Virus record (IMG/VR): IMGVR_UViG_3300044620_002034
Coordinates: 1-32,564 of that record
Direction: 5' to 3' (one strand)
Length of the DNA stretch: 32,564 bases
From: a virus
The notes below the pieces were generated by a model. The model did no database searches. It saw nothing but the letters and a program-made list of their open reading frames with translations, and was not told where the DNA came from. The translations under genes and the position numbers were made by a program. This document shows, piece by piece, positions 1-32,564 of the stretch. Positions within the stretch are counted from its first letter, which is position 1; each line of letters opens with the position of its first letter.

Positions 1-473
1 TATATGTAAAAACAGCTGCTTTACCTGGCAGAAACATTGAAAATGAAGCAGTTAAATATATGGGGATGAATTTTAACATCCCCACTATTGCAACATATCC
101 TGGTTCTGATGCTTTTCAATTAACTTTTTATTGTGATGCAAATTCTTTAATTAGAGAAAGATTCATTGCCGAGTCACGTGCTGTGTTCAACGATGCTACT
201 AGTACTGGTACATACAATACTCCTGATAGAACAAACTATATTGAGCTATTGCAATTAGATAAAAAGCTTAATCCCGTCATGCAATACACATTATTTGGCG
301 CTTCTATCAGAAACGTTGGCGAAATGTCGTATGAAATAGCTGAAGGTACTGGCAGTGTAAAGACTTTTGATGTAACATTTGCTTATCATTTCTTCGAAGA
401 GAAGCGTCCGGGTGAATTTGTTTTGAATAATTTATCTAATGCTTTCCCGAATATTAATGCATTCTTGTCATAA
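1..473 (+). CDS. 19: Tail tube protein, T4 gp19-like (5' partial)
   Basis: Polymerising subunit of the inner tail tube, through which DNA leaves the virion. The reading frame is open from the first bases of the window: codons from position 3 read YVKTAALPGRNIENEAVKYM before the first in-frame ATG at 60, so the gene begins upstream and position 60 is not the start. The visible part fits the gp19 fold: a TAALPGR-type strand, a long central strand region (FQLTFYCDANSLIRERF), then the C-terminal NVGEMSYE...VKTFDVTFAYHFFE stretch, where tube and tube-initiator proteins carry a conserved 'TFDVTFAY' strand. It is followed after 9 bases by a gp54-like gene, as expected for a tail module. Family assignment is from recognised sequence pattern; no search was run. 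Confidence 0.85.
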   Translation, partial: YVKTAALPGRNIENEAVKYMGMNFNIPTIATYPGSDAFQLTFYCDANSLIRERFIAESRAVFNDATSTGTYNTPDRTNYIELLQLDKKLNPVMQYTLFGASIRNVGEMSYEIAEGTGSVKTFDVTFAYHFFEEKRPGEFVLNNLSNAFPNINAFLS

Positions 474-482
474 CTAATATAA

Positions 483-1154
483 ATGGCAGAAGGTATATAT
501 TCACCCAGAGAACATTTCTTAAGTAATATAGGTGTCTGGGAACTAGATGTCCCTTTACAGACACAATGGGTGGTTAGGATACTGCCAAAAAGTGATTTAT
601 TTGAATTTTTTAATGAAATTTCTAGGTTTTTCTCTATAGATCATTCTCAATTGAGGAATGCAACTAGATTTTCTCATTTTGAAAAATTTTTAGGACCCAG
701 AACCAATCCCAGAGAGGAAGGTCTGGGTCTTTATTTTGCGCAGAGAGTAGAATTGCCCGGTGAATCACTAGACATGGAAACAATAAACATGGATGGTGAT
801 AATTGTTTTTTGCAGTCTAGCGTAATCAAAAATAGGTCTTCCGGAAACAAGAGAGAGATTTCTATAAAACTATTGGAAACAAATATAGACATTGTGGACG
901 GACTAATTAAACCGTGGATAATAGCATGCGGATATAGAGGCAATGCAATGATTCCCGGGGTACCTTCTCTTAAGGCTGATATTCAGGTTATTCAATATAC
1001 AAAAGGTAAAGCAAAACCCGCTAGAAAAATACACAACTTTATAGATTGCACTCCTTTTTCGACAGATGGTTCAGATTTGCAATATGAGAAAGAAGAAATA
1101 GTTGCAAAAAACACATCATGGATTTATAATTATTATCATTATCAATTAATATAA
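483..1154 (+). CDS. 54: Baseplate tail-tube initiator, T4 gp54-like
   Basis: Tail-tube-fold protein that in T4 sits on the hub and nucleates gp19 tube polymerisation. Visible gp54 hallmarks are a beta strand with VELPGESLDMETINM (T4: KMPENRLSYETDW), IIACGYRGNAMIPGVPSLKADIQV (T4 has ..DVEADIQV..), and a HNFIDCTPFSTDGSDLQYE segment matching the T4 TGCIPISVSAPELSYD region. At 223 residues it is shorter than T4 gp54 (about 320) because it ends soon after the last strand. Its stop overlaps the next start by one base (TAATG at 1152-1156), implying translational coupling. No Shine-Dalgarno is visible. It could alternatively be a second gp19 paralogue, but the C-terminal pattern favours gp54. Confidence 0.7.
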   Translation: MAEGIYSPREHFLSNIGVWELDVPLQTQWVVRILPKSDLFEFFNEISRFFSIDHSQLRNATRFSHFEKFLGPRTNPREEGLGLYFAQRVELPGESLDMETINMDGDNCFLQSSVIKNRSSGNKREISIKLLETNIDIVDGLIKPWIIACGYRGNAMIPGVPSLKADIQVIQYTKGKAKPARKIHNFIDCTPFSTDGSDLQYEKEEIVAKNTSWIYNYYHYQLI

Positions 1155-1990
1155 TGATAAAATCTAATTTCTATACTACTTTATTTTTACCAAGTCTCAA
1201 AAAAAATATAAAAATAAAAGAGATTAATAATTATTATTATATTGATATATTGAAATTTATACAAAATAATTCTTTATTTGATTTAGTAAATTATTTTGAT
1301 CATGTTATATCTGAAAATACTGATTCAGAGATAAAAAATTTATCCAATCTAGATAAATTTTGCATTCTATTAGAAATGAGATCTATTTCTTTAGGAAATA
1401 TTATTGAATTTTATATCGATAATACACATGTGAAATATAATCTTTTTGATATTTGCAAAAATATACAAAATTTAAATTTAAAAAATGAAACTATATCTAT
1501 AGGAGATTTAATTTTTGAATTGTCATTGCCTAAAAAATTTATTTTAGATGCCAATGAAGATATTATACAAAAATGTATTTTAAAAATAAATGATCTGGAT
1601 TGCAATCTGATATCAGAAGATGAAAAAGATGCATTGTATAAGATGATCCCGGCTTCTGTATATACAGATATTAAACAATTTATAATTAATAATACAAATT
1701 ATATTGAAGAAAAAAACATCTTTAATACTGAATTATTAGATACACTCAAGGATTTTAAAATAAATCCATTTAATAATTCATTAATTGAATTTATCAAAGC
1801 CATTTATAATGACAATTTAATGAATTTTTATGAATTGCAATTTAATTTAATCACAAAAATGAATATTTCATATGATCATTTTATGTCAATGACATTTAAT
1901 GAATCAAGAATGTATGTAGCTATGCAAAATAAAGATACAAAGAAACAAGAAGAAGCTCAAAAGAAATCACAGGGCAATTTGCCACTTTAA
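1154..1990 (+). CDS. Baseplate hub assembly protein, T4 gp26-like (copy 1)
   Basis: Probable member of the T4 gp26 baseplate-protein family, small proteins needed for hub assembly. The N-terminus has the family pattern of a hydrophobic strand, the motif LFLPSLKK (residues 10-17), then a basic strand and a helix (YYIDILKFIQN). A second segment, LSNLDKFCILLEMRSISLG, matches the family's 'D...LFLKLRS.S.GE' helix. The C-terminal quarter has MIPASVYTDI and ends in a lysine/glutamine-rich tail (KKQEEAQKKSQG). The gene starts inside the stop codon of the gp54-like gene and has no clear RBS. It is very AT-rich even for this genome. The following gene shares the LPSL and IPAS motifs, so the two look like diverged tandem paralogues. 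Confidence 0.55.
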   Translation: MIKSNFYTTLFLPSLKKNIKIKEINNYYYIDILKFIQNNSLFDLVNYFDHVISENTDSEIKNLSNLDKFCILLEMRSISLGNIIEFYIDNTHVKYNLFDICKNIQNLNLKNETISIGDLIFELSLPKKFILDANEDIIQKCILKINDLDCNLISEDEKDALYKMIPASVYTDIKQFIINNTNYIEEKNIFNTELLDTLKDFKINPFNNSLIEFIKAIYNDNLMNFYELQFNLITKMNISYDHFMSMTFNESRMYVAMQNKDTKKQEEAQKKSQGNLPL

Positions 1991-2005
1991 TAATACATAA
2001 TTTTT

Positions 2006-2740
2006 ATGGGAATAAATGATATTTTATACAAATTGAATGAAATCAATTTCGATGATACAATTAAGGTATTTGTTCCATCTTTAAACCGTATAGCACCTTT
2101 CAAACCATTGTCATTACAACAACAAAAAGAAATTCTTAAGGCCGGTATATCATCAGAATTTTTTAATATACTAGAATTTAATGCAGCATTTAATCAAATT
2201 ATAGAACAAAATAGTTTAGAAAAAAACATTTATCGTTTAAGTGATAGATCTGTTATAGCTATAGCATTCAGAAATAAATTCACTGCACAACCTTTAGAAC
2301 TAGATGGTTCTAAAATTGATCTAAAACAATTTGAAAACAAACAAATAAATTTCGATGAAGATGCATTTGGCGAATTTCATCTTGAAGAAGGTCCATTAAA
2401 AATTACTTCACAATCACCATTACTTTCATTAGATCAAGCAATTACAAAAATACAGCTGACAAAAATTAAAAATACAGCTAATTTAGATCTTACTAATATT
2501 ATAGGGGAGATGTATGTATTTGAAATTTTAAAATACATTAAATCAGTGCAAATAAGAGATATAACACAAGATCTAAATCTATTATCGATAGAAGATAGAT
2601 TAAAAATTATAGAACAATTGCCGGCTTCGATTATAACAAAACTCAATAATCTTATTACAGAAAAATTTAAGAAGCCAGAAGACGATTATTTGACTATAAA
2701 CGATATCAAACTTACATTAGACGCAAGACTCTTTGTTTAA
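2006..2740 (+). CDS. Baseplate hub assembly protein, T4 gp26-like (copy 2)
   Basis: Second gp26-like protein directly after the first. Residues 21-46 (VFVPSLNRIAPFKPLSLQQQ and the following helix) match the family pattern 'F.PS..k...frPl...eek.il.a'. Later segments are helical and charged, with QLPASIITKL near residue 205, corresponding to MIPASVYTDI in the upstream protein. In T4 two genes lie here, 26 and 51, both required for hub assembly, so the pair may correspond to them functionally; that correspondence is inference. It is separated from copy 1 by 15 bases and from the tape-measure gene by 25 bases, which contain a late-promoter motif. Confidence 0.55.
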   Translation: MGINDILYKLNEINFDDTIKVFVPSLNRIAPFKPLSLQQQKEILKAGISSEFFNILEFNAAFNQIIEQNSLEKNIYRLSDRSVIAIAFRNKFTAQPLELDGSKIDLKQFENKQINFDEDAFGEFHLEEGPLKITSQSPLLSLDQAITKIQLTKIKNTANLDLTNIIGEMYVFEILKYIKSVQIRDITQDLNLLSIEDRLKIIEQLPASIITKLNNLITEKFKKPEDDYLTINDIKLTLDARLFV

Positions 2741-2750
2741 AGATCACGCC

Positions 2751-2758
2751 ATTAAATA
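2751..2758 (+). promoter_or_regulatory. T4-type late promoter motif for tape measure
   Basis: ATTAAATA, matching the TATAAATA late-promoter consensus in its last six bases (TAAATA at 2753-2758). It ends 7 bases before the ATG at 2766, the longest spacing in the set. It lies in the short gap after a hub gene. Confidence 0.55.
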
Positions 2759-2765
2759 ATTATTA

Positions 2766-4721
2766 ATGGCTATAGAAGACATCACACATCGTCTTATATA
2801 TGAATTAAAATCACTTAATGAAACAAACACATCATTAAGAGATTCAATCAAAGATTATGCCAGGACAACGGCAAATACCATGGCAAATACTGCCGCGGCT
2901 ATAAAAGCAATCAGTAGTGCTACATCTACATTAGGAAATTTTACTGATATATTTGAATCAGTAAAGCGCATGATTGGTGATATAAAAGATCATTTAATCG
3001 GTGATGTGAAAGATAATGAAAAAACTAATGCATTATCTAGTAGAGAAAGAAGCAGATATGTTGTAATTGCTAAAATTTTTGATTCAATTTTAAAGGTCAG
3101 TTCTTTTTCAAAATTATTAGAACGTTCTAATCAAATAAATACCAAGCAAGAAGCTGTTGCAACAGAACAAACCACTACAGACTCTGATGAAAAATCATAT
3201 CAAGTTGCGGCTGTTGTCTTTAATAAGGTGATGAAAGTCTCTCACATCTCTGCACAACTTTCTAATATACATAAAACCATTTTAGATAATGAAATGAAGC
3301 GTGCAGAGAGCCAGAAAGATTTAGAGAGAGCCAAGACATTTCAGCCAGAAGATACAAAACAAATAACCAAGATAAATGAACCTAAAAAAACAGAGGTTAA
3401 AAAAGAAGAAAAAAGTAATTGGTTAACAAACTTCTTATTATCATTACCTATCATCGGTAATTTATTTCGCGTTGTTAAAGGATTGACAACAATGTTAGTA
3501 TCTGCTAGCCCAGTGATATCAATACTTTCACATTTTTTATCTAATGAAATAGGCCCATTACAAGGTACGATCGATTTATTTGCGAAATATCAATTAAGAG
3601 GTGGTAAAACATCTGCAGAGATAGGAGAGCTAATTTTTGAGAAGGTTAAAACCATTATTCAGTGGCCTATAAAATTTTTAAAAGAAAAATTACCGAACAT
3701 GTTCGGTAATTTAAAAATACCTTTTGCACAAACAGAAAAATTATTAACGAATGTAGCTGCAGAAGGTGTCGAAGGGTTGGTAAAAACAGGTGCTAAAGGA
3801 GGTTTTTTAGCTAAATTATTGGGTGCTGGTAAAACGGGTTTAAAATTCTTATCTAAAATACCAGTACTAGGAGGGCTCATATCGTTATATTTTGCATATG
3901 ATAGATTTAAGAAGGGTGATTATGTCGGAGGTTTAATTGAAATTGCAAGTGCGGTCGCAACAGGAACTGGTGCCGGCACACCAATATCAATTATATTGGG
4001 TATTGTTCAGGCATTGCGTGATATCACCAGGACTCCCGAAGAAGAAAAAAAATTCAAAGCCAGAACAGAAGCTGGTACAGCTATTATAAACGGAATAGGT
4101 GATACATTAAGATCAATAGTGGATTGGATAGGTGATAAATTTACGGCATTGTCTGGTTGGTTAAATGATGTTTTTACTAAAGTAAAAGAATTTTTTGGTT
4201 TTTCAGAGAAAAAAATTCAAAAAATTAAAATACCTAACACGGCACCAGAGATTGAAAAACTGTATGACGAAAAGATAGCTGAAACCCAAAAGAAAATGGG
4301 TAGTGCAGCTATGACAGGTAGCAATGTGTCGATGCAACGATATGCAAATGAAATTGATAATTTGAAAAAGGAAAAAAAAGATGCTCTCAAAAAATTAGAA
4401 TCTAAAATACCTGAAAATACTACACCTTTGCCAGCAGTAAGTGCGCCAACAACTAGCATCGAAAAACCAAAAAAAGATAATTCTATACAAATAATTAATT
4501 CAGGTGATGATACAGAATTAATGTATATACAAAATAATATTTTAGGAAAGCAAACGCAACTATTGCAGATGCTCGTCAAAAACACTGAAAATTCTGAAAA
4601 AAATACTAGCATGCCTATCAATACTGGTGATGTGAATATAAAGCAAAACACGTCTATATCTCGCAGATATTATTTGGATAGTTCGGCATCAGTTACAAAT
4701 TTATTTGGAGGTAAATCATAA
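2766..4721 (+). CDS. 29: Tail tape measure protein, T4 gp29-like
   Basis: Length-determining tail protein. At 651 residues it is slightly longer than T4 gp29 (about 590); at roughly 0.15 nm per residue this implies a tail near 100 nm. The N-terminal third is alanine/serine-rich and helical (IKDYARTTANTMANTAAAIK). Two strongly hydrophobic stretches follow at about residues 220-260 (NFLLSLPIIGNLFRVVKGL) and 350-418 (FLSKIPVLGGLISLYFAYDR, then GGLIEIASAVATGTGAG), typical of tape measures that insert into the host membrane during infection. The C-terminal part is charged and coiled-coil-like. Position between hub-assembly genes and the gp48-like tube cap supports the call. The last codons contain a GGAGGT that may act as SD for the next gene. 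Confidence 0.75.
   Translation: MAIEDITHRLIYELKSLNETNTSLRDSIKDYARTTANTMANTAAAIKAISSATSTLGNFTDIFESVKRMIGDIKDHLIGDVKDNEKTNALSSRERSRYVVIAKIFDSILKVSSFSKLLERSNQINTKQEAVATEQTTTDSDEKSYQVAAVVFNKVMKVSHISAQLSNIHKTILDNEMKRAESQKDLERAKTFQPEDTKQITKINEPKKTEVKKEEKSNWLTNFLLSLPIIGNLFRVVKGLTTMLVSASPVISILSHFLSNEIGPLQGTIDLFAKYQLRGGKTSAEIGELIFEKVKTIIQWPIKFLKEKLPNMFGNLKIPFAQTEKLLTNVAAEGVEGLVKTGAKGGFLAKLLGAGKTGLKFLSKIPVLGGLISLYFAYDRFKKGDYVGGLIEIASAVATGTGAGTPISIILGIVQALRDITRTPEEEKKFKARTEAGTAIINGIGDTLRSIVDWIGDKFTALSGWLNDVFTKVKEFFGFSEKKIQKIKIPNTAPEIEKLYDEKIAETQKKMGSAAMTGSNVSMQRYANEIDNLKKEKKDALKKLESKIPENTTPLPAVSAPTTSIEKPKKDNSIQIINSGDDTELMYIQNNILGKQTQLLQMLVKNTENSEKNTSMPINTGDVNIKQNTSISRRYYLDSSASVTNLFGGKS
4707..4712 (+). 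promoter_or_regulatory. Shine-Dalgarno-like GGAGGT for gp48 gene
   Basis: GGAGGT within the last codons of the tape-measure gene, 11 bases before the ATG at 4724. It is one of only two convincing SD motifs in the window. The spacing is on the long side and the bases also encode Gly-Gly, so it may be coincidental. Confidence 0.35.
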
Positions 4722-4723
4722 TT

Positions 4724-6118
4724 ATGGCTGATACACCACCACCAATCACACAAAATCCCTTTTCTGGTAACGTTGGATTAGCTATAGGAGTAGACCCCGT
4801 CAAGACTATAGCGTCGCGCGTAAAAGAAGAAGCACTAGCTTCGCGTTCTGCTAATTCACCCACATCAAAACAAGTCAATAACACACAAACACCCAACGCT
4901 GATAATTTTCAAAAAAGCAGCATTTCAGAAGACTATAACATTTTAAAAGATTATATATGGAATTTATCAGAAAATAAAACCATTATTATTGATCATGTTC
5001 CGAAATTAATAGCTACAGAATATAATATTGAAACATCGCCATTAATACAAAATTTAAAGTCATCATTAACAATAGGATTAGAAGGTGTAAATCAAAGTGC
5101 TTCGATATTAAGATCGGCATCTAATACAGTTGTTCCTGGTATGTTGGATTCGCTTAAATCTATTTCAGCGCCAGAGTGGGCTAAGACATATGCAGAAAAT
5201 GCATCAAATTCTGATGTAATGAAAAATGCAAAAGATTACTTTAGTAATATTAAACAAAAATTAAGCGAAGCTACTAAGGCATCAATGACTAGTGAGATGC
5301 AATGGAATAGCTTGAAATTAAAGGAGCTTTATGATCATTTATATACGTTATCTAGGACCGGGAAAAAATTTATTTTTCCTTACTTAGATGATGAATTTTT
5401 ATCATTATCTAATAGATTTGATGAAGGAAATGAATATCTGCAATTTGATGCCGGTCTTTTTCAGATTGACACGAGTAATGCTAAAAGCAATTTAAAAAAG
5501 TTTTCACAATTACCTTCTTTATTATCGCCAGGCGCATATATTCAAATGCCTCAATTTTATAATTTTGATAGCGTAGGTGAACCAAGTGTTACTATATCCT
5601 TTCCTCTTTATAATACAAAAAATAGCTATGAAACACAAAAGAATTTAAAATTTGTTAAGCTATTTGGATTAAACAATATGCCTTATAGAAAGGATCTTAT
5701 TGCTGTCGACCCCACAAGAATTTATGACATAGTTATACCCGGCAAAGTAAATTTACCGTTTTGTTATGTTTCGGACTATATCGTTAATCATTTAGGTACA
5801 AAAAGTTTATATGGTGAAGAAATATATCCAGAAGCTTATAGTGTAAAAATCACATTTACTTCTTTGATTAAATTTGACGCAAATATGTATATAGATGCTA
5901 TGAACATGGCAAGAGTATATATACCACCGCCGGGTAGACAAGTAATTAAAGTAGAAACGCCAACTCAACAATCTGCACCTGCAAATACTTCAAAATCACA
6001 ACCCCAAAAAATGCGGGAATCATATGACCCCGTAAAAAATGGTGGTGGTACAACGGATGATCCGAATATGCGACAATTTAATCGAAGTGTAAACAATGGG
6101 GGATCTACGATAGGTTAG
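4724..6118 (+). CDS. 48: Baseplate tail-tube cap, T4 gp48-like
   Basis: Tube-cap protein joining hub and tail tube. The C-terminal half carries the gp48 pattern: KKFIFPYLDDEF (about residue 217), LLSPGAYIQMPQFYNF, then VTISFPLYNT (T4 gp48 has 'P.I.KPK.F.w......FPLLNT'). Near the end EIYPEAYSVKITFTSLIK corresponds to the conserved tube-fold strands. The protein has 464 residues against about 364 in T4. The excess is an N-terminal Pro/Ser-rich region and helical segment (residues 1-170) and a low-complexity tail (PGRQVIKVETPTQQSAPANT, then Gly/Asn-rich). It ends in TAG one base before the gp53 gene, so the two are probably cotranslated. Confidence 0.75.
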   Translation: MADTPPPITQNPFSGNVGLAIGVDPVKTIASRVKEEALASRSANSPTSKQVNNTQTPNADNFQKSSISEDYNILKDYIWNLSENKTIIIDHVPKLIATEYNIETSPLIQNLKSSLTIGLEGVNQSASILRSASNTVVPGMLDSLKSISAPEWAKTYAENASNSDVMKNAKDYFSNIKQKLSEATKASMTSEMQWNSLKLKELYDHLYTLSRTGKKFIFPYLDDEFLSLSNRFDEGNEYLQFDAGLFQIDTSNAKSNLKKFSQLPSLLSPGAYIQMPQFYNFDSVGEPSVTISFPLYNTKNSYETQKNLKFVKLFGLNNMPYRKDLIAVDPTRIYDIVIPGKVNLPFCYVSDYIVNHLGTKSLYGEEIYPEAYSVKITFTSLIKFDANMYIDAMNMARVYIPPPGRQVIKVETPTQQSAPANTSKSQPQKMRESYDPVKNGGGTTDDPNMRQFNRSVNNGGSTIG

Positions 6119-6119
6119 T

Positions 6120-6470
6120 ATGGAACAAATAAAATTATCACATCCAGACGAATATTACGAGAACATTTTCAATATGTATAAAGATACAAATGAAAATGGT
6201 GATATGTATTATTTTTATAATATTGGAAAAAAAATTACTTTACCAGATAATATTGATGATGGTGTATTTGATTATTTTAATGTTCCAGACACACTACCAT
6301 TGACATCCATTAGCTATCAGGTTTACGGTACTATACATTTGTGGTGGTTAATATTATTATGTAATAATATACAAAATTCTCTTAAATTATTAACACCGGG
6401 TTCTGTGATTAAAGTTATTAAAAAAGAATATTTAAATACAATTTTAAAATCATTAAAAAATAGAGAATAA
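6120..6470 (+). CDS. 53: Baseplate wedge protein, T4 gp53-like
   Basis: Small baseplate wedge subunit; in T4 gp53 helps complete wedges and join them around the hub. The pattern is characteristic: a Tyr-rich strand (MYYFYNIGKKITLP), then DYFNVPDTLPLTSISYQVYG, then TIHLWWLILLCNNIQN with paired tryptophans, then a LysM-like end (LLTPGSVIKVIKKEYLNTIL). It is shorter than T4 gp53 (116 versus about 196 residues) but carries the whole recognisable core. It sits between gp48 and the hub gene, three bases before the next ATG. Confidence 0.75.
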   Translation: MEQIKLSHPDEYYENIFNMYKDTNENGDMYYFYNIGKKITLPDNIDDGVFDYFNVPDTLPLTSISYQVYGTIHLWWLILLCNNIQNSLKLLTPGSVIKVIKKEYLNTILKSLKNRE

Positions 6471-6473
6471 TAT

Positions 6474-8000
6474 ATGGCTATATCAGACTATATTACTAGT
6501 AATCAAGATAAATTTGCTTATCAATATAATGGAAATGATTATTTGATGTGTGCAACATTTGTCGCACTTGATGATTCTGGTAAAGCTGTCATGATGAAAG
6601 GTAACGCATTTAGATATATTGAAATTATTGATAATATACATCATCCATTTCATACAGCAGAGATTATTGTTAAAAATGATTTGAATTTTTTTGATAAAGA
6701 ATATACATACTTAGGCAATGGTAGAGATATGGTTATATTGACAATATTGCCGGATTCAAAATATAATGCAGTCGCCCCTTTAACAAATGATGATTTTGTT
6801 TTGAAATTTGAATTTATTATTACAGATTGTGTTGATATAAATTATGAAAATTCAATTTGTAAAAGACTAAAATTAGTTGAAGCAAAAGAATATAAATTAT
6901 CAGAAACATTTTTTAACATTGTAGGTGTACAAAAATCCTTGGGCGGTTTTTCTTATCTTAATACAAATGAAGGTAATGCAAAACCAACAGGGCTTTGGAT
7001 AAAATCAATTTTGAAAGATGTATGCTCTGAAATGGGTGATGATCTTTTTATAAAGGATGCTGACGGCAAAGAATTTTTCGAACAAGATGGCTCTATTAAT
7101 ATAGATATTACACCTCACGGCGCTATACCAAACATATCTGTATTGAATTATATAATGCAATTTCATATTCATAATGAAAGTCCATGCATATTAAGATATG
7201 ATAGAATACAAAAGAAATTTTATCTAATATCTTATAAAACATTATTCGAAAATAATGAAGTATTTTGTAAAAATGAACTTCAATTTGGTCGTATTGCAAC
7301 TCATGAAGAGTTAGATCAAATACAATCAAATGTCGTTTATGACCACTTTTCGAAAATATGGTCTGATTTGGTTTTATTAGGGCAAGGCGGAAACGATTCA
7401 AAAATTATTGAATCGTATATAGAACAACCTGACGCATCTTTAATATTGAAATTTTTTGCAAAAGAAAGTGTCACATCTTATTCACGATCACATGGTGCTT
7501 TTATGTATAATGCACAAACTTTAACACCCGATTTTATCATTCAAAAATATAAAAAATGTTTCGTTGATCCTTTTAAAACATTATTTAAAAATTATGATTT
7601 AAAAGAAAATTTTACACTACCTCAAAATACGGGTCATATGACAAATGCTTGGAAAACGGTTACAGATTCATTACCACCAGAAATGAATGAAAAACAATTT
7701 GAAATTAAAAAATTGAATAATCTTTTAAATCTAAATAATACATATATTTACAAATGTAGAGGATCAACATCTAGAAAAGCCGCAACATTTATAGATGTAG
7801 TAAAATTTGATAAAAATTTAGATAATGATAAAAATTATGATTTAAATCATTTAGGCAGACATTTAATAACTTGTGTAAAACACATTTTTATTGAAAATAA
7901 TTATTTCAATAAAATTGAAACAATAAAACCATATAAATTATTGGATGCAAAACCAAACAAACCGATTGAAACAATAACTAATTTATTAAAAAAATCATGA
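6474..8000 (+). CDS. 27: Baseplate central hub protein, T4 gp27-like
   Basis: Probable hub protein forming the trimeric torus at the centre of the baseplate. Visible family features are an N-terminal beta-barrel half with FRYIEIIDNIHHPFHTAEII, the segment KLSETFFNIVGVQKSLGGFS, a middle region with repeated aromatic strands, and a C-terminal part KCRGSTSRKAATFIDVVKFD followed by NHLGRHLITCVKHIFIENNY. The last element is typical of hub proteins ('G...R......ID........LG...V..V.H.F.....Y'). It has 508 residues; T4 gp27 has 391. Its stop overlaps the start of the transglycosylase-containing gene by four bases (ATGA), echoing the gp27-gp5 partnership in T4. Confidence 0.7.
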   Translation: MAISDYITSNQDKFAYQYNGNDYLMCATFVALDDSGKAVMMKGNAFRYIEIIDNIHHPFHTAEIIVKNDLNFFDKEYTYLGNGRDMVILTILPDSKYNAVAPLTNDDFVLKFEFIITDCVDINYENSICKRLKLVEAKEYKLSETFFNIVGVQKSLGGFSYLNTNEGNAKPTGLWIKSILKDVCSEMGDDLFIKDADGKEFFEQDGSINIDITPHGAIPNISVLNYIMQFHIHNESPCILRYDRIQKKFYLISYKTLFENNEVFCKNELQFGRIATHEELDQIQSNVVYDHFSKIWSDLVLLGQGGNDSKIIESYIEQPDASLILKFFAKESVTSYSRSHGAFMYNAQTLTPDFIIQKYKKCFVDPFKTLFKNYDLKENFTLPQNTGHMTNAWKTVTDSLPPEMNEKQFEIKKLNNLLNLNNTYIYKCRGSTSRKAATFIDVVKFDKNLDNDKNYDLNHLGRHLITCVKHIFIENNYFNKIETIKPYKLLDAKPNKPIETITNLLKKS

Positions 8001-9592
8001 TAGTAAAAACAGGATTTCCAGAATATATTGAAGCTATTACTATAGGTGATAGTCCTGATTTTTTGAGAGACAATACAGATCTTTGTGAGTTGCTTGTAGA
8101 TTTTCCGATTGAAATAAATTTATCATATCTTTGGAAAAAAATTGCAACAGATCCTGATACGATGGGTGCTTCTAGGGAATTCATGAAAAATTTTTTATTA
8201 GATGCACCTTCATTAACAACAGAGCATTTGATTTTTTATAGAAATAAAATAAATCAATTACCCACAGATGTAAAAGATACACTTAAGAAAGAGGTTGAAA
8301 ATACATTTAATAAAATTGGTAATAGACCATCAAACCCAACCAATGAGAGAAAATTTAATCGTGCTCAATCGTTAGATAACGATAAAGACTTTTTGCAAAA
8401 AATATCAGATCTCATGAGACAATGCGAGTCCGCATGCAATTATTTCAAAAATTTATCCCATAGAGTTGGTTCACTATATGATTATAGTGCTGTGAATACT
8501 ATACACAATTCTGCGCCGCAAGATACAGACATAAATTCACCACCGCCAACTGGATTATCTTTAGAAAAATTTAATAAATTGCCGTCTGCTTTAGTTAATG
8601 CAACATCAGAAGCATATACTAGTATGAAAGCTTTTATGGATAAAGCACGTTCTAGTATGCATAATTTTGTATCTAATTATAATTTAGAAAAATTAGGAAA
8701 AAAAGCGGTCGGGGCTGATGAAAAAGGTGCCATATACATAGGTGCAACCAGCCCTTCTATATTTCAGAGCACAATGGAAGCATATTCAAACGGCGTTGCA
8801 AATAATAGAATGATGCTCGGGGATTGTTTTAGAATTGTTGATTACATGTCTAGATATAATCCATTTAATCCAGACATGAATATCGCAAAGCCTATTGATA
8901 AAGATATAGGTATAAAAATATTAGAAGCAAATAATGGTGAATATAGAGAAAAAATAGTAAAAGTAAAAGTAAATGGAAATACCGCTAATTTTTATAATGG
9001 TCGTAATTTCGAAATGAGAGAAGGTCCTAGTAGTACTGTGAAATTGAATGATGAATCTAAACGTACCAAAACAAAAGGTGTTTATACAAAAGCAGATTTA
9101 TCAAAATCTGATTTAGAGAATAAAGCAAGAATATCTGCTGCTCTAGACAGATACCTTGATAATTCATTATTAGTGAATAATTTTAATCAATTGCCTGATG
9201 ACGTTAAAGCCCAAGCAGCAATATACGGTGTCGAAAGTGGTACTAAAGAGGAATGGAAAACCTTCTTCTTAAGAATGGCATATGCAGAATCATCATATAA
9301 TCCGCAGACGAAATCTCTTGAAACGAGTGGTGAATATTCTGTGGGCATATTTCAGCTTAGTGAAAATAATGGTACTAGTTATGGTGATACAAAAAGAAAA
9401 TTTACTGAATCTGAATTAAAAGACATTGATTTTAATACAAAAATAGGTGTGAGAGTATGGGAACGGCAATTATTTAATAATAAACCATTTGTAAATAATT
9501 CGGGACAAGGCGTAAGTTATTATAATGCAACAACAATGGATAAAATCATAGGTGCAAAAAATATTGGCGCGATTGAGGTTGATAAGAAGTAG
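7997..9592 (+). CDS. Tail-associated protein with C-terminal lytic transglycosylase (SLT) domain
   Basis: Likely the peptidoglycan-cutting component of the baseplate hub, functionally replacing T4 gp5. The C-terminal ~125 residues match soluble lytic transglycosylases: FFLRMAYAESSYNPQ with the catalytic glutamate at residue 431, then GEYSVGIFQLSENNG (the family 'G..GlfQi' element), then a helix NTKIGVRVWERQLF and GQGVSYYNAT. The N-terminal ~400 residues are not recognised; they are helical, with a proline-rich joint (DINSPPPTGLS) and a beta segment around 300-350. I do not see the OB-fold or triplex beta-helix of T4 gp5. It is coupled to the gp27-like gene by an ATGA overlap. Catalytic activity is inferred from motif and position. 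Confidence 0.75.
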   Translation: MIVKTGFPEYIEAITIGDSPDFLRDNTDLCELLVDFPIEINLSYLWKKIATDPDTMGASREFMKNFLLDAPSLTTEHLIFYRNKINQLPTDVKDTLKKEVENTFNKIGNRPSNPTNERKFNRAQSLDNDKDFLQKISDLMRQCESACNYFKNLSHRVGSLYDYSAVNTIHNSAPQDTDINSPPPTGLSLEKFNKLPSALVNATSEAYTSMKAFMDKARSSMHNFVSNYNLEKLGKKAVGADEKGAIYIGATSPSIFQSTMEAYSNGVANNRMMLGDCFRIVDYMSRYNPFNPDMNIAKPIDKDIGIKILEANNGEYREKIVKVKVNGNTANFYNGRNFEMREGPSSTVKLNDESKRTKTKGVYTKADLSKSDLENKARISAALDRYLDNSLLVNNFNQLPDDVKAQAAIYGVESGTKEEWKTFFLRMAYAESSYNPQTKSLETSGEYSVGIFQLSENNGTSYGDTKRKFTESELKDIDFNTKIGVRVWERQLFNNKPFVNNSGQGVSYYNATTMDKIIGAKNIGAIEVDKK

Positions 9593-9612
9593 TATCTTTA
9601 GTCCTCGGTAGT

Positions 9613-10074
9613 TCATTCATTAGTCAGCTCATGTACATTTTCAATTACAGTAGCATTAATTAATTGTTTCATTAATTCTTCTCTGGTAGATCTTAGTTTT
9701 AACCCAACAACAGCATCTAATTCTTTTTGCCTGCTTTTATTGTCCATCTCTTTTATCTTAATAGCAGTGCTGGTTTTCTTATCTGTGATGAGAATGCGAT
9801 TCAAACTTTCTACAGCAGATGATGTAGCTTTAATTAATTCTGCCAATGCCGTTACTTCTTCAGCATTGGGTGCAGCTTCTACGTAGTCTCTGACTAATGT
9901 AACAGATTCAGAAGCCTGTTTAACTAAATTGCCAGTATGTTTTAAAATGAATTCCTCGAGATTTTCTTTTGTTAGGGTATCTTCTACTTGTTCGACTTCT
10001 TTCGTCGCTTTAGGAATAGATTTTAGTTGATTTATGAGCGAATCTACAGAGTCTAATGAATCATCTTCTGGCAT
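9613..10074 (-). CDS. Probable small terminase subunit, T4 gp16-like
   Basis: 153-residue, mostly helical acidic protein. The pattern resembles T4/cyanophage gp16: an acidic N-terminus, LTKENLEEFILKHTGNLVKQ, then a helix with VRDYVEAAPNAEEVTALAEL, ATSSAVESLNRILI, a basic coiled coil KEMDNKSRQKEL, and a C-terminal STREELMKQLINATVIE. gp16 recognises DNA and stimulates the large terminase during packaging. It lies on the opposite strand to its neighbours, converging on the transglycosylase gene with a 20-base gap and diverging from dUTPase. A late-promoter motif sits 6 bases upstream of its ATG, fitting a packaging gene. The gp17 partner is not in the window. Identification rests on helix pattern and remembered motif order, not on a search. 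Confidence 0.55.
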   Translation of the reverse strand: MPEDDSLDSVDSLINQLKSIPKATKEVEQVEDTLTKENLEEFILKHTGNLVKQASESVTLVRDYVEAAPNAEEVTALAELIKATSSAVESLNRILITDKKTSTAIKIKEMDNKSRQKELDAVVGLKLRSTREELMKQLINATVIENVHELTNE

Positions 10075-10080
10075 AAAAAT

Positions 10081-10088
10081 TATTTATT
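10081..10088 (-). promoter_or_regulatory. T4-type late promoter motif for gp16-like gene
   Basis: Read on the minus strand this is AATAAATA, ending 6 bases before the ATG of the gene starting at 10074. It overlaps the -35 element of the divergent dUTPase promoter by two bases (10087-10088). Confidence 0.6.
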
Positions 10089-10121
10089 GATAATTTACTA
10101 AGCATCACCTATAATTTATAT
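10087..10121 (+). promoter_or_regulatory. Sigma70-type promoter for dUTPase, leaderless geometry
   Basis: TTGATA (10087-10092, 5/6 to consensus) and TATAAT (10110-10115, 6/6) are separated by exactly 17 bases. The start codon ATG at 10122 begins 7 bases downstream of the last base of the -10 box, where transcription would be expected to begin. The dUTPase mRNA should therefore have essentially no 5' leader. This is the best host-type promoter I found in the window and fits early expression of a nucleotide-metabolism and replication pair. Confidence 0.75.
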
Positions 10122-10556
10122 ATGATTAAATTCTTAAAGACACATCCAGATGCTGTATTACCAAAGAAAAACAATCCTGATCCTTCTATTGGAGATAGTG
10201 GATATGATATGACTGCAGTAGAAGAAACAATTATTCCAGCAAGAGGATCTGCTGTCGTTCCTGTAGGACTAACATTAGCATATCTATCACCAGAATTTTG
10301 GGTTCGAATTGAAAGCAGATCTGGACTAGCATTTAAACATAATATTACTGCATTTAATGGTATTATTGATAATCCATATCGCGGTGATTTGGGTGTGAAA
10401 TTATTCAATCATTCTGATGTTGACTATGTTGTAAAGAAGGGTGATCGCTGTGCACAGTTAGTTATCTATCCATTAGTACATATGACTGCAGACTGGTCTG
10501 ATTCAGTATCAGAAACAAGTCGCGGTGCTAAGGGATTTGGTTCTTCTGGAAAATAA
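10122..10556 (+). CDS. dut: dUTPase (deoxyuridine 5'-triphosphate nucleotidohydrolase)
   Basis: Hydrolyses dUTP to dUMP and pyrophosphate, keeping uracil out of phage DNA and feeding thymidylate synthesis. All five trimeric-dUTPase motifs are present in order: motif 1 DSGYDMTA (25-32), motif 2 RSGLA (66-70), motif 3 GIIDNPYRGDLGV (80-92) with the catalytic Asp and Tyr, motif 4 GDRCAQLVI (107-115), and motif 5 RGAKGFGSSG (134-143). The length of 144 is normal for the family, so the enzyme looks complete and active. It is read from a near-consensus sigma70 promoter and is followed after 5 bases by the clamp-loader gene, suggesting an early two-gene operon set among late genes. Confidence 0.97.
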   Translation: MIKFLKTHPDAVLPKKNNPDPSIGDSGYDMTAVEETIIPARGSAVVPVGLTLAYLSPEFWVRIESRSGLAFKHNITAFNGIIDNPYRGDLGVKLFNHSDVDYVVKKGDRCAQLVIYPLVHMTADWSDSVSETSRGAKGFGSSGK

Positions 10557-10561
10557 TTATT

Positions 10562-11479
10562 ATGAATTTTGATAATATTTGGGTAGAGAAGTATCGACCC
10601 AAGACATTAGATGATATTGTTCTTCCAGTTGATACAAGGAAGGTCATTGAATCATATAAAGCAAAGAAGGAGATCTCAAATCTCCTTCTTATTTCATCTC
10701 CAGGTCAAGGAAAGACTACATTAGCTAAGATGATTGTGAATCATATCTTAGAATGTGATTATCTTTATGTAAATGCCTCTGATGAAAATGGCATTGATAC
10801 TATCAGAACAAAAGTAATTTCATTTGCACAAACCAGATCATTGACTGGTGATATTAAAGTAGTTATATTAGATGAAGCAGATGGCATCTCAGCTGAAGGT
10901 CAAAGAGCTTTGCGCAATGTAATGGAAGAATATGCTGCAAATACACGCTTTATTTTAACAGCAAATTATAAACACAAGATCATTCCCGCAGTTCAATCAC
11001 GTTGTGTTAGCTTGAATTTTAATCATAATATTCAAGATGTTATTAAGCATTGCTTTGGCATCCTTAAAAAAGAAAGTATTGCTGTACCAGAAGAGCAAAA
11101 GCCTTTGTTTATCGAATTGGTAAAGCACAATTTTCCTGATTTTAGAAAGATCATTAATGAATTACAAAAAAATTCTACGTCAGGTACTCTATCAATTGTT
11201 AATCAGGCAACACAAAATGAATTTGTTAAAGAAGTTTTTGATAAGATCAAGGAAAATCCGTTTGAATGCAGAAAGTTTTACATTCAAAATGAAAGCACCT
11301 TTCAGTCTGATTACCACAACCTAATGAAAAATATGGTTCAGTATGTTTACTCTTGGCAGAATGAACCAAAGAAAGCAGAAACCATCTTAGTAATTACAGA
11401 ATACATGTATAGACATGCATTTGTTGTTGATCAAGAGATCAATTTCTTTGCATTAATATTGCAAATAGCAAAATTATAA
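10562..11479 (+). CDS. 44: Sliding clamp loader ATPase subunit, T4 gp44-like
   Basis: AAA+ ATPase that loads the replicative clamp onto primer-template DNA. Motifs run in RFC/gp44 order: WVEKYRPKTLDDIVLP at residues 7-22, Walker A SSPGQGKTT (45-53), Walker B VVILDEAD (100-107), sensor 1 region FILTANYKHKI (130-140), and the SRC arginine-finger motif QSRC (145-148). The length of 305 is close to T4 gp44 (319). The small subunit gp62 and the clamp gp45 are not in this window. The 3' end overlaps the convergent minus-strand gene by 6 bases. It shares the dUTPase promoter, with a 5-base gap between the two genes. Confidence 0.95.
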   Translation: MNFDNIWVEKYRPKTLDDIVLPVDTRKVIESYKAKKEISNLLLISSPGQGKTTLAKMIVNHILECDYLYVNASDENGIDTIRTKVISFAQTRSLTGDIKVVILDEADGISAEGQRALRNVMEEYAANTRFILTANYKHKIIPAVQSRCVSLNFNHNIQDVIKHCFGILKKESIAVPEEQKPLFIELVKHNFPDFRKIINELQKNSTSGTLSIVNQATQNEFVKEVFDKIKENPFECRKFYIQNESTFQSDYHNLMKNMVQYVYSWQNEPKKAETILVITEYMYRHAFVVDQEINFFALILQIAKL

Positions 11480-12034
11480 TTCTTGAAAGCTCTTAAGATA
11501 CCTGGCAGTAGTTGGTTGCTGTGCAGGTATCTTAATATTTTGAGTAGGTAATTTATGTTCGATGCTTGTAAGTTTACCTTCTCCCTTGTCTGATTTAAAA
11601 GATTCTGTTTCTTTAACAGAATATTCAAGTGGTTTGATTTGTGTGCCATTCGGCCTTACCAAAGAAGAGTCAAAAGCAGGATAATTAATTCCATCTGTTT
11701 CCATTTGTTCAACACAACAAGCAGGAATCTTTGTATAATGCGTATATCTTCCGCCACCATTATCCAAAGCAATATCTAAAGTAACATCACCTGTCATAGT
11801 ATCAGGATTTCCCGGATATCTTGGTGAGTTATTATCTACAATACCAACTACACGAAGATGCAATTTGGATGATTCCATCTCGTCAAGCAATTGTTTGATA
11901 TTAGTTCCGAGCATTTTGTAAGCTTCGTTGGTTTTAAAATTTTTAGCAAATTTAACATAGTCACCAACTAAAAATCCACCACGGGAATATCGGGTCAAGG
12001 CTGCTTCAAAAATAGCATGAAACTTCTTCTTCAT
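11474..12034 (-). CDS. Unrecognised conserved-looking protein, probable late gene
   Basis: 186-residue protein that I cannot name. The N-terminus MKKKFHAIFEAALTRYSRGG is followed by FLVGDYVKFAKNF, then LHLRVVGIVDN and GDVTLDIALDNGGGRYTHYT, ending in a Lys/Pro/Gln-rich linker (NIKIPAQQPTTARYL). I recall a similar 'RGGFLVGD.VKF...LRVV.I' architecture in proteins of unknown function from marine T4-like phages; that is memory, not a search. It is transcribed opposite to its neighbours. A late-promoter motif with exact 5-base spacing precedes the ATG, which predicts late expression and hence a virion or assembly role. It converges with the clamp-loader gene, with stop codons overlapping by 6 bases. 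Confidence 0.75.
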   Translation of the reverse strand: MKKKFHAIFEAALTRYSRGGFLVGDYVKFAKNFKTNEAYKMLGTNIKQLLDEMESSKLHLRVVGIVDNNSPRYPGNPDTMTGDVTLDIALDNGGGRYTHYTKIPACCVEQMETDGINYPAFDSSLVRPNGTQIKPLEYSVKETESFKSDKGEGKLTSIEHKLPTQNIKIPAQQPTTARYLKSFQEL

Positions 12035-12039
12035 GCTAT

Positions 12040-12047
12040 TATTTACT
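12040..12047 (-). promoter_or_regulatory. T4-type late promoter motif, minus strand
   Basis: Read on the minus strand this is AGTAAATA, ending 5 bases (ATAGC) before the ATG of the gene starting at 12034. It forms a back-to-back pair with the plus-strand motif at 12053-12060, only 5 bases away. Confidence 0.65.
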
Positions 12048-12052
12048 TAATT

Positions 12053-12060
12053 GTTAAATA
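12053..12060 (+). promoter_or_regulatory. T4-type late promoter motif for gp25
   Basis: GTTAAATA followed by TTTTT and then ATG at 12066, a 5-base spacing. The motif supports ATG 12066 as the start: the in-frame TTG at 12051 lies upstream of and overlapping the motif. Confidence 0.65.
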
Positions 12061-12065
12061 TTTTT

Positions 12066-12542
12066 ATGGCGTCAATTAAAATAAGTGGATTACCTGAACC
12101 ACGGGTTCAAAACAAGACATTTACTTATTCTGATTTGCGTTTGGATTTACAAAAAAAATACCTCATTAAAGATAACTTAAGACAAATCCCTGAAATAAAT
12201 GATCTGATGTTGGATTACGATTTAAACGCCATTAAAAATTCTATAAGAAATATTTTTAATACTGTACCGGGCGAGAAAATCTTAAATCCGACATTCGGAT
12301 TAAATCTTAAACAATTTTTATTTGATCCATTAAGTGATTTAAGAGCCATGGATATAGCTGGTCTCATTAGATCAAAATTAACTTTTTTTGAACCACGAAT
12401 TTCACTGATTAATGTCAATGTATATCCAATGTATGACACATCAGAATACAACATAGAAATTATCTTTTCAATACCAGGATTAAATGCACCACCATTCTCT
12501 ATGGCCGGTGCATTAAATAGTATTGGTTATACAAACTACTAA
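12066..12542 (+). CDS. 25: Baseplate wedge protein, T4 gp25 / phage W family
   Basis: Conserved sheath-initiating wedge component of contractile tails. The core pattern is NSIRNIFNTVPGEKILNPTF followed by GLNLKQFLFDPL, then helix LRAMDIAGLIRSKL, FFEPRISLINVNVYP, and a C-terminal strand YNIEIIFSIPG. This is the classic 'G.r...P.fG..l..lLFep......I...I..Ai...EPRi.l..v.v' arrangement. I start at ATG 12066 (MASIK...); the longer frame from TTG 12051 would include the promoter motif. The N-terminal ~55 residues form the usual extension. It is followed by gp6 after 2 bases; in T4 these two proteins also interact in the wedge. Confidence 0.9.
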   Translation: MASIKISGLPEPRVQNKTFTYSDLRLDLQKKYLIKDNLRQIPEINDLMLDYDLNAIKNSIRNIFNTVPGEKILNPTFGLNLKQFLFDPLSDLRAMDIAGLIRSKLTFFEPRISLINVNVYPMYDTSEYNIEIIFSIPGLNAPPFSMAGALNSIGYTNY

Positions 12543-12544
12543 TT

Positions 12545-14365
12545 ATGGCGATATCAAATTTTACAGAATTTAATTTACCTAGAAATGCTTATGCTGCATT
12601 CGATGCTGTCAGCATGAAGCAATTAATTATAAATCGATTAAAGGCTTCTGAAAAATTTCAAGATATTGATTTTGAAGGTAGTAATATCTCAGCGTTAGTA
12701 GACATGGTCGCTTACATGTATCATGTATTAATGTTTTATCTTAATCAAACATCTTCTGAATCAACATTTTCACAATCAGAATTGTTTGAAAATATAAACA
12801 AAATTGTTTCTTTGATAGGATATAAACCCCACGGATACCATACATCATCTGTTACAATCAGTGAATTTAATGTAAGTGAACAAATACCCGCGGGTCCTTA
12901 TTTAATACCCAGATTTACTTCAATAAATGTAGACGGATCAACTTATGTATTCACAGAAGATATTTTCTTTGAAAAAATTTCAAATGGTTCAGAGAACATA
13001 GAATCTGTGATAAACAATAGTGTTTTATATCAAGGTGACGTGAAAGAATACCCAACCTCATTGGCTTTGGGAGAAGCATTCGAATTAAAAGTCATTGCGA
13101 TACAAGATTTAATTAATAATACAACCATTATTGATAATAATAATATATTCGTTTTCGTCAGAGATGTATATACTGAAAAATGGGTTGAATGGAAAGAGGT
13201 TGATACATTATATGATCAAGAACCTACCTCTAGAGTGTTTGAAAAGAGATTTAACGAAAATTTAAATTACGAATTGAAATTTGGAAATAATATAAATGGG
13301 AAACAATTAAATCTAGGTGATCAAGTTGCTATCTATTATTTACAGAGTAGAGGATCAGCAGGTAAAATAGGATCTAATCTTTTAACTGGTAGATCTCTGA
13401 CACTCTATAACACCAATAGATGGAGTGAAATTTATCAAGATATTAAATTTTCATCATCTCAAGAAATAAATGCAAATCAAATTTCATATATTACACTAAA
13501 CAATCAAAATGCATCTACTGATTTTAAACCATTTGAGACAACAGATCAAATTAAAAAGAATGCACCATTAATGTTCATGTCTCAAAATCGATGTGTTACT
13601 GTAGGTGATTTTGAATCCAAAATATCAGCTAAATTTTCGAATATAATAGAAGATACAAAGGTAGTTAACAATCAAAGTTATACTAAAGAATTTTTAAAAT
13701 ATTTTTATGACATAGGTTTAGAAAGGCCTAATCAAGAAGAGAGAGTATTGATGAATCAAGTATTATTTTCTGATAGTTGCGATTTCAATAATGTGTATTG
13801 TTTTGTTGTACCTAAATTCGGTGCTATCCTAAATGAAGAAACACCACAAACATTACCCATTTCTCAAAAACAATCTATTGTTGAATCATTTGCAAATACA
13901 AAATTAATTAATCAGAATGTAGTAGTATGCGATCCCATATATAATGCATTTGATATTGGATTACCCTTTCCAGAAGAAACAGACTCAGAAACAGTAAGAA
14001 GTGAAACATACCTGAGGATATATCGCGAAACTGGATACAACACATCTAAAGAATTAATAAAAAGTAGTGTCTTATCTAAGATAGAGCAATTTTTTAATTT
14101 ATCAAATAATAAATTAGGTGGTATTTTAAATTTTGCACAACTATCACAAGATATTTTAAATATTCCTGGTATAGCAAAAATAGAAACATTTAGAAATAAT
14201 CCCGGTAATGAATTTTCAGTTTCTAGAATCAATGTTATAACATGGAATCCGCTTTATCCAGATTCTACATTAGAATCAACATCACAAAATTATGCATTGA
14301 AATATTTTCAATTTCCATTCTTTTATCAAATAAGCAATTTAATTAATAAAATTGAAGTCATTTAA
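12545..14365 (+). CDS. 6: Baseplate wedge protein, T4 gp6 / baseplate J-like
   Basis: Major wedge component forming the ring of the baseplate. The N-terminus matches gp6: IINRLKASEKFQDIDFEGSN, then ISALVDMVAYMYHVLMFYLN (T4: 'DYDFEGSRLNVLCDLLAYNT'). The middle has IPAGPYLIPRFTSINVDG and the J-type turn LKFGNNINGKQLNLGDQV. Further on, RCVTVGDFESKISAKFSNII corresponds to T4 'QQRCVTATDYDTFVSERFG'. The C-terminal domain has RIYRETGYNTSKELIKSSVL and a terminal strand region. The 606 residues compare with 660 in T4. The stop and next start share a base (TAATG at 14363-14367). Confidence 0.88.
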   Translation: MAISNFTEFNLPRNAYAAFDAVSMKQLIINRLKASEKFQDIDFEGSNISALVDMVAYMYHVLMFYLNQTSSESTFSQSELFENINKIVSLIGYKPHGYHTSSVTISEFNVSEQIPAGPYLIPRFTSINVDGSTYVFTEDIFFEKISNGSENIESVINNSVLYQGDVKEYPTSLALGEAFELKVIAIQDLINNTTIIDNNNIFVFVRDVYTEKWVEWKEVDTLYDQEPTSRVFEKRFNENLNYELKFGNNINGKQLNLGDQVAIYYLQSRGSAGKIGSNLLTGRSLTLYNTNRWSEIYQDIKFSSSQEINANQISYITLNNQNASTDFKPFETTDQIKKNAPLMFMSQNRCVTVGDFESKISAKFSNIIEDTKVVNNQSYTKEFLKYFYDIGLERPNQEERVLMNQVLFSDSCDFNNVYCFVVPKFGAILNEETPQTLPISQKQSIVESFANTKLINQNVVVCDPIYNAFDIGLPFPEETDSETVRSETYLRIYRETGYNTSKELIKSSVLSKIEQFFNLSNNKLGGILNFAQLSQDILNIPGIAKIETFRNNPGNEFSVSRINVITWNPLYPDSTLESTSQNYALKYFQFPFFYQISNLINKIEVI

Positions 14366-17300
14366 TGAATACCTCTGACTACAGATTTTTATATTTTGAT
14401 GTATTGGACTATACCAATAGTCATACTACATCCGGGTATACGTTACCAATTACACCATTTACTTTTATACCAAAATTTGATTCGGGTGATGATAAAAGTG
14501 TATCAAACACAAGAATTTTATGGGATTTTGGTGATGGAACTACAAGCAGAGATATTACAGCTAGTCACTATTATAAAATACCCGGTACATATAGTGTAAA
14601 GTGTTATTTTTATGGTGCTAGTGGGATTGGTTATGAGTCATCTTTTTGTCAAAATATTCTGGTAAAGGATTATATATCTGATACTCTTGTATTATCAGCT
14701 AAAAATAATGCAATAATAAGAGCTTCGCATTACGAAAATCCATTTATTTTAACTAGATTCAATAGTTGGCAAACATATAACACACTTTCAAGCCAAGGTG
14801 CATGCATTACATTACATGTATCTGGTAATTCAGCTCCTCTATTAGATATTGATAGTTATCAAAATGATAAGTATGCACATTTAAAATCAAGTTCTAGATT
14901 TGTTGTTATAGAATTTAACGAATTATTATCTTCATATGACGCAATACCAGTAAATGAAATTTTTACAAAAAACAATAATGAAATTTATGTAAAATTAGAT
15001 TCGAATAAAAATATTGTCTTTTGTAATTCATCTGATTCTGGATCAGTGATAGCAGGTACTTCTGGCCAAAGAACAATTTATTATACTGATGATTATTCAA
15101 AACCACCACAAGGCAGTGTTATCCCGCAAACATTAATAACTGCATCATTTAATTTCAAAAATTTTTATGATACTGATAGTGTAAAATATAACATTAATAG
15201 CGATTATACTGTTTTAAATAGTTTGTATTCAGTGTCATATGCACCTAGGATATATCCACAGGATAAATTAGGCTGTGTAAAGTTCTCAACTAATGGTATC
15301 GATTCAGAAGGAAATTTTAATACATCAACATTTAATATAGGTAAAAATAAATTTGTTGGACAAAAAATTCCTTTCATTGCAAAATTAAAAGATGAAGATA
15401 ATTTCTCTTCAAAGTCGTGGCCAAAATTTACTTTAAAGAAAGAAGATGAACGTTTATCACAAAATTCAATCAAATTTTATTTAAAAGACACAAATACTAA
15501 TACGATTATACCCTCGGCTTTTGATATATATGAAGATTATGATGAATTTAACACATATGACAAATTAGGATTTTTTAAAGGATATATAATTCCTAAAATA
15601 CCAATAAAAAATGCTACTATTTGTTGTGATTTTGCTACAACTAGTGAATCATTTTATATTGCAAATACGGAACATGTAATTGTTACTAATCCACAATCTA
15701 CTTATCTATTTAAATTTGACTTAGCATACAATATAATTGATAATTTACTTATTGAGGAAAATGTAACTAAAACATTATTTGATACTTCTAGCTTATCTGG
15801 AATGTATGCTTCTATAATTGTACCACGATATGAATCTAATAGTATAGAATATAATTATTGGGCAATTGATTCTGATCAAGACTTAGTGGCAAAAATTGAT
15901 ATTGAAAACAATATCGTAACAACAATAAATTTATCATCAGGTTCATCACCTAGTTTTTTAGCAGCTGATGGTAACGGTGATATCTGGGTGACACTATATG
16001 ATAGTGTTAGTGTTTGCAAATTAAGTAGCAATGGTGATATTTTATTTTTTACTGCTCCTGACTTAATAAATCAGGACTATAGCAGTAATACATTTTACAC
16101 ATCACAAAGTGGTGCAGCTGGTTCCAATTCTATACTACCTGCTATAGTAGATATAGACACAAATAACAATGCTTGGGTCGCTTATAATTATACATTATCG
16201 TCATTTATTTGTGTATATGATACCAATGGAAATCTTAAAACTAGAATCAATATTGATTATCCCTTTATAGCAAATGGTATTATTTGCACTAGCAAAGAGA
16301 TTTCATGGGTTCTATTAAAGAATTTAAACAATATTGGATTTGATTCACTATTAAAAATAAATCAAACAAATTATCAAAAATCTATATACAACTTTGATTA
16401 TAAGTTATGGGATTTTACTAATGATATTGAAGGTAATCTTTGGTTTACAGCGAATACAAACCAAATAGTAAAATTTGATACTACTTTTAGTGAAATTACA
16501 TTATTCACAACCTTAACATCTGTTTCCGGTCAATCAATAGATTGTAATTTTAACGGTATAGCTACTACAACACAAAGAGATTTGTTAGTATTTGATAATA
16601 TAGATCGTGAAATTAAAGTTTTGGAGATTGATGATATTACAGGTAGCCCTGAAACCAATTTAAAGCGAATTAAGCTAGATGGAGTATCTACAACTGGATT
16701 TTATCAAAATTTTATAAATTCGAAGGGCGATGCAACAGGGTTTAGATATTCAGAAAAATATTTGAATGGTCCTGTATTTTTTACAAAAATTGGGTGTTGT
16801 AGCAATCAGTTTGATATATATCCAACTGCTGGCGAATATGATATCGCAAAATTAAATGAAAATTTTGATATGCATGCACAATTGAAAAATTTTGCATTCC
16901 AAGAAACATTGAGAGACAGCACAACTCTTATTGATGATTTCTTTAAGAGTATATTAGGAACAACTGACGAAGATCCAAAGCAACTTGGCAAAAAAATATA
17001 TGAAAAAATAGCAAATTTTGTTGATAACAATGTGTTTATAGATACATGCAATGTAGAAAAATTAAATGCATTACACAAAATGCTAAATGAAAATCTTTAT
17101 ATATTCAATACATATAATTTTCCTTCAAATATAACCCGTCTATTAGATTTGTTTTCTATAAAATTATCAAAATTAAAGGGATTTAGAAATCAATTTAATG
17201 AAAATTTTGATACTAAAGGATATAGCAATGATAATGATATATACGGAAAAAATTTAGGCGATGAATTAAATTTTCTGACCACAACATTGACAGCAGGAAT

Positions 17301-17670
17301 TGATAGATCTATTATTGCATATGAAAGATTTTCCAAAAATTATACAATTTGCAATACAAATGTATTAACTGCGAATTACATTGATCCAGTTCAAAAAATA
17401 TATGCACTTTCTTCGTATTCACCTTTATGGGGATGGTCATTAGTATTGCCTGACCAATATAGCCCAGCTGATATAACAAAATATTACACATTTTATGACT
17501 CTATATCATCACCTTCATTGGAACAAATAGAAGGTATAATTAACTGGAGTGATAAATTTACTACCATATCAGAAACAGTTTCATCATATTCTGACTGGTG
17601 GAACATAGCAGAAAATGTTATTACCAGAGAATTGATGTTGGGGTTAGAATTATTGTCTTCAAATTCTTAA
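14365..17670 (+). CDS. Giant baseplate-region protein: PKD domain, beta-propeller, wedge-like C-terminus
   Basis: 1101-residue protein in the position of T4 gp7 (1032 residues), so probably a baseplate wedge component exposed to the host. A PKD domain occupies about residues 33-102 (WDFGDG at 53-58, then HYYKIPGTYSVKCYF). Roughly residues 445-755 form an NHL/Vgb-type beta-propeller with repeated 'dg.G.iWv....' strands, e.g. FLAADGNGDIWVTLYDS and DIEGNLWFTANTNQIVKFD. The C-terminal ~230 residues (from about 870) are helical: KKIYEKIANFVDNNVFIDTC, NITRLLDLFSIKLSKLKGF, then SYSPLWGWSLVLPDQY. Coupled to gp6 by a one-base overlap. No signal peptide. Domains are clear; the wedge role is inference from synteny. 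Confidence 0.75.
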   Translation: MNTSDYRFLYFDVLDYTNSHTTSGYTLPITPFTFIPKFDSGDDKSVSNTRILWDFGDGTTSRDITASHYYKIPGTYSVKCYFYGASGIGYESSFCQNILVKDYISDTLVLSAKNNAIIRASHYENPFILTRFNSWQTYNTLSSQGACITLHVSGNSAPLLDIDSYQNDKYAHLKSSSRFVVIEFNELLSSYDAIPVNEIFTKNNNEIYVKLDSNKNIVFCNSSDSGSVIAGTSGQRTIYYTDDYSKPPQGSVIPQTLITASFNFKNFYDTDSVKYNINSDYTVLNSLYSVSYAPRIYPQDKLGCVKFSTNGIDSEGNFNTSTFNIGKNKFVGQKIPFIAKLKDEDNFSSKSWPKFTLKKEDERLSQNSIKFYLKDTNTNTIIPSAFDIYEDYDEFNTYDKLGFFKGYIIPKIPIKNATICCDFATTSESFYIANTEHVIVTNPQSTYLFKFDLAYNIIDNLLIEENVTKTLFDTSSLSGMYASIIVPRYESNSIEYNYWAIDSDQDLVAKIDIENNIVTTINLSSGSSPSFLAADGNGDIWVTLYDSVSVCKLSSNGDILFFTAPDLINQDYSSNTFYTSQSGAAGSNSILPAIVDIDTNNNAWVAYNYTLSSFICVYDTNGNLKTRINIDYPFIANGIICTSKEISWVLLKNLNNIGFDSLLKINQTNYQKSIYNFDYKLWDFTNDIEGNLWFTANTNQIVKFDTTFSEITLFTTLTSVSGQSIDCNFNGIATTTQRDLLVFDNIDREIKVLEIDDITGSPETNLKRIKLDGVSTTGFYQNFINSKGDATGFRYSEKYLNGPVFFTKIGCCSNQFDIYPTAGEYDIAKLNENFDMHAQLKNFAFQETLRDSTTLIDDFFKSILGTTDEDPKQLGKKIYEKIANFVDNNVFIDTCNVEKLNALHKMLNENLYIFNTYNFPSNITRLLDLFSIKLSKLKGFRNQFNENFDTKGYSNDNDIYGKNLGDELNFLTTTLTAGIDRSIIAYERFSKNYTICNTNVLTANYIDPVQKIYALSSYSPLWGWSLVLPDQYSPADITKYYTFYDSISSPSLEQIEGIINWSDKFTTISETVSSYSDWWNIAENVITRELMLGLELLSSNS

Positions 17671-17675
17671 AGTGC

Positions 17676-17683
17676 TCTAAATA
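17676..17683 (+). promoter_or_regulatory. T4-type late promoter motif, GTG gene at 17689
   Basis: TCTAAATA, then TTTTT, then GTG at 17689, a 5-base spacing. It supports the GTG as the true start because no in-frame ATG lies near it. Confidence 0.65.
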
Positions 17684-17688
17684 TTTTT

Positions 17689-20499
17689 GTGTCCACGGGT
17701 TTATTAGAATATTTGCCATTGCCTAGAAATTCTATTACTTCAAATAGAATTAATGACCCACTAGCAAAAGATTTTAGGGAAGTATTCTCTTTCTATGATT
17801 TTTTACAAAATCAAGAAACACGCCTAACACCACAACAATATAATGCAGCTTATAAAAATTATCTGAATGTGTGGTCAGATGTCAAAAAAAGTAGCGAATC
17901 TGAAAAAGTTCAATTAATAAAAGATAGATATGTTGAATTATTGAAAGATATAAGTTTGAATTATCTTTCTTTTGAAGAAAAGCGATTTTTAAAATTAGCA
18001 GATTTTAATGATCCACAAGACTTAGATATTATATTACCACTCTATTCTAAAAAGATAATTGATATATGCAAGTATCATACAGAAAAAAGAGAAAAAACAA
18101 AACATGCTACCAGTAAAAATCAAGAAAGAGGAACAAAAAATTCCATTGAACATGCTATTCATGATTCTTTGACTGACTATGTTTTTGTAGGCGATGATAA
18201 TAATTTAAATTATAATTTTCCGAAATTAAATGTAGATGAAATAATCCGCACATTAGATATTGAAATTGAAGAATTGATAGATGTTTATACAACCTATCTA
18301 GATAATGATCCTAATTTAGGGTATGAAAATTACGATACAAAAAATGAGCTAAGAAAGGAATTATTTACTTCTAATTCAAATGATATTGATGGTAATTTAT
18401 TTTTAGATTTTGATGCTGCTACTAGAAAATATATATTTGATATACTATCTATTTTCTTAAAAGAAACAGGTCGTGTATTTTCAATTAATTATGACATTAC
18501 AAAGGTCTATTTAAATTGTAAATCAGGTGATAAACTATATGATTTAATAACAAAATACAAAGACTATGCTGAAAACATTTTAGGGTTAAAAACTGAATTA
18601 ATAAAAAAATTTATTGGAACTGATTTTTATTATATAAAAACTGGTGATTCTATAAGCGATATTACATCAGGAAAATTATTCGAAGCATATAATCCATCAG
18701 GTAATCTTTTAAACAGACATTTTCCAAGCACAGCTTCTATCGAAGAAGATTCTCAATTAATTACCTTGAGAAAATTGGGCTTATTTTTTAGACCAGAGAA
18801 AACAGGGTTGTTATATTTTTCAGTTCCAAAAAATAATTATCAAATTGATTATTCTAAATTAGAACCCAATAAACTTTATATATACCCAGATCCTAATAGA
18901 TATGGAAATACAGCCGGATTAACAAATAATTATTATAGTGATTATCCACTAATACATACTCAAGATTATACACCTGTCATAAAGAATGTATCAAACGGAT
19001 TTGCAAATGGTGATATTTTTTCAAATCCAACCGAGCAAAATTTCTTCGGTTATATCGCTAAAAATCAATTAGCTAATTCAAAAGTAATTAATAAGAAGGG
19101 ATTGGAGTTAAATTTTCTTTCATTATCAAATAAAGGATCCATATCAAGATGGAACAGTGATATTTTCGGAAATCAATTTGCATTATTCGAACCGACAAAA
19201 TTCAAATCATATACAGACAAAAGATCTTCATTAAATGAAAATCTCACAACATATAATGTATATGATGGCGGAGTTATGTTATTTGATGATGATACACAGT
19301 TATCCGTATTATGTTCATCAGATAAAGCAGGATGGCCTGGATTCATATTTTCATCGAGATATTACTATAACATACTTTTAGAGGGTGGTATAGGAGGCAT
19401 TGTAAATGGTGCAATGATTAGACCCATAAAAGCACCTAGACTTTATGATGGGTTATTATTCACAACACCAGCTTCTGCTACATATACGTATGATATATGT
19501 TTAACAGCATCGGGATGGACTGGTTATGACCTGTTAATAGATTGTGGTTTTTATACAGACACAATATCTTATGAAGCATCATTTTCTTTTGGGTATATAT
19601 TATCTTCTATACAATATAAAGAACTAGACGGTGGTAGTATCATTCAAGATGAAGTATATAGTGATTTTGATAGTACAAAAAATATTTTTTTAAAAGAATT
19701 GCAAAATGATAGATATACAAAAACAACTAATGCTATATCTATCACAGGCAAAGAAATTTATGTAAGAAACATAAAAGATAATACAGTATCTAATATAAGA
19801 GATTCATTTTCTGATATATTGAAAAAATATAATTATCACACAACACTTTCTTCTGAATTAATTTATAATATAGAAGATTTTAATGTATATACTGATATTT
19901 TATATATACGTACTAGCAATTATGCTATATTTGAAAAATATAAATTTGACGGATCATTTAATCCAGCTAACACACCTTCAAGTATATTAAGTGGAAATTT
20001 ATCAGAACCGTTTTTCTTTGAAGATAAAAATTATTCTTTAATTTGTACATTAGAAATATCAGGTTCAAATATATTATCCAGTAATATAATACCAAATTTT
20101 TATAAAATAAATTATAGCAATACGCAAATAGAAAAAATAGATTACGTTTTAATCGATGGTTTATCTGCTGACATATTTACAAATCCGTTACCAGTAGTTT
20201 ATACTAGAGTATCAAAACCAATTTTGACATATAATAGCAGAAATAAAATCTATGCTATAGCATCTACACTATTTGATAACAATAATATACCATATATCTA
20301 TCAAATATTTTTTAAATTTGATAATATAACCATTAATATTTTAAATACAAATTTAATTTGTTTGATGAGAGAAAAATCATATAAAACCATTGACATATTA
20401 AATGATGAGCACGATGTTCTATTCAATTTCAATCGTTTAAATAGTGCTTGCAAAATAATAAAAAATACTAGTGAAAGGAGTTTAGAATTCTATGAATAG
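17689..20499 (+). CDS. Giant baseplate-region structural protein (GTG start)
   Basis: 936-residue protein, probably a second large baseplate wedge or peripheral component; I do not recognise a named family. The N-terminal ~300 residues are helical and charged, with SLNYLSFEEKRFLKLADFND then DLDIILPLYSKKIIDICKYH (about 85-135), an arrangement suggesting a scaffold that binds other baseplate proteins. From about residue 320 it becomes beta-rich and aromatic (DYPLIHTQDYTPVIKNVSNG, LFFRPEKTGLLYFSVPKNNY). The last ~300 residues show propeller-like strand repeats. The start is GTG at 17689, set by the late-promoter motif five bases upstream. It follows the PKD/propeller gene by 18 bases and overlaps the next gene by 8 bases. 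Confidence 0.75.
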   Translation: MSTGLLEYLPLPRNSITSNRINDPLAKDFREVFSFYDFLQNQETRLTPQQYNAAYKNYLNVWSDVKKSSESEKVQLIKDRYVELLKDISLNYLSFEEKRFLKLADFNDPQDLDIILPLYSKKIIDICKYHTEKREKTKHATSKNQERGTKNSIEHAIHDSLTDYVFVGDDNNLNYNFPKLNVDEIIRTLDIEIEELIDVYTTYLDNDPNLGYENYDTKNELRKELFTSNSNDIDGNLFLDFDAATRKYIFDILSIFLKETGRVFSINYDITKVYLNCKSGDKLYDLITKYKDYAENILGLKTELIKKFIGTDFYYIKTGDSISDITSGKLFEAYNPSGNLLNRHFPSTASIEEDSQLITLRKLGLFFRPEKTGLLYFSVPKNNYQIDYSKLEPNKLYIYPDPNRYGNTAGLTNNYYSDYPLIHTQDYTPVIKNVSNGFANGDIFSNPTEQNFFGYIAKNQLANSKVINKKGLELNFLSLSNKGSISRWNSDIFGNQFALFEPTKFKSYTDKRSSLNENLTTYNVYDGGVMLFDDDTQLSVLCSSDKAGWPGFIFSSRYYYNILLEGGIGGIVNGAMIRPIKAPRLYDGLLFTTPASATYTYDICLTASGWTGYDLLIDCGFYTDTISYEASFSFGYILSSIQYKELDGGSIIQDEVYSDFDSTKNIFLKELQNDRYTKTTNAISITGKEIYVRNIKDNTVSNIRDSFSDILKKYNYHTTLSSELIYNIEDFNVYTDILYIRTSNYAIFEKYKFDGSFNPANTPSSILSGNLSEPFFFEDKNYSLICTLEISGSNILSSNIIPNFYKINYSNTQIEKIDYVLIDGLSADIFTNPLPVVYTRVSKPILTYNSRNKIYAIASTLFDNNNIPYIYQIFFKFDNITINILNTNLICLMREKSYKTIDILNDEHDVLFNFNRLNSACKIIKNTSERSLEFYE
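20474..20480 (+). promoter_or_regulatory. Shine-Dalgarno AAAGGAG for gene at 20492
   Basis: AAAGGAG 11 bases upstream of ATG 20492, inside the end of the preceding gene. It is the clearest SD in the window and occurs at a gene without its own late-promoter motif, as expected for an internal cistron. Confidence 0.5.
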
Positions 20500-21085
20500 A
20501 AATTCTTATAATATAACAACACATTTAAATGGTTTGTCTGGTATAGAAACACTAGATACAAAAGTTTTTAATTCACACGAAATAGAATTTAAATTTAATT
20601 TTATTTCATATCCAAATGTAGATTTAGTAAAAATGAAAATTACTTTTGATCAAAAAATTAGGGTATTTGAATTTAATGAGATATTAAGTAATTTTATTTT
20701 AAAAAAAGAAACACCATACGAAATTGAAAAGAGAGATATTGCAACTATAAAATTATTTTATAGTAATTTTAAAACATACGAATATCAATTTCCTATGATT
20801 TTTATACCTCCCTCAATTTTAGAAGATTTTGACGGTTCCATTATTCAGAATGCTCAATTTTTGGATACTATTGAAAATGATGATTTATTTTTTGTTATGA
20901 AGAATAGCAAAAATCAATATTTTAATTTTAGATCAGGTTCAAATGTTGTTTCTTATAGAAAAGCTTTAGAGCAACAAACAATACCGCCAACGCCAATAAT
21001 CAGTGCTACACTATCTACTAATACAGGTTTTGTATCAGCAGACTTATTGACTGAATTCAATGAATACATTGAAGTGAATACTTAA
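20492..21085 (+). CDS. Unrecognised protein in the baseplate gene run
   Basis: 197-residue protein that I do not recognise. It is beta-rich in its first two thirds, with alternating charged and hydrophobic strands (VDLVKMKITFDQKIRVFEFN, YEYQFPMIFIPPSILEDF). The middle contains NDDLFFVMKNSKNQYFNFRS and the C-terminus is Thr/Pro/Ser-rich. It begins 8 bases before the end of the upstream giant gene and has a Shine-Dalgarno motif within that gene, so it should be translated from the same mRNA at a ratio tied to it. Context suggests a small accessory or connector protein of the baseplate. No membrane segment or signal peptide is visible. Confidence 0.7.
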   Translation: MNRNSYNITTHLNGLSGIETLDTKVFNSHEIEFKFNFISYPNVDLVKMKITFDQKIRVFEFNEILSNFILKKETPYEIEKRDIATIKLFYSNFKTYEYQFPMIFIPPSILEDFDGSIIQNAQFLDTIENDDLFFVMKNSKNQYFNFRSGSNVVSYRKALEQQTIPPTPIISATLSTNTGFVSADLLTEFNEYIEVNT

Positions 21086-21093
21086 CATAAATA
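21086..21093 (+). promoter_or_regulatory. T4-type late promoter motif for gene at 21099
   Basis: CATAAATA, matching the T4 consensus TATAAATA at 7 of 8 positions. It ends 5 bases (GAAAT) before ATG 21099 and is the closest match to T4 in the set. Confidence 0.7.
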
Positions 21094-21098
21094 GAAAT

Positions 21099-21515
21099 AT
21101 GAGTTTATCTTCTGTAGAAATTAAAAGTTTGCCGATAACAGATGAAATTTTAGATTCAGATCTTATTATCGTTGAAAAACAAAATTATACAGCAGCTGCC
21201 CCCGGCGGATTAATTAAAAATTACTTTATAAACGAAATAAATGAAGTAATAACAGCCAATACATACTCAGCTGATGAAGTTACATTAACATTATCAGCTG
21301 GTGAATTTAAAGTAAAAGATGGTGGTATTGGTTTGGATCAATTATCACCAGACGTAGTAGCTCAATTGGGCAGTGGTACCAGCAATGCATTGTCAGGAGT
21401 ATTAGCAACTTATACAACACCAGTAACATCATCTGGCAAATTTTTAGAAATAAATATTGACATAGGTGGTGGTACACTTAGGAAGTATGGTATTAGATTA
21501 TATGAATTACCATAA
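21099..21515 (+). CDS. Small fibre/baseplate protein with shared fibre motifs
   Basis: 138-residue protein, probably a short virion appendage subunit. The N-terminus reads like a domain seen at the start of phage fibre proteins (EIKSLPITDEILDSDLIIVE). Residues 70-90 hold KVKDGGIGLDQLSPDVVAQL, which resembles KLKDGGIQREHIGSDVYRL in the fibre gene at 27667. The C-terminus (KFLEINIDIGGGTLRKYGIR then LYELP) resembles the C-terminus of the protein at 28750 (EYLKIDINGTIRYIRLWDAI), so the three share modules. It has its own late-promoter motif and is followed by a possible weak terminator and another late promoter, so it may be a single-gene transcript. Confidence 0.7.
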   Translation: MSLSSVEIKSLPITDEILDSDLIIVEKQNYTAAAPGGLIKNYFINEINEVITANTYSADEVTLTLSAGEFKVKDGGIGLDQLSPDVVAQLGSGTSNALSGVLATYTTPVTSSGKFLEINIDIGGGTLRKYGIRLYELP

Positions 21516-21525
21516 GTAATTTTTT
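21486..21525 (+). terminator. Possible weak intrinsic terminator
   Basis: Inverted repeat TATGGTA (21486-21492) and TACCATA (21508-21514) with a 15-base loop, followed after 5 bases by six T (21520-21525). The stem is AT-rich, overlaps the end of the gene, and the T-run is displaced, so efficiency is doubtful. It sits just before the late promoter of the next gene. Confidence 0.25.
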
Positions 21526-21534
21526 CTTCTAACC

Positions 21535-21542
21535 ATTAAATA
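21535..21542 (+). promoter_or_regulatory. T4-type late promoter motif, GTG gene at 21548
   Basis: ATTAAATA, then CTTGT, then GTG at 21548, a 5-base spacing. It fixes the GTG start of the following gene. Confidence 0.65.
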
Positions 21543-21547
21543 CTTGT

Positions 21548-23728
21548 GTGCGCATTTTTCATCAAAATGAAATATTAGAACCTCTTTTTACCAAATATGT
21601 CGGTGACGATGATTTGGCATTTAAAACCAGAAAAATTACATCACAAGACGGTTTTTATTTTCATGATGAGCATTATCTCAAAAATGTAAAAGATCAAAGC
21701 ATTAATAATTATTCAAATTTTATATTAACAAATAATATAAAAAACGATGATGTTTTTGAATTAAAAAATATAAAATATAATTCACCAGTTACTTTTTGTT
21801 CATCAATAAAATTTAGTAATGAAAAATATTTAAAGATAAATGTAGCTACACAAAAACCAGAATTTGATACAAAAAATGATAGATATACATCATTTGAAAT
21901 TTTTCTTTTATCAGAAAATCTTTGTCAAATTTATTTCGTAGATGGATTTGATATATACTATCTTAGCTACGAATCAGGTAATTTTACTTTTTCTAAAAAA
22001 TACAATTTTGGGAATTCCATATTTCAATATATAAAAAATAAAAATGTATTTTATTTTCTAAAGAAAATTTCTAACAATCTAAAAACATTATCTATTAGAA
22101 ATGATCAATTTGTGTTTTCTGATGATGTATATTCATCGAATCCAGCTACATTAAATTTTTATTTGCAAGATTTTAACTTCAATGCAAACACTTCGTGGGC
22201 TTCTTATGAGAAAATCAATAAGAATAAATTATCTGTAAATCCAGAAAATTCAATTTTAGATTGTTCAAACAATATTTTAATATATAACAATTATACCTAT
22301 ATATCTGGATCAGAAATTGAAGCCAATTTTTTAACATTGAAAAATCAACACAGTGTTAAAAATTATAGCTATCGAGCAGACAATTTAAATAATACAAATC
22401 CCAACATACCAAATATTGAATTGAGAAATTATAATTCATTAGATACTGGATTAAATCAAGAATTAGGATTTGATTCAATCGTATTATCATACGATACGTA
22501 TAATAGTGACTATATTTTTAAGGCAGACAGATATACACAATTTCAAATGCCAGATAGTTCATATCCATTTGAACAACTCAACATTAATGATTCATTATTA
22601 TTCAGAAATGGTGCTATAGCTGGTGATACACCTTATCATTCAGACAAGGTATTTTTCAAAGATATTAGAACTGGTGTTTCAAATGCAAAGTATTTGTGTA
22701 CTTGGTTATCTGGTGATGAAAGAAGGGCTGTTTGGGTTGATAGATACTATTATCCAGAAAAAACACCATTCGCATCTTCATTATCGACCACGCCTGATTT
22801 GGCGTTTTTGGATAAAATTGAAGAATATTTAAATACCACCTTAGCACCATCTGCTTATTATGATAATTTTATTTGGCAAACATCTATAGGGGAAGAATTA
22901 GATTCTACACCACAAAAAATAAAAGATGCTATTTGGGGTGAAGTATTTTTTGATAAAATAAGTGATGTTATTTTAGCCCCCAATCAGGAATATGTTTATC
23001 ATCGACTTGGTGAAAAATATGCAGATCAAATATTAAACGCATTATCTGCTTCTTTATTATCAGATGGATTATTACCAATTAGGCGTTACGATGGGTTTGA
23101 ATTTATTTTTGATCAAGCATCTGGTGATATAACATATGAATTCACTGGAAATGAATACTCTCTTATAGACAATTACAGAAAAATTAATAATACTAATGAA
23201 TTTACATTATCATTTTCAATGAATTCTAATAATTGGGAATCGGGGTTCGGGCATGAAATCATGGGATCATTTAATGATCGCGGATTTGGCGTATTTTCGG
23301 ACGAAAAAATAACGCCTTTTATTATGGTTCAAGAGGGCAGAATGGTCGAAATCTATAATACATCGTTTCAAAAAATAGATTCTGTTTACTTATCACAAGA
23401 CGAACTCGATGTTCAAGTTTTGTCGTCTCAAACTAATAATGACAATATATCAGTAACAACAACATATTACCTAACTTCATTCCTAATAAAAGATTTGATT
23501 AGAACAGATCATTTAAATTTCTTCTCCCCTACTATACGAAATTATAACAATGTTACAACATATAGAAATGATGCTATTATTAATAGAAGGGAATGCGGCA
23601 TCCTTTATACAAATGAAGACGAAATATCTAGAATACTATCGCCCAATAATGTATTTGGATTTGATAATACGGAAATTACAAAAATTCAAATTGAGCAATG
23701 TAAATTCAAAACACGCAAATCAAAATAA
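21548..23728 (+). CDS. Large beta-rich tail/baseplate structural protein (GTG start)
   Basis: 726-residue protein with no family name I can give. The first ~250 residues are repeated beta strands rich in Tyr/Phe/Asn, propeller-like (FEIFLLSENLCQIYFVDGFD, YYLSYESGNFTFSKKYNFG). The middle has CTWLSGDERRAVWVDRYYYP then EKTPFASSL and DSTPQKIKDAIWGEVFFDKI. Around residues 545-620 a concanavalin/LamG-like sheet is suggested by EFTLSFSMNSNNWESGFGHE and IMGSFNDRGFGVFSDEKITP. The start is GTG, set by the late-promoter motif and lack of an alternative. It is followed after 3 bases by another propeller/LamG protein. Context implies a virion surface or baseplate component; carbohydrate binding is possible but unproven. 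Confidence 0.7.
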   Translation: MRIFHQNEILEPLFTKYVGDDDLAFKTRKITSQDGFYFHDEHYLKNVKDQSINNYSNFILTNNIKNDDVFELKNIKYNSPVTFCSSIKFSNEKYLKINVATQKPEFDTKNDRYTSFEIFLLSENLCQIYFVDGFDIYYLSYESGNFTFSKKYNFGNSIFQYIKNKNVFYFLKKISNNLKTLSIRNDQFVFSDDVYSSNPATLNFYLQDFNFNANTSWASYEKINKNKLSVNPENSILDCSNNILIYNNYTYISGSEIEANFLTLKNQHSVKNYSYRADNLNNTNPNIPNIELRNYNSLDTGLNQELGFDSIVLSYDTYNSDYIFKADRYTQFQMPDSSYPFEQLNINDSLLFRNGAIAGDTPYHSDKVFFKDIRTGVSNAKYLCTWLSGDERRAVWVDRYYYPEKTPFASSLSTTPDLAFLDKIEEYLNTTLAPSAYYDNFIWQTSIGEELDSTPQKIKDAIWGEVFFDKISDVILAPNQEYVYHRLGEKYADQILNALSASLLSDGLLPIRRYDGFEFIFDQASGDITYEFTGNEYSLIDNYRKINNTNEFTLSFSMNSNNWESGFGHEIMGSFNDRGFGVFSDEKITPFIMVQEGRMVEIYNTSFQKIDSVYLSQDELDVQVLSSQTNNDNISVTTTYYLTSFLIKDLIRTDHLNFFSPTIRNYNNVTTYRNDAIINRRECGILYTNEDEISRILSPNNVFGFDNTEITKIQIEQCKFKTRKSK

Positions 23729-23731
23729 TAT

Positions 23732-25153
23732 ATGACATTACCTTATACATCAAAGTTTTATTCAAATGGTGCTATTTTCGATTCCTTCGGTTCATTAGAT
23801 AAAACCTATTTGTCATATTATGTTGAAGGAGATATACTATATTATTTGTATGAAAACAATGAATGTTATGGTATTGATTTGAGAACAGAAGAAATTTCAT
23901 CTATAGAAATTTTAGCACCAACTGAAATTTTAGAAGGTGATATAGTTGCATCATTATCATGCAGTACTATAGTAGCAAAAAATGGGTCAGTATATGGATT
24001 TGATGGATATCACGCCAAACTCTTCCGGGATGAATATGTGCTTTATAAGAAAGGAAATTCAGAATTGTGGAGAGAGAGCTTAAATCACTCTACTAAGGAT
24101 TTACTTTTATCATCCACTTCTCAGATTAGAGATTTTATTATTGATGATGATGATAATTTTTACGTTATACATACAAATGCAAAAATTTCCAAATTCAATA
24201 AGTATAGGGAAAATATATTCACATTATCAAATACACAATCTGCTCTTAGCTCAGCTATAGAAAATGCCGAATTTATAAAATTAGATTTGATTAGAGAGTA
24301 TGATGAAAATGGGCTGTCTTTTTATCCAGTCTTATTGGGAAATAATGCCGATGGCAGGCATTTCTTAGCTAAAATAAATGAAGCTAATTTATCTTTTGAA
24401 AACGTAACATTAATCGATACACATGGCACATATCAAAAAGAAGGTGCACCCAGAAGAATAAATTATAATCTTTCGAATTATGATTATTTAAAACATCGCT
24501 TCAAACAAAAAAATATAATCAATTTCAAAACACGTCTTAAAAATATATACAATAATAAAAATATATTAGATTTAGAAATACCTGTTGATATTAGTCAATT
24601 TAAAAACGGAGAACATCATTTCGTATTCAGACTTAACACAAAACACGGAAAGATTGATTTATTTGTAGACGGTACACTGTCTTCAAGTATAAATTTTCCT
24701 AAAGCTGATTTTACATTCCAGGATATCACACAAGATTCATTTGTGGTAGGTACAACATACTTTTATAATAATATAACATTACCACAACATTTAAAACAAA
24801 CTAAGCATTATATGCTTAATAATTGCTCTATTAAAAATTTTAAATTATATGATAAAGCAATTTCAAATGATGAAATTAAATTTTTATTAATTAAATCACA
24901 AGGCGATTCAGATTTAATTACATCATTGCCCACAGGGCATCGTAATGAAATAGAGCAAGTAGAACGCATATTCACAGTTAATACGCCAGGCAACAAAAGT
25001 AATAAAGTAAATATTGTCATTAAAAATAGCAACATCAATAATTCTGCAATCAAAGAAAATGTAAAAAATATTATTCTTGAAAAGATTAATAAAATTTTAC
25101 CTGTTGGTGTTACTGTAAATGATGTAGTGTTCAAAAACACAGACATTAAATAA
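23732..25153 (+). CDS. Structural protein: propeller-like N-terminus, LamG-like domain, small C-terminal domain
   Basis: 473-residue virion-type protein in three visible parts. Residues 1-220 are propeller-like strand repeats (TYLSYYVEGDILYYLYENNE, DFIIDDDDNFYVIHTNAKIS). Residues about 265-390 look like a concanavalin/LamG jelly-roll: RLKNIYNNKNILDLEI, NGEHHFVFRLNTKHGKIDLF followed by VDGTLSSS, then NCSIKNFKLYDKAISNDEIK, the usual closing 'i.n..iYnraLs..Ei' element. Residues 395-473 are a small alpha/beta domain ending NIILEKINKILPVGVTVNDV, which resembles terminal docking domains of baseplate proteins. No promoter motif precedes it; it should be cotranscribed with the upstream gene (3-base gap). 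LamG-like domains in phage often bind surface glycans; that role is inference. Confidence 0.72.
   Translation: MTLPYTSKFYSNGAIFDSFGSLDKTYLSYYVEGDILYYLYENNECYGIDLRTEEISSIEILAPTEILEGDIVASLSCSTIVAKNGSVYGFDGYHAKLFRDEYVLYKKGNSELWRESLNHSTKDLLLSSTSQIRDFIIDDDDNFYVIHTNAKISKFNKYRENIFTLSNTQSALSSAIENAEFIKLDLIREYDENGLSFYPVLLGNNADGRHFLAKINEANLSFENVTLIDTHGTYQKEGAPRRINYNLSNYDYLKHRFKQKNIINFKTRLKNIYNNKNILDLEIPVDISQFKNGEHHFVFRLNTKHGKIDLFVDGTLSSSINFPKADFTFQDITQDSFVVGTTYFYNNITLPQHLKQTKHYMLNNCSIKNFKLYDKAISNDEIKFLLIKSQGDSDLITSLPTGHRNEIEQVERIFTVNTPGNKSNKVNIVIKNSNINNSAIKENVKNIILEKINKILPVGVTVNDVVFKNTDIK
25145..25152 (+). promoter_or_regulatory. T4-type late promoter motif for gene at 25159
   Basis: ATTAAATA overlapping the stop codon of the upstream gene, ending 6 bases before ATG 25159. 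Confidence 0.55.
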
Positions 25154-25158
25154 AATTA

Positions 25159-27042
25159 ATGGATCTTTATCAGATAAAATACGGATATACGGAGGGCGAT
25201 GATTTATTTCTCGATAGAAGAAATTACAAAGGATTTTATAACGTATACAATGATGGATCCGTATATACTGGTCAATATAGGGATGCTAATTCAAAATTAT
25301 TAGAATCTAATGATAATTATTCAGGTGATTTAATAACATCAAATTTCTTTAGTGATAGAACATTATTGAATGAATATAAATTACCACACGGTAAAAATGA
25401 TGTTAGATTCGACACTAATGAATTGGTGAATTGTGCTACTATTAATACCAAATTAAATTATATACAAGAAAATTTAATTTACATTTACTCTCGATTATTT
25501 TTCGGCAGTACAGATGTGCCATATCAATATAAAAAAGTTGCTGCTATAGAAAAAAATAGCACTATTTTTACGTGGCATACTGCCAGAAATGGTACAGATT
25601 CTGTACCATTCAGCTTCTCATATCAACCATTTTTATCTACTAATACATTATCAGGATTTGCAGAAATGGATAAACTTAAAAAGTTTATTGTTCTGCCGCA
25701 AAACAAAACAAATAATACATCTATATTAGCAATCACTGACACCCATTTAATTGGTTTAACGTCGAATCAGACATTTACTAATATAGATATTGTACTATAT
25801 GAAAATGTTATTGATAATAATTCTTTTGAAAGGTGTCAAAATTTAGAAGACCTTACTTTTGATGGAAAATATCTGTTTGTAACAGATTCACAAATCAATA
25901 GCGGCGGTCAAGTTTTTAAATATGACATACTTTCATATTTTACGGGTGATCGTGCTTATGAATATAAGAGATTTTTAATTAAGCCCATTGGCGGGCTTGG
26001 TCAATCAAAAAATAAAAATAAATTTAATGGTTGTGATATAATTGGATCCAAACCAGGCTTTGTTTTTGTAAATGATTCTAAGAACAAAGTGATAAAGGTA
26101 TATGATTCTAATTTTGTATACAAGAAAACATTGAAATACAAAATAAATTATATCGTAAAAGATATTAAATGGAGGCAGTTAAATGACTCTGTTTATGTGT
26201 TATTCAATATTGGTGATCAACGACATTTATTAAGAGAGTATAAAAACGATTTCACATACATAGATTATATTTTTGAGGATTCATTATATAAAGAAACTGA
26301 CTTTGAATTTAAGAGAGTGTGTTTTTCAGAAACAGATTCGAATGTATTTTATCTTGTAACTAATACAAATGTTTATAAGAAATTCTTTTCAAATCCAGAA
26401 AAAACATTTGCAACTTTTACTAGATCAAAATATGGGCAAGATCCAAATTTTGCATGGAAATTTCAAACAACCAAATGGAGTCAACAAAAAATAAAATGGT
26501 CGTTCGGTGCTGAAAAGAAACGATTTAATTTATCTGATATAGATATATTAAATCTCGAAGATGGAAGAGACACTCTTTTCGTATTGGCAGAAAGTCAAAT
26601 TTTGCAATTTAAAGAAAAAACACTTTATAATACTGTATTAAAAAACACAAAAATACCATATTTTAAAACTAAAGATGTTTTATTGACAATATCAGAAAAT
26701 GTTCAAGCTTTGGTCTTTAATAAAGAATTATTTAAAATTTATTCAAATATTATTAAATTAAAGAATAATTTAAAAGGTAGATTTTATTACAAGTATGACA
26801 AATATGGTGATCTGAATTATAACAATTACATATCGTTATTAGATGAGGAAATACATCGTCTAAATGTTGAAATTAATTTTGATACTAGAATCAATGATAA
26901 TGAATTAGTTGTACCACAAGTATTGAATAGAATATTTGAAAAAATTATTGATTTAGAAAATGCATTATTCGAAATGACAGAACCATATATACCTAATTTT
27001 AGGAATTTACCTACGATAGACAATGTTGTATACATTGACTAA
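25159..27042 (+). CDS. Beta-propeller structural protein
   Basis: 627-residue protein, probably a virion component. The N-terminal ~120 residues start DLYQIKYGYTEGDDLFLDRR and contain a helix CATINTKLNYIQENLIYIYS, a possible attachment domain. From about residue 150 to 520 there are repeated WD/NHL-like strand sets: NLEDLTFDGKYLFVTDSQIN, GSKPGFVFVNDSKNKVIKVY, DIKWRQLNDSVYVLFNIGD, RVCFSETDSNVFYLVTNTNV. The last ~100 residues are helical (LVVPQVLNRIFEKIIDLENA). It is the last of five large, apparently beta-rich proteins in this run. I see no catalytic motif, so a binding or structural role is more likely than an enzymatic one. Confidence 0.72.
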   Translation: MDLYQIKYGYTEGDDLFLDRRNYKGFYNVYNDGSVYTGQYRDANSKLLESNDNYSGDLITSNFFSDRTLLNEYKLPHGKNDVRFDTNELVNCATINTKLNYIQENLIYIYSRLFFGSTDVPYQYKKVAAIEKNSTIFTWHTARNGTDSVPFSFSYQPFLSTNTLSGFAEMDKLKKFIVLPQNKTNNTSILAITDTHLIGLTSNQTFTNIDIVLYENVIDNNSFERCQNLEDLTFDGKYLFVTDSQINSGGQVFKYDILSYFTGDRAYEYKRFLIKPIGGLGQSKNKNKFNGCDIIGSKPGFVFVNDSKNKVIKVYDSNFVYKKTLKYKINYIVKDIKWRQLNDSVYVLFNIGDQRHLLREYKNDFTYIDYIFEDSLYKETDFEFKRVCFSETDSNVFYLVTNTNVYKKFFSNPEKTFATFTRSKYGQDPNFAWKFQTTKWSQQKIKWSFGAEKKRFNLSDIDILNLEDGRDTLFVLAESQILQFKEKTLYNTVLKNTKIPYFKTKDVLLTISENVQALVFNKELFKIYSNIIKLKNNLKGRFYYKYDKYGDLNYNNYISLLDEEIHRLNVEINFDTRINDNELVVPQVLNRIFEKIIDLENALFEMTEPYIPNFRNLPTIDNVVYID

Positions 27043-27045
27043 ATA
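27038..27045 (+). promoter_or_regulatory. T4-type late promoter motif for gene at 27051
   Basis: GACTAAATA region: the 8-mer ACTAAATA ends 5 bases (GTATC) before ATG 27051 and overlaps the stop codon of the upstream gene. Confidence 0.65.
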
Positions 27046-27050
27046 GTATC

Positions 27051-27662
27051 ATGCCGCAGAATTTAACGGATCAAAATATTGATGAAACTTTTGCAGGATT
27101 GTTGCATGCACAAGGTACACAACTGCCTACTGCAAATCAAGTTGATTTATATGATGGTGTTGGAAATAAATCCTCTCTTAAGATAGGCCGTGTAAATAAT
27201 GGCGCAACAGTATATGGTGGTGCTAATGAATCGGGATTTACTGTTTTTGGTGATATATCTGCTACCGGTAGAACAACAACAGGTCACATGGAAGCCTTAT
27301 CAGGATCTACATCACCAAATATTCCAAAAGCATTTGTGACTTTTTTTGGTAATGATGGCACAGTAGTGACAAAATATGGTGTCGATAGTATTACTAAAGC
27401 ATCTGCTGGTAGATATAAAGTGAATTTATCTCCAGATACTACTGCTTTATTGGATGCTGCTACTGGTGACAGTTATCATATACAAGCATCTATGACAATA
27501 GATGACGCAGAATTTGTCGGTGGTACTTTAAAAATATACAACATAGTGGCTAATAGTAATTCTACTAATGAAGAAGTGGATATTAGATGCATAAAATTGG
27601 ATAGTGGTACTACTAATTACTTTGACCCGAGGCACGTTCATATAACAATTTATAAAGCTTAA
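27051..27662 (+). CDS. Virion fibre-associated protein
   Basis: 203-residue protein at the head of the fibre gene group. The N-terminus reads LTDQNIDETFAGLLHAQGTQ, then QVDLYDGVGNKSSLKIGR, a pattern I associate with appendage proteins of environmental T4-like phages where it may form an attachment segment. Then come Gly/Ala/Thr-rich strands (GATVYGGANESGFTVFGDIS), and a C-terminal beta domain (FVTFFGNDGTVVTKYGVDSI ... YFDPRHVHITIYKA). There are no cysteine-rich or catalytic motifs. It is transcribed from its own late-promoter motif and followed after 4 bases by a clear tail-fibre gene. Name and function remain uncertain. Confidence 0.65.
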   Translation: MPQNLTDQNIDETFAGLLHAQGTQLPTANQVDLYDGVGNKSSLKIGRVNNGATVYGGANESGFTVFGDISATGRTTTGHMEALSGSTSPNIPKAFVTFFGNDGTVVTKYGVDSITKASAGRYKVNLSPDTTALLDAATGDSYHIQASMTIDDAEFVGGTLKIYNIVANSNSTNEEVDIRCIKLDSGTTNYFDPRHVHITIYKA

Positions 27663-27666
27663 ACTT

Positions 27667-28731
27667 ATGATCGATCGTAGAATAGCAAAAATCAAATTAA
27701 GAAGAGGATCTGAAGCAGAAAGATCATTAGTGACCTTTGACGAAGGGGAGCTTGTTTATACGACAGATACGAAACGTGTTTATATCGGGGATGGCAATAC
27801 TGTAGGTGGTACTAGTGTAAGTAATAAAATTACCATAGATAATGATTTTCCTGCTACCGGTAGACCAACTGATATATTTTTCAGTACATCACAGGATAAG
27901 GGTTATATTTACGATGGCACTACATGGCAATTGCTCGGAGGTGACGTAGACAATATTACTATTGATTATAATGCTAATGGGTGGTATAAATTAAAAGATG
28001 GTGGAATTCAGAGAGAGCATATAGGTTCAGACGTTTATAGATTAGATGGCGGATTAAGTTCATTATCTACAGAAGGAATTTTTATTAATTTCGATCCAGC
28101 TGATTTCGAAGTAGTAGGTGGTGTTTTCAAATTATTGCCTAATACAAGTATTACTGTACATCCATCTGGTGCAATTTTAAATACAATTTCAGGATTATCA
28201 GCAAATATAGATAATGACACGTTAAAGATATCAGATAATAAAATTACATTACAAAATGTATATAACAATCAAATAGTAGGCGGTATAACACCAAATAAAG
28301 TAACCACCACATTCGTAAATTCAGCATCAGGACTTTCAATTGATACAAATGGTGTTGCAATTAAAACAAATTTTAATCAATTAAATTTCGATGTCGATGG
28401 GAAATTGCAATTAAATACAACATCATTATCTTCACAAAAGAGCAATAATGGATATCAGGTCATGCAAAATGATTTTGTTATGCAGTGGGGAAGAACCGCA
28501 GGATTATCTGCTAATAAATTCATCACTATTGTATTTCCATTGACATCATGGGCTGTTTGTTACAATGTTCAAACTACCATAGGCTATAATAGTTTCATCA
28601 ATAATAATTTTGTTCCTATTATAAAAAATATAACACTCTCTTCCTTTGATGTTGCATTAGATTATTCAGCTTCGGCACCAGTCACTACAGAAACTGCTAC
28701 CATATATTGGACTGCATTGGGATACATTTAA
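27667..28731 (+). CDS. Tail fibre with Mtd_N-like N-terminus and gp53-like receptor-binding C-terminus
   Basis: 354-residue fibre protein, a good candidate for host recognition. Residues 6-48 carry the Mtd_N-like attachment motif: KIKLRRGSEAERSLVTFDEG, then ELVYTTDTKRVYIGDG. The shaft is Asn/Thr/Asp-rich and repetitive (KLKDGGIQREHIGSDV, INFDPADFEVVGGVFKLL, SGLSANIDNDTLKISDNK). The final ~95 residues resemble the gp53-like C-terminal fibre domain: NGYQVMQNDFVMQWGR, FITIVFPLTSWAVCYNV, and the closing TATIYWTALGYI. That fold normally forms a trimeric tip. The neighbour at 28750 shares the N-terminal motif but not the tip. Confidence 0.82.
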   Translation: MIDRRIAKIKLRRGSEAERSLVTFDEGELVYTTDTKRVYIGDGNTVGGTSVSNKITIDNDFPATGRPTDIFFSTSQDKGYIYDGTTWQLLGGDVDNITIDYNANGWYKLKDGGIQREHIGSDVYRLDGGLSSLSTEGIFINFDPADFEVVGGVFKLLPNTSITVHPSGAILNTISGLSANIDNDTLKISDNKITLQNVYNNQIVGGITPNKVTTTFVNSASGLSIDTNGVAIKTNFNQLNFDVDGKLQLNTTSLSSQKSNNGYQVMQNDFVMQWGRTAGLSANKFITIVFPLTSWAVCYNVQTTIGYNSFINNNFVPIIKNITLSSFDVALDYSASAPVTTETATIYWTALGYI

Positions 28732-28736
28732 TAAAA

Positions 28737-28744
28737 CCTAAATA
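28737..28744 (+). promoter_or_regulatory. T4-type late promoter motif for gene at 28750
   Basis: CCTAAATA, then ATAAT, then ATG at 28750, a 5-base spacing, within the 18-base gap between the two fibre genes. Confidence 0.65.
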
Positions 28745-28749
28745 ATAAT

Positions 28750-29472
28750 ATGGGTGAAAAAGTAGATGCAATTATACAAGTAAAAAGAGGTACTGAGCCG
28801 CAACGTTTAGGTGTTCAATTTAGAGAAGGCGAATTGGCATATTCTACAGATGTAAAAAGATTATATATTGGAGATGGTACTACATTAGGAGGAATCGCCG
28901 CAAGTTCTAAATTATATTATGGCAATCCTTCGGGTTTAGGTACTACTATATTGGGATTAGTTCCTGGTGATTATTTCTTAGATACAACAGCTTCTATTTC
29001 CCCTAAATTATATGCATTAACAGGCACAAATATAGGAAATTTATCATCTTATGTAATAGTATGTGATAATGCCCCTGCTTTTTCAGTTTTTAGTATTGTA
29101 CAATCAAATAGTTCTTTTTGGGGTCAACAAGGAGGAATAGCATTGTCCGGCGCATTTACAGCATTACAATCAGGATCAGCTAATTGGAATTCTACTTATA
29201 GCACAGTATATTCAAACTCAGCCAGTTGGAATTTGGGTGGTACAGCATCATTGGGGTCTTTAATAATAAATTCTATAGTAGCTACTAATTCAGCAAATTG
29301 GAATTCTTCTAGTACCACTGTTGCAAATAATTCAGCTAAATGGGTACCGCACGATGGGATAAAAAATGATACTTTCTTTTTACCCGGCACAGTAGGCACA
29401 ACAAATGAATATTTGAAAATAGATATCAATGGTACAATTAGATATATCAGACTCTGGGACGCTATACCGTGA
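28750..29472 (+). CDS. Second Mtd_N-type fibre protein with 14-residue Trp repeats
   Basis: 240-residue fibre paralogue. Residues 5-47 repeat the attachment motif of the upstream fibre (AIIQVKRGTEPQRLGVQFRE, then GELAYSTDVKRLYIGDGTTL). The middle third contains a repeat with tryptophans 14 residues apart: WNSTYSTVYSNSAS and WNSSSTTVANNSAK, each followed by W. This looks like a slender trimeric shaft. The C-terminus EYLKIDINGTIRYIRLWDAI resembles the end of the protein at 21099. There is no gp53-like tip, so it may be a short fibre, an adaptor, or a partner whose distal part is another protein. It uses its own late-promoter motif, unlike the upstream fibre. Confidence 0.78.
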   Translation: MGEKVDAIIQVKRGTEPQRLGVQFREGELAYSTDVKRLYIGDGTTLGGIAASSKLYYGNPSGLGTTILGLVPGDYFLDTTASISPKLYALTGTNIGNLSSYVIVCDNAPAFSVFSIVQSNSSFWGQQGGIALSGAFTALQSGSANWNSTYSTVYSNSASWNLGGTASLGSLIINSIVATNSANWNSSSTTVANNSAKWVPHDGIKNDTFFLPGTVGTTNEYLKIDINGTIRYIRLWDAIP

Positions 29473-29496
29473 TAAAAAACAATAGTATTGTATATT
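29469..29496 (+). promoter_or_regulatory. Possible weak sigma70-type promoter for nuclease gene
   Basis: GTGATA (29469-29474) and TATATT (29491-29496) with 16-base spacing, five bases before ATG 29502. Matches are only 4/6 and 5/6, so chance is likely in such AT-rich DNA. It is noted because the nuclease gene lacks the late motif and begins a non-structural block. Confidence 0.25.
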
Positions 29497-29501
29497 GAGT
29501 C

Positions 29502-30215
29502 ATGCATAATGACATTGTACTGGATCATTCTACACATACATATACTAATATTCATAATGATGAAAAGTATATGTCTGTTACGACATTAATTGGAAAATAT
29601 AAAAAACCATTTGATAAAGATTATTGGAGTAAAAAAATTGCAGACAGAGATGGCAAGGATCAAGATCAAGTTTTAAAAGAATGGGAGACCATTACAAAGA
29701 CAGCACAAAATAGAGGTACTAATATTCACTCTATTATGGAAAATTATCTCAAGGAGCAGTTTATCCCTGAAGGATATGAAGAATTAATTAAAAGCTTTGA
29801 CAAGAAATGTGTAGGTGTTATTAAATCAAATTCCAATATTTTATGTGAACATACAGTATATTCGCATGACTATAAATTAGCTGGAACAGCGGACGTTATT
29901 GTAGAAAATAGTGATCTATTTTATATTCTAGATTTCAAAACAAATAAGAAATTTAATTTCAATTCTAAGTATAATGATTATTTCTATGCTCCTTTGGATT
30001 ACTTACAACAATGTGAATTTACCACATATACAATCCAGCTTTCTATCTATGCATATTTGCATGAACAATTGACAGGTAAAAAATGTGCTGGATTAAAGAT
30101 TTTTTATCTCAGAGAATTTGACAATAAGACATTCTGGCAAGATATCGCCGCCTTATATATGAAAAGTACAGTACTTGATTTATTACAAGATAAGGTTAAA
30201 AAAGATTTATTATGA
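29502..30215 (+). CDS. PD-(D/E)XK (Cas4/RecB-like) nuclease
   Basis: Predicted metal-dependent DNA exonuclease. Motifs are in RecB-family order: RGTNIHSIMENYL with His76, GTADVIVE with Asp131, YILDFKTNKK with Asp144 and Lys146 (the D-x-K core), and TIQLSIYAYLHEQL with Gln179 and Tyr183 (the QxxxY motif). I see no four-cysteine Fe-S cluster, so it is not a canonical Cas4. At 237 residues it is a single nuclease domain with no helicase. The N-terminal sequence HTYTNIHNDEKYMSVTTLIG is common in phage nucleases of this type. It opens a non-structural cluster, suggesting a role in DNA replication, recombination or host DNA degradation. Confidence 0.88.
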   Translation: MHNDIVLDHSTHTYTNIHNDEKYMSVTTLIGKYKKPFDKDYWSKKIADRDGKDQDQVLKEWETITKTAQNRGTNIHSIMENYLKEQFIPEGYEELIKSFDKKCVGVIKSNSNILCEHTVYSHDYKLAGTADVIVENSDLFYILDFKTNKKFNFNSKYNDYFYAPLDYLQQCEFTTYTIQLSIYAYLHEQLTGKKCAGLKIFYLREFDNKTFWQDIAALYMKSTVLDLLQDKVKKDLL

Positions 30216-30244
30216 AACCCAATAAATTAGTAAAAAAATAAAAC

Positions 30245-30706
30245 ATGGCAGAGAATCCTAATAAAAAATATAGTAACGAAGAGCTCAATGAATTTTGGAA
30301 TTTTGTTGAGACTATTCAATTCAACCAAAGTAAAGACGCTAAGACAATTAAGAAAGATTTGCTTAAACGTTTAGTACCGCATCAATCAGAATTATATAAA
30401 AATGTTTGTGATGATTACGCATACTTTTTGAATGCTAAATTAGCGGCTAAAAATACAAAGTATTTGTTTTATTGTTATGCTGCAATTGCTGCTGGTAGAG
30501 AATTTTATAATTTATGCTCCGAAAAAACAGAAACACTTGAATCATTGACGGATCAAGTAGATCTCATGAATCATTTGGGTAATTGTTTTCCAATTAGTGA
30601 TGATTATTTCTTCCCTGATCAAGATTCATTCATTGTAGAAGAATCAAAGGACTTTGAATATGAGGAATTCGAAGAGTATGATGATAACCCATACGAAGAT
30701 GATTAA
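30245..30706 (+). CDS. Unrecognised acidic protein
   Basis: 153-residue helical protein with no family I can name. The body is helical (YSNEELNEFWNFVETIQFNQ, DDYAYFLNAKLAAKNTKYLF, CYAAIAAGREFYNLC), and the last ~20 residues are strongly acidic (KDFEYEEFEEYDDNPYEDD). An acidic tail of this kind can be a DNA mimic or a flexible partner-binding tail; either is speculation. It lies 29 bases after the nuclease gene and 8 bases before the metallopeptidase-like gene, so it is probably cotranscribed with both. No Shine-Dalgarno and no late-promoter motif at the usual position. Confidence 0.7.
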   Translation: MAENPNKKYSNEELNEFWNFVETIQFNQSKDAKTIKKDLLKRLVPHQSELYKNVCDDYAYFLNAKLAAKNTKYLFYCYAAIAAGREFYNLCSEKTETLESLTDQVDLMNHLGNCFPISDDYFFPDQDSFIVEESKDFEYEEFEEYDDNPYEDD

Positions 30707-30714
30707 CTAATAAT

Positions 30715-31263
30715 ATGCAATTCATAAAGATTCGATGTGATAAAAAAGATAAAAAAACAATCGAAAATTGTAATATAAATCTTCAATACATCGAATCTTT
30801 ATTGTCTTGTGTTTTGAATTCAATACGCCCAAAAAGAACTACAAACTATCATATTCTTCGTTTAAGAATCATAAAAGATGAATGTTCGCAATATACTTTT
30901 AACAATGCTATATGCATCAGAAAAGATATATTTGAAATGCCAGAGCATCAAGTAATGAAGGTTTTTATAGAAGATTTGTTGCATGAATTTTGTCATTATA
31001 TACAATACGTAGTAGATGATGTACCATTTAAAGAATTTGCATCTGATATTAAAAATGTAACAAAAAAATATTATTGGAATAATAAGACTGAGGTTCAAGC
31101 AAGAAATTTCGAAAAAATGATGCCGGCTATTATAGGATTGTATAATGGCATGAGAAAAAACATGAGATATTACAAATCATTAAAAAATGAAACGAAAAAA
31201 GAAGGAAAAGCCACAAAGAGAAACAAAAGAAGAACGCATTCAAAAATTAAAAGACGAAATTAA
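30715..31263 (+). CDS. HExxH zinc metallopeptidase-like protein
   Basis: 182-residue protein with the zincin signature in a helix: EDLLHEFCHYIQ (His90, Glu91, His94). A plausible third zinc ligand is Glu126 in NKTEVQARNFE, the pattern of gluzincin-like and ImmA/SprT-like small peptidases ('E.eAr.fe'). The first 85 residues are beta/alpha with a Cys at 31. The last ~30 residues are very basic (KKEGKATKRNKRRTHSKIKR), suggesting nucleic-acid binding. The 3' end overlaps the next gene by 77 bases, so the basic tail may be shaped by that overlap. Substrate unknown; possibilities are a host regulator or phage protein maturation. The motif is clear, the activity inferred. Confidence 0.75.
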   Translation: MQFIKIRCDKKDKKTIENCNINLQYIESLLSCVLNSIRPKRTTNYHILRLRIIKDECSQYTFNNAICIRKDIFEMPEHQVMKVFIEDLLHEFCHYIQYVVDDVPFKEFASDIKNVTKKYYWNNKTEVQARNFEKMMPAIIGLYNGMRKNMRYYKSLKNETKKEGKATKRNKRRTHSKIKRRN

Positions 31264-31459
31264 AAAATTTAATTTTGGATATACGATTCAAGAATTTGAT
31301 CTCGTAAAAAATAAACAAATTTGTGAAGAAGTGACTACGGGTGCTTGTTGGAGACCCGATATATTCTTAGATAACGATAATTCATGCAATTTATGTCCCA
31401 TCAAAGAACATTGTGTATGTAAATTAAAGAATATCGTTACCAAAAAATCTAAGAAATGA
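31187..31459 (+). CDS. Small Cys-rich protein, possible metal or Fe-S binder
   Basis: 90-residue protein: a basic N-terminus (MKRKKKEKPQRETKEERI), a helix, then a Cys-rich half with Cys at 46, 54, 67, 70, 76 and 78. The C-terminal cluster is CNLCPIKEHCVCKLK, a CxxC-x5-CxC arrangement that could bind zinc or an iron-sulfur cluster. It overlaps the metallopeptidase-like gene by 77 bases in a different frame, and no later start is available before the conserved-looking part. The 4-base overlap (ATGA) with the next gene suggests translational coupling to the deaminase-like gene. I do not recognise the family, but 'GACWRPDIF' plus paired Cys looks genuinely coding. Confidence 0.65.
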   Translation: MKRKKKEKPQRETKEERIQKLKDEIKKFNFGYTIQEFDLVKNKQICEEVTTGACWRPDIFLDNDNSCNLCPIKEHCVCKLKNIVTKKSKK

Positions 31460-31857
31460 ATTTTAATAAATACGTAGAAATTACTAAATCATTAATGCCT
31501 TCTGTTATTGATCACAGAACTTTTCATACTACATTTATTGTGAGAAAGGGAAAGATTCAAAAAATAGGTATTAATGCCAATAAAACCCATCCTGCCAATC
31601 TTCGCTTTAATTATAAAGGCAGAGATGGGTTAGATATTAGAAAATTTGTTGGAACCCATTCAGAGTTATCTGCTATTTTAAAATATGGTAAGGATGATTG
31701 TTCTGATTGTACGTTTGTTAATGTACGAATTGACAAGAATGGCAAGGTAGCTATGGCAAAGCCATGCATAGGATGTCAGTCTATATTCAATCAAGTAGGA
31801 TTTAAAAAAGTCCTATTCTCAAATGAAAAAGGACTTTTTGAAGAGTGGAAAGATTAG
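31456..31857 (+). CDS. Cytidine/deoxycytidylate deaminase-fold protein
   Basis: 133-residue protein with the deaminase zinc motifs: THSELSAIL (His68, Glu70, the H-x-E site) and AKPCIGCQSIF (Cys104, Cys107, the PCxxC site). The N-terminus HTTFIVRKGKIQKIGINANK provides the first two strands, as in dCMP deaminases. It is shorter than T4 dCMP deaminase (193 residues) and lacks an obvious regulatory insertion. An additional pair Cys82/Cys85 (DCSDC) is present. In T4-like phages dCMP deaminase and dUTPase both make dUMP for thymidylate synthesis, which would fit the dut gene here, but substrate could instead be a free base, RNA or another nucleotide. It ends in TAG overlapping the convergent fibre gene by 4 bases. 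Confidence 0.8.
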   Translation: MNFNKYVEITKSLMPSVIDHRTFHTTFIVRKGKIQKIGINANKTHPANLRFNYKGRDGLDIRKFVGTHSELSAILKYGKDDCSDCTFVNVRIDKNGKVAMAKPCIGCQSIFNQVGFKKVLFSNEKGLFEEWKD

Positions 31858-32564
31858 AATGTGAAGAACGGTGTATTTGGAACATAGCGCATAGCAACAA
31901 AGTCTAAATTCGCCGTTACAGCAGTAGCGGTAGCAGAATCTCTAATCAAACATATATTATGAAATAATCCTGCTGTAGGAATATTTGTAGTTACTGTACC
32001 TACTTGGGTACCGTTGTATTTTACAATAATAGAAGTACCCGCTGCATTAATTGAAAATTGGCATAGATGGAAGGGTCCTTGTGACAAAGTGCCTAGAGAT
32101 AAAATCGTTTCTGCTCCTCCAACCTTAGATATGAATTCTAAATTACTACCATTTACTGCTCTAAAATAAATACCAGTACTATCAGTATTAAATGAAGTCA
32201 TTAATCCAGCCCTAAAAGCACCAGTTAAAGAAGTATTATCAAACCATACACTGCTCGATTGATTAAATCTGATTGCATAATCTAATGAACCGTTACCTAT
32301 CACATTAAATTGATTAAATCCTGATTGCAATCTAGCATTGCTGCCGGCAGCTCCCGTTCCAGTAGAAAGTTGAGCTTGTCCAAATACACCCGAAGTAGCT
32401 ACTGCTAAAGAACCTCCGGTGGTTGTACCTAATAATAAATTGCCATCAAAATTGGTGTTATTTAAAAATTGTTCATTGAATGAATATTCTGTTCCAAATA
32501 CTTTAGATGCTGCAGCGTTCCAACTAGCACTAGATGCGCTAACCGTTGAATAAGTACTATCCCA
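31854..32564 (-). CDS. Fibre-like structural protein (5' partial, runs off right edge)
   Basis: The minus-strand frame is open from position 32564, giving 236 residues; the true start is outside the window and the first in-frame ATG (32330) is internal. The visible N-terminal part is WDSTYSTVSASSASWN, the same 14-residue Trp repeat as in the fibre at 28750. A linker with GTTTGGSLAVATSGVFGQAQ and a beta-rich C-terminal domain follow: GNGSLDYAIRFNQSSSVWFD, STGIYFRAVNGSNLEFISK, SIIVKYNGTQVGTVTTN, ending ANLDFVAMRYV. That C-terminal fold resembles trimeric fibre or lectin-like domains. It converges on the deaminase gene. Function as a receptor-binding or side fibre is inferred from repeats and composition. 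Confidence 0.75.
   Translation of the reverse strand, partial: WDSTYSTVSASSASWNAAASKVFGTEYSFNEQFLNNTNFDGNLLLGTTTGGSLAVATSGVFGQAQLSTGTGAAGSNARLQSGFNQFNVIGNGSLDYAIRFNQSSSVWFDNTSLTGAFRAGLMTSFNTDSTGIYFRAVNGSNLEFISKVGGAETILSLGTLSQGPFHLCQFSINAAGTSIIVKYNGTQVGTVTTNIPTAGLFHNICLIRDSATATAVTANLDFVAMRYVPNTPFFTF

Follow-up and report, generated by a model that had tools for sequence, protein, structure and literature searches.

Two divergent promoters packed into a 47-bp gap of a T4-like phage, and evidence for largely leaderless messages in its lineage

Introduction

A dUTPase gene and a gene resembling T4 gene 16 are read in opposite directions from an intergenic gap of only 47 bp (10075-10121), which raises the questions of what so short a space can hold and whether its arrangement serves the change from early to late expression. 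An earlier note on this DNA described an early and a late promoter physically overlapping in the gap, and proposed both an early-to-late switch by competition of the two polymerase forms and leaderless starts as a general trait of the phage. The window, that is the whole stretch of 32,564 nucleotides, is a 32.6-kb virus record without a close isolate, and no near DNA match to its positions 1-25000 was found among phage isolates. Genes of all records were called with one simple open-frame caller, which takes the first ATG, GTG or TTG of each frame.

Layout of the gap and its flanking genes

Direct reading of the gap shows both promoter classes, overlapping as the earlier note described them. 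The plus strand reads TTGATA-17-TATAAT-TTATAT-ATG into the dUTPase gene, with the two hexamers at a spacing within the 16-18 nt of a sigma70 promoter, and the minus strand reads AATAAATA-ATTTTT-ATG, with the A of the gp16-like start codon at 10074 (Table 1). The late 8-mer AATAAATA and the −35 box share the two bases that had been claimed, the hexamers TAAATA and TTGATA abut, and the promoter pair is thus a confirmed observation.

Table 1. Coordinates of genes and promoter boxes in the window
Feature	Coordinates	Strand	Remarks
gp16-like gene (possible small terminase)	9613..10074	−	predicted leader 0-1 nt; weak profile match to T4-type gp16
Late promoter box TAAATA (8-mer AATAAATA, 10081-10088)	10081..10086	−	6 nt from gp16-like ATG; 23/24 readable relatives
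−35 box TTGATA of dUTPase promoter	10087..10092	+	TTG conserved there in 21/24 readable relatives
−10 box TATAAT of dUTPase promoter	10110..10115	+	6 nt upstream of dUTPase ATG (10122)
dUTPase	10122..10556	+	PF00692 E 2e-25; phrog_135 E 5e-38; ATG is first possible start of open frame
gp44-like clamp loader	10562..11479	+	phrog_168 E 3e-83; 5 nt after dUTPase stop; no Shine-Dalgarno
Late box	2753..2758	+	7 nt before start at 2766
Late box	12040..12045	−	5 nt before start at 12034
Late box	17678..17683	+	5 nt before GTG start at 17689
Late box	21088..21093	+	5 nt before start at 21099
Late box	21537..21542	+	5 nt before GTG start at 21548
Late box	25147..25152	+	6 nt before start at 25159
Late box	27040..27045	+	5 nt before start at 27051
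Late box	28739..28744	+	5 nt before start at 28750

The clamp loader is probably translated by coupling to dUTPase. Within its gene, a scan found a 12-bp hairpin AAGAAGGAGAT..ATCTCCTTCTT at 10664-10690 that is terminator-like on both strands. The label of the gene on the other side of the gap is a tentative one: comparison of its protein with a profile of five T4-type gp16 proteins gave an E of 0.001 but a probability of only 21%, no Pfam match and no relevant PHROG match were found for it, and in the relative G001 the gp16-like gene is not adjacent to gp17.

Conservation of the promoter pair

Two scans of viral contigs yielded 21 and 30 loci. Among the 30 loci carrying the gp16-like gene the gap is readable in 24 (five have no open frame in range and one has no start); these 24 include many near copies of each other, while identity of the gp16-like protein falls to 36%. 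In 23 of them the gp16-like start is preceded by a TAAATA whose end lies 5-8 nt away, and in the other, L033, the word TAAGTA is seen by eye at the place of the late box. A two-box early promoter, with a −10 box ending 4-8 nt before the start and a TTG −35 element at 15-19 nt, is found in 21; of the three misses two, L039 and L040, arise because the script chose an ATG inside the −10 box, and when the following in-frame ATG is taken instead the pattern is seen by eye to return. It is this conservation, and not the sigma70 match itself, that makes the pair convincing. In 11 of the 24 gaps no base separates the late hexamer from the −35 box, and in L033 a single one does, whereas in the other 12 the two are further apart and the gap measures 48-73 bp. 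The box positions therefore point to an old promoter pair and to a local overlap, confined to close relatives. A separate peculiarity is seen in L026 around 6001, where the gap is joined to the dUTPase interior at a common TATTGATAAT, either by a short-repeat deletion or as an assembly chimera.

Promoter boxes before start codons across the lineage

Box positions were counted genome-wide in three long relatives, G001 (98.6 kb), G002 (77 kb) and G003 (197 kb, clamp loader 53% identical), of which G001 and G002 have genes and promoters in common and are not independent. TAAATA ends 5-6 nt before 24 of the 106 genes of G001, 15 of the 84 of G002 and 41 of the 233 of G003, against about 0.6 or less expected in each, and before 8 of the 29 starts of the window (expected 0.12, P 1e-12); over the four records P ranges from 1e-12 to 3e-61. 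Across the window as a whole the word is depleted (47 occurrences against 112 expected). A T4-type late promoter has the core TATAAATA or NNTAAATA; TAAATA is the top-ranked word at 5-6 nt in the three long relatives and, at exactly 5 nt, ranks first of all 6-mers by distance in each of them, and the full TATAAATA is absent from the window. At least one TAAATA at 4-8 nt was found in 22 of 23 shorter, distant loci, the one with none being L020.

For the early class, −10 boxes with five of six matches lie 5-8 nt before 21 of 106 genes in G001, 18 of 84 in G002 and 46 of 233 in G003 (expected 5.9, 5.5 and 10.3), though loose matches are also raised at 0-4 nt in G001 and G003, so that this loose set is not clean. 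Exact TATAAT at the same distance precedes 4, 3 and 25 genes, respectively. A TTG stands at a spacer of 16-18 nt from 10 of 21, 9 of 17 and 18 of 43 of the −10 boxes (expected 1.0, 0.7 and 2.1), and because of this partner the boxes of G001-G003 are taken as promoters. The check that the earlier note had asked for, a −10 box just before other early genes, thus comes out in favour of its proposal in the three long relatives, but not in the window alone.

Stretches of 38-58 genes each from seven T4-related isolates (T4, Mosig, ACG-2014d, XG4, phiM12, HTVC008M and RM378) served as controls. None of them has more than one gene with TAAATA at 4-8 nt, or more than two with TATAAT at 5-8 nt (two in HTVC008M, one in T4); in the T4 stretch TAAATA lies mostly 22-28 nt from the starts, with Shine-Dalgarno-like words at 4-8 nt. 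Within the lineage, boxes are frequent where a gene follows space or a divergent neighbour, for example before 11 of 16 genes at 26-60 nt in G001, and rare before genes that overlap or touch the previous gene (2 of 24, 1 of 19 and 7 of 55).

Predicted start sites and the rarity of Shine-Dalgarno sites

A sigma70 −10 box spans −12 to −7, and when the TATAAT of the gap is counted in this way +1 falls on the A of the dUTPase ATG, as the earlier note had predicted. PMC1524935 places the late box of T4 at −13 to −6, so that a late box at 5 nt would put the start codon at +1. The modal distances are 5 nt for late boxes and 6 to 7 nt for exact TATAAT, a difference which means that in both classes +1 would fall on the start codon or beside it. 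Early and late boxes alike thus stand where +1 would coincide with the start codon, the spacing that marks a leaderless gene; PMC3160421 likewise counts genes with a TA-type box some 12 nt ahead of the start as leaderless.

With a late box at 5 nt the purine at box+6 is that of the start codon itself. In G001 and G003 together a pyrimidine precedes the start codon in 44 of 45 such genes, against 92 of 184 genes without a box (P 1e-10), and in early genes with a box at 6 nt C or T precedes it in 18 of 23 (P 0.014), a preference that may in part be promoter consensus. For late boxes at 6 nt, the base at box+6, where +1 is predicted, is a purine in 14 of 20 cases and T in 6. The gp16-like gene, whose box is at 6 nt, has T at box+6, and its message may thus start at the A of the ATG.

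Shine-Dalgarno-like 4-mers between −14 and −5 were found in 0 of 30 genes of the window, 5 of 106 of G001, 4 of 84 of G002 and 11 of 233 of G003; a slightly wider search brought the totals to two genes in the window, 7 of 106 in G001 and 14 of 233 in G003. For the isolates the counts between −14 and −5 are 4 of 45 in RM378, 30 of 54 in Mosig and 11/58, 9/38, 14/45, 16/44 and 23/50 in the other five. Since RM378 is also low, rarity of these words alone is not unique to the lineage; the box positions are. Shine-Dalgarno-like words occur in 4 of 10 genes of L021, and the major capsid gene of G003 has a Shine-Dalgarno-like site and no late box in its 83-nt gap. Taken over early and late genes together, the box positions across the lineage strongly support the idea that leaderless starts are a general trait.

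Alternative explanations

Promoter-like words could arise by chance in DNA of 29% GC beside a divergent gene pair, and the sigma70 match taken alone is indeed no better than chance: positions 1-20000 of the window contain 140 sigma70-like sites against 140.9 expected in shuffles, with the dUTPase promoter among the five that have at least 11 of 12 matches, and in the window alone the number of −10-like boxes at 5-8 nt falls short of significance (4 of 29 against about 1.5 expected, P 0.07). The positions of the late boxes within the same window and the conservation of both promoters over the 24 readable relatives make a chance origin extremely improbable. A more substantial alternative is that the A/T-rich boxes are not promoters but translation signals of a host that makes no use of Shine-Dalgarno sites, in which case the transcripts would be longer. 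Such hosts exist (PMC3160421), and the scarcity of Shine-Dalgarno sites in the lineage would fit them. A translation signal would hardly demand the exact word TAAATA, top-ranked at its place in the three long relatives and otherwise depleted in the window, nor would it coincide with the late box of T4 in phages that encode gp55, bring a −35 TTG at 16-18 nt along with the −10 boxes, or be missing from most genes inside operons; this explanation is accordingly judged very unlikely, if less so than chance.

The proposal of a true switch accepts both promoters and gives their overlap a function: early polymerase, as long as it occupies the dUTPase promoter, would keep the late promoter blocked, and after its withdrawal dUTPase would be silenced by late polymerase. 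The two predicted start sites lie at a distance of 48 positions and the boxes touch, and polymerase footprints give reason to expect that the two polymerases should not fit at once, so that competition or mutual exclusion would follow from the geometry. Early/late divergent pairs also recur, making up 1 of 2 divergent pairs in the window, 2 of 11 in G001, 1 of 9 in G002 and 7 of 25 in G003, where the gaps are 24, 48, 48, 50, 50, 52 and 55. However, the box overlap is conserved in close relatives only, and late/late divergent pairs (2 in G001, 2 in G002 and 3 in G003, with gaps of 29-34 bp) are equally tight although no switch is at stake there; T4 itself passes from early to late expression through phage factors that act on the polymerase. 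Because the pair itself is conserved while the overlap is not, compact packing fits better than a selected switch, and competition as the main explanation has been set back to an unlikely one. A second divergent gap in which a late box abuts a −35-like box, containing TATTTATTGATT, is found at 44178/44229 of G001 (about 4178-4229 in L069), with a possible −10 (TAATAT) 11 nt from the start.

The preferred explanation, which on the sequence evidence we regard as probable, is that a T4-like phage from a lineage with largely leaderless messages has two divergent promoters in the gap. On the plus strand, host polymerase of the sigma70 type would start early transcription at or within 1-2 bases of the dUTPase ATG, and on the minus strand late polymerase with the phage sigma factor gp55 would start either at the gp16-like ATG or one base ahead of it. 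Neither message would have room for a Shine-Dalgarno site; ribosomes would start on the 5' end, and downstream genes of an operon would be translated through tight spacing, by coupling. Without leaders, a gap is the sum of its promoter parts, and the 47 bp can therefore be read as the minimum packing for two promoters, the early promoter taking up about 6 + 6 + 17 + 6 and the late one 6 + 6.

Phage factors and possible further promoter classes

The late sigma factor gp55 is encoded in G001 (33033-33533), G002 and G003, and the window is a fragment without gp55. RegA, whose targets in T4 are the starts of messages, is absent from all five lineage records searched, which are possibly fragments, and present in six of the seven isolates; the exception, RM378, lacks RegA yet is not leaderless by the box-position test. 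The MotA C-terminal domain was found only in T4 among seven records searched, and WhiB in none of five records. Phage-borne translation factors were considered as a cause and set aside, ribosomal protein S21 (PF01165) and IF3 (PF00707) not being found in G001-G003.

A third promoter-like class, AGGAAC-N5-TAnnnT, appears in G003, where 30 of 95 AGGAAC words have the second element at that offset, against 1-11 at the other 33 offsets. Ten of these 30 are followed by a called start at 22-26 nt, which for seven lies at exactly 23, the leaderless distance. The motif (L076-L085) stands mostly on the minus strand at 16-45 kb and also precedes a tmRNA and one tRNA. It is possibly a middle promoter with an element between −35 and −10. 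In G001, ACGAAACC stands a few bases before a −10-like box at 3191, 28428 and 48802 (L067-L069), before three genes that include gp32 (PF08804), and is perhaps the middle element of that branch. G003 further carries the tmRNA gene at 15777-16193 of L076 (Rfam RF00023, 132 bits; ARAGORN tag AANKVVDFVLPQAEPQFALAA), three tRNA genes in L077, and, at its ends (~1-6 kb and 188-196 kb), near-duplicate genes with the same divergent promoter pair, reflecting a duplication or a terminal repeat. A search for the host through the clamp loader found no relative in genome contigs (117 stretches matched the pattern and none was confirmed), and one through the G003 tmRNA tag gave no match.

Comparison with known systems

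The late boxes share with T4 late promoters (TATAAATA, gp55/gp33/gp45) the TAAATA core before structural genes and, in three relatives, a gp55 homologue. In the T4 stretch searched, however, the box is ~14-28 nt from the start with the Shine-Dalgarno site between, whereas in the lineage it stands at 5-6 nt, and the first two bases of the T4 8-mer are loose there. The early boxes likewise resemble the sigma70 early promoters of T4-like phages in their TTGA-type −35, their spacer of 16-17 nt and TATAAT, but the −10 box of the lineage lies 5-8 nt from the start codon. The system is thus one of T4-type late promoters and an ordinary sigma70 early promoter, and it is the arrangement that is new.

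Single leaderless messages are known from phages, and in some bacteria such messages form a minority class. The TA-led leaderless genes of bacteria, for example of Actinobacteria and Deinococcus-Thermus, have TANNNT ~12 nt before the start and no Shine-Dalgarno site (PMC3160421), as here; the difference is that here the genome is that of a T4-type phage and a phage-specific late promoter class has the same geometry. The lambda cI-type message, mentioned in the same paper, is likewise a phage message that starts at the start codon, but it concerns single genes, whereas dozens of genes of the early and late classes would be concerned here. A literature search in one open library found no paper titled on leaderless T4-like phages, and in the accessible part of PMC9004378 the word 'leaderless' occurs only in a reference title.

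Implications

The wider reading, towards which we lean with less confidence than for the gap itself, is that a widespread uncultured clade of T4-like phages has lost the 5' leaders of its early, middle-like and late messages along with RegA, a repressor that binds leaders, and the use of Shine-Dalgarno sites; one geometry would then set the position of the start codon, the position of the promoter and the size of divergent gaps. For annotation of the clade this would provide a simple rule, the promoter marking the start codon. A T4-like clade with early, late and a third class of leaderless messages would offer a natural test of how abundant virion protein is made without ribosome-binding sites, and would also probe the nature of the host ribosome and the loss of leader-acting regulation such as RegA alongside the leaders.
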